DNA from: Sphingomonas sp. SORGH_AS_0950
Lineage (GTDB): Bacteria > Pseudomonadota > Alphaproteobacteria > Sphingomonadales > Sphingomonadaceae
Length of the DNA: 64,000 nucleotides
Assembly: GCF_030818415.1 (NCBI RefSeq)
Contig: NZ_JAUTAE010000001.1
Coordinates: forward strand, 3,870,001-3,934,000
Reading direction: 5' to 3'
The notes below the pieces were generated by a model. The model was not told where the DNA came from. It saw only the letters and a program-made list of their open reading frames with translations, and made no database searches. The position numbers and the translations under genes are program-made. Positions within the stretch are counted from its first letter, which is position 1. Each line of letters opens with the position of its first letter. This document shows, one piece after another, positions 1-64,000 of the stretch.

Positions 1-949
1 AGACCGCCATGGTCGCGACCGCCCGCCGCGCCACGGGTTGCCGCCAATGCGCCCAGCCGAGCGCGGCCAGCACCGCCAGCGGTACGACCATGCTGATCGG
101 CAGGCCGCCGACCGGCTGCGCCGCTGCGATCGACGCGATCAGCGTGCCGGGCGCGATCGGATGGACCGGGCCGTCCATCGCCGGGTCGATCGCGGTCACC
201 ATGCCGTGCAGCGCATGCGCATGCGCCGCCAGCACCAGCAGCGCGACCGCCAGCGCGGTCATCCATCCGATCGCCTCGCGCCGCGCGCCCGCCTGCGCCG
301 CCAGCACCAGCATGATGACGGCATAGGGCAGCGCCATCGGGGTCAGGATCATCGCGACCAGCCCCAGCGCCACCGCGCTCAGGCCTGCCTCGGGCCGCCG
401 CTGGACCAGCGACAGCGCGATAAGCGCCCCCGCCCAGCCTTCGGGCGTGGTCACCATCGGCAGGTTGGGAAGCGGGAAGAAGCCCGCGATCAGCAGGATC
501 GCCGCCAGCCCGATCGCGATCCGCCCCTCCAGCACCGGCACGATCCGCCGCAGCCACCCCATGACCAGCCCGACGCCCAGCACCATCATTCCCGCATGCC
601 AGACCAGCGGCGGCAGGGCGGCCAGCGTGACGAACAACGCGGGCAGCGGAACCGCCAGCAGCGCGGGACGAAGCGCCCGGCCATTCTCGCGCAAAGCGTC
701 GAGCGCGGCCGGATAGAAGGACTGGCCGTGCCGCACATGGTCGAGGATCGCCATGGTCACCGGCGACAGCCGCTCGGCCACCGGCTCGAAGGCGCCCTGC
801 GTGGCATAGCCGATCGCGACCAGCAGGATCAGCAGCGCCAGCACCGCGCGCGCCACCATGGGCGACACGCCCGTCATCCGCCCCGGCTGGCCCAGCCAGA
901 GCGGCCGCGACAGGCGGCGCACGGGAACAGGCGGCGCGCTGCCCGGCAT
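1..949 (-). CDS. Polytopic membrane protein, possibly GT-C-like (3' end outside window)
   Basis: The frame opens at an ATG at 949-947, two bases after the ubiB stop, and runs off the left edge without a stop (316 codons seen). The translation is mostly hydrophobic with many predicted membrane segments, beginning with one at about residues 28-48. Residues around 66-100 hold a pattern ending in RPALLAVPLPAL that resembles the loop after the first helix of GT-C/GT87-type polyprenyl-sugar-using transferases. That resemblance is inference from memory and the family is not certain. It lies directly downstream of ubiB on the same strand and is probably cotranscribed with it. The C-terminus cannot be judged. 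Confidence 0.6.
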   Translation of the reverse strand, partial: MPGSAPPVPVRRLSRPLWLGQPGRMTGVSPMVARAVLALLILLVAIGYATQGAFEPVAERLSPVTMAILDHVRHGQSFYPAALDALRENGRALRPALLAVPLPALFVTLAALPPLVWHAGMMVLGVGLVMGWLRRIVPVLEGRIAIGLAAILLIAGFFPLPNLPMVTTPEGWAGALIALSLVQRRPEAGLSAVALGLVAMILTPMALPYAVIMLVLAAQAGARREAIGWMTALAVALLVLAAHAHALHGMVTAIDPAMDGPVHPIAPGTLIASIAAAQPVGGLPISMVVPLAVLAALGWAHWRQPVARRAVATMAV

Positions 950-951
950 TC

Positions 952-2487
952 CTACCGAAGCACGGCCAGTGTTGCCGCGACCCCGACCGCCGCCGAGGCC
1001 ATGGACAGCAGCGCATAGCGCCAGCCGCCGCCGATCCGCACGACCTCGATCTCCTTGAGCGGCGGGGCGGGCGGCTCGCCACCCGGCGCGGGGTAGCGCG
1101 CCTCGATCCGGCGGACCAGTTCGGGCAGGCGGGCGAGCGTCTGCACATCCTCGATCAGCCGGTCGGCGATCTTGGCCTCGGGGCCCAGCTCGGTGCGGAT
1201 CCACTCGCGCACGAACGGTGCGGCCGAGTCCCACAGGTTGATATCGGGGTCGAGACTGGTCGCCACGCCCTCGACCATCACCATGGTCTTTTGCAGCAGC
1301 AGCAGGTGCGGCTGCGTCACCATGTCGAAATCGCGGGTGATCGAGAACAGGCCGTCCAGCATCATGCCGATCGACATGTCCTTGACCGGCAACCCGCGCA
1401 TCGGCTCGCCCACCGCACGCAGGGCGGTGGCGAACTCGGCGACATTGTGGTGCGCGGGCACATAGCCCGCCTCGAAATGGATTTCGGCGACGCGCTTATA
1501 GTTGCCGGTGATCAGGCCATAGAGGATCTCGGCCAGCCAGACCCGCGCGCGCCGGTCGATCCGGCCCATGATGCCGAAATCGATCGCGGCGATCTTGTTG
1601 CCGGGCAGGGCGAAGAGATTGCCCTGGTGCATGTCGGCATGGAAGAAGCCCTCCGCGATCGCCTGGCGCAGGAACGCGCGCACCAGCGTCTGGGCGAGGT
1701 GCGGCAGGTCATACCCCGCCTCGACCAGCGCCTGCCGGTTGGACAGCTTGATCCCGTCGATCCATTCGACCGTCAGCACTTTGGCGGTCGAGCGCGCCCA
1801 GTCGATCTGCGGCACGACGAAATCGGGCTCGGCGGTCATCGCCTCGGCGAGTTCGGAGGCCGAGGCGGCCTCCCGCCGGAAGTTGAGTTCGCGCAGCGTC
1901 CAGCGGCGGAAATTCTCGACCGTCAGGCGCGGGCGCAGGCGTGCCGCCTCGCCGCTCATCCCCTCGACCTGCGCGGCGGCCCATTGATAGGTGTCGATGG
2001 CGCGGGTGAAGTCCTCCTCCACGCCGGGGCGCAGCACCTTGACCGCGACCGTCCGGCCATCAGTCGTGACCGCACGGTGCACCTGCGCGATCGAGGCGGC
2101 CCCGACCGGCGTCTCCTCGATCGAGGTGAAGAAATGCGAGGGCGGGCGGCCCATGCTGGCCTCCATCGCGGCGCAGATCGTCGCGAAGGGGACGGGGGGC
2201 AGCTGGTCCTGAAGCCGCAGCAGATCCTGCGCGGCCTCCTCGCCGACCAGATCGGGGCGGGTGGCCAGCGTCTGGCCCAGCTTGATCGCCGCCGGGCCGA
2301 TCGCCTGGAAGGCATCGGCATAGGCGGGCTGGACGGGCACGCGCGCGCCGAATCGCGCGACGCGCGCCAGCCGCCGGACGGGGGCGGGCGTGTTGGGATC
2401 GCGCTCGATACCCCGCAGCGCGCCATGCCGCGCCAGCGTCCGCCCCCATTTGAGCAGACGCCAGAGATGCACCACCGGCTGGGTCAC
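952..2487 (-). CDS. ubiB: UbiB-type atypical kinase/ATPase for ubiquinone biosynthesis
   Basis: 511 residues, normal length for the family. UbiB is a membrane-anchored ADCK/ABC1 protein-kinase-like ATPase needed for coenzyme Q synthesis. Visible motifs are the KxGQ signature AIKLGQTLATRPDL near residue 67, an invariant lysine in VAVKVLRPG, the catalytic-loop-like FFHADMHQGN near 282, and DFG in AAIDFGIMGR near 302. A hydrophobic C-terminus (LLSMASAAVGVAATLAVLR) fits the membrane anchor. It follows ubiE by 28 bp on the same strand, so the two form a ubiquinone operon. Confidence 0.95.
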   Translation of the reverse strand: MTQPVVHLWRLLKWGRTLARHGALRGIERDPNTPAPVRRLARVARFGARVPVQPAYADAFQAIGPAAIKLGQTLATRPDLVGEEAAQDLLRLQDQLPPVPFATICAAMEASMGRPPSHFFTSIEETPVGAASIAQVHRAVTTDGRTVAVKVLRPGVEEDFTRAIDTYQWAAAQVEGMSGEAARLRPRLTVENFRRWTLRELNFRREAASASELAEAMTAEPDFVVPQIDWARSTAKVLTVEWIDGIKLSNRQALVEAGYDLPHLAQTLVRAFLRQAIAEGFFHADMHQGNLFALPGNKIAAIDFGIMGRIDRRARVWLAEILYGLITGNYKRVAEIHFEAGYVPAHHNVAEFATALRAVGEPMRGLPVKDMSIGMMLDGLFSITRDFDMVTQPHLLLLQKTMVMVEGVATSLDPDINLWDSAAPFVREWIRTELGPEAKIADRLIEDVQTLARLPELVRRIEARYPAPGGEPPAPPLKEIEVVRIGGGWRYALLSMASAAVGVAATLAVLR

Positions 2488-2515
2488 AGGGCGTACCCGC
2501 CCATGCCTGGCTGCA

Positions 2516-3247
2516 TCAAATCTTCCAGCCCGAATGGATCGCGACCAGGCCGCCCATGATCGGCTCGACCTTGGTCTCGACGAAGCCCGCCTCGCGGATC
2601 ATCCGCTCGAAGGTCGGCATGTCGGGGAAGCGGCGGATCGATTCGATCAGATAGCGATAGCTGTCGGCATCGCCCGCCAGCATCTGGCCCAGCTTGGGGA
2701 CCAGCTTGTGCGAATAGGCGTCATAGACTTCCGAAAAGCCCGGCCAGACGGTGGTCGAGAATTCCAGGCAGAAGAAACGCCCGCCACGGCGCAGCACGCG
2801 GTGCGCTTCCTTGAGCGCGGCCGGGATGTCGGTGACGTTCCGGATGCCGAACGCGATCGTATAGGCATCGAAGAATTTGTCGGGGAAGGTCAGGACCTCG
2901 GCATTGGCCTCGGTCCAGACCAGGCCGTCGATGCCGCGGTCCTGCGCACGCTTCATGCCGACTTCCAGCATCGCCGGATTGATGTCGGCGACCGTGATGC
3001 TCGCCCCTGATTCGGCCAGGCGGAAGGCGATGTCGCCGGTGCCGCCCGCCATGTCGAGGATCTGGTCGCTGGCGCGCGGCTTCACCCGGCGGACGAAGCG
3101 ATCCTTCCACAGCCGGTGCATGCCGCCCGACATGGCGTCGTTCATCAGGTCGTATTTGGAGGCGACGTTGGTGAAGACCCCGCCGACACGGGCAGCCTTC
3201 TCGTCGCGGGGCACATCTTCATAGCCGAAGGAGACGGTATCGCTCAT
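2516..3247 (-). CDS. ubiE: Ubiquinone/menaquinone C-methyltransferase UbiE
   Basis: 243 residues. A SAM-dependent class I methyltransferase that C-methylates the demethoxy-quinol intermediate in ubiquinone synthesis. The N-terminus carries the UbiE-type FGYEDVPRDEKAARVGGVF start and motif I LDMAGGTGDIAFRLA near residue 65. The family signature FGIRNVTDIPAALKEAHRVL follows further on. It is the first gene of the minus-strand ubiE-ubiB unit and is divergent from mutM across 79 bp, which must hold both promoters. Confidence 0.96.
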   Translation of the reverse strand: MSDTVSFGYEDVPRDEKAARVGGVFTNVASKYDLMNDAMSGGMHRLWKDRFVRRVKPRASDQILDMAGGTGDIAFRLAESGASITVADINPAMLEVGMKRAQDRGIDGLVWTEANAEVLTFPDKFFDAYTIAFGIRNVTDIPAALKEAHRVLRRGGRFFCLEFSTTVWPGFSEVYDAYSHKLVPKLGQMLAGDADSYRYLIESIRRFPDMPTFERMIREAGFVETKVEPIMGGLVAIHSGWKI

Positions 3248-3326
3248 GGACTTGCCCTAGCCCGGCCTTGCTGGCGGGGCAAACGCTACCTAGCTGTTTG
3301 GGCGACGAAAGCCATTCAGAGGGACG

Positions 3327-4142
3327 ATGCCCGAACTTCCCGAGGTCGAAACCACCGTGCGCGGCCTGACGCCGGTGCTGGCGGGCGAGCGGTTGACGCT
3401 GGTCGAGCCGCGCCGTGCCGACCTGCGTCGCCCGTTCCCCGCCGAGCTGCGCCAGCGGATGACGGGCGCGACGGTCACGGCGCTGGGGCGTCGCGCCAAA
3501 TACGGCCTGATCGACACCGATCGGGGCGATACCATGGTCTTCCACCTGGGCATGTCGGGCCGCTGGCGGATCGATCCGGGCGAGCCGCTGGTCCATGACC
3601 ATCTGCTGCTGGAGACGGGGGCGGGGCGGCGGCTGGCGCTGAACGATCCCCGGCGGTTCGGTTTCGTCGATCTGTGGCCGACCGCCGAACTGGCCGGCTA
3701 TCCGCCGTTCCTCGCCATGGGGCCCGAGCCGCTGGGCCCCGACTTTACCGCCGACTATCTGGCGACGGCGCTGGAGGGGCGGGCGGCCCCGATCAAGGCG
3801 ATGCTGCTCGACCAGCGAATCGTCGCGGGCCTGGGCAATATCTATGTGTGCGAGGCGCTGCACATGGCGCGGATCACGCCGGGGCGTGCGGCCGGGCAGA
3901 TTTCGCGGGCGCGACTCGTGCGGCTGGTCGAGGCGATCCGGGCGGTGCTGGAGGCCGCGATCCTGGCGGGCGGGTCGTCGCTGCGCGATTATGTCCGCCC
4001 CGATGGCGAACTGGGCTATTTCTCGAAGGAGTGGCGGGTCTATGGTCGCGAGGGCGAGGCCTGCGAATGCGGGGCGATCGTCCGGCGCCGGACCGATTCG
4101 GGGCGGTCGACTTTCTGGTGTGCGACCTGCCAGCGGAGTTGA
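3327..4142 (+). CDS. mutM: Formamidopyrimidine-DNA glycosylase (Fpg/MutM)
   Basis: 271 residues, normal length. Base-excision repair enzyme that removes 8-oxoguanine and Fapy lesions and nicks the abasic site. The N-terminal PELPEVETTVRGL gives the catalytic Pro2 and Glu3. The H2TH region includes LLDQRIVAGLGNIYVCEALH. A C-terminal zinc finger with Cys pairs CECGAI and CATCQ (about residues 245-268) is complete. It precedes rpsT by 87 bp, and mutM-rpsT-dnaA is a familiar alphaproteobacterial order. Confidence 0.97.
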   Translation: MPELPEVETTVRGLTPVLAGERLTLVEPRRADLRRPFPAELRQRMTGATVTALGRRAKYGLIDTDRGDTMVFHLGMSGRWRIDPGEPLVHDHLLLETGAGRRLALNDPRRFGFVDLWPTAELAGYPPFLAMGPEPLGPDFTADYLATALEGRAAPIKAMLLDQRIVAGLGNIYVCEALHMARITPGRAAGQISRARLVRLVEAIRAVLEAAILAGGSSLRDYVRPDGELGYFSKEWRVYGREGEACECGAIVRRRTDSGRSTFWCATCQRS

Positions 4143-4229
4143 CGACCGTCCCGCCAAGGTTTAAGGGGCGCGGCTTCAAAGCTGGTGCGTCGCGCCGCTA
4201 TTCCTTTTGATCGAAATTTAGAGGTTTTC

Positions 4230-4493
4230 ATGGCGAACACGCCGCAGGCCAAAAAGCGTATCCGTCGCAACGAACGTCGCGCCGTCATCAACGGCAACCG
4301 CGTCAGCCGCATCCGTACCTTCGTGAAGAAGGTCGAAGCCGCCCTGGCCGCCGGTGACAAGGAAACCGCGACGGTCGCTCTGGCCGCGGCGCAGCCCGAA
4401 ATGGCGCGTGGCGTTGCCAAGGGTGTGCTGCACAAGAACACCGTGGCGCGCAAGTTCTCGCGCCTGACCAAGCGCATCGCCGCGCTGGCCTAA
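4230..4493 (+). CDS. rpsT: 30S ribosomal protein S20
   Basis: 87 residues, lysine/arginine-rich and alanine-rich, starting [17 protein letters not shown], which is the standard S20 N-terminus. S20 binds 16S rRNA in the small subunit. An in-frame upstream start exists, but ATG 4230 has a GAGG ribosome binding site at 4221-4224 and matches the family start. It is followed at once by a strong intrinsic terminator, so it is transcriptionally separate from dnaA. Confidence 0.97.
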
Positions 4494-4514
4494 GCCTCTC
4501 AAAGCGACGAACGA

Positions 4515-4548
4515 AACCCGCCGGGGGCGGTCCCCCGGCGGGTTTTTT
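4515..4548 (+). terminator. Intrinsic terminator of rpsT
   Basis: A perfect 13-bp stem (4515-4527 with 4532-4544) rich in G/C, a CGGT loop, and a run of six T at 4543-4548. It lies 21 bp after the rpsT stop. Confidence 0.93.
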
Positions 4549-4962
4549 CGTGCGCCTGTCCCGGGTTAACGCATCGATTCCGTATCGGGCGTCGGGAACA
4601 AATCCGCGCTTTGCCGAACCCTAGGATTCTCCGCGATTCGACTAGATCGGGTCCGGGGAAGGCTTTCGTGCGCCTTGGTTAATTTGTAGCGATTTCAGTG
4701 GGTTAAGAGATAATTGGACGGGTTTCTGCGGGCTTTTGCCTGTCAATCCGGTTTATTTCAGATTTATGGCCGGACACGGTCTTGATCAGACCCCACCATG
4801 GCTCATAATCGGTATCCCAGCAGCGGCGTTACGTCGCCGCGTCATGGAAATAGCAAGGTGACAGGACCGGGCCGAATCCCCTCGATTCGCTCCAGGGATG
4901 TCCTGTCGCCAAGTGAAACAGGGTCGGCCGTCAGCGGCGGCCGGTGAGTATGGAGTGCGCGG
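4549..4962 (+). promoter_or_regulatory. dnaA upstream region with five GANTC methylation sites
   Basis: 414 bp with no gene. GANTC sites (the CcrM recognition sequence of alphaproteobacteria) lie at 4576, 4625, 4635, 4874 and 4884, a higher density than expected in GC-rich DNA. In Caulobacter, GANTC methylation state influences dnaA transcription, so the same may hold here (inference). I saw no TTATCCACA-type DnaA box cluster, so I do not call an origin. Confidence 0.5.
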
Positions 4963-6525
4963 GTGACGAATTGGCAGGCAACGCGACCGACGTCGGACCA
5001 GGCTCGTGCCTGGGCGCGCGTCCGCGCGAACCTGCGCGAATCGGCAGGGGCGCGGCTGTTCGACCAGTGGCTCAAGCCCATGGAACTGATCGAGGGCGAT
5101 GAGCCCGATACGGTCCGCCTGGCGCTTCCCTCGGCCTTTGCGACCAACTGGGTGCGCAGCCATTATGCGGACCGGCTCCACCTGGAATTCAAGGCGGTGC
5201 TGCCCGAGGTCCGCTCGGTCGTCATCGAAACCCGCGCGCCCAGCCGCACCGCACGGCTGACCAGCGCGGACACGCTCGACGTCGTGACCCCGCTGCGTGC
5301 GGTCGCCGCGCCGCGTGTCGAGGAGGCCGCGCCGCCCGCCGAGCAGCCGTCGCTGTTCGCGGTTCCGGCCGAGCCGGTGGCCGCGCCGCCTGCGCCGTCG
5401 CGGGCCCGCGCGCCGCGTGCGGCCCCCGCCGCCGCGCCGCATCCGGTCGCGCAGGAGGCCGCTCCCGCGACCACCGCCACGCCCGCGATTCGGGTGACGA
5501 GCGACCGCCCGCCGCTCGACCCGCGCCTGACCTTCGACCGATTCGTGGTCGATTCGTCGAACCGGGTCGCGTTCAATGCGGCGCTGTCGCTCGCCGAACC
5601 GGGCCCGCCGCGCTTCAGCCCGCTCTTCCTCCATGGCGGCACCGGGCAGGGCAAGACCCACCTGATGCATGCCATCGCGCATGCCTTTCTCGAATCGCAT
5701 CCCGAGGCGGTCGTGCTGTGCATGTCGGCCGAGCGGTTCATGTTCGATTTCGTCGCCGCGATGCGCGCGCGCGATACGCACAGCTTCAAGTCGCGGCTGC
5801 GCTCGGCCGACCTGCTGCTGATCGACGATCTCCAGTTCATCGCGGGCAAGGATTCGACGCAGGAAGAATTCTTCCACACGGTCAACGAGCTGGTCGGTGC
5901 GGGCAAGCGGCTGGTCATTTCGGCCGATCGTTCGCCCCAGTCGCTCGACGGGGTGGAGCCGCGCATCATCGGTCGCCTGGGCGCCGGGCTGGTCGCCGAC
6001 ATCAAGGCGCCCGACCTGACGCTCCGCCGCACGATCCTGAACCGCAAGGTCGCCGACCTGCCCGAGAATGTCCCGAACGACGTGCTCGACCTGCTCGCCT
6101 CGCGGATTCGTGGCAATATCCGCGAGCTGGAGGGCGCGCTGAACCGCGTCGTCGCCTATGCGCAGCTGACTGGCGACAAGATCGACCTGGAATTCGCGGT
6201 GGCGACGCTGGGCGAGGTGCTGCGCGGTGCCCAGCGGCGAATCACCATCGACGAGATCCAGAAGCTGGTGAGCCGCCATTTCGAGCTCAAGCCGCTCGAC
6301 CTGGTCTCGGCCCGCCGCGCCCGCGCGATCGCGCGCCCGCGCCAGATCGCCATGTATCTCGCCAAGCGCCTGACCACCCGCTCGCTGCCCGAGATCGGCC
6401 GCAAGTTCGGCGGGCGCGACCATTCGACCGTGATCTATGCGGTGCGCAAGATCGAGGAACTGCGCGATACCGACCGCGATATCGACAATGCGGTGCGGGT
6501 GCTGATGAAGGAACTGGAGGGCTGA
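4963..6525 (+). CDS. dnaA: Chromosomal replication initiator DnaA
   Basis: 520 residues from a GTG start; the nearby ATG at 4950 is out of frame. Domain I (about 10-85) starts ARAWARVRANLRESAG. It is followed by a long Ala/Pro-rich domain II linker (about 95-175) and the AAA+ domain with Walker A GGTGQGKTHL near 225 and Walker B LLLIDDLQFIAGK near 285. The C-terminal DNA-binding helix-turn-helix holds RPRQIAMYLAKRLT and the signature GGRDHSTVIYAVRKIEEL (about 450-510). It binds DnaA boxes and opens the origin. It is transcribed from its own 414-bp upstream region and ends before a large inverted repeat. Confidence 0.98.
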   Translation: MTNWQATRPTSDQARAWARVRANLRESAGARLFDQWLKPMELIEGDEPDTVRLALPSAFATNWVRSHYADRLHLEFKAVLPEVRSVVIETRAPSRTARLTSADTLDVVTPLRAVAAPRVEEAAPPAEQPSLFAVPAEPVAAPPAPSRARAPRAAPAAAPHPVAQEAAPATTATPAIRVTSDRPPLDPRLTFDRFVVDSSNRVAFNAALSLAEPGPPRFSPLFLHGGTGQGKTHLMHAIAHAFLESHPEAVVLCMSAERFMFDFVAAMRARDTHSFKSRLRSADLLLIDDLQFIAGKDSTQEEFFHTVNELVGAGKRLVISADRSPQSLDGVEPRIIGRLGAGLVADIKAPDLTLRRTILNRKVADLPENVPNDVLDLLASRIRGNIRELEGALNRVVAYAQLTGDKIDLEFAVATLGEVLRGAQRRITIDEIQKLVSRHFELKPLDLVSARRARAIARPRQIAMYLAKRLTTRSLPEIGRKFGGRDHSTVIYAVRKIEELRDTDRDIDNAVRVLMKELEG

Positions 6526-6545
6526 GGTTCCGCCGGGCGGGGCGG

Positions 6546-6642
6546 GGGCGTGGCCTTCGACTTCGCTCAGGCTGAACGGAGCGAGGGAAACAAGCCCCGT
6601 GCCAACAGCCGTTCAGCCTGAGCGAAGTCGAAGGCCACGCCC
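6546..6642. repeat. Perfect 34-bp inverted repeat (dispersed palindrome) between convergent genes
   Basis: The arms 6546-6579 and 6609-6642 are exact reverse complements over 34 bases with a 29-base spacer. The arm core CTTCGACTTCGCTCAGGCTG is of a kind I recall as widely dispersed in sphingomonad genomes. It sits between the dnaA stop and the convergent gene ending at 6649, so it may end transcription from both sides. Confidence 0.85.
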
Positions 6643-6648
6643 GTTCAT

Positions 6649-7179
6649 TCACCCCAGATCGGCCAGCACACGCTCGAGCGTCGGCGCCCGCTCATAGCGG
6701 ATCACCCGTTCCCCGACGGCTTCCAGCACCTGCAAGATCCCCGGCCGCACGGCGCGTCGCCATCGCCAGCCATATAGCAGGAACGCCAGATCCAGCCGTT
6801 CGGGGCATCCGGGCGCGCTATCGGGCCGGACCTGCCCTCGATAGCGTGCCACGCGCCGCAGGACACGCGGCATGGTCACGCGGCGCGGCAGATCGAGCAG
6901 GATGATCCGATCCGCCCGTGCCAGCCGTTCGCCAATCGCAGGCCCATGGCGGGCATGGGAATAATTGCCGTCGATGACCCATCGGGGCTGCGCGGCGATC
7001 GCCGCCAGATCGGCGATGAACGCCTCCCTCGGCCGGGCGACCCAGCCGGGACCATGAAACAGCGCATCGGCGTGCCAGACGGGCAGGTCCAGGCGTTCGC
7101 CCAATTGCCGGGCCAGCGTCGACTTGCCGCTACCCGGCGGCCCCATCACCATGATGCGGGTGACGGGGCCGGGGGGCAT
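6649..7179 (-). CDS. P-loop nucleoside-kinase-like protein (FlaR/adenylate-kinase-like)
   Basis: 176 residues. The N-terminus has a Walker A motif GPPGSGKSTLARQLG at about 13-27, then HADALFHGPGWVARPREAF and WVIDGNYSHAR, a pattern of small kinase-like proteins sometimes called DNA topology modulation protein FlaR. The true substrate is unknown. Its ATG overlaps the trpS stop by one base (TGATG), so it is translationally coupled to trpS. It converges on dnaA. Confidence 0.7.
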   Translation of the reverse strand: MPPGPVTRIMVMGPPGSGKSTLARQLGERLDLPVWHADALFHGPGWVARPREAFIADLAAIAAQPRWVIDGNYSHARHGPAIGERLARADRIILLDLPRRVTMPRVLRRVARYRGQVRPDSAPGCPERLDLAFLLYGWRWRRAVRPGILQVLEAVGERVIRYERAPTLERVLADLG

Positions 7180-8186
7180 CAGATTTGCAGGCCCATGGTC
7201 CGCTGCACGTCGAGCAGCATCGGCGCGGCCAGATCGCGCGCCTTCTCGGCGCCGCGTTCCAGAATGCGGCCCACCTCGCCGCGATCGTCGAGCAACCGGG
7301 TCAGCCGCTCGCGGATCGGGCCCAGCGTCGCGACCGCCAGATCAGCCAGCTCGGGCTTGAACGCGCCGAAGCCCTGGCCCGCAAACTGCGCCAGCACATC
7401 GGCGGGCGCGCGGTCCGCCATCGCGGCATAGATGGTGATCAGGTTGCGCGCCTCGGGGCGGCCCTCCAGCCCCTCCAGCGTCTCGGGCAGCACGTCCGGG
7501 TCGGTCTTGGCCTTGCGGAATTTCTCGGCGATCTGGTCGTTGCTGTCGATCAGCTTGACCAGCGACATCTCCGACGGGTTGGACTTGGACATCTTGGCCG
7601 ATCCGTCGCGCAGGGACATGATGCGCGGCGCGGCGGCGCTGATCAGCGGTTCGGGCAGGGTGAAGACCTCGCGGCCATAGTCGTTGTTGAACTTGGTCGC
7701 GATGTCGCGGGCCAGCTCCAGATGCTGCTTCTGGTCCTCGCCCACCGGCACATGGGTGGCGTTGTAGAGCAGCACGTCGGCCGCCATCAGCACCGGATAG
7801 TCGTACAGGCCGACGCTGGCCCCCTCGCGGTTCTTGCCCGCCTTGTCCTTGAACTGGGTCATGCGGTTCAGCCAGCCGACCCGCGCGACATTGTTGAGCA
7901 GCCAGCCCAGCTCGCTATGCGCGGGTACGCGGGTCTGGTTGAACAGGATCGAGCGTTCGGGATCGATCCCGGCCGCGATCAGGGTCGCGGTCATCTCGAT
8001 CGTGTTGGCCGCCATCGCCTCGGGCGCGATCCACTCGGTCAGGCCGTGCAGGTCGGCGATGAAGTACATCGTCTCGCCGCCCTGCGCCTGGATCTGGTCC
8101 TGCATCGCCACCCACTGCTTCACGGCGCCCAGATAATTGCCGAGATGAAGGTTGCCCGTGGGCTTGATGCCGGAAACGACGCGCAT
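7179..8186 (-). CDS. trpS: Tryptophanyl-tRNA synthetase
   Basis: 335 residues from the ATG at 8186; a further open extension upstream lies inside murJ and is not family-like. Class Ic aminoacyl-tRNA synthetase charging tRNA-Trp. The HIGH-like motif PTGNLHLGNYLGA is at about 9-21 and the KMSKS loop SAKMSKSNPSE near 197. The active-site context DYPVLMAADVLLY is present. It lies 8 bp after murJ and is coupled to the next kinase-like gene. Confidence 0.97.
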   Translation of the reverse strand: MRVVSGIKPTGNLHLGNYLGAVKQWVAMQDQIQAQGGETMYFIADLHGLTEWIAPEAMAANTIEMTATLIAAGIDPERSILFNQTRVPAHSELGWLLNNVARVGWLNRMTQFKDKAGKNREGASVGLYDYPVLMAADVLLYNATHVPVGEDQKQHLELARDIATKFNNDYGREVFTLPEPLISAAAPRIMSLRDGSAKMSKSNPSEMSLVKLIDSNDQIAEKFRKAKTDPDVLPETLEGLEGRPEARNLITIYAAMADRAPADVLAQFAGQGFGAFKPELADLAVATLGPIRERLTRLLDDRGEVGRILERGAEKARDLAAPMLLDVQRTMGLQI

Positions 8187-8194
8187 GATGGTCC

Positions 8195-9772
8195 TCAACT
8201 GTTGCGGCGAACGAGCCGCTTGATGTCCGCGATCCGGAAAGCGCCGGTCGCGAAGGTGGCCATCGCATAGACCAGCATGCCGGTGGCGACCAGTAGGAGG
8301 AGCGCACCCCAGCGTTCGAGGTTGGAGCCGGTCACATAGGGCTGGAACTGCGTGTTGAGCAGCGCCATCGCCGCGCCCATCAGCAACGCCGCGACCCCCA
8401 TCCGCCACGCCCGGCGGCGCAGCTGCGCATCCGCGACGAAATGCCCGCGCTTCGACAGGGTGCGGTAGAGGAGCGCGACGTTCACAGTCGAGGCGATCGC
8501 GGTGGCGAGCGGCGGGCCCATATGCTTGAGCGGCCAGATCAGGATCAGGTTGAGCACCAGATTGACCAGCATCGACTGGGTGGCGAAGCGCACCGGCGTA
8601 CGGGTATCGGCACGGGCGTAGAAGCCCGGCGTCAGCACCTTGACCAGAATATAGCTGGGCAGCCCGATCGAGAAGGCGGCCAGCGCCTGCGAGGTGTAGA
8701 GGCTGTTGGTCGCGGTGAACTTGCCATGCTGGAACAGCGCGGCGGTGATCGGCTGGCCGCAGACGATCAGCGCGACCGTGGCGGGCAGGGTGAGCAGCAG
8801 CGCCAGCTCCATGCCTCGGTTCTGCGTCTCCATCGCCTCGGCCTCCTTGCCCGCGCCCAGCAGGCGCGAGATGGTGGGCAGGAGGACGGTGCCCAGGCCG
8901 ATGCCGATCAGCCCCAGCGGTAACTGGTTCAGCCGGTCGGCGGCGTAGATATAGGACACCGAGCCCGCAGGCAGGAACCGCGCCGCCAGCCCGGTCGAGA
9001 TCAGCAGGTTGATCTGCACCGCGCCCGCCCCGGCGGCGGCGGGCAGGATCAGCTTGAGCAGCCGCTTGACGTCGTCATTGATCGTCGGCCGCTTCAGCCG
9101 CAACCTAACCCCGGCGCGGCGGCAGGCCCACCATAGCCAGACGAATTGCAGGACGCCCGCGGCCGACACCGCGATCGCCTGGTTGCGCGCGGTGGGCAGC
9201 GGATCATGCGCGTGGAACAGCAGAAGGGCCGCGATCAGCGTCAGGTTGAGCAGGATGGGGGCGGCCGCATTAACCCAGAAACGGTGCAGCGAGTTGAGGA
9301 TGCCGCCCAGCAGCGACACCAGGCTGATGAACAGCAGATAGGGAAAGGTCAGCCGGTTGAGCAGCACGATATAATCGAACTGCGCGGCCGTCCCGTCGCC
9401 ATAGCCGAAGGTCTGGAGCCAGGTGACGGGCCAGGCGGCGACCTCGACGATCGCGGTCATCACGATCAGGACGGGCAACAGCACCGACAGCGCATTTTCG
9501 GCAAAGGCCAGCCCCAGCGCCAGGCCGGAGCCTTCCGCCGCCTTGTCCCCCTCCGCCACCTTGCGGTTGAACATCGGGATGAAGGCGGCGGAAAAGGCGC
9601 CCTCGGCGAAGAGGGCGCGGAAGAGGTTGGGCAGGCGAAACGCGATCTGGAACGCGTCGGAGGCGAAGTTCGCGCCCACGAAGCGGAAGAACAGCGAGTC
9701 GCGAACCAGACCAAGCACGCGGCTGGCCAGAGTCAGCCCGCCGACCGAGCCCAGCGCCTTGGTCAGGTTCAT
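8195..9772 (-). CDS. murJ: Lipid II flippase MurJ (MviN)
   Basis: 525 residues, polytopic, about 14 membrane segments expected for the MOP-superfamily flippase that moves lipid II across the inner membrane. The N-terminal family pattern is clear: RVLGLVRDSLFFRFVG, then FQIAFRLPNLFRALFAEGAF and SAAFIPMFNR. Typical inner stretches YASQ-like LYTSQALAAFSIGLPSYI and FYARADTRTPVR are present. It is 13 bp downstream of secB and followed by trpS, so secB-murJ-trpS may be one transcript. Confidence 0.96.
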   Translation of the reverse strand: MNLTKALGSVGGLTLASRVLGLVRDSLFFRFVGANFASDAFQIAFRLPNLFRALFAEGAFSAAFIPMFNRKVAEGDKAAEGSGLALGLAFAENALSVLLPVLIVMTAIVEVAAWPVTWLQTFGYGDGTAAQFDYIVLLNRLTFPYLLFISLVSLLGGILNSLHRFWVNAAAPILLNLTLIAALLLFHAHDPLPTARNQAIAVSAAGVLQFVWLWWACRRAGVRLRLKRPTINDDVKRLLKLILPAAAGAGAVQINLLISTGLAARFLPAGSVSYIYAADRLNQLPLGLIGIGLGTVLLPTISRLLGAGKEAEAMETQNRGMELALLLTLPATVALIVCGQPITAALFQHGKFTATNSLYTSQALAAFSIGLPSYILVKVLTPGFYARADTRTPVRFATQSMLVNLVLNLILIWPLKHMGPPLATAIASTVNVALLYRTLSKRGHFVADAQLRRRAWRMGVAALLMGAAMALLNTQFQPYVTGSNLERWGALLLLVATGMLVYAMATFATGAFRIADIKRLVRRNS

Positions 9773-9785
9773 CGATCAGTCCGGG

Positions 9786-10304
9786 TCAGGCGTGGCCGGT
9801 TTCCGGGGTGTTCGGCTGGGCCGTGCCCTGCGCTTCGGACTGCTGGACATAGAGCTGCGCGAAGTCGATCGGCTCCAGCATCAGCGGCGGGAAGCCGCCG
9901 TCGCGGACGGCATCGGCCAGCACGCGGCGCGCGAAGGGGAAGAGCAGGCGGGGCGCTTCGCCCAGCATGAAGGGCTGGATCTGGTCGACCGGCACGTTGC
10001 GGAAACCGAACAGGCCGGCATAGCTGAGGTCGACGATGAAGGCGGTCTTGCCCTCGGACTCGGCGCGCACCTCGATCTTCAGGACCAGTTCGTGCACTTC
10101 CTCGCCGACCTGCGACGCCGAGATGTTGAACTGCACGTCGATGCCGGGGGCGGCCTGCGCCTGGTAGATGCCCGGCGCGTTCGGGTTCTCGAACGACAGG
10201 TCCTTCACATATTGCGAGATCAGACCGGCGGCGGGGCCGCCATCCTCACCCTCGGCGGTCGGCGCTTCGAAGCCCTGCGGCAAACCCTGTTCGTCCATCG
10301 TCAA
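9786..10304 (-). CDS. secB: Protein-export chaperone SecB
   Basis: 172 residues. Tetrameric cytosolic chaperone that keeps preproteins export-competent for SecA. The family core is visible: QYVKDLSFENPNAP, NISASQVGEEVHELVLKIEV, and the C-terminal APRLLFPFARRVLADAVRDG. The tail is slightly longer and Gln/Thr-rich. ATG 10304 and the in-frame ATG 10298 are both possible starts. It is divergent from the TimA gene across 186 bp. Confidence 0.95.
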   Translation of the reverse strand: MTMDEQGLPQGFEAPTAEGEDGGPAAGLISQYVKDLSFENPNAPGIYQAQAAPGIDVQFNISASQVGEEVHELVLKIEVRAESEGKTAFIVDLSYAGLFGFRNVPVDQIQPFMLGEAPRLLFPFARRVLADAVRDGGFPPLMLEPIDFAQLYVQQSEAQGTAQPNTPETGHA

Positions 10305-10490
10305 TACCTTCTAGCGTAGCATAAAGGGGAAAAGGGAACCGAAAGGGCGGGTTCGCGCGTTCGGCCCAATGGCCGCTTCGCGTAGCAGCGGGTCGACGGG
10401 GATTCAACCTTGGCCTCTTGCATGGGCCGTGCGGGTTTCCATTGTCGGGCCGCGCGCCTATATCGGCCCTATTAGTGAAAGGCGCCTGCG

Positions 10491-11141
10491 TTGTTATTCT
10501 ACGTCGTTCTTCTCGCGATGGTCGCGCTCTTCCTCGCGCTGAGGCTGTACAGCGTGCTGGGCAAGCGCACCGGTCATGAACAGCAGCCGCTGGCGCGCAG
10601 CGCCGACGATCGGGCCTTGCCGGTCACGCTGCCCCGCGCGCCCGAACCGGCGCAGGCGGCGATGCCGGTGATGAACCGCAACATCGATCCGCGCGCCGAA
10701 CAGGGCCTGCGCGCGGTGATCGCGGGCGAGTCCGGTTTCGACGTGGCGCAGTTCCTGAACGGCGCGCAGGCGGCCTATCGCATGACGCTGGAAGCCTTTT
10801 GGAAGGGCGACGAGGATGTGCTGGCCGATCTGGTCGAGGCCGATGTGCTGGGCGCCTTTGCCGAGGCGATCGAACAGCGGCGCGCGGCGGGCCAGACGCT
10901 CGACAACCGCCTGATCCGTATCGAGAGCGCCAAGATCGTCGACGCGCAGGTGCAGGGCCGCGATGCGCGCATCACCGTCCGCTTCGATGCCGATATCGCC
11001 GCGATCACGCGCGATGCCGATGGCAACGTCATTGCCGGTTCGCTGAGCGACGCGGTCGAGACGCACGACGTGTGGACCTTTGCCCGGACGCTCAAGAGCG
11101 GCGATCCGAACTGGAAGCTCATCGACACCGACGAAGCCTGA
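10491..11141 (+). CDS. Tim44/TimA family membrane-anchored protein
   Basis: 216 residues from a TTG start at 10491 with an AAAGG at 10478-10482. One N-terminal membrane segment (about 1-20) is followed by LYSVLGKRTGHEQ and a C-terminal Tim44-like domain (about 75-215) with FDVAQFLNGAQAAYRMTLEA. In alphaproteobacteria this family (TimA, related to mitochondrial Tim44) is linked to membrane protein handling; the exact role is not settled. It lies 9 bp before mltA and opens a TimA-mltA-smr unit. The unusual start codon is chosen because it is the only one that keeps the membrane segment. Confidence 0.82.
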   Translation: MLFYVVLLAMVALFLALRLYSVLGKRTGHEQQPLARSADDRALPVTLPRAPEPAQAAMPVMNRNIDPRAEQGLRAVIAGESGFDVAQFLNGAQAAYRMTLEAFWKGDEDVLADLVEADVLGAFAEAIEQRRAAGQTLDNRLIRIESAKIVDAQVQGRDARITVRFDADIAAITRDADGNVIAGSLSDAVETHDVWTFARTLKSGDPNWKLIDTDEA

Positions 11142-11150
11142 CGCGGCCAT

Positions 11151-12521
11151 ATGGGGGACAGGAAAGCGGTGAGGGGGCTGAGGCTCGCGGCGACGGTCGC
11201 GCTATCGTTGAGCTTGGCGGCCTGTGCCGGACGGATCGTGCCGCCGGGCGCGGCGGGTGAGGTGCCGTCGCGCGGACATGGGGTTCGGCCGGAGCCCGCC
11301 CGGCCCCGTGCCGGTGGCGCGGCGGTTCAGCCGGGCGGTCCCAGCGTGTCGCGCGTGCCCAATGGTCCGGCCCGGATCGTGGGAGCGACGCCGCTGCCCG
11401 CCACCCCGGTCGTGCCCGTTGCGGGCGCGCTGAACGCGGCGCAATCGGGTATCCTGGCCGGGCCGCCCGTCGCCTCGCTTCCCATCACCGAGCCGCAGGC
11501 GGAGGCCGCGCGCGCCGCCTTCGCGCTATCCTGCCCCGGCCTGATGCGGCGTACCGATGCCAGCGGCCTGACGCAGGGCGCCGACTGGCAACCCGCCTGC
11601 CAGGCCGCCGCCAGCGTACCGCCCGGGCAGGCCCGCGACTTCTTCGCGCGCTATTTCGAGGCGGTGCAGGTCGGCGACGGCCGCTCGCTCGCCACCGGCT
11701 ATTACGAGCCCGAAATCGCCGGATCGCGCGACCGGCGCGCAGGCTATGACGTGCCGATCTATGCCCGGCCGCGCGACCTGATCGATGTCGATCTGGGCGC
11801 CTTCTCGACTGATCTGAAGGGCAAGAAGGTGCGCGGCAAGGTGCAGGGCAGCAACCTTGTCCCCTATGACGACCGCACCGCGATCGAGCAGGGATCGCTG
11901 GCGGGGCGTGCGCCGATCCTGGCCTGGGGTGCCGATCCGGTCGAGGTGTTCTTCCTCCAGATCCAGGGATCGGGGCGGCTGCGCCAGCCCGACGGGTCGG
12001 TCATGCGGATCGGCTATGACAGCCAGAATGGCCGCGACTATACCGGCATCGGCGCGCTGATGAAGGCGCGCGGGCTGCTGGGGCCGGGGCAGACTTCGAT
12101 GCAGGGCATCGTCGCGTGGCTGCACGAGCATCCCGAGGAAGGCCGCGCGATCATGCGCGAGAATAAGAGCTTCGTCTTCTTCCGCGAGCTGAACGGCGCA
12201 CCCCAGGGGGCGATGGGCTATGCGGTGACCGGGCAGGTCAGCGCCGCCGCCGATCCAAAATTCGTGCCGCTGGGCGCGCCGGTCTTCCTGTCGATGGACC
12301 GGCAGGACGTGACCGGCCTGTGGGTCGTGCAGGACACCGGAGGTGCGATCAAGGGCTCCAACCGCTTCGACACCTTTTGGGGCGCGGGCGACACGGCGCG
12401 CAGCGTCGCGGGCGGCATGTCGGCGCGCGGCACCGCGTTCCTGCTGCTGCCGGTGGGCACGCTGGCACGGGCAGGTTTGGCGAGCGCGAGCGGAACGCCC
12501 GGTGCGCCCCCTCAACGCTGA
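11151..12521 (+). CDS. mltA: Membrane-bound lytic murein transglycosylase A (lipoprotein)
   Basis: 456 residues. A signal peptide ends in the lipobox SLAAC with Cys25, so this is an outer-membrane lipoprotein. After a Pro/Gly-rich linker, the MltA domain begins near 110. FARYFEAVQVGDGRSLATGY and YYEPEIAGSRDR are typical of the family. The C-terminal 3D domain has WVVQDTGGAIKGSNRFDTFW with the catalytic aspartates. It cleaves the MurNAc-GlcNAc bond to form anhydro-muropeptides. Its 3' end overlaps the Smr gene by 20 bases. Confidence 0.95.
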   Translation: MGDRKAVRGLRLAATVALSLSLAACAGRIVPPGAAGEVPSRGHGVRPEPARPRAGGAAVQPGGPSVSRVPNGPARIVGATPLPATPVVPVAGALNAAQSGILAGPPVASLPITEPQAEAARAAFALSCPGLMRRTDASGLTQGADWQPACQAAASVPPGQARDFFARYFEAVQVGDGRSLATGYYEPEIAGSRDRRAGYDVPIYARPRDLIDVDLGAFSTDLKGKKVRGKVQGSNLVPYDDRTAIEQGSLAGRAPILAWGADPVEVFFLQIQGSGRLRQPDGSVMRIGYDSQNGRDYTGIGALMKARGLLGPGQTSMQGIVAWLHEHPEEGRAIMRENKSFVFFRELNGAPQGAMGYAVTGQVSAAADPKFVPLGAPVFLSMDRQDVTGLWVVQDTGGAIKGSNRFDTFWGAGDTARSVAGGMSARGTAFLLLPVGTLARAGLASASGTPGAPPQR

Positions 12522-13074
12522 CGAAGCGCAGCTCTGGGCGCGGGTGATGGAGACGGTGCGCCCTTTGCGCGCCGCCATCGTCCCCGCACGTCCTGCGCCG
12601 CCCCCGCCCAGCATGGAGGCGGTGTTCCACGAAACCCCCGGCGCGCCCAAGGTTCGTGTGAAGGGACGGGTACCGCCGCTGCGCCAGCCCGCGCCGCCGC
12701 CCGCCGCGCCAAAGAAGGGGCCGGGCGAGACGCTGGACGGCGGTTGGGACAAGCGGCTGTCGCGGGGCAGCGTGATGCCCGACAGCTCGCTCGACCTGCA
12801 TGGCCATACGCTGGCCTCAGCGCATGCGCTGCTTGACCAGGGGCTGGGCCGGGCGATCGCGCGGGGGGACCGGGTGCTGTTGCTCGTCACCGGCAAGCCG
12901 CCGCGCCCCGAAAGCGAACGGCCCCATGCGCGCGGTGCGATCCGTGCGGCGATCAGCGACTGGCTGGGGGCGTCGCGCCATGCCGATGCGATCGCGGCGA
13001 TCCGGGGCGCCCATCCGCGCCATGGCGGGCTGGGCGCGCTCTATATTGTGTTCAGGCGCCCGCGCGAGCGATGA
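12502..13074 (+). CDS. Smr/MutS2 C-terminal-domain protein
   Basis: 190 residues from GTG 12502, which lies inside the end of mltA; the frame stays open further upstream but only as readthrough of mltA sequence. A Pro-rich N-terminal half precedes the Smr domain. The domain's LDLHGHTLASAHALLDQGL, LLLVTGKPPR and the C-terminal GALYIVFRRPR are clear. Stand-alone Smr proteins are candidate nucleases; the target here is unknown. Its last 23 bases overlap the 3' end of convergent dapE. Confidence 0.88.
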   Translation: MRPLNADEAQLWARVMETVRPLRAAIVPARPAPPPPSMEAVFHETPGAPKVRVKGRVPPLRQPAPPPAAPKKGPGETLDGGWDKRLSRGSVMPDSSLDLHGHTLASAHALLDQGLGRAIARGDRVLLLVTGKPPRPESERPHARGAIRAAISDWLGASRHADAIAAIRGAHPRHGGLGALYIVFRRPRER

Positions 13075-14170
13075 CACCGGCATAGATTCGGGTCAGCGCG
13101 CGCAGGTCGTCGACCGCCACCGCTTCGTCGACCTTGTGCATCGTGGCGTTCAGCAGGCCGAACTCGACCGTCGGGCACAGCTTCGACAGGAAGCGCGCGT
13201 CGGAGGTGCCGCCGGTGGTCGACAGCTCCGGCTCGATCCCGGTTTCGGCACGGATGGCCTCCGCGATCATCGCGGAGAAGGCGCCGGGCTGGGTCAGGAA
13301 GGCCTCGCCCGAGATGCGGCCCGTCACCTGCGCGGCGGGGGCGTGGCTCTGCGCGATCGCGGTGATCCGCTCGACCAGCGCGTCGCCGCTCTGTTCGTCG
13401 TTGAAGCGGATCGACAGCCGCGCCTGGGCCGAGCCGGGAATGACGTTGGTCGCCGGATTGCCGACATGCAGGTCGGTGATCTCGATATTCGACGGCTGGA
13501 ACCAGGCATTGCCGGTGTCGAGCGTGATCCCCTCGATCTCCGCCAGCATCGCGACCAGCGGAGTGATCGGATTGTCGGCCAGATGGGGATAGGCGACATG
13601 GCCCTGCCGGCCGGGCACGGTGATCCAGATATTGACCGAGCCGCGCCGTCCGATCTTCATCATGTCGCCCAGCCGCTGGGTCGAGGTCGGCTCGCCGACC
13701 AGGCACAGATCGGGTGCGATCCCGCGCGCCGCCATCCGGTCGATCAGCGCGCGGGTGCCGTAGATGGCGGGGCCTTCCTCGTCGCCGGTGATGATCAGCG
13801 ATAGGGGGATGGTCGCGGGGCAGGCGGCGACCGCCGCAACGAAGGCGGCGACCGCGCCCTTCATGTCGACCGCGCCGCGCCCGAACAACAGACCGTCGCG
13901 CACGTCCCCCGAAAAGGGCGAGCCCTGCCAGCCATCGCCCGCGGGCACGACATCGACATGGCCCGCAAACGCCAGATGGGTGCCGCTGCCGCCGCGCGTC
14001 GCCAGCAGATTCTCGACCGGACCGTCGGGGGCCTCGCCCGCCACGAAGCGATCCACCGCAAAGCCGAGCGGGGTCAGCGCCGCTTCCAGCACGTCGAACA
14101 CGCTTCCCATCGCGGGCGTGACGCTGTCGGCGCGGATCAGCGCCTGGGCGAGGTCGAGAACTTCGGTCAT
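13052..14170 (-). CDS. dapE: Succinyl-diaminopimelate desuccinylase
   Basis: 372 residues from ATG 14170 (MTEVLDLAQALIRADSVTP); the frame is open further upstream but without family similarity. M20 dinuclear zinc amidohydrolase of the lysine/meso-DAP pathway. Metal-site motifs are FAGHVDVVPAGDGW, LLFGRGAVDMKGAVAAF and ITGDEEGPA, and the C-terminal GGTSDARFL region is present. It is convergent with Smr and divergent from a small membrane-protein gene. Confidence 0.96.
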   Translation of the reverse strand: MTEVLDLAQALIRADSVTPAMGSVFDVLEAALTPLGFAVDRFVAGEAPDGPVENLLATRGGSGTHLAFAGHVDVVPAGDGWQGSPFSGDVRDGLLFGRGAVDMKGAVAAFVAAVAACPATIPLSLIITGDEEGPAIYGTRALIDRMAARGIAPDLCLVGEPTSTQRLGDMMKIGRRGSVNIWITVPGRQGHVAYPHLADNPITPLVAMLAEIEGITLDTGNAWFQPSNIEITDLHVGNPATNVIPGSAQARLSIRFNDEQSGDALVERITAIAQSHAPAAQVTGRISGEAFLTQPGAFSAMIAEAIRAETGIEPELSTTGGTSDARFLSKLCPTVEFGLLNATMHKVDEAVAVDDLRALTRIYAGVIARAGA

Positions 14171-14295
14171 GCCCGGCGGCATAGGCACCGCATGGCCGCT
14201 CGGCAATTCCCCGTTTGACGTAAAGCTCAAGGGCGACGGCTTGGACCCCTGCGCCGCCCGGCTTCGTTCTGTCCCCGGACAACAGGAGCGATGCG

Positions 14296-14466
14296 ATGAA
14301 CGATCCCGATCATAAGGGGCACAAGGCGGGTGGACGATTGCTGATGTGGCTGGTGATCGCGCTGGGGATTGCGGGAATCCTGCTCTACACCTTCAGCACG
14401 CGCGTAGCCGAACCGGCGGACGAACAGCGCGCGCCACTGAACGAGGTGCGGCCGACCGCGCGCTAG
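14296..14466 (+). CDS. Small single-pass membrane protein, 56 residues, unknown function
   Basis: ATG 14296 is preceded by AGGAG at 14284-14288. The protein has a charged N-terminus (NDPDHKGHKAGGR), one membrane helix (LLMWLVIALGIAGILLYTF) and a short soluble tail ending RPTAR. The good ribosome binding site and N-in/C-out hydrophobic design support a real gene. I do not recognise the family. An earlier ATG at 14291 stops after two codons. Confidence 0.6.
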   Translation: MNDPDHKGHKAGGRLLMWLVIALGIAGILLYTFSTRVAEPADEQRAPLNEVRPTAR

Positions 14467-14472
14467 GTTCCG

Positions 14473-14507
14473 CCTCCGCTCGCGCCCTGTCGAGGTGCGA
14501 GCGGAGG
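14473..14507. terminator. GC-rich hairpin between convergent genes
   Basis: An 11-bp perfect stem (14473-14483 with 14497-14507) with a 13-base loop lies in the 49-bp gap between the small membrane-protein gene and the GST gene. There is no T-run on either strand, so termination is only suggested by placement. Confidence 0.35.
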
Positions 14508-14515
14508 GGCGGCGG

Positions 14516-15178
14516 TCACGCCACGGGCTGCTCGAACCGCTCGATCACCCATTCCTCTTCCTGCGCGGCGGCGATCCAGTCCTGCATGAAGGGATGGCGC
14601 AGCACCGCGTCCATATAGGGCACGGCGAAGCGCGCGACGGGCAGCTGATAGGTCACGATGCGGGTGACGACCGGCGCGAACATGATGTCGACCGCGCCGA
14701 ACGCCCCGAACAGGAAGTCGCCCCCGCCGCCGAAGCGCGCGCGTGCCTGGGCCCATAGTTCCATGATGCGCTTCAGATCGACGATGACGTCCTCGTCTGG
14801 CGTTTGCGCTGCATAGACCTGGCGGATGTTCATGCTGTGCTTGCGGCGCAGCGCGACGAAGCTGGAATGCATCTCGGCCGCCATCGACCGCGCCATGGCG
14901 CGCGCGGCATCGTCCTGGGGCCAGAAACGGTCGCGGCCCACCTTGTCGGCCAGATAGTCGATGATCGCCAGGCTGTCCCACACGACCGCCTCGCCGTCCC
15001 ACAGGATCGGCACCTTGCCCGAGGAGGGGGCGAACTCGGCACCCTCGCGGCGGCGGTCCCAATCCTCGTCATAGAGCGGCACGACCACTTCCTCGAACGC
15101 GATGCCCGACTGCCGACAGGCGAGCCAGCCGCGCAGCGACCAGGAGGAATAGGCCTTGTTACCGATGATCAGCTTCAT
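14516..15178 (-). CDS. Glutathione S-transferase family protein
   Basis: 220 residues from ATG 15178. The N-terminal thioredoxin-like half (1-80) begins KLIIGNKAYSSWSLRGWLA, with the Ser-rich active-site context of the zeta/maleylacetoacetate-isomerase-like and related GSTs. GKVPILWDGEAVVWDSLAI gives the cis-Pro loop and the glutathione-contacting Ser. The all-helical C-terminal half ends with DWIAAAQEEEWVIERFEQP. Physiological substrate unknown. It is separated from the upstream receptor gene by a terminator. Confidence 0.88.
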   Translation of the reverse strand: MKLIIGNKAYSSWSLRGWLACRQSGIAFEEVVVPLYDEDWDRRREGAEFAPSSGKVPILWDGEAVVWDSLAIIDYLADKVGRDRFWPQDDAARAMARSMAAEMHSSFVALRRKHSMNIRQVYAAQTPDEDVIVDLKRIMELWAQARARFGGGGDFLFGAFGAVDIMFAPVVTRIVTYQLPVARFAVPYMDAVLRHPFMQDWIAAAQEEEWVIERFEQPVA

Positions 15179-15220
15179 AGGCCAAGGCGTAACCGGCCCG
15201 ACGCGACGCCGCAACCACAC

Positions 15221-15256
15221 AAAAAAGCCCGCCCGGAGGGAACCGGACGGGCCTTT
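15221..15256 (-). terminator. Intrinsic terminator of the TonB-dependent receptor gene
   Basis: On the minus strand the sequence forms a GCCCGTCCGG / CCGGGCGGGC-type stem (one mismatch) and ends in six T (plus-strand A run 15221-15226). It lies 20 bp after the receptor stop. Confidence 0.85.
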
Positions 15257-15275
15257 TCGTTTCGGCCGGGGCCGA

Positions 15276-18200
15276 TCAGAAGCGGGCGGTGGCCGCCACG
15301 CGGAAGAAGCGCCCGATGATGCCCGAATAATAGGGGCGGACGCCCGTGGTGCCGACCGGCAGCGGGTAAGGCGGCCGGGCGTTGAACACATTGTCCACGA
15401 TGAAGCGCAGGTTGAACTGCTCGTTCACCTTCATGCCGACCGTGGTGTTGAACACCATCCAGTCGCTGGCACCCTTCACGTCGCGGGCATTGGCGGCCTC
15501 GTCCATGTCGAAGCGGACCTTGCCGGTATATTGCCCCTGGAACAGGACGTTGAAGTTGCGGCCCTCATAGGTGAGGTTCGCGGTGCCCGAATGGCGCGGA
15601 TAGCCGATCTCACCCGCATTATGGTTGATGTCGCCGGTGCCGACCTGGGTCTGCAGCTTGTCGCGGTAGAAATAGTTGACCGACAGGCCGACGGTTCCTC
15701 CGTCGGTCAGCCCGACCCGGTCGAGCGGCAGGCGATAGGCGATGGTCGATTGCAGCCCGGCCGTCTCCAGCACGGCGGCGTTGTAATAGCCTTCGCGGAT
15801 GGTCGTGATCTGCCCGTCGGCACCGCGATCCAGCAGGCCGCAGAACTGGTTGGGATAGCTCGACGAATCATAGCAGGCGTTCAGAATGTCCGTCCCGCCC
15901 AGCGAGGCAATGGCATCGTTCAGCTTGATGTTCACCCAATCGACCGCGATCGACAGGCCGGGGATGAAGCGCGGCTGCGCGATGGCGCCGACGGTCCAGC
16001 TGTCCGCCTTCTCGTTGCGCAGATTCGGGTTGCCCGCGACCGTGACCGGCACGGTGAAGTCGCTGAAGTTCGACGTGAAGCTGTCCGGATTGATCCCGGC
16101 GGCGACGCAGTTTGCGCGACGGACGGCGGGATTGGGACCATTGCCGACATAGCGGGCATCACACGGATCGTTGCCCGAATCGAATGCGCGCGAGGTCGGG
16201 TTGAACACCTCCGTGATCGCGGGCGAGCGGATCGAGCGGGTGAAGTTGCCGCGGAAGGTCAGCCCCTGGAAGAAGCCGACCCGGCCGCCGGCGGTCCAGG
16301 TCAGGTCGCCGCCCGACAGCGAGTTGTCGACATAGCGTGCCGCCCCGTCGAACTCGAGCGTCTTGAGCCAGCGCAGCTCGTTCTTGCTCGACACGAAGGG
16401 GACGACCAATTCGCCGAACACCTCGTTGGTGTGGAACTTGCCACGGATCGGGTCGATCGGGATGATCCGGCCATATTGGACACGGCTGCCGTCCGCCTGC
16501 GGCTCGCCATAATAATAGGTGCCGGGATCGAAGCGGGTCTTTTCCTCACGATGCTCGTAACCCAGCGACAGCGAGACGTCGTTGCCGAACAGCTGGAAGA
16601 CCGGGCCGTTGATGTTGGCGTTGAGCACGATCTGTTCGTTGACCGAACGCGGCGTGGCGACCGCGAAGATATAGTCACGCGCCGCCTGGCTGGCCTGGCC
16701 GATGCCGAAGATGTTGAGGGGCGTGCAGCTCTGGTTCGCGGTCGGGATGGTCGCGTTCACGACGCCGGGGCGGCAGGTGATGTTGCCCGACGCATCGCGC
16801 ACCGCGTCGATCGCATTGGCGAAATTCTGCTGCACCAGCTCGTAATTGCGGCCGTCGGTCTGCGAACGGCCATAAACGCCCGAGGCTTCCCATTTGAAAT
16901 CGCGGCCGAGCAGCGGCACCGTGCCGTCGAACCCGCCGACGAAGCGATAGGTCTCGACCTTCGCCTCGGCGCGGCCCGTGGTCAGGTCGGCGAGCGCGCG
17001 GCCCAGATAGAATTGGTTCTGTCCTGCGGGCAGGTTGGCGGCAATCGTCGCGCGGTCGGCGGCGGACAGGAACGGATTGTCCAGATTGACGATGATGTTG
17101 CCGTCGGCCGTGCCCGCAGCGTCGAACAGCGCGGTGTTGTAATTCGGCTGGTCGATCAGGTTCACGCCCTTGCTGTGCGTGTACCAGGCCTCGCCGAAGA
17201 AGCGGATGCGGTCGCTGATCTGATAGCTGGCCTGCGCGCTGGCGATATAGCGTTCGGAATTGGTCAGCAGATTGTTCTGGAGCGGCAGGTTGAAGCCGTT
17301 GCCGCCGCTGCTGATGTAACCCTGGCGCATCGGCGTGCCGAGGTCGAGCGGAACGAGCGAGCCGTCCGCGCCGAACTGGAGCAGCTGGCCCGCTGCGTTG
17401 CGGATGCCCGACCGGCGGGCGAGATAGTCGTCCGCGCTGAACGGCACGCCGCCCACGGTGAATGCGCTGTAACGCTGCGACGGATAGAGGATGCGCTGGA
17501 ACGGCGAGCTGGTATCGGTCGGCGTACCGAAGAAGCGGCCCTCGGCGGTCACTTCGCGATCGGCATAGGTCAGGCCGGTGACGCGGTTATACTCGCCCGA
17601 GATGGTGATGTTGCCGCGCCCGTCGGCGAAATTCTTGCCCGCCAGCACGCTCAGCCGCTGGTCGGGGGCGTCGCCCCGCTGCGAGACGCCTGCCTGGCCC
17701 TCGAGCTGAAGCCCCTCGTAATTGCGCTTCAGGATGATGTTGACGGTGCCCGCGATCGCATCCGAACCATAGATCGGCGCGCCGCCGATGGCGACGGTCT
17801 CGACCCGATCGACCAGCGTGGTCGGGATGTTGTTCAGGTCGACCTGCGTACCGGCCGAGACGGGGCCGAAGATGCTGGCGGTGTTCGACGACACGAAGCG
17901 GCGGCCATTGATCAGTACCAGCGTGCGCTGGGTGCCCAGGCCGAAAAAGTCGACAAAGGTCTGGGCGGGGCCGAAGGACGACTGGGCGCCGACGCCGCTA
18001 TTGCCCGGAGGGCCGAAGGCGGGGATTTCGCTCAGCACCTGGCCGACATTGGTATAGCCGCGATTTTCGATCTGCGCCGCGCCCACGACCTGGGTCGGCT
18101 GCAAGGTTTCGAACTCGGGACGGGCGATGCGCGATCCGGTGACGACCACGTCCTGGCTGCCCGCCGCGTCCTGATCCGCCGGGCTATCCTGCGCGGTGGT

Positions 18201-18314
18201 GGTTTCCGGCGCGTTGGGGGGCAGGGTCTGCGCGGCGGCGGGGGCCGCAAGCAGAGTGAGCAGCGCGACGGCGCTGACGTCGCGCAAGGCGCGCGAGCGG
18301 ATATTCCGGGACAT
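15276..18314 (-). CDS. TonB-dependent outer-membrane receptor
   Basis: 1012 residues. A signal peptide (about 1-29, ending LLAAPAAAQ) is followed by a plug domain with DVVVTGSRIARPEFETLQPT and SIFGPVSAGTQVDLNNIPTT, and by VERVETVAIGGAPIYGSDAIAG-like plug sequence (here VDRVETVAIGGAPIYGSDA). A large 22-strand beta-barrel ends in the aromatic C-terminus RVAATARF for BAM recognition. It imports an unknown substrate with TonB energy. It is of the 'TonB receptor with iron-independent substrate' style common in sphingomonads, but the ligand cannot be read from sequence. It follows yihA across a 478-bp gap that holds repeats and its promoter. Confidence 0.93.
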   Translation of the reverse strand: MSRNIRSRALRDVSAVALLTLLAAPAAAQTLPPNAPETTTAQDSPADQDAAGSQDVVVTGSRIARPEFETLQPTQVVGAAQIENRGYTNVGQVLSEIPAFGPPGNSGVGAQSSFGPAQTFVDFFGLGTQRTLVLINGRRFVSSNTASIFGPVSAGTQVDLNNIPTTLVDRVETVAIGGAPIYGSDAIAGTVNIILKRNYEGLQLEGQAGVSQRGDAPDQRLSVLAGKNFADGRGNITISGEYNRVTGLTYADREVTAEGRFFGTPTDTSSPFQRILYPSQRYSAFTVGGVPFSADDYLARRSGIRNAAGQLLQFGADGSLVPLDLGTPMRQGYISSGGNGFNLPLQNNLLTNSERYIASAQASYQISDRIRFFGEAWYTHSKGVNLIDQPNYNTALFDAAGTADGNIIVNLDNPFLSAADRATIAANLPAGQNQFYLGRALADLTTGRAEAKVETYRFVGGFDGTVPLLGRDFKWEASGVYGRSQTDGRNYELVQQNFANAIDAVRDASGNITCRPGVVNATIPTANQSCTPLNIFGIGQASQAARDYIFAVATPRSVNEQIVLNANINGPVFQLFGNDVSLSLGYEHREEKTRFDPGTYYYGEPQADGSRVQYGRIIPIDPIRGKFHTNEVFGELVVPFVSSKNELRWLKTLEFDGAARYVDNSLSGGDLTWTAGGRVGFFQGLTFRGNFTRSIRSPAITEVFNPTSRAFDSGNDPCDARYVGNGPNPAVRRANCVAAGINPDSFTSNFSDFTVPVTVAGNPNLRNEKADSWTVGAIAQPRFIPGLSIAVDWVNIKLNDAIASLGGTDILNACYDSSSYPNQFCGLLDRGADGQITTIREGYYNAAVLETAGLQSTIAYRLPLDRVGLTDGGTVGLSVNYFYRDKLQTQVGTGDINHNAGEIGYPRHSGTANLTYEGRNFNVLFQGQYTGKVRFDMDEAANARDVKGASDWMVFNTTVGMKVNEQFNLRFIVDNVFNARPPYPLPVGTTGVRPYYSGIIGRFFRVAATARF

Positions 18315-18397
18315 GATACGCTTTCCCCATGTTATGGTCTTGTTTTCATGGGGCTATTCCTGCGTATGACAGGAGGTCAATAAAAGCGTCATATTTG

Positions 18398-18411
18398 CTG
18401 ACATTTGTCAG
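18398..18411. promoter_or_regulatory. 14-bp palindrome upstream of the TBDT gene, candidate operator
   Basis: CTGACATTTGTCAG is a perfect palindrome (arms CTGACA and TGTCAG, TT centre) 84-97 bp upstream of the receptor start at 18314, in an AT-richer stretch (18360-18440) that probably holds the promoter. A second TGAC/GTCA inverted pair lies near 18367-18379. The regulator is unknown. Confidence 0.35.
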
Positions 18412-18480
18412 GCGTCGCTGCATTTTTGCAACAATATCAGTTAGTTCGTCTCGGCCCGATCGACATTCAGCGATGCCTTT

Positions 18481-18691
18481 CCTTCCCTCGCCCCTCGCAG
18501 AGGGGAGAGGGTTGCGCAGACTTGGTCTTTGCTAAAGCAAAGGCCTAGTCGGAGCTGGGTGAGGGGTGGGCGCTCGCGAAGCGAGCGCGCGAGCCTTTGG
18601 GCTCGCTCAACCCCTCACCCAAGCTGCGCTAGCCAGCAGGCTGGCAAGCTGCGCTAACCCTCTCCCCTGTCCAGGGGAGAGGGGAGGAAGA
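18481..18691. repeat. Dispersed CCCTCTCCCC-type palindromic element
   Basis: The outer arms carry the AGGGGAGAGGGTT and AACCCTCTCCCCT motifs. Inside are nested inverted repeats, including GGGTGAGGGGT against ACCCCTCACCC and the hairpin GGGCGCTCGCGAAGCGAGCGC. A related element lies at 55457-55567. The 18315-18792 gap otherwise holds only the receptor promoter region; I see no gene in it. Confidence 0.75.
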
Positions 18692-18792
18692 AGCAATGCT
18701 GAATGCCGATCCGACCTAGGTTCCGACATGTGGCCGGAATGTCATGGCAAGACGGGAGCCCGCCGCCACGCGGCCGGGCTCCCATGGCCGAT

Positions 18793-19467
18793 TCAGCCGA
18801 TCGCTTCGAGTACGGCGGCGCGCAGTTCGGGAATGCCCAGCCCGCCCTCGCTGGAGGTGGCGAGGATCTCGGGATGCGCTGCGGCCCGCTTGCGAGCCTC
18901 CGCCTCGGTCCGCTCGACGACGGCGGCCAGTTCGCTCGCCTTCACCTTGTCCGCCTTGGTCAGGACGATGCGATAGCTGACCGCCGCGCGGTCGAGCATC
19001 TCCAGGATCTCGCGATCGACCTCCTTGATGCCGTGACGCGAGTCGATCAGCACCAATGCGCGCTTCAGCGCCTGCCGTCCGCGCAGGAAGTCGTTCACCA
19101 GGAATCGCCACTGCTTGACCATGTCCTTGGGCGCCTTGGCAAAGCCATAGCCCGGCATGTCGACCAGCCGCAGCGTCGGCGGCGTGCCGACGTCGAAGAA
19201 GTTCAGCTCCTGCGTCCGGCCCGGCGTGTTCGAGGTGCGGGCCAGGCCGTTGCGGTTGGTCATCGCGTTGAGCAGCGACGACTTGCCGACGTTCGACCGG
19301 CCCGCCACCGCGACTTCCGGCACGATCGGATCGGGCAGGAATTTCAGCGCGGGCGCGGACTTCAGGAACGAGACGGGACCGGCGAACAGCTTGCGCGCCG
19401 ACTCGACCAGCTCCTCCGAAAAACCGGTCGGCTCTTCGGAGGGGAGGGGGGTGGGAAGCTCGCTCAC
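18793..19467 (-). CDS. yihA: Ribosome biogenesis GTP-binding protein YihA/YsxC (EngB)
   Basis: 224 residues. TrmE-Era-EngA-like GTPase involved in 50S subunit maturation. G1 is [17 protein letters not shown] (about 71-87), G2 [13 protein letters not shown]3 [13 protein letters not shown]4 LTKADKVKA. The insert [14 protein letters not shown] is typical. Its start overlaps the yidC stop by four bases, giving translational coupling in the rpmH-rnpA-yidD-yidC-yihA cluster. Confidence 0.96.
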
Positions 19468-21161
19468 TTGGCGACCGGCTGCTTCAGGCCCGGATGGCGG
19501 GCATAGAGCAGGCGCTGCTGCAGGATCGAGATGCAGTTGGTCGTGATCCAGTAGACCTGAAGGCCGACCGCGAACGGCGCCATCACGAACATCAGCACCC
19601 AGGGCAGGATCGCGAAGACCTGCTTCTGCGCATCGTCCATCGGCTGCGGGTTCATCTTGAACTGGAAGTACATCGAGATGCCCAGCAGGATCGGCACCAC
19701 GCCGATCGCGATGAAGTGCGGGGGCACGAAGGGCAGCAGGCCGAACAGGTTGACCGGGGTCAGCGGATCGGGGGCGGACAGGTCCTTGATCCAGGCGACG
19801 AACGGCTGGTGCCGCATCTCGATCGTCAGCATCAGCACCTTGTAGAGCGCATAGAAGATCGGGATCTGGATCAGCGTGGGCAGGCAGCCCGCCAGCGGAT
19901 TGACCTTCTCCTGCTTGTAGAGGGCCATGACCTCCTGCTGCATCCGGACCTTGTCGTCCTTGAACCGCTCCTGCAGCGCCTTCATCTTGGGCTGCACCGC
20001 GCGCATCGCCGCCATCGAGGCGAACTGGCGCTGCGCGATCGGGAACATCAGCGCGCGGATGGTGACGGTCAGCAGGATGATCGCGACGCCGAAATTGCCG
20101 ACCAGGCGGAACAGCCAGTCGAGATAATAGAAGATCGGCTTTTCGAGGACCCGCAGATAGCCCCAGTCGAGCGCGTAATCGAGCTTCGTCGCGCCTTCCT
20201 TGTCGGTATAGCGGTCGAGCAGCGCGACTTCCTTGGCGCCCGCGAAGAAACGGGTCGTCTGGGTGATCTGCTTGCCCGGCGCCAGCGTTTGCGGCTGGAG
20301 CGTATAGTCGGCCTGATAGGTCTGGCCCGCGCCCGCGCGGAACTGGCCGTCAAAGGCCTTGGACTGGTCGGGGATCAGCGTCGCCAGCCAGTATTTGTCG
20401 GTAAAGCCCAGCCAGCCGCCGGTGGTGGTGAAGCGGGTCGGGGCCTTGTCCAGATCCTTCCAGTTGGGGCCATAATGCGCGGTGCCGTCATTGACCGACA
20501 TCGGGCCGACATGGATCGTCCAAGTGTCCGGATCGGCCGAGATGCCGCGATTGACATAGCCGTATGCCGCGACCGGCACGGCCGCATTGCCGCCGTTCGC
20601 CACCGTCTGCTGGACGGTGAACATATAATCCTTGTCGACCGACAGGGTGATCTGGAAACGCTGGCCGGTCGCGTTGGCGGCGGTCAGCGTGACCGGCTGG
20701 CCGGGGCGCAGCACGGGCGCGCTGGCGGTCCAGACGGCATCGGCGGCGGGCGGGTTCAGCCCGTCGGTGCGCCAGCCGAAACCGGCGAAATAGGCACCCT
20801 GCGCGCCGGCGGGCGACAACAGGCGGATCGGCGGCGAATCCTTGGCGACCGTTTCCTTATAGTCGAGCAGGACGAGGTCATCGATCCGCGCGCCCTTCAG
20901 GTTGATTGAGCCCTTCAGGCGCGGCGTTTCGATCGCCACGCGCGGGGTTTCGGCCAGCACGACGCGGCGGTCGCGAATCGCCGAGGGCGTCGTCGCGGTC
21001 GGATTGGCCGTCGAGTTGGCCACCGGCACCTGCTTGCCGTCGACGATCTTCGTCGCGGGCGGGTTGCTCGGGAAGAACTTGTTCTGGATGAGCGGCCATC
21101 CGAACAGGATCAGCGCCGCGATCACCGCGAACACGACGAAATTCTTGCGGTCTTGGTTCAC
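19464..21161 (-). CDS. yidC: Membrane protein insertase YidC
   Basis: 565 residues. The N-terminal membrane segment begins [21 protein letters not shown] large periplasmic beta-sandwich domain (about 60-350) is followed by the conserved C-terminal insertase core with five membrane segments. Core stretches include [40 protein letters not shown] and [19 protein letters not shown]. It inserts and folds inner-membrane proteins alone or with SecYEG. It follows yidD by 30 bp. Confidence 0.97.
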
Positions 21162-21191
21162 GTGGAAACCCCAGTTGTGACGCCAGTTACG

Positions 21192-21410
21192 TCAGGGGAC
21201 CGGGTCGGGTCCGTGCCCGCCCCAGGGATGGCACCGCGCAATGCGCTTGAGCGCCAACCAGCCCCCTTTGACCGCGCCATAGCGGCCAATGGCCTGTATT
21301 GCATAGGCCGAACAGGATGGTTGATAGCGGCAAGTGGGCGGTAAAATGAGCGACGGGCCGAGTTGCCAGCCCCGCGCGATCAGAATCAAGGCCCGCGCGA
21401 ACAGGGTCAC
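21192..21410 (-). CDS. yidD: Membrane protein insertion efficiency factor YidD
   Basis: 72 residues. The family fingerprint is complete: [21 protein letters not shown] with three Cys, then [19 protein letters not shown] and the DPVP end. YidD is a small membrane-associated protein that aids YidC-dependent insertion. Its ATG overlaps the rnpA stop by four bases (ATGA). Confidence 0.95.
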
Positions 21411-21853
21411 GCGGGCTCCTGAGACGGTGTAGCGGGCTGGCGATGCGCGCCGCCGCGGGGGCTGCGCCCCTTGCCGCGACCATGATGCACGCGCGGTTCG
21501 CGCGGTTTCTGGTCGCCGCCGGTGTCGGGCGAGGCGGCGCGGGTCAGCGCCTTGGCCAGCTCGGCGGTGAGGGCGGCATAATCGCGCTCGATCCCGCCTT
21601 GCCGTCCGATCAGGACATGATCGGCGCCCGCAATGCCCTTTACCGGCAAAAGATCGCGCGCGAGCGCCCGCAACCGGCGTTTCATCCGGTTGCGAACGAC
21701 CGCGTTGCCGATCTTCTTGGTGACGGTGAAGCCGACGCGAATCGTGGCCTCACCATCGTCACGCGGGCGAACCTGCAGCACGAAGCCGGGCATCGCCACG
21801 CGTCGCCCGCCATTGGCCGCGAGGAAGTCGCGGCGGCGGGTCAGCGTCGTGAT
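21407..21853 (-). CDS. rnpA: Ribonuclease P protein component, start uncertain
   Basis: The protein subunit of RNase P, which matures tRNA 5' ends. Conserved sequence begins [13 protein letters not shown], and the RNA-binding signature [16 protein letters not shown] is intact; a charged tail follows. No ATG, GTG or TTG lies between the rpmH stop and the conserved start. The coordinate used takes the ATC that overlaps the rpmH TAA. Other choices are CTG at 21844, an internal GTG/ATG that would cut about 20 residues, or the ATG at 21994. That last start would run in another frame through all of rpmH and give a long N-terminal extension, as described in Thermus. Confidence 0.85.
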
Positions 21854-21987
21854 TACGCCGACAGCTTCTTGCGGCCGCGCGCGCGACGCGCCCGGATCAC
21901 CGCACGGCCACCGGGGGTCGCCATCCGCGCACGGAAGCCGTGACGGCGAGCGCGCACCAGGTTGCTGGGCTGAAAGGTCCGCTTCAT
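21853..21987 (-). CDS. rpmH: 50S ribosomal protein L34
   Basis: 44 residues: [18 protein letters not shown] is the standard L34 start and the protein ends RGRKKLSA. An AAGGA ribosome binding site at 21999-21995 is seven bases from the ATG. rpmH leads the rnpA-yidD-yidC-yihA cluster and is divergent from comM across about 200 bp. Confidence 0.97.
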
Positions 21988-22184
21988 CGTTCATTCCTTG
22001 GATACGTCTGAATAACAAACGGCCGCCACGAGGACGGCCTTGGTGGCAAGCCGCTTACGCAAAGCGGGGTTTCAAGTCAATCCGCCGCACGCGATACCCG
22101 TACACCCGTCGCCCCTTGCGATCGGGCGGCATCCTTTGCAGGAAGCATAAGCGGGCAGGGGAGCGTCCGTACAGGGGGATTTGC

Positions 22185-23699
22185 ATGGCGACGATCGTGT
22201 CCACGGTGGCCTATCTGGGGCTGGAGGCGCGTGCGGTCGAGGTGCAGGTCCAACTGATCGCCGGACTGCCCGCCTTCAACCTGGTGGGCCTCGCCGACAA
22301 GGCGGTGGGCGAAAGCCGGGAGCGGGTGCGCGCCGCGATCGCCGCGATGGGCCTGGCCCTGCCGCCCAAGCGGATCGCGGTGAACCTGTCGCCCGCCGAC
22401 CTGCCCAAGGAAGGATCGCATTTCGACCTGCCGATCGCGCTCGCCCTGCTGGCGGCGATGGGCGTGATCGATGCCGAGTTGCTGGCCGATCATGTCGTGG
22501 TCGGTGAGCTGGCGCTGGACGGGCGGATCGGGCCGTCGCCGGGGGTGTTGCTGGCCGCGCTCCATGCGGGGTCGCTCGACAAAGGGCTGATCTGTCCCGC
22601 CGCGCAAGGCGCCGAGGCGAGCTGGGCCGGGGGCGGGGCGGTGATCGCCGCGCCCGACCTGCTGTCGCTGATCAACCATCTCAAGGGGCATTCGCTGCTG
22701 CCCATGCCGCAGGGCGGGGTGGTCGAGGACGGCGTGCCCGGCCCCGACCTGTCGCAGGTGAAGGGCCAGGAAAATGCCCGCCGCGCGCTGGAGATCGCGG
22801 CGGCGGGTGGTCACAACCTGTTGATGAGCGGCCCGCCGGGGTCGGGCAAGTCGCTGATGGCGGCGTGCCTGCCCGGCATCCTACCGCCGCTCGATGCGGC
22901 CGAGGCGCTCGAGGTGTCCATGGTCCAGTCGGTCGCCGGGACGCTGGCTGGAGGACGGCTGACCCGCACGCGTCCGTTCCGCGCGCCGCATCACTCGGCC
23001 TCGATGGCGGCGCTGACCGGCGGCGGGTTGAAGGCGAGGCCGGGCGAGGTGAGCCTGGCGCATCTGGGCGTCCTGTTCCTCGACGAGCTGCCCGAATTCC
23101 AGCGCGCCGTGCTCGATTCGCTCCGCCAGCCGCTCGAGACGGGCACGGTCAGCATCGCGCGCGCCAACGCCCATGTGACCTTTCCGGCGCGGGTCCAGCT
23201 GGTCGCGGCGATGAACCCGTGTCGCTGCGGCCATCTGGGCGACGCGGCGCTTGCTTGTGCCAGGGCGCCGCGCTGTGCGGCGGATTATCAGGCCAAGATT
23301 TCCGGGCCGCTGCTCGACCGCATCGACCTGTCCGTCGAGGTCCAGCCGGTCCGCGCCATCGACCTGTTCGCCCCCGCCGCCGCCGAATCGTCCGCGATCG
23401 TCGCCCAAAGGGTCGCCGCCGCCCGCGCGCGCCAGACCCAGCGCTATCGCGACGCCCCGGTCACGATCCGCACCAATGCCGAGGCCGATGGCGCCTGGCT
23501 CGAACGCTGGGCCACCCCGGACGAGTCGGGCCGCGCCTTGCTGGTCGAGGCGGCGGAGCGGATTCGCCTGACCGCGCGGGGCTATACCCGCGTCCTGCGC
23601 GTCGCCCGGACGATCGCCGACCTGGCGGGGGTGGAGCAGGTGGGCCGCATCCATGTCGCCGAAGCGCTCAGCTATCGCCAGCGTCCGCCGGTGAATTGA
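22185..23699 (+). CDS. comM: ComM/YifB-family Mg-chelatase-like AAA+ ATPase
   Basis: 504 residues from ATG 22185 with AGGGGG upstream; the frame is open further upstream but antisense to rnpA/rpmH. An N-terminal ChlI/Lon-protease-like domain starts MATIVSTVAYLGLEA and contains LPAFNLVGLADKAVGESRER. The AAA+ Walker A is GPPGSGKSLMA, the Walker B is LFLDELPEF, and a zinc-like NPCRCGHLGD motif follows. The C-terminal Mg-chelatase subdomain closes the protein. In naturally competent bacteria ComM is a hexameric helicase that extends recombination branches; here the role is inferred. Confidence 0.94.
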   Translation: MATIVSTVAYLGLEARAVEVQVQLIAGLPAFNLVGLADKAVGESRERVRAAIAAMGLALPPKRIAVNLSPADLPKEGSHFDLPIALALLAAMGVIDAELLADHVVVGELALDGRIGPSPGVLLAALHAGSLDKGLICPAAQGAEASWAGGGAVIAAPDLLSLINHLKGHSLLPMPQGGVVEDGVPGPDLSQVKGQENARRALEIAAAGGHNLLMSGPPGSGKSLMAACLPGILPPLDAAEALEVSMVQSVAGTLAGGRLTRTRPFRAPHHSASMAALTGGGLKARPGEVSLAHLGVLFLDELPEFQRAVLDSLRQPLETGTVSIARANAHVTFPARVQLVAAMNPCRCGHLGDAALACARAPRCAADYQAKISGPLLDRIDLSVEVQPVRAIDLFAPAAAESSAIVAQRVAAARARQTQRYRDAPVTIRTNAEADGAWLERWATPDESGRALLVEAAERIRLTARGYTRVLRVARTIADLAGVEQVGRIHVAEALSYRQRPPVN

Positions 23700-23782
23700 T
23701 CGGCCTGCGGCATAAGGGGCGATATTGCCGACAATCCCCGCTTGCGCGACGCATCACCCTCGTCTAGCAGCACCCCTTCGCT

Positions 23783-23867
23783 GCCCCTGTGGCGAAATTG
23801 GTAGACGCATTCGACTCAAAATCGAACGCCGCAAGGCATGCTGGTTCGAGTCCGGCCAGGGGCACCA
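23783..23867 (+). tRNA. tRNA-Leu (anticodon CAA)
   Basis: 85 bases including encoded CCA. The acceptor stem GCCCCTG (23783-23789) pairs with CAGGGGC (23857-23863). The anticodon stem TTCGA/TCGAA encloses CTCAAAA, so the anticodon is CAA. The T-arm TGGTTCGAGTCCGGCCA region and a long variable arm (class II) are present. It marks the edge of the mobile-element region that follows, a common island insertion site. Confidence 0.96.
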
Positions 23868-23916
23868 CTTTCCCAAGCTTTTGAAGAGGCTGGGTATTTC
23901 GCGGAAATCGCTGCTT

Positions 23917-24018
23917 GTGACGAGTGCCTGCTACAATCGTGGCGAGGCAAGGACGAGCCCGTACCTGCTCAAGCGTGATGATGGCTCCTGTTATTTCCGG
24001 CGGTCGATACCGTCTGGT
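23917..24018 (+). pseudogene. N-terminal remnant of a tyrosine integrase (tentative)
   Basis: Reading from GTG 23917 gives SPYLLKRDDGSCYFRRSIP, which resembles the N-terminal 'YLL.R...YYFRRRIP' pattern of phage-type tyrosine recombinases. It starts 50 bp after the tRNA-Leu and is cut off at about 24018 where IS481-like sequence begins. A tRNA with an adjacent integrase is the usual layout of an integrated island. Only about 35 residues remain, so the call is weak. Confidence 0.35.
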
Positions 24019-24020
24019 GT

Positions 24021-24290
24021 TCACTCCTGCATCTGGTGGATCAGGTCGGCGATGAACCGATCCGGCTCTGAGATCCGGATCCTGGCGATGTATTTTAAGG
24101 GTATGAGCGCGCTGAGCGTCTTGAGCCGGCGGGCGAAATTATAGGCAGCCATGGAAGTCGGCGAGGGGCGTCCGCAGCTGGTTATGACTGTCACAACGGA
24201 TGCGTTTGACGGTCGCCATTCTCGATAGTGCGGTTCATCCGCTCGACTGGCGCGCTGGTCCAGGGAGGGTTCGGTTAGGTGGCTGGTGCT
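24021..24290 (-). pseudogene. C-terminal remnant of an IS481-type transposase
   Basis: The minus strand reads VERMNRTIEN, then after one extra G ATVKRIRCDSHNQLRTPLADF, then after one extra C MAAYNFARRLKTLSALIPLK and EPDRFIADLIHQMQE. This is the conserved C-terminus of IS481-family DDE transposases with at least two frameshifts. The upstream part is more degraded. The matching N-terminal half lies at 24990-25155, beyond an IS5-type insertion. Confidence 0.7.
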
Positions 24291-24355
24291 CGATGTCGGT
24301 GCTTCGCAAATCCTGTCGAAGCGCATCTGGCGGGGCCAAGCGGTGTTTCAGTTAC

Positions 24356-24990
24356 GAGGCTGCTTGGCGAACTAGGCCGTAGACTCATAAGCTCGCAGCC
24401 ACAGCCGCATGGAGGCGAACTGGATCATGGCAAGGAAGTTGGTGGCGAGCTTGTCGTAGCGGGTGGCGACACGGCGGAAGTGCTTCAGCTTGGAGAAGAA
24501 CCGCTCGACGAGGTTGCGCTCGCGGTACAGCCGCTTGCTGAAGCACGGCTTCCACTTGCGATTGCTCTTCGGCGGGATGTTGTGCGTGGCACCCTGGTCC
24601 TGGATCAGTTCGCGGATGCGGTCGGCGTCGTAGGCTTTGTCGGCGAGCACGATCGTGCGCGGGCCGAGGTGGTCGAGCAACGTGTCGGCGATCTGCCCGT
24701 CGTGGGTTTGCCCGGCGGTCAAGCCAAGCCGGATCGGGAGGCCTTGCGCATCGACGACCACGTGGATCTTGGTCGTAAGCCCGCCGCGTGATCGACCGAG
24801 ACAGTGATCTGCACCCCCCTTTTTGCCGTCGCGGCCTGCTGGTGGACGCGAACGGAGGTGCTGTCGATCATCTGTATCTCGCCGTCGTGCGTGGCGGTAA
24901 TGGCATCCATCGGCCGATCCCAGATGCCCGCCTTTCGCCATCGCACGAAGCGGTTGTCGCAGGTGGTCTGCGGACCGTACGGATCGCAGA
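24356..24990 (-). mobile_element. Truncated IS5-family element (IS427-like)
   Basis: The left end GAGGCTGCTTGGCGAA at 24356 resembles an IS5-type terminal repeat. The other end is missing: similarity stops within the first transposase frame at about 24990, where IS481-like sequence resumes. The element therefore replaced the middle of an IS481-type gene and is no longer complete. Confidence 0.6.
24372..24990 (-). pseudogene. 5'-truncated IS5-family transposase (two-frame type)
   Basis: The first frame carries NRFVRWRKAGIWDRPMDAI and IQMIDSTSVRVHQQAATAK. After an A5G6 slippery stretch (minus strand, about 24821-24811) the second frame continues DHCLGRSRGGLTTKIHVVVD to the end YESTA. The DDE residues are the D in MIDST, the D in VLADKAYDAD and the E in ERNLVERFFSKLKHFRR. 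The N-terminal 50-60 residues normal for the family are absent, so it should be inactive. Confidence 0.7.
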
Positions 24991-25155
24991 ATGAGGGGAC
25001 TTCGGCCCAGTCTTCAGATCCTCGACAGTTACCCGCTTGCGCCCCTTCGCAACCGTCTTGGGATTGATTCCAAGTTCGAAAGCTGACCGTCGCTAACGAA
25101 GCTTGGCCCGCTATATTGCTGTCCGGACGGCGTGCGTGGCCGTGGCGTTACCCAT
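24990..25155 (-). pseudogene. N-terminal remnant of the IS481-type transposase
   Basis: From ATG 25155 the minus strand reads MGNATATHAVRTAI followed by a TAG where Gln is expected. After a frame change it reads ELGINPKTVAK-like FELGINPKTVAKGRKRVTVE and DLKTGPKSP. This is the helix-turn-helix N-terminus of the gene whose C-terminus lies at 24021-24290. About 500 bp of the middle is missing. Confidence 0.6.
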
Positions 25156-26236
25156 GACGCACCTTTCACATACGGCCTTTCTCTATTTCAACGAACGGAT
25201 GCATCATCAAACCGTGGGACCAATCACCTAGAGCGTTTTCCGGCCGACCTGAGTCGAAGGGGGATTCCCATGGCCGAGCTGATCTGATTCACGGTGCTGG
25301 CTGGATGGAGGCCGGCATTGATGGGCAAGCCGTTGTCGATGGATCTACGATCGCGAGCGCTGGCCGCGGTTGACGAGGGGATGAGTTGCCGGGCTGCGGC
25401 GGTGCGGTTCGGTGTGGCGGCCGCGACGGTGATCCGGTGGCACGACCAGCGCCGCAGCACGGGCACCTATGCCGCCAAGCCGCAGGGCGGGGACACGCGG
25501 TCGCGGCGGATCGAAGCCGCATGCGCCCACGATCCTGGCGCTGCACGAAGCGCGTCGCGACATCACGCTGGACGAGCTGCGTCGCGAGCTGGGTCAGGCG
25601 GGCGTGACGGTGGCGATCTCGACGCTGCACCGCTTCTTTGCCCGTCACGGGATCACGCGCAAAAAAAGACCGGGCATGCGATCGAGCAGGATCGCGCCGA
25701 CGTCCTGAGTGCGCGTGAGGACTGGTTTGATGGCCAGCTCGACCTCGACCCTGCGCGGCTCGTCTTCATCGACGAGACCTGGACGGCGACCAATATGACC
25801 CGCAGCCACGGCCGCTGCCGGCGGGGCGAGCGGCTGCGGATGGGTTACCCACATGGTCATCGCAAGACGACCACGCTGGTCGCTGGCCTGCGCATGACCG
25901 GCATGATCGCGCCGATGGTGCTCGACGGCCCGATCAACGGCGACTGGTTCGAGGCCTACGTCCGACAGGTTCTCGTGCCCGACCTCGGACGCGGCGACGT
26001 GGTCATCATGGACAACCTGTCCAGCCACAAGCGTGCCGGCGTCCGTGAAGCCATCGAAGCCGCAGGCGCCCGCCTCATGTTTCTCCCGCCCTACAGTCCC
26101 GACTTCAACCCGATCGAGAAGGCCTTCGCCCGCCTCAAGGCTATGCTGCGCAGGGCCGGCGAACGCACCGTGTCGGGCTTGTGGTCCCTCATCGGCAGGT
26201 TGGTCGATGATCTGGCCCCCGTTTCACCGGACGGAT

Positions 26237-27070
26237 TCAGGCGGTTGCAGAAACCAGTGCGCGATGTTCGCGCGGTGAACGCATTTTGAGCCCTGAATGG
26301 GGGTGGTTGTCGTTGTAGTCCTCGATCCATCCGGCAAGCGATGTCAACGCGGTGGGAGCATCAGGCAGCGGCGAGACGCGGACGTAATCGCGCTTGAGGG
26401 TATGAACGAAGGCCTCCGAGATGCCGTTGGACTGCGGGCTGCGAACGGGCGTGAAGCAGGGTTTGAGGCCCAGCTGCCGGGCAAAGGTGCGTGTTTCGCG
26501 GGCAGTATAGGCCGAGCCGTTATCGGACAGCATCTCGACCGGCACGGGCGCGCGCATACCGCCGAAGCGGGTTTCCACGGCTTCCAGCATGATGTCGCGC
26601 ACGTCCGAGCCGCTGATGCCCGCATTGGCGATCGCGCGCCAGGCGATGATCTCGCGGTCATGGGCGTCGATGATGAAGGCGCCGCGCACGACCTCGCCGT
26701 TCCAGCAGGTGAACTCGAAGCCGTCCGAGCACCAGCGCAGGTTCGAGCGGATCGCCACCACGACGCCGTCATGGCCATAGTCGGCCCGCTCGGTGTAGCG
26801 CCGCGCCAGCAGCAGGCGGTCCGCGGCCATGATGCGATAGACGCGCTTGTGATTGACCGGCGCCAGTCCTTCGGCGCGTTGCTGTCGATTGAGGACTGCC
26901 GCGATGCGGCGGTAGCCGTAGGTGGGCCGCTGCGCGGCGATCTGGCGTATGCGGGGCAGCAGGTCCGCGTCGTCGGCCTTGGCGTACGGCCCGCGCGTCC
27001 GGGTGCGGCCGGTCAGGCGGTCGTACACCGTCGAGCGCCCGACCCCGAGCGTCTTGGCGACCAGGCTCAC
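26237..27070 (-). CDS. IS3-family transposase OrfB (DDE integrase core)
   Basis: 277 residues. The HTH_21-like N-terminal part RPTYGYRRIAAVLNRQQRAE is followed by the rve catalytic core. The first Asp is probably in CSDGFEFTCWNGEVVRGAF, the second in MLSDNGSAYTARETRTFA and the Glu in SNGISEAFVHTLKRDY. OrfB is normally made as an OrfAB fusion by -1 frameshifting. An A7G run lies on the minus strand at 27118-27111, just before the orfA end. The element looks intact. Confidence 0.92.
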   Translation of the reverse strand: MSLVAKTLGVGRSTVYDRLTGRTRTRGPYAKADDADLLPRIRQIAAQRPTYGYRRIAAVLNRQQRAEGLAPVNHKRVYRIMAADRLLLARRYTERADYGHDGVVVAIRSNLRWCSDGFEFTCWNGEVVRGAFIIDAHDREIIAWRAIANAGISGSDVRDIMLEAVETRFGGMRAPVPVEMLSDNGSAYTARETRTFARQLGLKPCFTPVRSPQSNGISEAFVHTLKRDYVRVSPLPDAPTALTSLAGWIEDYNDNHPHSGLKMRSPREHRALVSATA

Positions 27071-27444
27071 CGGATAGTCTCCGGCAACGGCGAGTGCATG
27101 AGCAAGCTCGCTTTTTTTGGGCGTGAGCGCTCCAGCGCCTCCTTCAGGATCTCGACCTCCAGCGTCTTGCGGCCGAGCTGGCGCTCCAGTTCGCGGATGC
27201 GGGTCTCCATCTCGCGGACCTGGCGATTGCTGGTCACGTCGTCGTCGCCGGCGACCGCGACGCTCCCGCCCTCCAGCATCAGCCGCCGCCAGCGGTACAG
27301 CAGGTTCGGCGCCACGCCGTTGCGGCGTGCCACCACCGATATGCTCTCGCGACCATCGAGCGTCTCCTCGACGATCCTCAGCTTCTCAGGCGTGCTCCAG
27401 TGACGGCGACGACCGCCGTCGGTGATGATTTCGGACACGGACAT
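27067..27444 (-). CDS. IS3-family transposase OrfA (HTH protein)
   Basis: 125 residues from ATG 27444. A helix-turn-helix of the transposase_8 type (RHWSTPEKLRIVEETLDG and SVVARRNGVAPNLLYRWRRL) is followed by a leucine-zipper-like segment (EMETRIRELERQLGRKTLEV). It binds the element ends and, fused to OrfB, forms the transposase. Its end overlaps the orfB start by four bases. Confidence 0.9.
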   Translation of the reverse strand: MSVSEIITDGGRRRHWSTPEKLRIVEETLDGRESISVVARRNGVAPNLLYRWRRLMLEGGSVAVAGDDDVTSNRQVREMETRIRELERQLGRKTLEVEILKEALERSRPKKASLLMHSPLPETIR

Positions 27445-27601
27445 AAGCCTATGCTTAGGGGATAGCCCCAAGCCTCCTTCTTAGGCTTGAATCCGTCCGG
27501 TCGAAATGGGGGCCAGCTCAGTCGATCTGTTCCAACCACAGGAATGCGCCAACTACTTCACCTCCTGTGGTTATGATCCAGACTGATCAGAATCCGCTCT
27601 A

Positions 27602-28464
27602 GAGGCTGTTATGGACTTGAGAGGTTTGCTGATTCATCCGAGGTGGGATGAGCATTTGCGGCAAGCCGTATCCATCTGACGTGAGCGACGAGGAATGGTT
27701 GCTGGTTGCACCGTACCTACTGCTGCAACGCGAGGATGCCGGGCAGCGGGAGCATGACCTGCGGGAGGTGTTCAACGGCCTTGGCTACATTGTTAAGACG
27801 GGCGCGCCATGGCGGTGGATGCCGAACGATCTGCCGCCCTGGGCAGCTGTGTACCAGCAGACACAGCGCTGGCTGGCGGCGGGCTGCTTCGAGGCGCTGG
27901 TGGACGACTTGCGCGCGGTGCTGCGGCTGTCAGCGGGGCACAAGGCCGAGCCGACCGCTGCGATCATCGACAGCCGGACGCTTCGATCGACGCCCGAGAG
28001 TGGCGAGCGGGCCGGCTATGACGGGGCCAAGCGCAAGAAGGGCTCGAAGATCCCCATGGCCGTCGATACGCTGGGCCATCTGCTGGCCCTCCATGTCACG
28101 CCAGCCAGCGCCGAGGATCGCGGCGAGGTGGAGCGGCTCGCCCGCACCGTACAGGCGGTCACCGGCGACACGGTCGAGCTGGCCTGGGTGGACCAGGGCT
28201 ATACCGGCGGGCGGGCCGCCGATGCCGCAGCCTTGCACGGCATCGCGCTCGAAGTCGTCAAACTGCCGCAGGCCAAGCGCGGCTTTGTTCTCCTGCCGCG
28301 CCGCTGGGTCGTCGAGCGGTCATTCGCCTGGGCAACCCGCTTCCGCCGTCTCGTCAAAGACTATGAACGCTATGCTCAAACACTCGCCGGACTTCACGTC
28401 GTCGCTTTCGCCTGCATCATGATGAAGCAGGCTGCCGCGTTCGCCGCAGGTTCATAACAGCCTC
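27602..28464 (+). mobile_element. Complete IS5-family element, 863 bp
   Basis: The left end GAGGCTGTTATGGAC (27602) matches the reverse complement of the right end TTCATAACAGCCTC (to 28464). TA lies on both sides (27600-27601 and 28465-28466), as expected for IS5-group elements that target CTAG-like sites with a 2-bp duplication. It inserted exactly in the right-hand TA left by the IS630 element. Confidence 0.9.
27648..28457 (+). CDS. IS5-family transposase
   Basis: 269 residues in one frame. The N-terminal DUF4096-type segment PSDVSDEEWLLVAPYLL and GLGYIVKTGAPWRWMPNDLP precedes the DDE core. Catalytic residues are D in AAIIDSRTLRSTPESG, D in LAWVDQGYTGGRA and E in RRWVVERSFAWATRFRRL. Length and ends are normal, so it may be active. 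Confidence 0.94.
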   Translation: MSICGKPYPSDVSDEEWLLVAPYLLLQREDAGQREHDLREVFNGLGYIVKTGAPWRWMPNDLPPWAAVYQQTQRWLAAGCFEALVDDLRAVLRLSAGHKAEPTAAIIDSRTLRSTPESGERAGYDGAKRKKGSKIPMAVDTLGHLLALHVTPASAEDRGEVERLARTVQAVTGDTVELAWVDQGYTGGRAADAAALHGIALEVVKLPQAKRGFVLLPRRWVVERSFAWATRFRRLVKDYERYAQTLAGLHVVAFACIMMKQAAAFAAGS

Positions 28465-29657
28465 TAGTGATGAGGGCGATTGTTGGGCTGAATTCGCCCA
28501 GTCCTGGGGCGATCGAGATCCGCAATTGCGGATGCGGCAAGCAGGAAAGCGCCGACTCCGTAATATTGCGTATCGGATGGTAAGACCTTGTCTGGACGGT
28601 CGCTGACCTGCTGCACCCAACCCAGCCGTCCGTCGGGCTGGATCGCCCGGGTGAGCGCGTTCCAGCCGCGAATGGCCGCCGGGCGATAGGTTGCTCGGTC
28701 CAGCAGTCCAGACCGGATGCCCCAGGCAAAACCATAGGTGAAGAAGCCGGTCCCGCTCGTCTCGGGCGGCGCGTTTTCCGGCGCGAGCAGCGACGGGCTC
28801 CAATAGCCGTCGGCCCTTTGTAACGTCAGAAGCTTGGCCGCCATTTCACGGAACAGCGCTTCCATATGCTTGCGGTCTGGGCTCCCGACTGGAAGGTATG
28901 GAATGATCCGCGCCATGCCGCCAAAGACCCAGCCATTCCCTCGTGCCCAGAACTGCTTGCGATCCCGGTCGTCGCGTCGTTCGAAGAAGCGACTGTCGCG
29001 GTAGTAAAGATGCTCGACCGGATCGAACAGAAAGTCGGTCGTTGCCCAGAATTCCTTCATGGCAAAGGCGCGATATTTGATATTGCCCGTCTGGTTCGTC
29101 ATTTCCACGAAAGCGGGTGGGGCCATGAACAGGGCATCGCACCAGCACCAGCGATCAAGGCATTCGGTCGCGCCATAGCCACCGTTCTTTGGAACGGCAA
29201 AGGCCAGGGTGGTGACCGCCGGCTTGTCTATGACGCGATCAAAAACGATGCGGGTCGGCGCGCGTGCAGCAGCACCCGCGCCGCGTCGGGCCGCCCATAG
29301 ATAGGCCTGAGCGATCGTATGATCATCGGCGAAATACGGGCGGTGGCCCGGAGTCCACTGATTGCGCTCACCCATCTCAAAAAGGGCCTGCTTCATGCGT
29401 AGCGGGGCGCCGGGCATATCAGCGAGCGCCGTCATGCCGACCCAGAAAACGGCCTGTTCCCAAGCACGGGGATTGCGGGTTTCGCCGGTTGCCTTTTCGA
29501 TGTGGCGGGGGGCCAGCCGGGCGAGTTGCCAGTCTGCAAGGCGTACCGCCGTATCGCGAACCACAACCGGATCGATCGTGTCCGCCGAAGCCGCCGCGAG
29601 TGGGGCGGCCATGGCGCAAGTCAGCGCGGCCAAGGGGTAGAAGCGGAAACGGCTCAA
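28464..29657 (-). CDS. GH105-type unsaturated rhamnogalacturonyl/glucuronyl hydrolase
   Basis: 397 residues with a signal peptide (about 1-26, ending LAAASADT), so periplasmic. The alpha/alpha-barrel motifs YFADDHTIAQAYLWAA and CLDRWCWCDALFMAPPAFVE (catalytic Asp in WCDALF) match YteR/YesR-type hydrolases. KQFWARGNGWVFGGMARI and GTGFFTYGFAWGIRSGLL also match. It removes the unsaturated galacturonyl group left by lyases on rhamnogalacturonan oligomers (by family). Its stop codon TAG is formed at the IS target site and stayed a stop after both insertions, so the protein is intact. It is last in the minus-strand pectin unit. Confidence 0.88.
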   Translation of the reverse strand: MSRFRFYPLAALTCAMAAPLAAASADTIDPVVVRDTAVRLADWQLARLAPRHIEKATGETRNPRAWEQAVFWVGMTALADMPGAPLRMKQALFEMGERNQWTPGHRPYFADDHTIAQAYLWAARRGAGAAARAPTRIVFDRVIDKPAVTTLAFAVPKNGGYGATECLDRWCWCDALFMAPPAFVEMTNQTGNIKYRAFAMKEFWATTDFLFDPVEHLYYRDSRFFERRDDRDRKQFWARGNGWVFGGMARIIPYLPVGSPDRKHMEALFREMAAKLLTLQRADGYWSPSLLAPENAPPETSGTGFFTYGFAWGIRSGLLDRATYRPAAIRGWNALTRAIQPDGRLGWVQQVSDRPDKVLPSDTQYYGVGAFLLAASAIADLDRPRTGRIQPNNRPHH

Positions 29658-29808
29658 TGATTGTCCCTCCCTGATCGTCGTTGCGCGATGGCGGCTTGGT
29701 CATGGCAGGCCAGTTGGATGTCGCGGGCGATTGCATCCTTGATCCGGATTACGCACGGAATCCGCACAACATGGCAAAATTCATAGGATAACTTTGGGTG
29801 GGCCCACC

Positions 29809-30543
29809 TCAGGGTGTGTTGGCAGGCGGCTGCGCTTCCAGTTCCACATCGCTAAGTTCCGAATGGCGGTTGAGGCTTTCCTGCATATGGTCCCATGCCG
29901 CTTGCCGTGCGCGCGGTACGTCCATCCGCGTTATGGCATCCAATATGGCCTCATGCTCGGCGCGCACCTTTGCGACATAGGCCTGATGCGCGTCGTCCGG
30001 CTGATCGCGCAGATAGAGGTTGCGGGGCGGAACGAGCCGAAGGCCGAGAAAGTCGATAAGGCGAACGAAATAGTCGTTGCGGGTCGCACGCGCGATGGCG
30101 AGGTGGAACTGGACATCGGCGGCGGCTGCGGCGATCGGATCATCGCTAACCTGTGCCATGTGACGCAAGGCGATCCGCATAGCGGCAATATCTTCGGTCG
30201 ATCGACGCGCCGCCGCGAAAGCGGCCATCTCGGTCTCGATCGCCAATCGGGTTTCCAAGAGCCGGATGACATCGGCCAATTCCGATAGTTCGTTACGGGT
30301 CACCTGGAATGCGCGGTAGCGGGCGTCCTCGGCAACATAGACGCCAGACCCTTGCCGGGCCACGACCAGTCCCTGGGCTTCCAGTCGCGCAACGGCTTCG
30401 CGGACGACCGTTCGGCTGACCTCCTCGGATTCCGCAATCGCCTTTTGCGTGGGCATCTGCTCGCCGGGCTGCAAAGCACCGGAGAGAATGCTGGCTTCCA
30501 GCTTTGCAAATAGCTCGTCTGCCATAGAAGCGGCCTTGGCCAT
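29809..30543 (-). CDS. GntR-family (FadR/FCD subfamily) transcriptional regulator
   Basis: 244 residues. The N-terminal winged helix (about 8-75) has ILSGALQPGEQMPTQKAIAE and SRTVVREAVARLEAQGLV. The FCD ligand domain (about 95-230) includes LLETRLAIETEMAAFAA, FHLAIARATRNDYFVRLI and EHEAILDAITRMD, with metal-binding His in FHLAIA and EHEAI. Such regulators usually sense uronates or their ketodeoxy derivatives. It lies inside the uronate locus with a TTGT-N3-type palindrome just upstream, so it probably controls itself and the locus (inference). Confidence 0.92.
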   Translation of the reverse strand: MAKAASMADELFAKLEASILSGALQPGEQMPTQKAIAESEEVSRTVVREAVARLEAQGLVVARQGSGVYVAEDARYRAFQVTRNELSELADVIRLLETRLAIETEMAAFAAARRSTEDIAAMRIALRHMAQVSDDPIAAAAADVQFHLAIARATRNDYFVRLIDFLGLRLVPPRNLYLRDQPDDAHQAYVAKVRAEHEAILDAITRMDVPRARQAAWDHMQESLNRHSELSDVELEAQPPANTP

Positions 30544-30566
30544 CGAAGATTCCTGCTAAGCCGTGT

Positions 30567-30578
30567 TTGTCATATCAA
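30567..30578. promoter_or_regulatory. Candidate GntR operator (site a) upstream of gntR
   Basis: TTGTCATATCAA, an imperfect form of TTGT-N3-ACAA, lies 24 bp upstream of the gntR start and in the 83-bp gap after the DUF2264 gene. Similar sites lie at 33047, 36409 and 36753. Confidence 0.4.
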
Positions 30579-30626
30579 TATGCCGTTGCGTCCCATTGGT
30601 CCAGTCATGTGGGGCGGTGGCCGCTC

Positions 30627-31904
30627 TCAATAACCAACCGGATAGTCCTTGCGGAAATCCTCGCCGGAATAGGCGCGTCGCATGGTCCACGGCATAGCGG
30701 GCGACGCCCAATAGGTATCGGTTGCTGGCAATCCCAGGGCAATCAATCCTTCGGACGCGATATACATGCTCCCGGCGTTGGAATACCAGTCGCCCAATGT
30801 CGGCTGGGCGCGGGTGAAGCCGATGGTCATGAAGCCCTGCGCATTGAAATTCGAGGGGTCGGCAAAGATGCGCCGTGCCGCTGCCACCGTCGCCGCTCGC
30901 ACTTGCGGCGCGGGCAGCGCTTCGGGCAACCAATGGCGCCATGCCAGCACGCCCAGAACCTGATGCGCCGCGATGCGGTAAGTCAGCGAACGGCCGATCG
31001 CGGCATAGGCACCGTCCGGTCCGATCATGCGTTCGAGATGCTCCCCGAACCGCTTCATGCGCTTCAGGGCGCGGTCGAATTCGACTTGGGGTCGCAAGCT
31101 GTTGAACGAAGTCTTGTGCGTCGCCAGAGTTTCCAGGACCTGGACCATCATCGGATGGATCACATAGCTGTTGTAATAGTCATAATGGAAACTGTCGCCG
31201 TCCTTATACCAGCCGTCGCCTGCATACCAATCGCCTGCAAACAGCTTGACCGTCATGTCGACGCGCATGGGGTCCCAGTCCTCGCCGATCGACAAAAGGA
31301 AGATTTCGTTCATCGCGGCAAAGAGCAGCCAATTCTGATAGGGCGGCGAGATACGGCGAAGCCCCTTGATGGCCGAGACGATGCGCTGTTTGGTCTTGGC
31401 ATCCAGCGGGTCCCAGAGACTTTTCGGCGCTCGTAGGAGCGCGCTGGTGAAGTAGGCGCTGTCGACCAGGGCTTGACCATGGCCTTCCCAGCCCAGTCGG
31501 TCCGGGCTGGCGGGGTCGACCGAATGGACATAGCTTTGCACCGCCTGTTCGCGCAAAATATGCCGCAACCGACTTTCGGCATCCTCGCCGTCAGGCAGTG
31601 CGAGCCAGGGCGCGATGCCATCGATCAGGCGCGCAAAGCCTTCCATATAGGATACTTTGGGATCGCGCTTGTCCCAGGTCGGGCTGAGTTCGGGTTTCCA
31701 TTCGCTTTGCAGGCGCCCCGCCGACATGCGCGACAGGATCGGCGACGCCATCTTTTCTAACAGTCCTAGCATGAAGGCGCGGTCGGATACGCCGCTTGGC
31801 AGGAGCGCGGGCTTTGCCCCCTTTTCTCGCGACAATCCGGCCGATGGCAGCGATGCCGCCGCGCCGCCGCCCAAGACGGCACTCATGAACTCGCGTCGCT
31901 GCAT
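30627..31904 (-). CDS. DUF2264 family protein, exported
   Basis: 425 residues from ATG 31904; the open extension upstream falls in the preceding gene. An RR-containing, Tat-like signal MQRREFMSAVLGGGAAASLP precedes the mature protein. The all-helical DUF2264 fold is suggested by WDPLDAKTKQRIVSAIKGLR, YQNWLLFAAMNEIFLLSIG and GWYKDGDSFHYDYYNSYVI. The family occurs in pectin and rhamnogalacturonan loci, where a role as an oligosaccharide-processing glycosidase is suspected but not certain. It sits 14 bp after the DUF4861 gene, so they are cotranscribed. Confidence 0.85.
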   Translation of the reverse strand: MQRREFMSAVLGGGAAASLPSAGLSREKGAKPALLPSGVSDRAFMLGLLEKMASPILSRMSAGRLQSEWKPELSPTWDKRDPKVSYMEGFARLIDGIAPWLALPDGEDAESRLRHILREQAVQSYVHSVDPASPDRLGWEGHGQALVDSAYFTSALLRAPKSLWDPLDAKTKQRIVSAIKGLRRISPPYQNWLLFAAMNEIFLLSIGEDWDPMRVDMTVKLFAGDWYAGDGWYKDGDSFHYDYYNSYVIHPMMVQVLETLATHKTSFNSLRPQVEFDRALKRMKRFGEHLERMIGPDGAYAAIGRSLTYRIAAHQVLGVLAWRHWLPEALPAPQVRAATVAAARRIFADPSNFNAQGFMTIGFTRAQPTLGDWYSNAGSMYIASEGLIALGLPATDTYWASPAMPWTMRRAYSGEDFRKDYPVGY

Positions 31905-31918
31905 GGATTTCCCCTTCG

Positions 31919-32869
31919 TCAACGGGCGGGAGGTGTGAAATCGAGATGTTCGCCTTCGGCATAACGGTGCCATTGGTCATGCGTGGAGAAGGCCCCCGCG
32001 CCGCGATCCCAGGCAGAGCCGGAATAATAAACAAAGGGGTGGCCGGGCGAGACGCGTACGAGAAACAGATGGTTGTCGAAGTCGCTACGCTGGTCGACGA
32101 TCATCGCCGGATCGACCCGCAAGGCGATGGCCATCCGGCCATGCACCTGATCGCTGGGCCCCCACCAGGTCATGACGCCGTGGGGGCGATCGATCACGAC
32201 GTGGCCATCGGACGCGCCTGTGGTCCTCTTGCCGATCCCGATGCCAACGATCAACGCCTCGGGCCGGTTCGAGGACAGGGTGGATACCATGCGAGTGAAA
32301 TGCGTGCCGAGCGGCAGGGTGAACCGGCGGGTTTCCCAGACCCGGCGGTCAACTCCGACCGGCCAGGGCGCATACTCGACCACGAAGTCGGCCACATTGC
32401 CGCCGCTCTTCAGAATATGGTGGCGGACGAAGTTGCGTGACGTCCACAGCTTATTGTCCAGCCACACGCCGAGCCCGCCAGCCCCCCGTCCGGTGCCGAC
32501 ATTGTAGAAGTCGACGCCTTCGCCGTGATAGCTATGCTGGTCGCCGGTGCGAAGTTGCCGGTCGGCAAAAGGCCAGGGATATTGCTTGCCCCAGCTATCG
32601 ATCCCGGACCCTGATGGCGGTTCCACCGCTTCCAGAGCATGCCCATATATGCGGTGCGCCGTACGGTCGTTTTCCCACAACAGATCATCGTGCCGATAAT
32701 CGGCCAGCACGGCGACAGAGGCGGCCCGTCGATCGGGGGGAGGGGGTAGCGGCTTGTCAATCGGCATGACCGGCCCCGCCTGTTGCCCGTATGCCACCCC
32801 CGTTGCCGCCAGGGTCAGCAGAAGGGCTGGCATTGCCAGGCCCCGGCCTCGGTTCGGCCGCCCCTTCAT
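31919..32869 (-). CDS. DUF4861 family exported protein
   Basis: 316 residues from ATG 32869, chosen because it directly precedes a signal peptide ending ATGVAYGQQ. The DUF4861 signature is visible in DDLLWENDRTAHRIYGHALE, YHGEGVDFYNVGTGRGAGGL and GVMTWWGPSDQVHGRMAIAL. Members occur in polyuronate/rhamnogalacturonan loci, probably as periplasmic carbohydrate-active proteins; the reaction is unknown. It opens the minus-strand unit DUF4861-DUF2264-gntR-GH105 and is divergent from the transporter operon. Confidence 0.82.
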   Translation of the reverse strand: MKGRPNRGRGLAMPALLLTLAATGVAYGQQAGPVMPIDKPLPPPPDRRAASVAVLADYRHDDLLWENDRTAHRIYGHALEAVEPPSGSGIDSWGKQYPWPFADRQLRTGDQHSYHGEGVDFYNVGTGRGAGGLGVWLDNKLWTSRNFVRHHILKSGGNVADFVVEYAPWPVGVDRRVWETRRFTLPLGTHFTRMVSTLSSNRPEALIVGIGIGKRTTGASDGHVVIDRPHGVMTWWGPSDQVHGRMAIALRVDPAMIVDQRSDFDNHLFLVRVSPGHPFVYYSGSAWDRGAGAFSTHDQWHRYAEGEHLDFTPPAR

Positions 32870-33486
32870 CAGGCGAACCCTGTGCGTCGTGCCCGCTCTC
32901 ATCGGACTATCCGCCACATTCTGCTTCAAGATGGGGCATGCTGACCGCGTATCATCAGTTCTTCCCACAATGTATCGCAGCACAAGCCCGGATCAAAACC
33001 GCAGCCTCATGCCGTAGCATGAGCAATTATCTCTTTTACTGCAATCTTATATGACAAACAGGATGCAGCGCTGCGGAGGGTTGTGCAAGAAAAAATCGTA
33101 TAAATTAATATTATCGAGTAAATACAATAATTTAATGGGGTGTGGCGTGCTCGATCAGGTGTTCGCTGGACTTGCATTTGACGGGCGGTATGATTTGTAT
33201 GATAGATTGTTAGGTGCAATTACTGAATCTCGGGGGGGTATTTGCCATGGCGTTAAAACCGCGTTGCCTCGTCGGCGGCGAAGGTGATCGCTGCATCAAC
33301 CAGCGCAGGGATGGGCTTCTGTCTCCCAAAGGCGGTGCCTTGTTCATGGCGTTCGGCGAGCGTGGCTTCTCCGAATGGCTTTGCCCCCACCTTCTTCTCG
33401 ATGGCGAAATTTGACGTCTCCACTCTGCGATATCTGTCCTTCGGGGCAGATATCGCTTTTTTGCACCAAAAGCTGAGGAGCATTGG
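32870..33486. promoter_or_regulatory. Divergent promoter region of the pectin locus with operator site b
   Basis: 617 bp, markedly AT-rich between about 33020 and 33215, between two divergent units. TTATATGACAA at 33047-33057 is an imperfect TTGT-N3-ACAA palindrome. A weaker half-site TTGTATGATAG lies at 33195. A short frame at 33214-33414 is open but shows no coding character that I can defend. The MFS transporter start at 33487 ends the region. Confidence 0.5.
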
Positions 33487-34785
33487 GTGACGGACGGCGA
33501 TATTATTGCGGGGGCAGCGCGGCGCTCCGGGCGATATCGGTGGAAAGTCTGCGCCCTTCTATTTGCCGCCACCGCCATCAACTACATTGATCGTCAGATG
33601 ATCGGGGTTCTGAAGCCCGCCATCCAGGCTGATCTGGGTTGGAGCGAGCGGCAATATGCCGACATCGTATTCTGGTTCCAGGCCGCTTATGCGGTCGGCT
33701 TTCTCCTGATGGGCCGATTGATCGACCGAGCGGGGGCCCGATTTGGCTATGCCATCGCGTTCGGCATATGGACGCTTGCCCATATGGCCCATGGCCTTGT
33801 GCATTCCGTCACACAGTTCGTCGTGGTGCGGTTCGCCCTCGGGCTGGGCGAAGCCGGAAATTTCCCGTCGGGGTTGAAGGCTGTGGCCGACTGGTTTCCA
33901 CAGCGCGAGCGCGCCCTTGCCGTCGGCCTGTTCAACGCGGGGGCCAATGTGGGTGCCATCGTCACGCCGCTTGTCGTTCCCGCCATCGCGCTATCCTATG
34001 GTTGGCGTGCCGCGTTTGTCGTGACAGGTGCCTTCAGCGTGATCTGGTTAGGGGCCTGGCTCCTTATCTACAGGCGGCCCGAGGAGCATTCGCGAATAGA
34101 CGAATCCGAACTCGCCCTGATCCGAAGCGATCCGCAACTCGTATCCGAAAGAATATCTTGGTCTAGACTGTTTCTGGTACGTGAAACCTGGGCATATGCC
34201 GTACCGAAATTCATGACCGATCCCGTCTGGTGGATGTTTCTATTCTGGTTGCCGGACTTTCTCGGCAAGCGATATGGTCTCGATCTGAAGGGTTTCGGGC
34301 TACCGTTGGTAGTCATCTACGTGATTTCGGACGCTGGCAGCGTGATCGGCGGCTGGATTTCGTCCCGTTGGATTCGGTCGGGATGGTCCCCCAATGCGGC
34401 ACGCAAGACGACCATGTCGATCTGTGGCCTGGCGGTCTTGCCGATCATCACGGTTCAGTATGTGGACGGGCTTTGGCTTGCGGTGTCGCTTATCGGCCTT
34501 GCGGCTGCGGCGCACCAGGCTTTCTCCGCCAATCTGTTGACCTTGCCCTCCGACCTTTTCCCGCGCCAGGCGGTCGCATCGGTGGTCGGCATCGGCGGTA
34601 CGGCAGGTGCGATCGGCGGTATGCTGATCGCCAAATTCGTGGGTTACGTGCTTGAGGCCACCGGAAGCTATGCGCTGATCTTTACCGTGGCGGGAACGGC
34701 CTATCTGGCCGCCCTGACGGCCTTACACCTGCTCAGCCCCAGATTGCAGCCGGCAAAGCTCAGCATGCCCGCGCAACCTTCTTGA
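33487..34785 (+). CDS. MFS transporter, ExuT-like hexuronate family
   Basis: 432 residues from GTG 33487 (GAGGAG at 33476-33481), about 12 membrane segments. The anion:cation symporter family pattern is clear: [20 protein letters not shown] in helix 1, [20 protein letters not shown] and [19 protein letters not shown]. This family carries galacturonate, glucuronate and related sugar acids with protons. It starts the operon transporter-kduI-kduD, overlapping or closely spaced, so the substrate is probably an unsaturated or keto-deoxy uronate. Confidence 0.9.
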
Positions 34786-34799
34786 TCAAGGACTCCATC

Positions 34800-35636
34800 G
34801 TGTACGAAAAGACATATTACGCCACACATCCGCAGATGATGGACGGGGCATCCAATGGTGATCTTCGTGATCGATACCTCGTGTCCAATCTGTTCCGGCC
34901 GGGTGAACTTGTCCTGACCTATTCGCACGGCGAGCGGTTTGTGATCGGCGGTGCAGTGCCGGGCGACGCAATTCTGACGCTGCCGTCGCATAGCGAACCG
35001 CCCAGTGCTGCGGGTCAGGCCTTTCTGACGAGTCGCGAACTGGGTGTCGTCAATATCGGCAAAGGGCGCGGCATCGTCACGGTAGAAGGCGAGGCGATCA
35101 CGCTGGACAGGTATGAAGCTCTTTACGTGCCGATGGGATCGCAAGTCGTCACTTTCGAGGGAGCGGGCGCGCGCTTCTACCTGCTGAGCGTACCCGCTCA
35201 GGTAGCCTATCCTCTTTGCAAGGTAACATTGGACGAGGCCAACCCGATGGAGCGGGGCAGCCTGGAAGGCTCAAACGCTCGAACCATCTACCAGCTGATC
35301 CTTCCCCATTTGTGCAAGAGTGCCTCCCTTTGCCTTGGCCTTACCAAATTGAAGCCGGGCAGCGTGTGGAACACTATGCCGCCGCACGTTCACGAGCGCC
35401 GTAGCGAAATCTATCTCTATTTTGACATGGATGACAATGACCGAGTGTTCCATTTCATGGGCCAGCCCGATCATTTGCGCCATCTGGTCATGGAGAATGA
35501 ACAGGCGGTCATTTCGCCGCCCTGGTCGGTCCATATGGGGGCGGGGACGAGCAACTATACGTTCATTTGGGCAATGGCGGGGGAAAATATGGATTATGCC
35601 GATATGCAGGTGTGTGACATCTGCCAGTTGGTGTGA
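34800..35636 (+). CDS. kduI: 5-keto-4-deoxyuronate isomerase KduI
   Basis: 278 residues from GTG 34800, the usual KduI length; AAGGA at 34788-34792 fits this start better than the TTG at 34782 that overlaps the transporter stop. Cupin-fold zinc enzyme converting 5-keto-4-deoxyuronate to 3-deoxy-D-glycero-2,5-hexodiulosonate. Zinc ligands lie in [16 protein letters not shown] (two His and Glu) and [12 protein letters not shown] (His). It is followed by kduD, the next step, with a 4-base overlap. Confidence 0.95.
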
Positions 35637-36391
35637 CGGATCGGATGTTCGACCTTACGGGTCGCGTTGCGATCGTCACGGGTGCCAATACGGGCATTGG
35701 TCAGGCGATCGCCATTGCCTTAGCGGCGGCAGGTGCAGATATCGCGGCGGTCGGGCGAACGCCTGCCGAAGACACTGCCGAGCGTATCCACGCAATGGGG
35801 CGAAAGGTGGGACTGATCGCTGCCGACCTGTCGAGGGCGTCTCCGGCGGGTCGTATCGTGGCGGAAACCGTCGAGCGACTGGGCGGGCTCGACATTCTGG
35901 TCAACAATGCGGGGATCATCCGTCGGGCGGATGCGGTGGACTTCACCGAGGCCGACTGGGATGCGGTGATGGATACCAATTTGAAGTCCGCGTTCTTCCT
36001 GTCCCAGGCCGCCGCCCGTACGATGCTTCCCAAGGGCCGGGGTAAGATCATCAACATCGCCTCTATGCTGACCTTTCAAGGCGGCATCCGGGTGGCGAGC
36101 TATACCGCCGCAAAGAGCGGTATCGGCGGTTTGACCAAGCTGCTGGCCAATGAGTGGGCGTCCAGCGGCATTAACGTCAACGCGATTGCACCGGGGTATA
36201 TTGCAACGAACAACACCAGGGCCCTGCGAGACGATGCGACGCGCCACCAATTGATCCTCGACCGTATTCCGGCCCATCGTTGGGGAGAGCCCGAGGATTT
36301 GGGAGGGGCTGCCGTTTTTCTGGCGTCCTCTGCGGCCGACTATGTCCATGGCCATATTCTGGCAGTCGATGGCGGCTGGCTGGCACGCTGA
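35633..36391 (+). CDS. kduD: 2-deoxy-D-gluconate/2-keto-3-deoxygluconate-forming dehydrogenase KduD
   Basis: 252 residues from GTG 35633, overlapping the kduI stop; ATG 35645 ([13 protein letters not shown]) is an equally possible start. Short-chain dehydrogenase with the NAD-binding [24 protein letters not shown], catalytic Ser in [13 protein letters not shown] and YTAAKSG (Tyr-x3-Lys). It reduces the KduI product to 2-keto-3-deoxygluconate. The kinase and aldolase that finish the pathway (KdgK, KdgA) are not in the window. Confidence 0.94.
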
Positions 36392-36408
36392 GTCGCTGAA
36401 GTTTGAAA

Positions 36409-36419
36409 TTGTATGACAA
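36409..36419. promoter_or_regulatory. Candidate GntR operator (site c), after kduD
   Basis: TTGTATGACAA is a perfect TTGT-N3-ACAA palindrome 18 bp after the kduD stop, at the start of the region upstream of the ferritin-like genes. Confidence 0.45.
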
Positions 36420-36752
36420 GCCTGAGGATGCCGTGCGCATTCCCTTCGCCGGACATCCGACTTCGATCGATCGCTCAGATAAATGTCACGTCGAAGGCCG
36501 GGTAAAATCCTGTGTCTAAACAATAAAATTTCCGGTTTTGAATTTTGACCAAACGGTTCTGGCTATCTTAACCATATTCGCCTGCCGATAGGAGGCCATC
36601 GCGCATTGGCCTGACTAGGCGTCGCGTCGTTCTGGGGCGCGCAATCCCATAATCTGAGCGATCCAATAAATCCTGAAAATATAGGATCATAAGTTTTGCA
36701 GCGAAACTCCGTCGCGCTGCAACGACAGGATGACACATTCTTTCTCCCATTT

Positions 36753-36763
36753 TTGTAATACAA
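36753..36763. promoter_or_regulatory. Candidate GntR operator (site d), upstream of the ferritin-like gene pair
   Basis: TTGTAATACAA is a perfect TTGT-N3-ACAA palindrome 58 bp before the start of the first ferritin-like gene, next to the possible -35 box at 36766. A partial copy (CGTATACAA) follows at 36785. Confidence 0.5.
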
Positions 36764-36820
36764 CATTGCCAGAGACGCCGGTTTCGTATACAAAGATCGC
36801 AAGCAACGGGAGGAGGGAAT

Positions 36821-37762
36821 ATGGAATCCCTTAGGGAGCCCTGCGACTATACGGGTCGCAGGGAAGTGATACGTGCGGCTTTCGCATCAGCGGTCCTCGC
36901 CGGTGCGGTGATGACGGCGACACCCGCCAAGGCGCAAACCGCTGGCGATATCGACGCGCTTAATCTCGTCTTAAACATGGAATATCTCCTGGCTCAGTTC
37001 GAGAGCGCGGCGGTGGCGGCAGCCGTGCCGGCTGATCGTCTGACCGGGAACGGGATCGCCGGTGTCGCGGTACGTGGCGGAGCGGCGGTTTCCTTCTCCG
37101 ACACCGTCTTGCGCTCAATGGTTCAGGAGATGGCGAACGACAATCGCAATCATCTGCTGCCGATCCGCAACGTCATCGGAGCGCTATCGGTCCGCCAGCC
37201 GCTGATCGATATCTCCGTTTCCCCAACCGCTCCGTTTTCGATGTTGATGCAGCAGGCCGGGGTTGTGGGCGCGGGGGTGACCTTCAATCCTTATGCATCG
37301 GAAGAAAACTTCCTGTATGCGATGTTCTTCCTGAAGAATGTCAGCGTCGCAACCTATCGCGGTCTGGCGTCGACGATCAGCAACCGCGTGGTGGTGCAGA
37401 ATTTCACCGGCCTGCTGGGAGCCGAAGCGATCCACCTCGCCACGATCCGCAGCTACCTCTACGCCCGCGGCGCAACCAATCAGCGGTTGCGCGACAATGC
37501 CGACAAGATCGCTGCGTACCAGAACAGCCTGAATGGCGGCGGCGTCTTCCAGGGTGTGTCGCCGCGCACCCGAACGACTGCTGTGTCGGCTTCGCCCATC
37601 ACGGTGGCCAATATCGCACCCGCGCAATCTGACGGCGCGGTAAGCGGCCGCTCGGCGGGGCAGATGCTCAATCAATTCTATCTTAGCAGCGCCGCGACCG
37701 CGTCCGGTGGTTTCTTTCCCGAGGGGGTCAACGGCACGATCCGTACCAGCGCCAGCGCCTGA
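36821..37762 (+). CDS. Exported ferritin-like domain protein 1
   Basis: 313 residues with a Tat- or Sec-type signal (about 1-39, GRREVIRAAFASAVLAGAVM and an AKAQ cleavage site). The four-helix ferritin-like (Ferritin_2-type) pattern is visible: LNLVLNMEYLLAQFESAA, EMANDNRNHLLPIRNVIGAL, SEENFLYAMFFLKNVSVATY and LLGAEAIHLATIRSYLY. Family members usually have Glu-Asp in helix 3, but here it is Lys-Asn, so the metal site looks incomplete. The C-terminus ends in SGGFFPEGVNG, shared with the next protein. No function is known to me. It is first in a unit with a second ferritin-like gene and a TBDT. Confidence 0.8.
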   Translation: MESLREPCDYTGRREVIRAAFASAVLAGAVMTATPAKAQTAGDIDALNLVLNMEYLLAQFESAAVAAAVPADRLTGNGIAGVAVRGGAAVSFSDTVLRSMVQEMANDNRNHLLPIRNVIGALSVRQPLIDISVSPTAPFSMLMQQAGVVGAGVTFNPYASEENFLYAMFFLKNVSVATYRGLASTISNRVVVQNFTGLLGAEAIHLATIRSYLYARGATNQRLRDNADKIAAYQNSLNGGGVFQGVSPRTRTTAVSASPITVANIAPAQSDGAVSGRSAGQMLNQFYLSSAATASGGFFPEGVNGTIRTSASA

Positions 37763-37792
37763 CCCGCTGCCTTCGTCTTGGAGGATACCCAT

Positions 37793-38857
37793 ATGAGAAA
37801 CTCCGTCATTACAGACGCCGCCCACGCGTCGTCCTTTGCCGATGCGCCTGGGGGGCAAGCGCCGAATAGCGATCGCCGGCGCTTCCTGCGCCGTGCAGCG
37901 GTCGGTGCCGCGCTCGGGCAGGTCATGATTTTGGCAGGCTGCGGTGAGGGCGATCAGTCTCCGCTCGCCAAAACGAACCCGACACCGACGGCCACATCAA
38001 CCCCGACGATCCTGCCCGTGACCGACACGGACATGCTCGTCCTGATGCTCCAACTCCATTATCTCCAGGCTGAGTTTTACAGCCGAGCGATTTTGGGGGC
38101 GCCGCTGCCCGCAAGTCTGACGAGCGGTTCCGGGATTGCAGGCGACGTAACGGGCCCCCGTGCGGTAACAATCGCGGACCCCATTCTGGCTGACATCTTG
38201 CGCGAGATTGCGGCGGAAAAGATCGACCAAGTCGTTCGTCTGCGCGCCGTGCTCGGTTCTTCGGCACCCGCCCGCCCCGCCATCAATCTGGCCACCGGCA
38301 CGGACGGCGTATTCGGGCGATACAATGCGCTGGCCTCGGCGCCGACTTCCACCGTCAATTCGACGGCAAGCACGGCGGTGATCGGCGACGTCTACGCCAA
38401 TCAAGAGCAATTTTTGCTGGGCGCCTTCCTGATCGAGGACGCGGTCATGGCGGGATGGCGCGGTGTGGCCACCCTGATGGTCAGTGCCAGCAATATCGAT
38501 GTCGCGGCGGGCCTGTTGGGAACCAGCGCGGCCCATGCCGGGCTCATCCGCTCGCAATTGTTCGCGCGGGGGGGCGTTTCGGGCAGCCAGTTGCGCCAGT
38601 CGACGATCCGGTTGAGCGACATTCGCGACACCTTCGCCCCGGTCGACGACGATCGCGGGGTCGCCGCCGGTACCACCGGATCGGGCTTGGCCACGGCGGA
38701 TATCAATCCGGCGGACGGTGATGGCGAAATCTATGGTCGCCTGCCCAACCTGACGATCAACACCTTCTACATGACTCAGGCAACGACGACCTCTGGAGGC
38801 TTCTTCCCGGCGGGGCTGAATGGCGTGTTGAAGCAAAGCAGCGCCAACAGCGGCTGA
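37793..38857 (+). CDS. Exported ferritin-like domain lipoprotein 2
   Basis: 354 residues from ATG 37793 with GGAGG at 37780-37784. A twin-arginine signal RRRFLRRAAVGAALG leads to the lipobox LAGC (Cys near 50), so it is probably a lipoprotein. The ferritin-like helices read MLQLHYLQAEFYSRAILGAP, ILREIAAEKIDQVVRLRAVL, QEQFLLGAFLIEDAVMAGWR and LLGTSAAHAGLIRSQLF. Helix 3 keeps Glu-Asp, but helix 2 lacks the usual His and helix 4 has Ser for Glu. So its metal site is incomplete in different positions from protein 1. The end SGGFFPAGLNG matches protein 1. Function unknown. Confidence 0.8.
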   Translation: MRNSVITDAAHASSFADAPGGQAPNSDRRRFLRRAAVGAALGQVMILAGCGEGDQSPLAKTNPTPTATSTPTILPVTDTDMLVLMLQLHYLQAEFYSRAILGAPLPASLTSGSGIAGDVTGPRAVTIADPILADILREIAAEKIDQVVRLRAVLGSSAPARPAINLATGTDGVFGRYNALASAPTSTVNSTASTAVIGDVYANQEQFLLGAFLIEDAVMAGWRGVATLMVSASNIDVAAGLLGTSAAHAGLIRSQLFARGGVSGSQLRQSTIRLSDIRDTFAPVDDDRGVAAGTTGSGLATADINPADGDGEIYGRLPNLTINTFYMTQATTTSGGFFPAGLNGVLKQSSANSG

Positions 38858-38937
38858 CGCAACCGGGGGGTGCCGTCGTCCGCGCGACCAGAGCGTCGCC
38901 GCAGACCGGACAAGAAGGTCAATGGGGGAACAGGGAT

Positions 38938-41817
38938 ATGAGCCACACAGCTTTGCTCGTTCGAGCGTCGACGATGGCATTGATCGTCGCCGGGTGCGCG
39001 GCCGCCGGACCGGCTTTCGCGCAGGATTTGCCGCAGTTTGTGACAATGCCGCCGCGCCTGACTGCGCTCACCACGCTCGCGATGGTTCCGGGCCTGCCGC
39101 CGGAAGATGTCGAACAGGGCGGATCAAAAAAGGCCAGCAACAAGGCCGGTAACGACAAGCCCTTGCCCCCGCAGTCGGACAATGACGCGCTGCGGGACGA
39201 AAAGGACAAGGACGTCGTCGTCACCGGTGTTCGCAGCAGCTTGGCTCAGGCGCGCGACAAAAAGAAAAAGGCCGACACGATCGTCGACATCGTCGAGGCC
39301 GACGACATCGGCAAGCTGCCGAACAACACCGTCGGCGACGTGATCGCCTCTATCCCGGGCATCAATGTTTTCCGGCGCGAAGGCGAGGTCGACAATATTC
39401 AGCTGCGCGGTCTGGGCGGCGTGCAAACTACGATCGGCGGCACCCCGATCGAAAGCGGTGCGGCACGCGTCGCCTCGATCGCCGATCTGCCTTCCGACCT
39501 CGTCAAGTCGGTTGAGGTATACAAGACGCGAACGCCCGATCAGGTGGACGGTGCAGGCGCGGGCACGATCAACATCCAGTTCCGCCAGCCGACCGACTTC
39601 AACTACGGCTTCACCTTCAGCGGCAACGTTGCGGCGCGCTACAACAATCAGGCGCGTCAGTATAACCAGACCTATACCGGCATCGTGAACTATCGCTTCG
39701 AAACCGGGATCGGCGATCTGGGTGCGCAATTGGGTTTCACCTGGAACAAGAACCCGTTCCTGGAATCCCAGGCACGTAATGATCCGCTTGGACAGGTTCA
39801 GACGCGCCAGGTCGTCGGCCCGCAAATCCTGCCGCTGCCGACCTATGCGCCCAATCAGGTCTTCTTCCAGTACACGACCGGCGCACGCGCGACGCCCAGC
39901 TATAGCGCTTCGGTCCAGTGGACCAATGACAAGACCAGCATCGTGCTCGAAGGCAATTATGCGACGCCCAAATTCGATCGGCATACCAACCAGCTGTACA
40001 TGCCGATCACGATCCAGGCGACGTCCACCAACGCCTTGCCCGCGCTAAGTAATATCACGCTGGTTCCGGGTACCAATCGCATCGCATCGGTCACCGTGTC
40101 GCCCGTCAATCAGGTGGGGCCGATCTCCTACCTGAACCAGGAGAACAGCGACAATTACCTGCTCAAACTGTCCGGACGGCATAGCGAGGATCGGTTCGAC
40201 GCGACCACCGAGATTGCCGTCACCGGCAGCCACTTTGACCGATCGCAGCTGGAAACGCGCAATCGTTTCGTCAATCGGCCCGTCTATGACGTCGAATTCG
40301 CATCGGACAAGTTCCGCTTTCCGATGATGAACCTTCAGTTCCGCAATCTCGACTTGCTGGACCCCAATCAATATCGCTTCTTCGGCGTATTCGAAGACCG
40401 GCTGAGGGGCCAGAATAGCAGCATCTTTACCCGTGCCGACCTGACGTTGCGGACATTTGGCAATTTCATTGATCGGTTCCAGGTGGGTATGCGATTCACG
40501 CAGACGCAGCGGTCGCGCGACTATGGGAGCCGGAACGCCACCGCCCTGCAGATTCCGCTATCGGATCTGCCTGCGGGCTGGGGCAAACTGGTGCCGATCG
40601 CCGAGGGGTTCGGAGGAACCGGCGTCGTCAACAATGCGCGGTGGCTCAGCTATGATCGTTCCGCAGCGCGCGACGACTATGCCGCTCTGCGGCAGTTCCT
40701 CACGCCATTTTTCCCGGCCTTCGCGACGGATGAGCTTCCGGAAGACCGTTCGCAGTTCTTCCGGGCCACCGAACGCAGCGTCGCGGCCTATGCGACCGCA
40801 TATTACAACACCAAGCTGATCTTCCCGATCAGCGGTTTGATCGGCGCGCGCATCACCAACTGGACCAGCTCCGCCTTGTCCTACAGTTCGCGGACCGTGC
40901 GCCGCGTGGTGAACGGCGTCACAACGGATACCTTGCTTGTCGAGCCTCTATCCGGTCGGGGCAATTATGTTTCGGTCGAGCCGACGGTCACGGCGATCAT
41001 CAAGTTTTCCGACAAGTTTCAGACCCGGTTGTCTTATAATGTCGGTGTTCGCCGTCCGGACGTGAGCCTTGTGACCCCCTTTGTATCCTTTAGCGACGTC
41101 AACGGTTTCGGGTCCGCAGGCAACCCCAATCTGCGACCGGAGCGGACGACGCGCTACGACGCGATCTTCGAATATTATTTCGGGCGGGTCGGCCTCATCA
41201 CGATCAATCCCTATTACTGGAAATTGAACGGCAGCATCACGAACTTCCAGACCGAGGAATTGCTCGAGAATGGGCAGGACGGGCGCCTTTATACCGTCAG
41301 CCGTCCGTATAATGCTGGCTCGGGATATCGGCGCGGCGTCGAGGCGCAGGCGCAGACCTTCTTCACTTTCCTGCCGGGCATTTTGAAGAATTTCGGCGCG
41401 AGTGCCAATTTCACTTATACCGAATCCGAACAGACCTATAACAGCCTGCCCGGCGCAAAATCATCCCCGCCGGTGAAGGCGCCAATCTTTGGTGTCGCCA
41501 AATATGTCTATAACGTTGCCGGGCTATTCGAACGAGGGTTGCTGAACGCGCGGGTAAGCTTCAATTATAATGGGACGCAACTCGATCAGCAATTTTCGCC
41601 GATAGAAAATTCGAGCTACATCATTCCACGAGAATGGATGGACGCGGCGATCAACTATACGATTCCCAACGGGCCGCTGAAGAACCTCGGGTTCTCGCTT
41701 CAGGTCCAGAACGTCCTGGCGAGCGCCCGGCGCAGCTTCTACGGCTATCCCGATCAGCCGCGCGACGTCATCTTCATGGCGCGGACCTATGGTGGCGTGA
41801 TCCGCTACCGTTTCTAG
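38938..41817 (+). CDS. TonB-dependent receptor paired with ferritin-like proteins
   Basis: 959 residues. The signal peptide ends AAAGPAFAQ. An unusual Lys/Asp-rich segment (about 60-105) precedes the plug, with DVVVTGVRSSLAQARDKKKK, VEADDIGKLPNNTVGDVIAS and IPGINVFRREGEVDNIQLRG. The long barrel ends TYGGVIRYRF with a terminal Phe. The style is that of the large Caulobacter/Xanthomonas carbohydrate-type TBDTs. It follows the two ferritin-like genes by 80 bp on the same strand. Position beside the uronate locus suggests an oligouronide ligand, but metal or heme uptake is possible. Confidence 0.9.
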   Translation: MSHTALLVRASTMALIVAGCAAAGPAFAQDLPQFVTMPPRLTALTTLAMVPGLPPEDVEQGGSKKASNKAGNDKPLPPQSDNDALRDEKDKDVVVTGVRSSLAQARDKKKKADTIVDIVEADDIGKLPNNTVGDVIASIPGINVFRREGEVDNIQLRGLGGVQTTIGGTPIESGAARVASIADLPSDLVKSVEVYKTRTPDQVDGAGAGTINIQFRQPTDFNYGFTFSGNVAARYNNQARQYNQTYTGIVNYRFETGIGDLGAQLGFTWNKNPFLESQARNDPLGQVQTRQVVGPQILPLPTYAPNQVFFQYTTGARATPSYSASVQWTNDKTSIVLEGNYATPKFDRHTNQLYMPITIQATSTNALPALSNITLVPGTNRIASVTVSPVNQVGPISYLNQENSDNYLLKLSGRHSEDRFDATTEIAVTGSHFDRSQLETRNRFVNRPVYDVEFASDKFRFPMMNLQFRNLDLLDPNQYRFFGVFEDRLRGQNSSIFTRADLTLRTFGNFIDRFQVGMRFTQTQRSRDYGSRNATALQIPLSDLPAGWGKLVPIAEGFGGTGVVNNARWLSYDRSAARDDYAALRQFLTPFFPAFATDELPEDRSQFFRATERSVAAYATAYYNTKLIFPISGLIGARITNWTSSALSYSSRTVRRVVNGVTTDTLLVEPLSGRGNYVSVEPTVTAIIKFSDKFQTRLSYNVGVRRPDVSLVTPFVSFSDVNGFGSAGNPNLRPERTTRYDAIFEYYFGRVGLITINPYYWKLNGSITNFQTEELLENGQDGRLYTVSRPYNAGSGYRRGVEAQAQTFFTFLPGILKNFGASANFTYTESEQTYNSLPGAKSSPPVKAPIFGVAKYVYNVAGLFERGLLNARVSFNYNGTQLDQQFSPIENSSYIIPREWMDAAINYTIPNGPLKNLGFSLQVQNVLASARRSFYGYPDQPRDVIFMARTYGGVIRYRF

Positions 41818-42035
41818 GGTCAGGACGCGTTGATCATAGCCAGAAGCGCGCGGCACGGCGCTTTGGTCCGCCGCTGGCTCCGCTGAGGCGGTGCCAGCGG
41901 TTCGGGCTGGGGGCGACGTTGGGAAGATGCCGATCAAGACAGCCGCCGCATTCCCGCCCGCGCTGGTTCGGCGAAGGGCGGGAGAAGGTAAGCTCGAAAC
42001 GCCAGTCAGACCCGCGGGGGCGAGGCCCGGCATCG

Positions 42036-43649
42036 TCAGCGTTCCCGCCCCGCCGGACGGTTCTGCACGGACGCGGCCAGCGTCTTGTCATAGAAGTTCG
42101 CCAGATCGGTATGGAGCTGGTGCAAGGCGTCCGGGTTGAGATAGATCATGTGCCCCGAGGGATAGTATTTGAAGCTGACATTGCCGCGCAATTTCTTGTC
42201 CAGCAGCATGTGCGAAATGTCGTATTCGGTGGCGAAGAACGGCGTCGCCATGTCGTACCACCCGTTCAAGGACAGGACCTTGAGATAGGGGTTGGTGCGG
42301 ATCGCGGCGGCGAGATCGACGGCGACATCGGGGTTGTTCATCGGATAACCCGATCCCGGCGCCTTATGCTTCCAGTTCCAGTCGAAGTCCTTGAGGCCAT
42401 AGGTGCCGATGCGATAATCCAGCCCCGGTTTGTAGTTCAGGTCGCGTTGCACATAGTCGCTGAACGTCGTGACGAACGCGCCGGAAATCGCGGTATCCGA
42501 GGCGTCGAAATCGGGATTCTCGCCAGCGGAGTCCGCATCGACCCCCGTATAGCGGCTGTCGAACCGTCCCACCGTCAGCGCCTGGTCGCGCAGCAGCTCC
42601 TTCTGGAAACGGCCGAGATCGACGCGCAGCTTGGCGCGCTTGATGAAGGTCGCAGACAGGCCGGTATAGGCGGCCATCCGGGTGGCAATCGCATCCTCCT
42701 CGGCATCGGACAGATCCTGTCCCTTGCTGAGCGCCTGCGCATAGGGACCGGCGGCGAAGGCGCGTACCTCCTTCAGAAAGGCCGGAAGATCGGCGGGCTT
42801 GTTCGCGAGGCGATCATGATACCATGCGGTCGCGGCATAGCTTGGCAGATAGCTGATATAGCTCTGGTCATAACCCTGCTGCTCGATGCCGTAGTTGAGG
42901 ATCGACGAGAGCAGCACCACGCCGTTCAGCGCCATGCCCCGATCCTGCAACTGATAGGCGAGGGCCGCCGAGCGTGTCGTGCCATAGCTTTCGCCGAACA
43001 GGAATTTGGGGCTGGTCCAGCGGCCGTTCTTCGTCGTCCAGCGAAGGATCGTCTTGGCGAAGGCGTCGGCATCCTCGTCGACGCCCCAGAACTGCTTGCC
43101 CTTCGCATCGCCGAGCGGGCGTGAATAGCCGGCGCCGACCATGTCGATGAAGACGAGATCGGTCTTGTCCAGCAGCGTGTCCGGGTTGGGGCCAAAGCCA
43201 TAGGGGGCGGGGCGGATATATTCGGGATTGGCGGTCTTCACCCGCACCGGCGCGAAAGACCCCATGTGCAGCCACACCGACGAGGAGCCGGGACCGCCAT
43301 TGTAGAAGAAGGTCACCGGCCGCGTGCCGGGCGCGGCGCCGTCGAGCGTATAGGCGACGTAGAAGACGCTGGCGGTCGGCTTGGCGTCGTCGTCCTTGAT
43401 CGTGACCGTCCCGGCGGTGGCATGATATTTGAGCGTGCGGCCATCGACGACGACGCTGTGCGCGGTCACGCTTTCCTGCTCCTTGGCGGGGGGCGCCACC
43501 CAGGCGTCGGCCAGATCCTGCGCCACCTTCTCGTCATGGATCGCAGCGGGAGACTTTCCGCCGGGCTGCGCGTCCTTGGGCGCATCCTGCGCCAGGGCGG
43601 GGGCTGCGATCGTCAGGGCGGTCAGGAGGGGGATCGTCAGAAGGCGCAT
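42036..43649 (-). CDS. S10-family serine carboxypeptidase-like protein, exported
   Basis: 537 residues with a signal peptide (LLTIPLLTALTIAAPALAQ). Alpha/beta-hydrolase with the S10 signature TFFYNGGPGSSSVWLHMGS (oxyanion region). The nucleophile Ser is in LFGESYGTTRSAAL, the Asp in LSLNGWYDMATPF and the His in YYPSGHMIYLN. It should remove C-terminal residues from peptides in the periplasm. It is convergent with the TBDT across 218 bp and precedes no obvious partner. Confidence 0.93.
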   Translation of the reverse strand: MRLLTIPLLTALTIAAPALAQDAPKDAQPGGKSPAAIHDEKVAQDLADAWVAPPAKEQESVTAHSVVVDGRTLKYHATAGTVTIKDDDAKPTASVFYVAYTLDGAAPGTRPVTFFYNGGPGSSSVWLHMGSFAPVRVKTANPEYIRPAPYGFGPNPDTLLDKTDLVFIDMVGAGYSRPLGDAKGKQFWGVDEDADAFAKTILRWTTKNGRWTSPKFLFGESYGTTRSAALAYQLQDRGMALNGVVLLSSILNYGIEQQGYDQSYISYLPSYAATAWYHDRLANKPADLPAFLKEVRAFAAGPYAQALSKGQDLSDAEEDAIATRMAAYTGLSATFIKRAKLRVDLGRFQKELLRDQALTVGRFDSRYTGVDADSAGENPDFDASDTAISGAFVTTFSDYVQRDLNYKPGLDYRIGTYGLKDFDWNWKHKAPGSGYPMNNPDVAVDLAAAIRTNPYLKVLSLNGWYDMATPFFATEYDISHMLLDKKLRGNVSFKYYPSGHMIYLNPDALHQLHTDLANFYDKTLAASVQNRPAGRER

Positions 43650-43694
43650 GAGGCTATAAGTTCCTTTGATGAGGCTGAGGAAAGACGTGGAAGG

Positions 43695-44375
43695 CTAACC
43701 GGCGAAATGAACCACTCCGGCCATGGCGACGATGCCGCACAGGCTCGCCAGCCCGCTTGCCGCACCGGACCGTCCACACCGGCTGCGGGGCAGCAGTTCC
43801 GACGCGCCGATATAGAGGAAGCCACCGGCGAAGAGCGCAAGCAGCAGCGAGAAGCGTTCGAGATCGACGGGCACGGCCTGACCGATCGCGACACCGGCCA
43901 GCGGCGCGGCGGCATTGACGATGAGCCACCGATGCGTGCGTTCGGTCTTGCCCGCCAGCGTGCTCAAGCCGACCATGTTGGCGCCATCGGCCATGTCATG
44001 CGCGAGCACCGCGATCGCGACCAGCCAGCCGGTTGCGCTCGAAAGCTGAAAGGCGATGCCGATGCCGAGGCCGTCCATCACGCTGTGCAGGATCAGGCTG
44101 ATCCGCCCCGCCGCACCGGCGGCTGGCATCCGGTGAAGCAGGATATAGAGGGCCACGCCAGCCACCGTCGCACCGAAGACGATGTCGGCGCCGTGTACGC
44201 TTTCGCCACTTTCCAGGGCCTCGGGCAATAGATCGAGAAGGGCCAGCCCGATGACCATGCCGCCGGTCAGCCCAAACAACAGGTCGCGCCGCTGCCCCCA
44301 GCGCATCGCCAGCCTGCCGCCGACATAGGTCGACAGGCTTGCCATCGCGCCGAGCAGGAAGGGCAGGGTCGTCAC
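43695..44375 (-). CDS. ZIP-family divalent metal permease
   Basis: 226 residues, seven to eight membrane segments. ZIP-type metal-site motifs are SLILHSVMDGLGIGIAFQLS in helix 4 and LAHDMADGANMVGLS in helix 5. TTLPFLLGAMASLSTYVGG begins the protein. It likely moves zinc or another divalent cation across the inner membrane. The 334-bp upstream region holds a sequence close to a Zur box (44524-44541). Confidence 0.85.
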   Translation of the reverse strand: MTTLPFLLGAMASLSTYVGGRLAMRWGQRRDLLFGLTGGMVIGLALLDLLPEALESGESVHGADIVFGATVAGVALYILLHRMPAAGAAGRISLILHSVMDGLGIGIAFQLSSATGWLVAIAVLAHDMADGANMVGLSTLAGKTERTHRWLIVNAAAPLAGVAIGQAVPVDLERFSLLLALFAGGFLYIGASELLPRSRCGRSGAASGLASLCGIVAMAGVVHFAG

Positions 44376-44709
44376 GGTCTCGGTTCAGACCAGAGCGGTG
44401 CGGAGCCGACATGCACGAGGATGTGGCCGGGCGAGAATGTCTGGCACGCGTTCGGACAAGCGGGCAGAGGCGCTATGAGCACGGGCATAGGGTTATAGGG
44501 CCACGACATGAACATTATACTATGTAATGAGATAACATAACTAAATGACATCTGGTCGTCAACGTAAATAGGCTGGCGGAACTGGCGCGTCGCAGCCTGG
44601 CGGGCACCGCCAAGCCACCCGATCGAGACCTGGCCCGACGGATACGCCAGCGCCAGCCTTCGTCCGTGGTCGGCGGGGGACCGCAATGGCCCCCCGCCGA
44701 TGCCGGTCG
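44376..44709. other. Intergenic region upstream of the ZIP gene
   Basis: 334 bp without a gene, AT-rich at about 44500-44560, between the TBDT stop (44710) and the ZIP start. The Zur-like site is entered separately. An inverted pair CATTA/TAATG (44513-44529) overlaps it. I see no terminator with a clear T-run for the TBDT gene. Confidence 0.4.
44524..44541. promoter_or_regulatory. Zur-box-like palindrome
   Basis: GTAATGAGATAACATAAC matches GTAATGTTATAACATTAC, the form of Zur operator I recall, at 15 of 18 positions. It lies about 150 bp upstream of the ZIP permease start. The consensus is from memory and the distance is long, so this is tentative. Confidence 0.35.
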
Positions 44710-47604
44710 TCAGAACCGGAAATTCGCGCCGAAGCGGAACGTCCGCCCCACCGCGCCGATCTGCGTATAGGTCGGATTATAGTTGGTCGCGGCATAGTTG
44801 CCCGCGTTCAACGGCGCCTTCTCGTCGGTCAGGTTGATGACGTCCATATAGAAGGTGAACTTGTCGTTGACCCGCACGCTGCCGACCAGGTCGACGTCGA
44901 TGAAGCGGCGGACATGGCAGTTGAAGTTGGGGTCGGAACCGCCATAGGTGCTGCCGCCGTTGCAATCCATCGTGCCGAACTGGTCGAACCCGACCGCCTT
45001 GTAGCCCGACACGTAATAGGTGGTCGCGGTCAGCGAGTAGGGGCCGTAGTCGACGCTGTTCTGCCAGTTGCCGCGCCATTGCGGCGTGCCCGCACCCGAC
45101 GAAGTCACATAGGGCGACTGGGTGCCGACAAAGTCGGTATAGGGTTGGTCCGCGCTCGGCTTGAACAGATAATGCAGAATGTAGGTCGCCTCGGCGCGGC
45201 TGGTGAAGCGCAGATCATCGCGATGCAACTGCACCTGCGCCGACACGTCGATGCCCGAGGTCTTGAGCGCCGCCGCATTGGCGAAGGGCGCATTGACGAA
45301 CAGCGCGCGCGTCGGGGCGTTGGGGAAAGCGGGGTCGATGACGTCGGGCGTCACCGAATAGCCCGCGGGCATCGTGCCATTGCCGTAAAAGGCCGCCAGC
45401 GCCTGGTTGGACAGCGGACCGCCGGTGATCACGTCGGTCTTCTTGATGTTGTAATAGTCCGCGGTGAAGCTCAGCCAGGGCGTCGGCTGGACGACGGCCC
45501 CCGCCGTGAAGCTCTGCGACAATTCGGGCTTGATGTTGGGATTGCCGACCGTGTTGAACCCGATCGAATAGCTCTGGTTATAGGCGCTGCCGCCGGTGCA
45601 GCCGGTGGCCGTCGCGGTCGCGCCATGCTGGAGCTGGATCGAGCAGGGGGCCTTGGTCGAGGTGAAGCCGATGACCGTGCCCGCGCTTTCGGCGAAACTC
45701 GGCGCGCGGAAGCCCTTGGAGAAGGTGCCGCGCAGGGCCAGTTGCTTGAACGGCGTGAACTTGATCCCGACCTTGGGCGAGAAGCGGTTATAGCCTTCCT
45801 CATAATGGTCGTAGCGGCCCGATCCGTCGATCTCCAGGCTGGTGAGGATCGGCGCGTTGATCTCGAAATAGCCCGACTCCACGGTGCGATGGCCGATCGC
45901 CGAGAACTGGTTGAGGCCCAGCGTGGTCAGGTTCGGATTCTGGTTGGGATCGTTCTGCGCCTCGTAGCGGAAGGATCCGCCGACGCCGACCTGCAACGGG
46001 CCGCCGGGGAGTTGCACGACCTCCTTGGTGATCACGCCCTGGATCATGTCCAGGTCGGTCGTCGCCTGGGTATGGACCGCCGGGGACAGGGCGTTGCGGA
46101 CCGCAGCGCTGTTCTGCGTCGGGTCGACGAAGTTATAGGTGCCGTTGTTGATCGCGTTGGTCAGCGCGGCCAGGTTCAGATAGCCGTTCTGGGTGATGTC
46201 GAGCCAGCTATGCGCGATCGTGCCCGACACCGAATAGGTCCAGCCGTCGCCGAACGCGCCGTCGATCCCGGCGGCGGCGCGCAGCACATGGTTCTTATAG
46301 TCGGACGAGGCGGGGATGTCGCCGAACAGATAGCGGATCGCGGCGGGCTGGCCCGACGCCGCATAGGGATTGTTCGGGTTCAACTGCCCATTGGCCAGCA
46401 CCGCGGGCAAGACGATGTTCTGGGTGTTGATCGGGTTGATCGAGCGGATATTGGCCGGGCCGCCCGCCGCCAGAACCTCGTTCTGGTAATAAGAGGCCAT
46501 CAGATAGGCCTGGGTCTGCGCGTTGACCTGCACCGTCGCATGGCCGGTCACGCCGAACCGGGTCTGTTCGGGGGCGATCTGGCCGTAATCGGCGACGGTG
46601 TTCTGGGTGCAGCCATTGCCCAGCGCGCCGCTGACCGGCGAGGTGGTGCCGGTGCAGCCATTGGGGTTCAGGACCTGGAAGGGGCCGTTGGCCACGCCCG
46701 AACCCGACAGGATGTTGCCGGGCGTCAGCTGCGTCGTCGGGGCGACCAGCGCGCTGGTCGTCGAACCGGGCACGACCGAGCCGGCCTGGTTGTTGTCGCC
46801 GCCAATGCGGGTCAGATCGGCGGTGTTGAACGGAAAGCCGCGATTGCGCGACCAGATCGGGTCGTCATGCTGATATTCGCCGCTGATATAGACGTTGAAG
46901 CCCTGCTCCTTCAGCTTGCCGGTGCCCAGCGTCAGGGTCGCGCGCTGCTCGCCGCCATCGCCGCGCTGGGTCACGCCGCCTTCCAGCGTGCCGGCGACGC
47001 CGGTGATTTCCTTCTTCATGATGATGTTGACCACGCCGCCGATCGCGTCGGCGCCATAGCTGGACGAGGCGCCGTCCTTCAGCACCTCGACCCGGTCGAC
47101 GATCGCGTCGGGAATGGTGTTCAGGTCGACGAAGGAGCGCTGGCCGTCATCCGACAGCGGATAATTGGCGGTGCGCATCCCGTCGATGAGGGTCAGCGTC
47201 GAGTTGACGGTCAGGCCGCGCAGCGACACCGCCGAAGAACCTGCGCCGAAGCCATTGGCAAAGGCGGTCGGGATCGACCCGCTGCTGTCGGCCGAGATCG
47301 AACGGATCGCGTCCGAGACGTTGTTGATCCCGGCCTTCTTCAGATTGTCGGCCGACAGGATGGTGACCGGCGAGGGGGTTTCGGTATTGGTACGACGGAA
47401 CAGCGTGCCGGTGACGACGATGTCCTTGCCATTGGTGTCGGACGGGGCAGCGGCGGGGGCGGTGCTGGCGGACGGCGCGCCCTGAGCCGGGGTGGCGTTA
47501 TCCTGAGCCAACGCCGGGCTGGCCACCAGAAGGCTGCCGATCAGCACGGCGGGCGCGGCGGTTCCCCGCAACAGGGTTGCGCGGATGACGGATACGCTGG
47601 TCAT
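44710..47604 (-). CDS. TonB-dependent outer-membrane receptor
   Basis: 964 residues from ATG 47604; an in-frame ATG 15 bases upstream is less likely. The signal ends SLLVASPALAQ. The plug domain carries DIVVTGTLFRRTNTETPSPV and VEVLKDGASSSYGADAIGGV. The barrel ends AVGRTFRFGANFRF with terminal Phe. This plug style (SSYGADAIGGVVNI) is common in sphingomonad receptors of unknown ligand. It stands alone upstream of the ZIP gene. Confidence 0.93.
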   Translation of the reverse strand: MTSVSVIRATLLRGTAAPAVLIGSLLVASPALAQDNATPAQGAPSASTAPAAAPSDTNGKDIVVTGTLFRRTNTETPSPVTILSADNLKKAGINNVSDAIRSISADSSGSIPTAFANGFGAGSSAVSLRGLTVNSTLTLIDGMRTANYPLSDDGQRSFVDLNTIPDAIVDRVEVLKDGASSSYGADAIGGVVNIIMKKEITGVAGTLEGGVTQRGDGGEQRATLTLGTGKLKEQGFNVYISGEYQHDDPIWSRNRGFPFNTADLTRIGGDNNQAGSVVPGSTTSALVAPTTQLTPGNILSGSGVANGPFQVLNPNGCTGTTSPVSGALGNGCTQNTVADYGQIAPEQTRFGVTGHATVQVNAQTQAYLMASYYQNEVLAAGGPANIRSINPINTQNIVLPAVLANGQLNPNNPYAASGQPAAIRYLFGDIPASSDYKNHVLRAAAGIDGAFGDGWTYSVSGTIAHSWLDITQNGYLNLAALTNAINNGTYNFVDPTQNSAAVRNALSPAVHTQATTDLDMIQGVITKEVVQLPGGPLQVGVGGSFRYEAQNDPNQNPNLTTLGLNQFSAIGHRTVESGYFEINAPILTSLEIDGSGRYDHYEEGYNRFSPKVGIKFTPFKQLALRGTFSKGFRAPSFAESAGTVIGFTSTKAPCSIQLQHGATATATGCTGGSAYNQSYSIGFNTVGNPNIKPELSQSFTAGAVVQPTPWLSFTADYYNIKKTDVITGGPLSNQALAAFYGNGTMPAGYSVTPDVIDPAFPNAPTRALFVNAPFANAAALKTSGIDVSAQVQLHRDDLRFTSRAEATYILHYLFKPSADQPYTDFVGTQSPYVTSSGAGTPQWRGNWQNSVDYGPYSLTATTYYVSGYKAVGFDQFGTMDCNGGSTYGGSDPNFNCHVRRFIDVDLVGSVRVNDKFTFYMDVINLTDEKAPLNAGNYAATNYNPTYTQIGAVGRTFRFGANFRF

Positions 47605-48089
47605 GTCTCGATACTCCACCCTTTTTCCGTGACCTGTGGCCTCGGCAATATTTCGTAGGTGGACCTAGTATTGGTGGCGCGTTCCGGCTGTAAATGACGC
47701 CAATATTTCATGATCCAAAAGTCGCGCGGATGTTGCGCCGCTGACACGGAATGTGAAGTCGACGTTATATTGCGAATACCATTATGGGTTGAGCATATGT
47801 AGGGGAAAATACGACGCCTCCCTCTTGTGGCGCGTCTACGCTGCGGAGGTTAAGAGCGTCATCATGGCGATCGGTTCATAAAACTATTAGATTGGCGATG
47901 CTGGCAAGGCCGCGTTTTCCGTCCGCTTGCCAGGAGGCCCCGGAACGGCCTTCACACAATGATCCACGGACGTGGAAGCGGGCAGGCGTCGCGCTGACCC
48001 GATTGGCGTCATCGGGGCCTCCGGCAAACCCGGCGTGGTTCAGATCCGCCCGGCTGGCCGATGCGGGCGAACTCTTCGCCACCGCCGTT
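47605..48089. other. 485-bp intergenic region upstream of the TBDT
   Basis: No gene is supported. It contains a direct repeat CAATATTTC at 47646-47654 and 47701-47709, 55 bp apart, within 110 bp of the TBDT start, in an AT-rich stretch likely to hold its promoter. The remainder toward the LysR stop shows no recognisable structure. Confidence 0.4.
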
Positions 48090-48974
48090 TCACTTCGGAC
48101 TCTTCAAATGGTCGATAAGCGACCTGAGGGCGGCGGACACATGCCGGTGCCCCGAATAATAAAGGAACAATTCGCTGAACTGCGCGCGATAATCGGGCAG
48201 GCACCGGATCAGCCGCCCGCTGTCCAGATGGGCCCGCGCCCCCTCTTCGAAGACGAAGGCGAGGCCGGCGCCTTGCAGGGCGGCTTCGATCATGAGCGAT
48301 TGATCGTTGAGGATCAGCGATCCCGCGACGTTCGTCTTGCTGATCTGGCCATTCCGCTCGAACATCCAGGGTGTCAACACGCCGCTCGGCAGCCGGTACA
48401 GGATGCAGCGGTGGTGCGCGAGGTCGTCCGGGCTCATCGGCAGGTCTCGCCCGGCCAGATAGGCGGGCGAGGCGAGGACCGCGAAGTGGAATGCCTGGTT
48501 CAGCCGCACCGCGATCATGTCCTGCTGCATGGCGATGCCGAACCGGATACCGGCGTCGTAACCCTCGGCGACGATGTCGACCATCTGGTCGTTCGCATCG
48601 ATCTCCACCGACAAGCCGGGATAGGTCGTGGCCAGCGCGGTGACCGCCCCGATGATGCTGGCGCTGACCGACCGGGGCACGGTGATGCGAAGCGATCCAT
48701 GCGGCTGGTCGCGGAAATCGTCGATCGCATCGACGGCGTGGTCGAGGTCGCCCAATGCCTGCTTCGCACGGGAATGCAGGACGCGACCGGCCTCGGTGAG
48801 CGAAACGCTGCGCGTGGTCCTGTTGAGCAGCCGAACCCCCAGCCGTTCCTCCAGCGTCCGGACCGCGTGGCTGAGCGTGGACCGGGTGACCCCGCGATCC
48901 AGCGCGGCCCGCTGAAAGCTGAGCCGGTCGGCGACGGCCACGAACGCGGCGATTTCCTGAAGATGTCGGCCCAT
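48090..48974 (-). CDS. LysR-family transcriptional regulator
   Basis: 294 residues. The N-terminal winged HTH (about 1-62) is typical: EIAAFVAVADRLSFQRAALD, STLSHAVRTLEERLGVRLLN and RTTRSVSLTEAGR. The effector domain follows (about 90-290, GSLRITVPRSVSASIIGAV). It is divergent from the peroxidase-b561-NmrA genes across 129 bp, so it probably controls them, as LysR regulators often act on the divergent neighbour. Confidence 0.93.
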   Translation of the reverse strand: MGRHLQEIAAFVAVADRLSFQRAALDRGVTRSTLSHAVRTLEERLGVRLLNRTTRSVSLTEAGRVLHSRAKQALGDLDHAVDAIDDFRDQPHGSLRITVPRSVSASIIGAVTALATTYPGLSVEIDANDQMVDIVAEGYDAGIRFGIAMQQDMIAVRLNQAFHFAVLASPAYLAGRDLPMSPDDLAHHRCILYRLPSGVLTPWMFERNGQISKTNVAGSLILNDQSLMIEAALQGAGLAFVFEEGARAHLDSGRLIRCLPDYRAQFSELFLYYSGHRHVSAALRSLIDHLKSPK

Positions 48975-49103
48975 TGTTCGATATCATTCACCAGCTCATT
49001 CGGGATTGTCCATCTAATCGTCGCAAGTCTTTGCGGCTAGAGATCGCATGTCAGGGGCAAGCAAGCGCCGGTCGGGGTGATCGAGCGGGATCAGGAGTCG
49101 TCT

Positions 49104-50174
49104 ATGGCTGGCAGGGGTTCGTTGAGACGCGCTTGGCTTCCGCTGGTCGGCATCGCGACGATCGCCGGATCGCTGGGCGCGGCATTTGCCTGGAGCGCGG
49201 GACTGGTCGGCGACCGGATCACCACTTCGACCTTCCTGGCCGACACGCCGAAATCCTTTCCGGCAGGCTATCGCCGCGCGCATGGCAAGGGCATCTGCTT
49301 CGACGGGGTCTTCCGCGCGAGCGGGGCCGCCGCGTCGATTTCGACATCGCGCGTGTTTTCCCAAGCGCAGACACCGGCGATCGGTCGTTTCTCGATCGGA
49401 ACGGCCGATCCCTATGCGCCGGACAATTCGACACGCACCGTCAGCATGGCCATGCTGATCGCCGCCGATGACGGTGAGCAATGGCGCATGAAAATGAACA
49501 ATGAGCCGCTCTTCCCGACGCATGATGCGCAAGGCTTCCTCGCCCGCATCGCGGCCTTTGCGCCCGATCCGGCGACCGGCCAGCCCGATCCGGCGAAGGT
49601 CGCCGCATTCTACCGCGTCTATCCCGAGGCGCGCGGCGTCATCGAAGCGAAGGCCAGGGCGCCATGGCCCAGCAGCTTCGCGGGCGTGCATTATTATGCG
49701 ATCCACGCCTATCTGTTCGTCGGCCCGGATGGCCGCCGCCAGCCGGTGCGATGGTGGTGGCGCCCGCATGCCGATTTCACCGGCTGGAGCGTCGAGGAGC
49801 GCGCCAAGGCCAATCGCGATCACCTGTTCAGGGATATTGCCGAGCGTTTGACGCACGGCCCGCTGCGCTGGGACCTCGTGCTGCAACTGGCCGAGCCGGG
49901 GGACCCCGTCGACGATCCGTCGCAGCCATGGCCCGCGACACGCAGGCAGATCGTCGGCGGCACGCTGGAGGTCACGCGTGTGGTCGACCAGGCCAAGGGG
50001 GCATGCCGGGACGTCAATTTCGATCCGACGCTGGTGCCGAAGGGTATGGCGCTGACGAACGATCCGGTGCTGGCCGCGCGCGGCGGGATCTACGCGCATT
50101 CCTATAACGCCCGCCTGCGCGAGATCGGCTATGGCCGGGCCACCGATGCGGTCGGCAGGAAGGACGGCCGATGA
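49104..50174 (+). CDS. Catalase-family peroxidase (SrpA-like), membrane-anchored
   Basis: 356 residues from ATG 49104 with AGGAG at 49093-49097. One N-terminal membrane segment (about 9-30, WLPLVGIATIAGSLGAAFAW) is followed by a catalase-related domain. The distal His is in RRAHGKGICFDGVFRASG, the conserved MNNEPLF segment is present, and the family GVHYYAIHAYLFV stretch follows. SrpA-type proteins are small heme peroxidases without the clade catalase C-terminus. Its end overlaps the cytochrome b561 start by four bases, suggesting an electron-transfer partnership. Confidence 0.88.
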   Translation: MAGRGSLRRAWLPLVGIATIAGSLGAAFAWSAGLVGDRITTSTFLADTPKSFPAGYRRAHGKGICFDGVFRASGAAASISTSRVFSQAQTPAIGRFSIGTADPYAPDNSTRTVSMAMLIAADDGEQWRMKMNNEPLFPTHDAQGFLARIAAFAPDPATGQPDPAKVAAFYRVYPEARGVIEAKARAPWPSSFAGVHYYAIHAYLFVGPDGRRQPVRWWWRPHADFTGWSVEERAKANRDHLFRDIAERLTHGPLRWDLVLQLAEPGDPVDDPSQPWPATRRQIVGGTLEVTRVVDQAKGACRDVNFDPTLVPKGMALTNDPVLAARGGIYAHSYNARLREIGYGRATDAVGRKDGR

Positions 50175-50701
50175 CGGACAAGAGGCATTTCAATCGGCTG
50201 GCGCGGGTGCTGCATTGGGCGATGGCGGCGGCGATCTTCGCCATGCTGTTCATCGGTGTCAGCATGACGACGTCGCTGACCTGGCGTCCGGCCCTGCTCG
50301 ACCTGCACCAGCCGCTCGGGCTCGCCATCCTGCTGCTGGTCGTCGTCCGGCTGGCCAACCGGTTGCGTCACGGTGCACCGCCGCTACCGGCCGAGACACC
50401 CCGCTGGCAGGCGCTGGCGGCGCTGGGCAGCCACTGGATGCTATACGGCCTGATGGTCCTGATCCCGCTCCTCGGCTGGGGGATGCGGTCGGCCGGGGGC
50501 TGGCCGGTCAGGATGATCAAGGGATGGAATGTGCCGCCGATCGCCCCGGTCGACCCGACGCTCTATGCCCTTTTGCGCGATGCCCATGGCATTCTGGCCT
50601 GGTTGCTGTTCGCCGTGGTGATCGCTCATCTTTCGGCGGCTCTGCTGCACGGCTGGGTTTACCGCGACGGCGTGTTCTCCTCGATGGTGCGATCCCGTTA
50701 G
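50171..50701 (+). CDS. Cytochrome b561 family protein
   Basis: 176 residues with four membrane helices. Heme-ligand His are likely in LARVLHWAMAAAIF, LLDLHQPLGLAIL, RDAHGILAWLLFAVVIAHLS. It is a di-heme b-type electron carrier of the inner membrane. Overlap with the peroxidase gene (ATGA) suggests that it supplies electrons to, or takes them from, the peroxidase. Confidence 0.92.
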   Translation: MTDKRHFNRLARVLHWAMAAAIFAMLFIGVSMTTSLTWRPALLDLHQPLGLAILLLVVVRLANRLRHGAPPLPAETPRWQALAALGSHWMLYGLMVLIPLLGWGMRSAGGWPVRMIKGWNVPPIAPVDPTLYALLRDAHGILAWLLFAVVIAHLSAALLHGWVYRDGVFSSMVRSR

Positions 50702-50801
50702 GCGATCGGCCTGACGCCGTCGCGTGCGCCCACAGCCTTCCTCAAACACCCTCCGGCCACTGCGCCGAACACCGACACAGTCAGAGAAAGAGAAGCGACC
50801 A

Positions 50802-51701
50802 ATGGCCATTCTGTTGACGGGAAGCACCGGCCATACGGGTATGGACGTCGCCCGCATGCTCGCGTCGCAAGCTGTTCCGGTAAGGGCTTTGACGCGCTCG
50901 CCCGACAAGGCCCGCTTCCCGGCCGGTGTGACGCCGGTGCAGGGCGACCTGTCCGATATCGAGGTCATGCGGAGCGCGCTCGAGGGGGTTGAGACGCTTT
51001 TGCTGGTGGCGCCCAACGTTCCGGACGAACTGAACCAGACGCTTACCGCGCTCGCTCTGGCCCGGGACGCGGGTGTGCGCGGGATCGTTTATCTGTCGGT
51101 CTTCGAATGCGATCGTCATGCCGACGTTCCGCATTTCGCCTGCAAGGTCGCGGCGGAACGGATGATCGAACGATGCGATCTGCCCGCGACGACCCTACGC
51201 TCCGCCTATTTCATGCAGAACGACCTGGGGCAGAAGGCGCAGCTGCTGGATCATGGGGTCTATGGCATGCCGCTGGGCCATGTCGGCATTGCGGCCGTCG
51301 ATACCCGCGACCTTGCCGAGATCGCGGCCAAGCAGCTCCTGCGGCGCCACGCGGCCCCGACCCCGCTGCCCAGGGACAGCTATAATATCGTCGGTCCGGA
51401 CGATCTGACGCCGGAGACGATCACGCGGATCTGGAGCGAAGCCCTTGGCCGTGCCGTGACCTATGCCGGTGACGATCTGGATGTGTTCCAGGATCGGCTC
51501 AAGCCGTTCGTGCCAGCGGGGTTCGCTTACGATCTGGCGCTGATGCTTCGCGCCTTCCAGCGTCATGGCGCCCGCGCCAGCGCCGAAGACCTTTCGACCA
51601 TGACGACATTGCTGGGCCGCGCGCCGAGGCGCTATGCGGCGTTCGCTGCGGAGACTGCGGAGGCTTGGAAAAGCGCACCGGCTCAGGATCGACCCGATTG
51701 A
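50802..51701 (+). CDS. NmrA-like NAD(P)-binding protein
   Basis: 299 residues from ATG 50802. Atypical short-chain dehydrogenase with the nucleotide-binding start ILLTGSTGHTGMDVARMLAS and VRALTRSPDKARFP. It further contains YLSVFECDRHADVPHFACKV and TTLRSAYFMQNDL. NmrA-type proteins often sense redox cofactors or reduce quinone-like compounds; no catalytic Tyr-Lys pair is obvious. It is 100 bp after the b561 gene in the LysR-divergent group. Confidence 0.85.
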   Translation: MAILLTGSTGHTGMDVARMLASQAVPVRALTRSPDKARFPAGVTPVQGDLSDIEVMRSALEGVETLLLVAPNVPDELNQTLTALALARDAGVRGIVYLSVFECDRHADVPHFACKVAAERMIERCDLPATTLRSAYFMQNDLGQKAQLLDHGVYGMPLGHVGIAAVDTRDLAEIAAKQLLRRHAAPTPLPRDSYNIVGPDDLTPETITRIWSEALGRAVTYAGDDLDVFQDRLKPFVPAGFAYDLALMLRAFQRHGARASAEDLSTMTTLLGRAPRRYAAFAAETAEAWKSAPAQDRPD

Positions 51702-51741
51702 ACAGGATGGTCGCCGATGCCCTAGATATGGCTTTCCACCG

Positions 51742-51984
51742 TCACCAGCGGGCGCTGACCATCATGTCGTCGAACAGATGCGCGCCCAGCATCGCCAGAG
51801 CGCTCCCCGCGCTGGCGCTCAGGAAGCCGGCGGTGGCCAGTTCGGCCGGCAGGAGATGCGCCGCCATCGCGGTGGAGGGGAGGGCGCAAAGCGTCCGGAT
51901 CGCCAGATAGGCGAGCCCGCAGAGAATGGCTCCGAGAGCACGCAGGCCCAGATCGGCGCGTCGGGAGCGATGCCATTTTGCCAT
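51742..51984 (-). CDS. Small membrane protein, 80 residues, unknown function
   Basis: From ATG 51984 the protein has two hydrophobic segments (LGLRALGAILCGLAYLAIRT and AELATAGFLSASAGSALAML) and a basic N-terminus (MAKWHRSRRAD). Two-helix proteins of this kind are seen in sphingomonads, but I do not recognise a family. It converges on the NmrA gene. Confidence 0.55.
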   Translation of the reverse strand: MAKWHRSRRADLGLRALGAILCGLAYLAIRTLCALPSTAMAAHLLPAELATAGFLSASAGSALAMLGAHLFDDMMVSARW

Positions 51985-52080
51985 GCCACAATCCTTGTTG
52001 CGGCTGTCCACCTATCGGGCGCGGCATAGCATTTCGAGCGCGGTTTCGCCCTTTCGCATAGTGCGCGCATAGGGTTGGGG

Positions 52081-52869
52081 CTATGCCTCCACCGCAGCGC
52101 GGCGGGGAAGCGTGATGCCGCCGTCCGCGACTCGCCCGGCCCCCACCGCCTCCCCGATCAGCAGCAGCGCGGGGTCCCTGTCGCCGATCGTGCGGGTCAG
52201 GAAGCCGAGCGCGTCGAGGCGGCCGGTGATCAGTCGCTCCGAGGGGAGCGAGACGTTGACCGCGATCATCACCGGCGTCTCCGGCGCCATGCCCGCCGCC
52301 ATCAGCTGTCGGGCGATCTCCGGCGCGGCGGCGCGGCCCATATAAACCGCCAGCGTCGCATCGGGCGCGGCCAGCGCCTGCCAGTCGAGCGAAAGCGGCT
52401 CGCCCTCGCGCAGATGCGCGGTCACCAGGGTCAGGCGGCGCGACAGGCCGCGCAGCGTCAGCGAGATCATGCCCGATGCCGCCGCCGCGCTGGCCGCGGT
52501 GATGCCGGGGCAGATCCGAACCGGGATACCGGCGGCGCGGCACGCGTCGATCTCCTCGGTCGAGCGGCCGAAGATCGACGGATCGCCGCCCTTCAACCGG
52601 ACCACGCGCCGCCCTGCGCGCGCCGCCGCGACGATCAAGCTGTCGATCGTCCCCTGGTCCTTGGAATGACGGCCCGAGCGTTTGCCGACGCTCGCCCGTT
52701 CGGCGGTGTCGGGGACGAGCGCCAGGATATCGGGTCCCACCAGCGCGTCGTAGAAGACGATGTCGGCGGCGGCGATCAGGCGTTCGGCCTTGCGGGTCAG
52801 CAGGTCGGGATCGCCGGGACCCGCACCGACCAGCCAGACCGAACCGGCGGGAAAATCATCCATGCGCAT
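52081..52869 (-). CDS. cobA: Uroporphyrinogen-III C-methyltransferase (siroheme synthesis)
   Basis: 262 residues from ATG 52869; the in-frame ATG 52863 is also possible, and both overlap the nasA end. SUMT-type: VWLVGAGPGDPDLLTRKAER, VFYDALVGPDILAL, VVRLKGGDPSIFGRSTEE and ITAASAAAASGMISLTLRGL. It makes precorrin-2 for siroheme, the cofactor of nitrite reductase NirB. It has no CysG-type dehydrogenase/chelatase N-terminus, so those steps lie elsewhere. It is last in the nitrate assimilation operon. Confidence 0.95.
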   Translation of the reverse strand: MRMDDFPAGSVWLVGAGPGDPDLLTRKAERLIAAADIVFYDALVGPDILALVPDTAERASVGKRSGRHSKDQGTIDSLIVAAARAGRRVVRLKGGDPSIFGRSTEEIDACRAAGIPVRICPGITAASAAAASGMISLTLRGLSRRLTLVTAHLREGEPLSLDWQALAAPDATLAVYMGRAAAPEIARQLMAAGMAPETPVMIAVNVSLPSERLITGRLDALGFLTRTIGDRDPALLLIGEAVGAGRVADGGITLPRRAAVEA

Positions 52870-55453
52870 GGGCGGGCTCCTGGGCTTCGGTGAGCAGGCG
52901 GGCAAGGGCGGGGCGGCACGATCCGCAATTGGTGCCCGCGCCCAGAGCCGCGCCGATCGCGGCGACATCGGTCAGTTTCTGGTCGCGGATCGCGGCGACG
53001 ATGGTCCGCACGCCGATATCGAAACAGGCGCAGACGATCGCGCCGCGATCGACCGGCGCACCGGGCGCGCGACCCGCAAGGACGGTGGGGGCGACCTCGC
53101 TGGCGCTCAACTGCGCGATCAGCCAATCGCGTGTCGGCAATTCGCCGCGTTCGGTCAGGAACAGGGCGGCAGCAAGCTGACCGTCGGCGATCACCGCGAT
53201 CCGGTGCGATCCCCGCGCGGGATCGGTGGCCTCGATCCGCTGGCCCTTGGGGAGCATCGTCTCCAGTGCCCCGGCATCGCCGTCGCCCGCCACTTCCCAC
53301 AACCAGCCGCCGGGAATCGCGACCCGCGTTGCCCAGAGGCAATCCGGCGTCGCGCGGGCCTCCCCCGACAGGATGACGAAGCCGCGCCAGCGGGTCGCGA
53401 CGGGGGTGATGGCGGCGGGGGTGCGCTTGAAGCCAGGCTGGCCCGAATAGGGGTCGGTCAGCGGGCGGGAAAGCAGCCCGGTGCGGCCGCCGGTCGCGGT
53501 CTGGTCGGTCCAGTGGATCGGCACGAACAGCTCGCCCGGCCGTTGCCCGGCGCTGACCGAGACGCGGTAGAGGCTCGTTCCCTGCGGCGTGCCGACCCGC
53601 GCCAGCCCGCCATCGGTCAGGTCCAGCCGCGCGGCATCGTCGGGATGGACCTCGACCAGCGGTTCTTCGCGGTGACGCGCCAGCTTGGGGGCCAGGCCGG
53701 TGCGGGTCATCGTGTGCCAATGATCGCGGTAGCGGCCCGTGTTGAGCGTCATCGGCCAGTCGCGCAGCGGCTCGGGGAGCGTCTTCTGTGCGACGGGAAC
53801 CAGCCGGGCGCGGCCGTCCGGCGTGGGGAAACGGCCATCGGCAAAGGGCACGCCGCCCCAGCGGAACGGCTGCATCGCGTCATAATCGGCATTGCCGCCG
53901 CTCGACCGGCCGGGCAGCGCAAACAGGCGTGAACCGTCGTTTTCATAATGGGACAGGCGGCAATGCTCGCGCCAGATCTCGGCCGGGCGGTCATAGGCGA
54001 AGGCGGTCTTCCACCCCATGCGGCGGCCGACTTCCTTGACGATCCACCAGTCGGGCCGGGCCTCGCCGGGCAGGGGAAACAGTGCCCGCTGGCGGCTGAC
54101 CGTGCGGTCGCTATTGGTGACGGTGCCGTCCTTCTCGCCCCAGGCGGCGGCGGGCAGGCGGACATGCGCGTTCACCGAGCTGTCGGTTTCGGCGATCACA
54201 TCGCTGACCACCACGAAGGGGCAGGCGGCCAGCGCCTCGCGCACCGACCCGGCGTCGGGCATCGAGACGGCGGGGTTGGTCGCCATGATCCATAGCGCCT
54301 TGATCCGGCCCTGGCCCAGTTCGCGGAAGAGATCGACCGCCTTCAGGCCCGGCTTGGGCGCGATGGCGGGGGAGGCCCAGAAACGCTGCACGCGGGCGCG
54401 ATTCTCGGGCGCGAAGTCCATATGCGCGGCCAGCGTCGAGGCGAGCCCGCCGACTTCGCGACCGCCCATCGCATTGGGCTGGCCGGTGATCGAGAAGGGG
54501 GCCGCGCCGGGCTTGCCGATCCGTCCCGTCGCAAGGTGCAGGTTGAGGATCGCGTTCACCTGATCGGTGCCCGTGACCGACTGGTTGATACCCTGGCTGA
54601 ACATCGTCACCGTGCGCGGCGTGGCGGCGAACAGCTCGTAGAATCGGCGCAGGTCGGCGGGCGCGACGTCGCAGGTCCTGGCGACCGACCACAGGTCGCT
54701 GCCCGCTTCCAGCGCCGCCCAGAAATCCTCCGGCACCGCGACCGAGGCGGAGAGGAAGTCCGCGTCCACCACGCCCGCGGCACGTGCCCAGGCGAGGGCG
54801 CCGTTCATCAGCGCCACGTCGCTGCCCGGCCGGATGGCGAGGTGAAGGTCGGCCTGCTCCGCCGTTTCGGTGCGGCGCGGGTCGATGACGACGAGCTTCG
54901 CGCCCGCATCGCACCGGGCACGGATGCGCTGATAGACGATCGGGTGGCACCAGGCGGTGTTGCTGCCGACCAGTATGATCAGGTCGGCCTCGTCGAGATC
55001 GTCATAGCTGGCGGGCACGATATCCTCGCCGAATGCGCGATTGTGACCCGCCACCGCGCTCGACATGCACAGCCGCGAATTGGTGTCGATATTGGCCGAG
55101 CCGATGAATCCCTTCATCAGCTTGTTGGCGACGTAATAATCCTCGGTCAGCAACTGGCCCGAGACGTAGAAGGCCACGCTGTCCGGCCCATGCTGCGCGA
55201 TGGTGTCGCGAAAGCGTTTCGCGACAAGGTCCAGCGCCTTGTCCCAGCTCGCGCGGCGCTTGCCGATCATCGGGTGGAGCAGGCGACCCTCCAGGCCGAC
55301 CGTCTCGCCCAGATGGGTGCCCTTGGAGCAGAGCCTGCCCTGATTGGCGGGATGGTCGGGATCGCCCTCGATCCGCACCTGCCGGTCGCCGGTCACGGTC
55401 GCGCGGATGCCGCAGCCGACGCCGCAATAGGCGCAGGTGGTCTTGATGGTCAT
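52856..55453 (-). CDS. nasA: Assimilatory nitrate reductase catalytic subunit
   Basis: 865 residues from ATG 55453 (MTIKTTCAYCGVGCGI). The N-terminal [4Fe-4S] site is CAYCGVGC plus GRLCSKGTHLGE. The molybdopterin domains contain SANIDTNSRLCMSSAV, GITGQPNAMGGREVGGLA-like SITGQPNAMGGREVGGL and the dinucleotide-binding LNTGRYRDHWHTMTRTG. A BFD-like [2Fe-2S] extension at the C-terminus (ACFDIGVRTIVAAI and GTNCGSCRPAL) fits the NasA form that accepts electrons directly. It reduces nitrate to nitrite in the cytoplasm. It is separated from nirD by a repeat element. Confidence 0.95.
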   Translation of the reverse strand: MTIKTTCAYCGVGCGIRATVTGDRQVRIEGDPDHPANQGRLCSKGTHLGETVGLEGRLLHPMIGKRRASWDKALDLVAKRFRDTIAQHGPDSVAFYVSGQLLTEDYYVANKLMKGFIGSANIDTNSRLCMSSAVAGHNRAFGEDIVPASYDDLDEADLIILVGSNTAWCHPIVYQRIRARCDAGAKLVVIDPRRTETAEQADLHLAIRPGSDVALMNGALAWARAAGVVDADFLSASVAVPEDFWAALEAGSDLWSVARTCDVAPADLRRFYELFAATPRTVTMFSQGINQSVTGTDQVNAILNLHLATGRIGKPGAAPFSITGQPNAMGGREVGGLASTLAAHMDFAPENRARVQRFWASPAIAPKPGLKAVDLFRELGQGRIKALWIMATNPAVSMPDAGSVREALAACPFVVVSDVIAETDSSVNAHVRLPAAAWGEKDGTVTNSDRTVSRQRALFPLPGEARPDWWIVKEVGRRMGWKTAFAYDRPAEIWREHCRLSHYENDGSRLFALPGRSSGGNADYDAMQPFRWGGVPFADGRFPTPDGRARLVPVAQKTLPEPLRDWPMTLNTGRYRDHWHTMTRTGLAPKLARHREEPLVEVHPDDAARLDLTDGGLARVGTPQGTSLYRVSVSAGQRPGELFVPIHWTDQTATGGRTGLLSRPLTDPYSGQPGFKRTPAAITPVATRWRGFVILSGEARATPDCLWATRVAIPGGWLWEVAGDGDAGALETMLPKGQRIEATDPARGSHRIAVIADGQLAAALFLTERGELPTRDWLIAQLSASEVAPTVLAGRAPGAPVDRGAIVCACFDIGVRTIVAAIRDQKLTDVAAIGAALGAGTNCGSCRPALARLLTEAQEPAHAHG

Positions 55454-55456
55454 TAG

Positions 55457-55567
55457 CCCTCTCCCCCTCGGGGAGAGGGTTGGGTGAGGGGCAGGGGCCT
55501 CGCAGAGGGGTTCGGCTCGGTGAGACACCCGCCCCTCACCCCGACCCTCTCCCCGGAGGGGAGAGGG
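55457..55567. repeat. CCCTCTCCCC-type palindromic element inside the nitrate operon
   Basis: The ends read CCCTCTCCCCCTCGGGGAG and CTCTCCCCGGAGGGGAGAGG. The inner arms GGGTGAGGGGC and GCCCCTCACCC are inverted, so the whole folds into nested hairpins. It lies between nirD (stop 55581) and nasA (start 55453) in the same transcript and is related to the element at 18481-18691. Confidence 0.8.
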
Positions 55568-55580
55568 AGGTGGATGCTGC

Positions 55581-55919
55581 TCACGCCGCCGCCTTCAGGG
55601 TCGAGGCGCGGCAGATCAGCACGCGGCCGCCGCTGATCTTCACCGGCACGGTCGGTGTGCAGCCCTTGTCCTCGCCCAGCGCCTCGCCGGTGGTCAGGCT
55701 GATCCGCCAATTGTGCAGCGGGCATGCCACCGCGCCGCCATGGACGATCCCCTGGCTCAGCCGCCCATGCTTGTGCGGACAGCGGTCGAGCAGCGCGAAG
55801 ACGCTGTCGTCTCCGGTGCGGAAGACGGCGATGTCATCGCCGCCCTCGACCTGCACCGTGCGGCTGCCGCGCAGGGGAATTTCCTCGAGCCAGCCGATAT
55901 CCAGCCACTCGCCCATCAT
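55581..55919 (-). CDS. nirD: Nitrite reductase small subunit NirD
   Basis: 112 residues from ATG 55919, overlapping the nirB stop by four bases. Rieske-like fold. The cluster ligands are visible in LLDRCPHKHGRLSQGIVHGG and VACPLHNWRISLTTGEALG (C-x-H and C-x2-H), so it carries the [2Fe-2S] form. It supports electron transfer to NirB. Confidence 0.93.
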   Translation of the reverse strand: MMGEWLDIGWLEEIPLRGSRTVQVEGGDDIAVFRTGDDSVFALLDRCPHKHGRLSQGIVHGGAVACPLHNWRISLTTGEALGEDKGCTPTVPVKISGGRVLICRASTLKAAA

Positions 55920-58406
55920 GCCATTTCTCCCATCATTTCCCTGGCGGGCTGAAAGCGCGCCATCGGTGCATGGATCTCGCGTTCGGCCCCGGCGACCCGC
56001 GCCGCCCAGGGATCGTCCTGCGAGAAGCTCTGCGAGAAGAAGAAGCGGCGGGCGAGTTCGGCCCGCGCCTCCTCGTCGGGCAGCAGGCGCGACTGGATAT
56101 AGGCCAGCCCGACCCGCTCGATCCACGGCGCGGTACGTTCCAGATAGCGCGCCTCCTCGCGATAGAGCTGGATGAAGGCCGCGCACATCTCCATCGCCTC
56201 CGCCTCGGTCGCCACCTTGCAGAGCAGGTCGGTGGCGCGGACCTTGATCCCGCCATTGCCGCCGACGTGCAGCTCGTAACCGCTGTCGACGCAGACCACG
56301 CCGAAATCCTTGATCGTCGCCTCGGCACAGTTGCGCGGACAGCCCGACACCGCGATCTTGAACTTGTGCGGCATCCACGAGCCCCAGGTCGCCCGCTCCA
56401 GCTTGACGCCGAGGCCGGTCGAATCCTGCGTGCCGAAGCGGCACCATTCGGAACCGACGCACGTCTTCACGGTACGCAGCGACTTGCCATAGGCATGGCC
56501 GGAAACCATCCCCGCCGCGTTCAGATCGGCCCAGACGGCGGGCAGATCCTCCTTCTTGATGCCGAAGATGTCGAGCCGCTGGCCGCCCGTCACCTTGACC
56601 ATCGGCGCGTTGAACTTCTCGACCACATCGGCGATCGCGCGCAGCTCCTTGGGGCTGGTGATGCCGCCCCACATGCGCGGCACGACCGAATAGGTGCCGT
56701 CCTTCTGGATGTTGGCGTGCATCCGCTCGTTGACGAAGCGGCTCTGCTGATCGTCGACATATTCGCCGGGCAGCGCGCAGAGCAGATAATAGTTGAGCGC
56801 GGGGCGGCAGGACGAACAGCCATCGGGGGTCGACCAGTGCAGCTTCTGCATCACCTCGGGGATCGAGCGCATCCCCTGCGCGACGATCTCGCGGCGGACG
56901 TCGTCGTGGCCGAAGCTGGTGCATTTGCACATCGTCTTCGGTCCCGCCTCGACCTCGCCGCCCAGGCGGATCGCCAACAGGCTCTCGACGATGCCGGTGC
57001 ACGAGCCGCAGCTCGCCGACGCCTTGCAGCCCGAGCGGACCGCATCCAGGCTGTGCGCGCCGCCGTCGATGCAGGCGAAGACCTTGCCCTTGGTCACGCC
57101 GTTGCAGCCGCAGATTTCCGCATCGTCGGAAAGCGCCGCAACGGCCGCCTTAGGGTCCGCGGAGGCGCCCCCCTGGGCAAAGGCTTGGCCGAAGATCAGC
57201 GCGTCGCGAATGTCGCCGACGCTCTCGCCCTTCTTGAGCAGGTCGAAATACCAGTTGCCGTCGGCGGTGTCGCCGTACAGCACCGCGCCGACGATCCGGT
57301 CGTCCTTGACCACCACGCGCTTGTAGATGCCGCGCGCCGCGTCGCGCAGGACGATGTCCTCCGCGCCGTCGCCGCCGCCGAAATCGCCTGCCGAGAAGAC
57401 GTCGAGCCCGGCGACCTTCAGCTTGGTCGCGGTGGCGGTGGGGCGATAGCCTGAGGGCGCGTCGGTCAGCGCATCGGCCAGGCTGCGGCACATGTCCCAG
57501 AGCGGCGCGACCAGGCCGTAGACCTGCCCGTCATGCTCGACACACTCGCCGACCGCCAGGATGCGCGGATCGGAGGTGACCATATGGTCGTCCACCTTGA
57601 TCCCGCGCCCTACGTCCAGCCCGGCGGCGCGGGCGAGCGCGACCGAGGGGCGGATGCCGACCGCCATGACCACCAGGTCAGCGGGAATTTCGCGCCCGTC
57701 CTTCAGGCGGATCGCCTCGACCTTGCCGTCGCCGACGATCTCGGCGGTATCGGCGCCGGTCAGCACGGTCTGGCCGCGCGCCTCCAGCGCCTGTTTCAGC
57801 AGCCAGCCCGCCGCCTCGTCCAGCTGCCGTTCCATCAGCGTCGGCATCAGGTGGAGGACGGTGACTTTCATGCCCCGCAAGGAAAGGCCATGCGCGGCCT
57901 CCAGGCCCAGCAGGCCGCCGCCGATCACGACCGCGCTGCCGCCCCGCTCGGCGGCGGCAAGCATGTGCTCGACATCCTTCATGTCGCGGAAGCTGATGAC
58001 GCCGGGCAAGTTGTGGCCGGGGCACCGGGATGATGAACGGGTCGGAGCCGGTCGCGATCAGCAGCCGGTCATAGTTCAGCACCATGCCGCTCTTGGCGGT
58101 CACCGTCCGGCCCACGCGATCGATCGCGGTGACGGGATCGCCGCTGACCAGGGTGATGCCGTTGCCAGCATACCAGTCGAGCCCGTTGATGACGATCTCG
58201 TCGAACGTCTTCTCGCCCGCCAGCACAGGCGACAGCATGATCCGGTTGTAATTCACCAGTGGCTCGGCGCCGAAGATGGTGATGCGGTAGCGGCTGGGAT
58301 CGCGCGCCAGCAATTCCTCGACCGCACGGCACCCGGCCATGCCGTTGCCAATGACGATGAGGTGCTCGCGGGTATCGGTCGCCGCGACGACGGGGGTGTG
58401 TTCCAT
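55916..58406 (-). pseudogene. nirB: Nitrite reductase large subunit NirB, interrupted by a 1-base frameshift
   Basis: The N-terminal frame starts at ATG 58406 (EHLIVIGNGMAGCRAVEELL) and reads to ATGSDPFIIPVP, then goes out of frame. The rest is in another frame from GVISFRDMKDVEHMLAA. The shift is one extra base in a G4 run at 58019-58022 (minus strand CCCC); with three bases PVPGHNLPGVIS would be continuous and the protein 829 residues. The FAD/NAD domain, the [2Fe-2S] region CGCNGV / SASCGSC and the siroheme/[4Fe-4S] site CVGSEWCRFGTQ and SGCPRNCAEA are otherwise intact. It should reduce nitrite to ammonium if the shift is an error. Confidence 0.88.
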
Positions 58407-59620
58407 CAGATGGTCCAGTCCAGTTGGAGCCAGAATTTCTTGGTATCCGCGCCGAAGCGATCCGCCTGATAACCGGCGTAGCGCAGCGAGGCGGTGGTGC
58501 GGCCGACCTTGCCCTGCGCCAGCAGGTCGATCTCGTCGCCGTAATGGCGGACCAGACGGTCGCTCTCGAACCGGTGCCAGGTGGCGGACAGGCTGACCGC
58601 CTTGACCGCGCCGACCTGCTTCCAGCCCCAGCCGGTGCTGGCATAGAGATCGCGGATGCCGTCGGGTGGGGTGGTGGTGAACTTGTCGGCCCAGCCCTGG
58701 AACTTAAAGATCGAGGACAAGGGCGTCTGGAAGCTGGTCAGTGCCTGGCCCTTATCGCCGCCCAGCACCTCATAGCCGCCGCCCAGACGCGGGCCGTTCA
58801 AGTCCAGCGCGAGATCTGCCAGCCAGTAATCGGCCGCATAGCGGTTGGGATTGCGGTGATAGTCCGACTGCCGCGCCCAGCTGGCCTGATAGGACAGCTT
58901 GGCCTTGCCGATCGGCCGCATGCCCGAAAGGCGCGTGCCATAGGTCTGGCTGGACAGGCGAAAGCCCTGCACCGCCGCCTCGTCCTCGTCGATCAGATAG
59001 GCAAAGCCGGTCAGCGTACCGATCGGCGAGGCCCAGCCCAGATTGGCGAGGACGGTGTTGCCGCCGACCGAGCGGGGCCGCACGCCGGTCCCGTCGATGC
59101 CCCAGACGGTGCGGACGCCCCAGACATAGCTGACATCCGCCTTCACGCCCTTCACCGGCACGATCTCGGCGCGCACCGCGTCGAAGGTCTGGCCGTTGTT
59201 GCGGATCGCGGCCTGGCCGACGAAACGCTCGTCGTCCAGCGTGATGCGCTGCCGCCCGACGGTCAGGGTCAGCGGGGCCGACTTGTACTGCACCTGGGCG
59301 CGGTACAGGCCGATGCTCTGCGGATCGCCGATCAGCGGGCGGTCGGCATTCGGGTGGACCCCGTCGAAATAATCGGGCACGATCGCCAGATTGCCCTGCG
59401 CCTCCGCCAGGGCCGACCAGCGGCCCGAGGTGGCGGCCACCCCGGTACGGAGGCGGGCGGTGACCGCATCCGAGGTGAGGGGCAGGCCGTCTTGGTCCAC
59501 CTGCTCCCAGCGCAGCCGGGCATCGACGAGCGGCTTCAGCGTCACCGTCTGCGCGGCGGCCGGGGCCGCGACCAGGGCGGAGCTCGACAGGAGGAAGAGG
59601 GCGGGGCTGCGCATCGTCAT
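58406..59620 (-). CDS. Alginate-export-family outer-membrane porin in the nitrate operon
   Basis: 404 residues from ATG 59620 with a signal peptide ending LVAAPAAAQ. The mature protein has the alternating pattern of a beta-barrel, begins VTLKPLVDARLRWEQVDQDG and contains LTLTVGRQRITLDDERFVGQ, typical of the alginate_exp family. It ends KFWLQLDWTI. Its start overlaps the narK stop by one codon edge and its stop overlaps nirB, so it is part of the operon. It may admit nitrate or nitrite through the outer membrane. Confidence 0.85.
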   Translation of the reverse strand: MTMRSPALFLLSSSALVAAPAAAQTVTLKPLVDARLRWEQVDQDGLPLTSDAVTARLRTGVAATSGRWSALAEAQGNLAIVPDYFDGVHPNADRPLIGDPQSIGLYRAQVQYKSAPLTLTVGRQRITLDDERFVGQAAIRNNGQTFDAVRAEIVPVKGVKADVSYVWGVRTVWGIDGTGVRPRSVGGNTVLANLGWASPIGTLTGFAYLIDEDEAAVQGFRLSSQTYGTRLSGMRPIGKAKLSYQASWARQSDYHRNPNRYAADYWLADLALDLNGPRLGGGYEVLGGDKGQALTSFQTPLSSIFKFQGWADKFTTTPPDGIRDLYASTGWGWKQVGAVKAVSLSATWHRFESDRLVRHYGDEIDLLAQGKVGRTTASLRYAGYQADRFGADTKKFWLQLDWTI

Positions 59621-60867
59621 CAGATCCGCACGCCTTCGGCCGCGCCCCAGGTCCGGCGCCACCGGCCCTTGACCGTCAGCAGCCCGGCCAGCGCGACCAG
59701 CGCAAGTCCGGCGAAGATCAGGAAGCCGCCGGAAAAGCTGCCGGTCCACTGCTTGGCGAGACCCAGCGAGGAGGCGAGGTAGAAGCCGCCAATGCCCCCC
59801 GCCATGCCGACCAGACCGGTCATCACGCCGATCTCGGCCGAGAAACGCTGCGGCACGAGCTGGAACACCGAGCCGTTGCCGACGCCAAGCGCCAGCATCG
59901 ACAGGACGAACAGCGCGAGCGAGGCCGCAAACCCGTCGACCATCGCCACGCCCGTCAGCGTCACGGCGGCGGCGGCGAACACCGCCATCAGCGCCTTCAC
60001 GCCGCCGATCGCATCGGCGAGCGCCCCGCCCATCGGCCGCACCAGCGAGCCCGCAAAGACGCAGGCGGCGGTGGCGTAGCCCGCCTGTACTGGGGTCAGG
60101 CCGAAGCGATCGGTGAAATAGATGGGCAGGCTGGCGGCGAGCCCGACGAACCCGCCGAAGGTGACGGCGTAGAAGCCCATCAGCCACCAGGCATCGGCCT
60201 GACGCAGCGGCGCCAGATATTCGACGAACCGGCGCGGCGGCGGCGCGCCGGGCGCGTCCTTGGCCATCACCATATAGGTCAGGAAGACGATGCCCAGCGG
60301 AATGCAGGCCAGACCCAGCACCGCGTTCCAGCCGAACAGCTTGGCGAGCGCCGGGGCGAACAGTGCGGCGAGCACCGTGCCCGAATTGCCCATGCCCGCC
60401 AGGCCCATGGCCTTGCCCTGATGCTCGGGCGGATACCAGCGGCTGGCGAGCGGAAGCGCGATCGCGAAGCTGGCGCCCGCAAAGCCCAGGATGACGCCCA
60501 GCGCCAGCGTGCCGCCAAAGCTGCTGACGCCCAGCGCCCAGGCGGAGAACAGCCCGGCGATCACGATGATCTGGCTGATCGCGCCTGCGCGCTTCGGCCC
60601 GATCCGGTCGACCAGCAGGCCGTTGACCACGCGCAGGATCGCGCCCGCCAGCGTCGGCACCGCGACCATCACGCCCTTTTGCGCCGGGGTGAGGGCGAGG
60701 GTGGCCGAAATCTGCGGCGCGAGCGGCCCGAGCAGCACCCAGACCATGAACGCCAGATCGAAATACAGAAAGGCCGCGATCAGGGTCGGCGTATGTCCGC
60801 TCGACCAGAAGCCGCCGTCATCCGCTGCCTTCCCTGTCTTGCTGTCGTCCCAGAATGCCGTCGCCAT
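59620..60867 (-). CDS. Nitrate/nitrite transporter of the NNP (NarK/NasA) MFS family
   Basis: 415 residues from ATG 60867, 12 membrane segments. The NNP nitrate signatures are visible in AGMGNSGTVLAALFAPAL and again in GLVGMAGGIGGFYLASSLG. The substrate-binding Arg is likely in GAILRVVNGLLVDRIGPKR and SLVRPMGGALADAIGG. It is the first structural gene after the antitermination leader. Confidence 0.93.
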   Translation of the reverse strand: MATAFWDDSKTGKAADDGGFWSSGHTPTLIAAFLYFDLAFMVWVLLGPLAPQISATLALTPAQKGVMVAVPTLAGAILRVVNGLLVDRIGPKRAGAISQIIVIAGLFSAWALGVSSFGGTLALGVILGFAGASFAIALPLASRWYPPEHQGKAMGLAGMGNSGTVLAALFAPALAKLFGWNAVLGLACIPLGIVFLTYMVMAKDAPGAPPPRRFVEYLAPLRQADAWWLMGFYAVTFGGFVGLAASLPIYFTDRFGLTPVQAGYATAACVFAGSLVRPMGGALADAIGGVKALMAVFAAAAVTLTGVAMVDGFAASLALFVLSMLALGVGNGSVFQLVPQRFSAEIGVMTGLVGMAGGIGGFYLASSLGLAKQWTGSFSGGFLIFAGLALVALAGLLTVKGRWRRTWGAAEGVRI

Positions 60868-60900
60868 CGTGCTTTCTCCCCCTGATCCGGGCTCAAACGG

Positions 60901-60944
60901 AAAAAGCCGCCAGGACGTGGACCCGTGGGTCACATCCTGGCGGC
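60901..60944 (-). terminator. Intrinsic terminator in the narK leader
   Basis: On the minus strand GCCGCCAGGA pairs with TCCTGGCGGC (outer ends 60944 and 60906), with further inner pairing (GTG/CAC, ACC/GGT), then five T (plus-strand A 60901-60905). It lies 33 bp upstream of the narK start and would stop transcription before the operon. Confidence 0.9.
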
Positions 60945-60956
60945 TTCGTTGCCTCC
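60939..60956 (-). promoter_or_regulatory. ANTAR hexaloop hairpin P2, overlapping the terminator
   Basis: GGAGGC-AACGAA-GCCGCC: a hexaloop with A at position 1 and G at position 4, on a stem with one A/G mismatch. The 3' arm (60939-60944) is the 5' arm of the terminator, so the two structures exclude each other. Confidence 0.8.
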
Positions 60957-60992
60957 AAGCGGAACGCGCGCCTCAGCCCGCTTCCGCCAGCG

Positions 60993-61016
60993 TGCTACCC
61001 CGTCGTTGGAGCGGCA
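60993..61016 (-). promoter_or_regulatory. ANTAR hexaloop hairpin P1
   Basis: TGC-C-GCTCC-AACGAC-GGGGT-A-GCA: hexaloop AACGAC with A1 and G4, stem with one C/A mismatch and two G-U pairs. It lies 37 bases upstream of P2 in the transcript. Two such hairpins form the target of ANTAR antiterminators such as NasT and NasR. Confidence 0.78.
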
Positions 61017-61139
61017 TTCGCTGCTATCTCGTGCCCGACGCCATTGCCGGGCGAATGGAAAATTGCCTGATTCGCGGTCCCGGCGCAAGTCCCTTTCGCA
61101 ATCGCAGCAATCGATCCTCCCTCGCGCCGGGAAGGGGCG

Positions 61140-62351
61140 TCAGGGCAATCCCGCCAGATACCCCGGAATGTCATCCGGATCGAAGGCGCGGCCGTCGAAG
61201 AAGCGGTCGCTGCCCAGCACCAGCCGTCCCTGCGTCGAGCCCGCGCCGATCGGCTCGACCAGCGCGCCCTCCAGCTTGGAACTGGCGCCCGGCAGCGGCG
61301 CGCCCGATCCGGCCAGCGCGGCGCGATAGAGATCGGGGCGGAACACGCCCTGTGCGGTCGCGGCATCCTGTGCGGAGAAGGGCAGCCCCTCCCACCGCAC
61401 CATCTGGGCATAGAGCCAGGCCGCCTGGCTGCGCCACGGAAAGTTCGCCGCCTCGCGATACTGGAACATGAAGTCGGGATAATGGACCGGCTCGCCGCCG
61501 GGTACGACGCGGATGCGGTCGGTGATCGCCCGCAGGACCGCATCGACCGGCGCGTCCAGATATTCGCGGCGCGACAGGATCGTCGCGCTCTGTTCGACCG
61601 TCTCGGGATCGACGAAATGCGCGGCCGCCGCGTGGAGCGCGCGGATCAGCCGGAGAACGCCGTCGCGGCGCTCCTCCGCCCGGTCGCCGCGCAGCGCCAG
61701 CACCTTCTCCACCCCGCGTCGCCAGATCTGCGCGGTGGCGAGGGCGATCCGGCCCACGCCACGATCGACCGCGATCGAGTTCCACGGCTCGCCGACGCAG
61801 ATGCCGTCCACCTCTCCGGCGGCCAGCGCGTCGGCGGCGAAGGGCGGGCTGGTGACCAGGATCTCGACATCGGCGTCGGGCCGGATGCCGACCCCCGCCA
61901 GCCAGTAGCGCAGCATGTAATTATGGCTGGAATAGCGATGCACCACGCCGAAGCGCAGCGGCCTGCCCGCATCCCGGCGCTGTTCGGCCACACCCTTCAG
62001 CGCCGCGCCGATCGCCACCGGATCGCCTAGCGTCTCGCCCAGGCCCACCGCCTCGCCCAGCGCGGTCGAAAAGGTAATCGCATTGCCGTTCAGGCCCAGC
62101 GCGAAGGGCACCGCCATCGGCACCGCCGGACGGTCGCGCCCCAAGGCGGTGGAGATGGCGAGCGGCGCGACCAGATGCGCGGCGTCGGTATGGCCATAGA
62201 GCAATCGGTCGCGCACCGCCGCCCAGGTCACGTCGCGGACCAGTTCGATCTCGACCGCCTCGGCCTCGGCAAAGCCCAGTTCGCGCGCAAGGATGGGCAG
62301 GGCGGCATCGACCAGCGGCAGAAAGCCGATACGGAACGTCTCGGCGGTCAT
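61140..62351 (-). CDS. nasS: NasS-type nitrate/nitrite sensor (CmpA/NrtA-like)
   Basis: 403 residues from ATG 62351 (MTAETFRIGFLPLVDAALP). It is a periplasmic-binding-protein fold of the NrtA/CmpA family but has no signal peptide, so it is cytoplasmic. Typical stretches are TWAAVRDRLLYGHTDAAHLV, VDGICVGEPWNSIAVDRG and DFMFQYREAANFPWRSQAAW. By analogy with other NasS proteins it holds NasT inactive until nitrate or nitrite binds. It overlaps nasT by four bases. Confidence 0.92.
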   Translation of the reverse strand: MTAETFRIGFLPLVDAALPILARELGFAEAEAVEIELVRDVTWAAVRDRLLYGHTDAAHLVAPLAISTALGRDRPAVPMAVPFALGLNGNAITFSTALGEAVGLGETLGDPVAIGAALKGVAEQRRDAGRPLRFGVVHRYSSHNYMLRYWLAGVGIRPDADVEILVTSPPFAADALAAGEVDGICVGEPWNSIAVDRGVGRIALATAQIWRRGVEKVLALRGDRAEERRDGVLRLIRALHAAAAHFVDPETVEQSATILSRREYLDAPVDAVLRAITDRIRVVPGGEPVHYPDFMFQYREAANFPWRSQAAWLYAQMVRWEGLPFSAQDAATAQGVFRPDLYRAALAGSGAPLPGASSKLEGALVEPIGAGSTQGRLVLGSDRFFDGRAFDPDDIPGYLAGLP

Positions 62352-62929
62352 GGCAGGTCTCCCATCAACTGCTCGCTGGTCACGATCGCCTCGGCCACGT
62401 CGGCGATGCGGCGGTTGGTGGTCATGGCATGGCTGCGCAGCAAGGCATAGGCGGCGGGTTCGTCCAGCCCGCGCCGCCGCATCAGGATCGCCTTGGCCCG
62501 GTCGATCACCTGCCGGTCGGCGAGCGCGGTCCGCGCCTCGGCCAATTCGGTCTGGAGCCGGGAAAAGGCCTGGAAGCGACGAACGGCCAGGTCGAGGATC
62601 GGCTTGATCCGCTGCTTGGCCAGGCCGTCGACGACATAGGCGGACACGCCCGCATCGACCGCCGCCATCGTCGCCTCGGGCTCCGACTGGTCGACGAACA
62701 TCGCGATCGGCCGGTCGAGCGCGCGCGACATGGCGAAGAAATCCTCCAGCACGTCGCGGCTGGGATTTTCGAGGTTGATCAGGACCACCTCGGGCGCGGC
62801 GCGTTCGACCTGCGCGGCCAGCGGCCCGCCGGGGTCGATCACCACCAGATCGGTCAGCCCTGCCTCGCGCAGCCCGTCCGAGATGATCGCCGCGCGCGTG
62901 CTGCTGGTATCGATAATCGCGATCCGCAT
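62348..62929 (-). CDS. nasT: NasT-type ANTAR antiterminator
   Basis: 193 residues. The N-terminal receiver-like domain (about 1-120, RIAIIDTSSTRAAIISDGL) lacks a clear full set of phospho-acceptor residues. The C-terminal ANTAR domain (about 135-190) has LADRQVIDRAKAILMRRRGL and DEPAAYALLRSHAMTTNRRI. It binds paired hexaloop hairpins in RNA and prevents termination. The matching target lies in the narK leader downstream. Confidence 0.94.
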   Translation of the reverse strand: MRIAIIDTSSTRAAIISDGLREAGLTDLVVIDPGGPLAAQVERAAPEVVLINLENPSRDVLEDFFAMSRALDRPIAMFVDQSEPEATMAAVDAGVSAYVVDGLAKQRIKPILDLAVRRFQAFSRLQTELAEARTALADRQVIDRAKAILMRRRGLDEPAAYALLRSHAMTTNRRIADVAEAIVTSEQLMGDLP

Positions 62930-63088
62930 GACGGCTTAGTGCCGCGTCGCCGGGCGTGCGACAAGAGGGGCAGACGCGATCCCGCGGCCACGGGCGAAAG
63001 CCGCTTGCCATCGCATATGTCGGACTATATCGCTGTCATCAATAGCCGGACAAAATCACGGCTTTATCATGGGAGGACGCCAAGCATC

Positions 63089-64000
63089 ATGCGCCAGCCG
63101 CGCCGATTCCGGAGCCTGTGCGCCTTGCGTCCTGCGCTGCTGGGCATGGCCCTGCTTTCGATGCCCATCGATCCCGTCGCCGCACAGGACATGGCCCTGT
63201 CGGGCGATGTGGTGCCCGCCCATGATCCGGTCCTGATCCGCGAAGGCTTGGATTATCATAGCTATTCGACCGGGCAGCGGGACCGGGTGCCGCTGGTCGC
63301 GCGGCGGTCGCGCGATCTGCGGCACTGGACCGCGTTGCCGTCGCCTTTGACTGCCATCCCCGACTGGGCGCTGGCGGCGGTGCCTGGCGCGCGCGAGATG
63401 TGGGCGCCCGACATCGCGCGGGTCGGGGGCCGCTACCGGCTTTATTACTCGGTGTCGCGCTTCGGTCGGCAGCAATCGGTGATCGGGCTGGCGACCTCTG
63501 CCACGCTCGATCCGGCGAGCCCGGCCTATGGCTGGCGCGATGAGGGGCTGGTCGTCGCGTCGAAGGCGGGCGACGCCTATAACGCGATCGATCCCGCCTT
63601 CGCCCGCGACCGGCAGGGGGGCGAGTGGCTGGCCTTTGGCAGCTTCTGGGGCGGCATCCAGCTGATCCGGCTCGACCCGCGCACCGGCAAGGCCATGCCC
63701 GGCGCGGTCCCGAAACCCATCGCACGACGCGGGCCGGGCGAAGGGGCGGGCGGCGCGAATGCGATCGAGGCGCCGTTCATCGTCGATTATGGCGGCTGGT
63801 ACTGGCTGATCGTCTCGTTCGACCTATGCTGTCGCGGCGTGAAGAGCAGCTATCATCTGGCGGTCGGGCGGTCGCGCGCGATCGAGGGGCCCTATGTCGA
63901 CCGCGCCGGGCGCGCGATGCTGGATGGCGGCGGGACGGTGCTGTTGCAGGCGGATGCGGCGGGGCGCGACCGGTTTCGCGGGCCGGGCCATGCCGGTGTC
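63089..64000 (+). CDS. GH43 arabinanase-like glycosidase (3' end outside window)
   Basis: 304 codons seen from ATG 63089 (GGGAGGA at 63071-63077), continuing past the right edge. A signal peptide ending LLSMPIDPVAAQD is followed by a five-bladed propeller. The catalytic residues are Asp in VVPAHDPVLIRE, Asp in AIDPAFARDR and Glu in ANAIEAPFIVDYGGWYW. The segment LIVSFDLCCRGVKSSYHLAV is a hallmark of endo-1,5-alpha-arabinanases. It would act on arabinan side chains of pectin, in keeping with the pectin locus 27 kb away. Confidence 0.9.
   Translation, partial: MRQPRRFRSLCALRPALLGMALLSMPIDPVAAQDMALSGDVVPAHDPVLIREGLDYHSYSTGQRDRVPLVARRSRDLRHWTALPSPLTAIPDWALAAVPGAREMWAPDIARVGGRYRLYYSVSRFGRQQSVIGLATSATLDPASPAYGWRDEGLVVASKAGDAYNAIDPAFARDRQGGEWLAFGSFWGGIQLIRLDPRTGKAMPGAVPKPIARRGPGEGAGGANAIEAPFIVDYGGWYWLIVSFDLCCRGVKSSYHLAVGRSRAIEGPYVDRAGRAMLDGGGTVLLQADAAGRDRFRGPGHAGV

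Follow-up and report, generated by a model that had tools for sequence, protein, structure and literature searches.

Gene content of the locus

The window analysed here, a stretch of 64,000 nucleotides, carries three consecutive genes on the + strand downstream of kduD. Gene A (36821..37762, +) encodes a Ferritin_2 protein of 313 aa with a Tat-type signal (model pLDDT 86.1), gene B (37778..38857, +) a Ferritin_2 Tat lipoprotein of 359 aa with a Pro/Thr-rich linker (model pLDDT 82.2), and the third gene (38938..41817, +) a TonB-dependent receptor (TBDT) of 959 aa. The intergenic gaps are 15 bp between A and B and 80 bp between B and the TBDT gene, and gene B starts with TTG, with an ATG five codons further in. 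This confirms the original prediction of two adjacent exported ferritin-like genes and then a TBDT on the same strand after kduD. A scan for promoters and terminators gives signals no commoner than in shuffled sequences.

The three genes, referred to below as a module, form the last part of an unsaturated-uronide locus. On the - strand it includes a GH88-family hydrolase of the unsaturated uronyl hydrolase type (28464..29657, -; PF07470, 218.9 bits), a GntR/FCD regulator (29809..30543, -), a DUF2264 protein (30627..31973, -) and a DUF4861 protein (31919..32983, -). On the + strand there are an MFS transporter (33487..34785, +; PF07690, the best NCBIfam model being a galactonate transporter, below its cut-off), kduI for 5-dehydro-4-deoxy-D-glucuronate isomerase (34782..35636, +; NF002091, 364.6 bits, cut-off 250) and kduD for 2-dehydro-3-deoxy-D-gluconate 5-dehydrogenase (35633..36391, +; TIGR01832, 387.6 bits, cut-off 338.85). 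The same genome has three pairs of neighbouring Ferritin_2 genes, six genes in all, and TBDTs of one clade adjoin two of these three pairs. As for the surroundings, the window locus has a low GC content and lies downstream of a tRNA-Leu gene and several transposase genes, and the second module of the genome is flanked by transposase genes.

Ferritin-like proteins without a dinuclear metal site

Both A (73.5 bits) and B (62.3 bits) are members of Ferritin_2 (PF13668, cut-off 24.7), which is the sole domain found in them by Pfam; an IgG-like domain is not found by it in either. Judged by eye, both proteins have a twin-arginine signal, with R13 R14 and an AxA-type site near residue 38 in A, and with a lipobox in B, whose Cys55 (codon 37940..37942, +) is invariant in 16 module B proteins and which also has a long flexible linker. 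Tat signals are likewise present in the A and B proteins inspected from other modules, and the lipobox in the B ones. When the A profile is run against PDB sequences, nothing matches at E<=0.1, only RvY_06210 appearing at E about 0.8, and Foldseek by itself gives a best E of 5.8e-3. The predicted folds of A and B come nearest to RvFeMP-1, a tardigrade ferritin-like phosphatase, 5 Z units ahead; the models show both as four-helix ferritin-like bundles closest to the solved Ferritin_2 structure. The C-terminal motif SGGFFPxGxNG, first noted as shared by the two proteins, is indeed present in A (SGGFFPEGVNG, 37703..37735, +) and in B (SGGFFPAGLNG, 38792..38824, +), but it hardly varies in ordinary Ferritin_2 pairs either, and as a family-wide motif it is ruled out as a hallmark of the module.

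For the metal site, we mapped five ligand positions, the equivalents of Glu51, Glu90, His93, Glu132 and Asp162, by a weak profile alignment together with the ExxH pattern, taking the first Glu as the helix-1 ligand, as in RvFeMP-1; the second Glu gives the same conclusion. The residues found there are E, N, H, K, E in A and H, K, Q, E, S in B. A retains E54, H111 and E202, with N108 for the helix-2 Glu and K172-N173 for the helix-3 Glu-Asp (K172, at the helix-3 metal-bridging Glu position, codon 37334..37336, +). B retains E220 alone, with H94 in helix 1, K148 at the helix-2 metal-bridging Glu position (codon 38219..38221, +), Q151 for the helix-2 His and S250 for the helix-4 Glu. All replacements named in the original prediction (K172-N173 in A, Q151 and S250 in B) are among them. 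On the whole, none of the 34 module proteins keeps the five ligands intact, as against 62 of 87 other Ferritin_2 proteins, and 21 of the 34 have none of them. The ligand sets are thus incomplete on alignment, neither A nor B has the dinuclear site of FeMP enzymes, and the view that neither is a diiron or iron-storage protein of the classical kind is supported. Ligand loss is also found in 25 of the 87 proteins from pairs without a TBDT, showing that metal loss is not bound to receptors alone. In the window's subclade, all 21 A-clade rows have Lys at position 172 of A and all 20 B-clade rows have Lys at position 148 of B; A and B alike have Lys instead of one metal-bridging Glu.

A metal-dependent accessory, proposed at the outset, is unlikely as regards B and the divergent subclade; since E54, H111 and E202 remain in A, A may still hold a mononuclear site. 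If so, the pair would be a metal-dependent enzyme, for instance a phosphatase of imported sugar phosphates, or a metal carrier. The conservation in window-type A of E54 (19 of 21 rows), H111 (19 of 21), and E202 and H205 (21 of 21) is in favour of this explanation, as are relatives that are phosphatases acting on sugar phosphates, according to PMC11616004. Yet we consider it improbable, as the two metal-bridging or M2-type Glu positions of A are now Asn/Ser and Lys, while B has one of the five ligands and most module proteins have none.

Linkage and common descent of the pair and the receptor

The receptor matches TIGR01782 (TonB-Xanth-Caul) with 394.2 bits against a cut-off of 310. In 295 genomes of the genus, a Ferritin_2 pair adjoins 17 of the 17 strongest receptor relatives, query loci included, in comparison with 0 of 20 outgroup receptors (20 of 21 further receptor matches, with G670 left out and with L079 and L084 cut by a contig end). 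In the reverse search, a receptor adjoins 18 of 18 informative module-type B matches, two of which are outside the query set. These counts rule out a chance neighbourhood, and the idea that the pair and the receptor belong together as a module holds in both directions. Two loci, L055 and L056, have a short predicted ORF, probably spurious, between the pair and the receptor, and L050, a duplicate of L029, is counted once. Among 41 non-module pair loci, a TBDT is directly adjacent in none, within 1 kb in one and within 4 kb in four; these loci (L007, whose pair is intact, 20 loci, 20 loci minus L031, which is a module, and L065) are no random sample, since the two sets of 20 were picked as high and low scorers among the matches listed. 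Homologues mostly without a TBDT neighbour had been named in advance as evidence against the module: this is indeed the case for homologues in general (0 of 41 adjacent), whereas the orthologous subset always has its TBDT. The TBDT searches scored two to three candidates per genome, so that receptors can be missed, as L086 and L088 were. The linkage persists down to 29% receptor identity and across altered gene orientation.

In further searches, the class-wide TBDT search at E<=1e-120 returns only the two receptors of the same genome, and the A-profile search of 298 genomes of the family gives 586.7 bits for the gene itself and 251.7 bits for the next best. The contig search with A finds one locus, an A-B-TBDT arrangement in Sphingomonas sp. 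Leaf17 whose A is 61% identical, and 119 plasmid records match A, every one with less than 60% identity. Some metagenome matches to A, B and the TBDT come from contigs of equal length and are candidates for further loci.

In trees made by a quick method, with SH-aLRT support only, the module receptors form one clade (support 100), and so do the module B proteins (support 95), while the module A proteins group with the A protein of L032 inside (support 84), being less firmly one group than B. The pair tree leaves out the partial B of L061 and one L045 gene (287 aa), and the other L045 row is retained as a long branch. Downstream of the L032 pair, a relative of the module pairs, come genes for an outer-membrane protein and a FecA-like TBDT, and then sigma and FecR-like genes. 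The A and B trees largely mirror the receptor tree, and the distances of A and B correlate with those of the receptor (r 0.59-0.92, permutation p 1e-4, L061 left out). The dN/dS of 0.06-0.30 in five locus pairs, rough values because several dS are near or above 1, points to purifying selection and gives no support to decaying pseudogenes. Alternatively, a mobile stretch might simply carry pair and receptor along side by side with no joint function, for which the GC-poor block behind tRNA-Leu and transposase genes in the window and the transposase-flanked second module could speak. We regard this as highly improbable, because the linkage survives the low receptor identity and the change of orientation in both search directions, and because selection is purifying.

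Sugar context and comparison with known systems

A glycoside hydrolase gene lies next to 7 of 17 modules and, among the matches listed, to 1 of 41 control loci. By nearest-neighbour genes, this is 7 of 33 for modules versus 1 of 81 for controls, where the control count of one covers the families listed, 25 out of 27 in one set and 25 out of 29 in the other, up to six others being unlisted. The 33 module neighbours are for the most part the genes closest to the module on either side, a few being the next gene where the nearest looked spurious; the GH43 of L051 was picked by hand while control neighbours were taken by rule, and without one hand-chosen neighbour the enrichment has p 0.002. Modules L053, L054, L059 and L060 have no adjacent sugar gene. 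An iron or siderophore module was considered as well and rejected, for the TBDT scores far below the listed siderophore and haem models and iron genes are not adjacent, although the related L032 pair does have the FecA-like TBDT and FecR-like genes described above.

A fixed metal-less pair beside one receptor branch, often near sugar-degrading genes, suggests a new type of helper pair for sugar uptake. Our preferred reading, to which we give somewhat less than an even chance, is that the three genes are inherited together as a single uptake module of the outer membrane, with the metal-free pair as partners of a glycan receptor. A and B would derive from Ferritin_2 pairs of the metal-dependent kind that is common in the genus, a family with phosphatase members, and would have lost the dinuclear site and serve the receptor as partner proteins. 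The sequences establish linkage, shared ancestry, loss of ligands, purifying selection in the five locus pairs, export signals and a predicted fold. Beyond this we infer a heterodimer of A and B, anchored by the lipid of B to the periplasmic face of the outer membrane, in which K172 of A and K148 of B may replace the metal charge and hold the bundle folded, and in which what was once the active-site cleft, or else the surface of the tail motif, may receive the oligosaccharide imported by the receptor. In the window the cargo would most likely be an oligosaccharide that ends in an unsaturated uronic acid, for example a piece of pectin or rhamnogalacturonan, and its breakdown would then fall to the GH88-family enzyme, KduI and KduD.

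The same shared descent of pair and receptor would also fit an assembly, stability or gating factor of the receptor clade without contact to the cargo, as would the conservation of the tail motif while the active site drifts and the lack of sugar genes near some modules. Such a role is unlikely in our judgement, given that outgroup TBDTs of the same type do without the pair (0 of 20) and that two distinct proteins for one assembly job would be costly. The location of the pair had been left as surface or periplasmic. A SusD-like placement on the cell surface, as a capture lipoprotein or a lid over the receptor with A held via B, would be in line with the lipoprotein nature and long linker of B, with the one-to-one tie to a TBDT clade that recalls SusC/SusD, and with the sugar context. 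But both partners have Tat signals, A lacks its own anchor, a surface-export signal is not identified in A or B, and the predicted fold differs from that of SusD. A surface route is not known for Tat lipoproteins. The surface placement, for which no specific support was found, is thus rather improbable, and Tat signals with a lipobox fit a tethered periplasmic pair at least equally. Overall, the original interpretation is partly supported.

Among the titles listed from open-access journal papers, none describes Ferritin_2 or ferritin-like proteins combined with TBDTs. The nearest relatives are the FeMP proteins (RvFeMP-1 of Ramazzottius and DRB0118 of Deinococcus; also PCC13-62 and Rds1), which share the PF13668 profile and the nearest fold, are exported, and have a four-helix bundle plus a short extra helix; unlike them, the module proteins have no dinuclear site (0 of 34 intact) and are arranged as A and B pairs with a TBDT. 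PMC11616004 presents, in 2024, the first structure and activity of PF13668 ferritin-like metabolite phosphatases, the RvFeMP-1 family taking sugar phosphates, and our analysis suggests a role for the metal-less members. Class Ie ribonucleotide reductase R2 is a metal-free protein of the ferritin-like superfamily that functions although its metal-binding glutamates are replaced (VPK and QSK variants, PMC11846895); being a radical enzyme, it serves as an analogy only. The module may add another example in which this superfamily has lost a metal and gained a lysine.

Proteobacteria have TBDTs for sugars in abundance, and since the receptor clade, as sampled, always has a dedicated exported pair, its need for a partner becomes a testable question. 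In the polysaccharide loci of Bacteroidetes, SusC/SusD systems join a TBDT to a lipoprotein that serves as its dedicated partner (PMC1790865). The module resembles them by analogy in this arrangement, but here there are two Ferritin_2 partners, both with Tat-type signals, the TBDT is TIGR01782, and neither partner belongs to the SusD family, as Pfam finds only Ferritin_2. One survey found SusD relatives to be absent from Xanthomonas genomes and deemed SusD Bacteroidetes-specific (PMC1790865). The CUT loci of Xanthomonas and Caulobacter, which bring together a TBDT, an inner-membrane transporter, enzymes and a regulator for plant sugars, are matched in gene content by the TBDT, MFS, GH88, KduI, KduD and GntR genes within 28464-41817, while the window locus has an extra exported partner pair, none being named for CUT loci in the available text (PMC1790865). 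It is conceivable, though we give it somewhat less confidence than the uptake module itself, that the module is a proteobacterial counterpart of SusC/SusD of independent origin, in which a pair of ferritin-like metal enzymes has lost its metal centre and turned into the obligate heterodimeric glycan-binding partner of one TBDT clade, one branch having put lysine in place of metal at complementary positions of the two partners.

Gene pair and receptor in the window

Following kduD, and like it on the + strand, the window carries gene A (36821-37762), gene B (37778-38857) and a TonB-dependent receptor (TBDT, 38938-41817), together termed the module. A and B match Pfam Ferritin_2 with 73.5 and 62.3 bits, and the receptor scores 394.2 bits with TIGR01782, whose cut-off is 310. 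The residues pointed out in the original prediction, namely the altered metal ligands and the SGGFFPxGxNG motif, are indeed present in A and B. With motifs judged by eye, both proteins have a twin-arginine signal, ending in an AxA-type site in A and in a lipobox in B, where Cys55 is followed by a Pro/Thr-rich linker; this lipobox Cys is invariant across 16 module B proteins. A second TBDT of another type lies 2.9 kb past the module (44710-47619, - strand), for which no named model scores above cut-off, the best ones all falling below.

The six Ferritin_2 genes of this genome form three adjacent pairs. One (L007) has intact ligands and adjoins thiC and a histidine-specific methyltransferase gene, while the window pair and that of a second module (L008) both adjoin TBDTs, which are 35% identical. 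In L008 the pair is divergent from the receptor, with transposase genes on either side; by eye, the transposase gene pair of the window also flanks this module.

Linkage and shared descent

A receptor profile built from the TBDTs of the window, Sphingomonas sp. Leaf17 (L029) and a third locus (L031) gave 19 matches in 18 of 295 genomes of the genus at E ≤ 1e-150. All 17 strongest receptors (at least 559 bits, the three query loci and L008 among them) have an adjacent Ferritin_2 pair. The two weakest are without one: an intact pair lies 2.1 kb away in L065, and no Ferritin_2 pair was found in L064. A second profile, from the 17 paired TBDTs, found 21 further matches in 397 genomes of the family, and none of the 20 stretches examined has a Ferritin_2 gene; a class-wide receptor search of 385 genomes returned the two receptors of the own genome and no others. 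In the maximum-likelihood tree the 17 paired receptors form one clade against 22 unpaired ones (SH-aLRT 100). Among 41 non-module Ferritin_2 loci, chosen by us from high and low scorers among the matches listed, none has a directly adjacent TBDT; the distance to one is under 1 kb in a single locus (L032) and under 4 kb in four.

In the reverse test, searching the 295 genus genomes with a profile built on 16 B proteins of modules yielded 19 matches of at least 390 bits; the next one, after a gap, scored 357. Sixteen are already known loci and three are new (L086, L087, L088), the receptor being divergent from the pair in L086 and L088. Since L087 is cut by a contig edge right beside the pair and the other 18 have the receptor, the linkage holds in all 18 informative loci, and two of these did not contribute to the profile. 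The receptors of L086 (4432-7318) and L088 (11234-14088) are each split over two ORFs, by sequencing error or a real break, while A and B are open.

Hitch-hiking of pair and receptor is an unlikely rival reading; the tRNA-Leu, transposase and GC-poor stretch of the window looks like an island. In a tree of A and B built without the ligand columns, module B proteins form one group (support 95), module A proteins group with A of L032 (support 84), and the branching inside both groups largely repeats the receptor tree. Pairwise distances correlate with those of the receptor over 16 loci (r 0.84 for A, 0.92 for B), and in a thinned set of 10 loci below 60% receptor identity (r 0.59 and 0.82), with permutation p 1e-4 in both. 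Receptor identity among modules is as low as 29%, and in the five locus pairs compared dN/dS of all three genes is 0.06-0.30. The A-B-TBDT order on one strand is seen in four loci, with gaps of -17 to 26 bp (A-B) and 30 to 81 bp (B-TBDT), the pair being divergent from the receptor in 13 of 17 modules.

Loss of the metal site

Of 121 proteins, all five ligands of the dinuclear metal site are kept in 0 of 34 module proteins versus 62 of 87 others (p 2e-14); by locus, an intact member is present in 0 of 17 modules versus 34 of 41 non-module loci (p 2e-9). Most module proteins of the divergent subclade keep none. That the pair is a remaining metal enzyme is a less likely rival reading; in the window subclade three ligands are left in A (E54, H111, E202), whereas B retains a single one (E220). 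Among window-type relatives from a set of 5.8 billion proteins, Lys occupies the helix-3 Glu position of A in 21 of 21 rows and the helix-2 Glu position of B in 20 of 20, the window included. Other parts hardly vary, whether in module proteins or in ordinary ones: R258, R321 and Y95 (B numbering), and the C-terminal GGFFPxGxNG. With these conserved and ligands lost, the fold and tail are therefore retained and the metal site abandoned. Metal-free class Ie R2 is a case of ligand loss with function retained in the same superfamily (PMC11846895). A strict link between receptor and metal loss is countered, however, by 25 of 87 non-module proteins without at least one ligand, including the thiC-adjacent pairs L030 and L035.

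Two tandem Ferritin_2 pairs each occur in L038 (6528-11039), L047 and L048. One pair of L038 is intact and the other short of ligands, possibly a snapshot of duplication and decay. In L032 (8258-15300), genes for an outer-membrane protein, a FecA-like TBDT, a sigma factor and a FecR-like protein come after a broken-ligand pair related to module pairs, so that another type of TBDT may have acquired such a pair.

Sugar genes and a possible role

The module closes a block (28464-41817) encoding a GH88-family hydrolase, a GntR/FCD regulator, DUF2264, DUF4861, an MFS transporter, KduI and KduD, with GC and GC3 below those of the flanks. Upstream (23783-28457) lie tRNA-Leu and several transposase genes, the GC-poor sugar locus then reaching about 41.9 kb. 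DUF4861 and DUF2264 recur in L051, as does the regulator by eye. Adjoining or near other modules are GH2 and GH43 (L029), GH78 and RhaT (L031), GH43 (L051), an arabinofuranosidase (L052), GH3 (L056), GH88 (L058), and GH84 with a LacI regulator (L061). Glycoside hydrolases make up 7 of 33 nearest-neighbour genes of modules versus 1 seen among 81 control neighbours (60 scanned plus 21 ThiC), with up to six family rows beyond those listed; that one is a 3-keto-disaccharide hydrolase (p 7e-4; 0.002 minus one hand-picked gene). In 23 of 41 non-module loci ThiC lies no more than three genes from the pair, on one side or the other, and none was found in the module stretches.

Ordinary intact pairs have steady neighbours of their own (non-module loci L007, L012, L015, L022-L049). 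MipA-family proteins are 13 of 60 scanned nearest neighbours of non-module pairs among the matches listed, and some pairs have an ECF-type sigma factor and RskA-like anti-sigma nearby. A gene of about 500 codons is common beside outgroup TBDTs (L066-L085); it may encode a tryptophan-halogenase-like protein, a usual partner in such loci.

Our tentative model, to which we give slightly less than an even chance, is that the receptor would be served by a dedicated, metal-free, Tat-exported pair, B being tethered through its lipid and A bound to B as a putative heterodimer, the pair receiving or holding an oligosaccharide. The analysis shows the linkage, the common descent, the ligand loss, the export signals, the fold and the selection on the genes; the heterodimer, the side of the membrane, binding and the cargo are inferred. 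The cargo in the window is likely to be unsaturated uronides, the known substrates of GH88-family enzymes and of KduI/KduD. Less probably, the pair could be a surface lid or an assembly factor. Modules such as L053, L054, L059 and L060 have no adjacent sugar gene. The module may operate in the manner of SusC/SusD but does not belong to that system. By profile and fold A and B are PF13668 members, but the phosphatases of this family have the metal site, which places A and B outside that group. Among the open PMC papers listed by the searches, no title describes the combination of a Ferritin_2 pair and a TBDT; the module joins a known kind of locus, that for TBDT uptake, with an unexpected partner.
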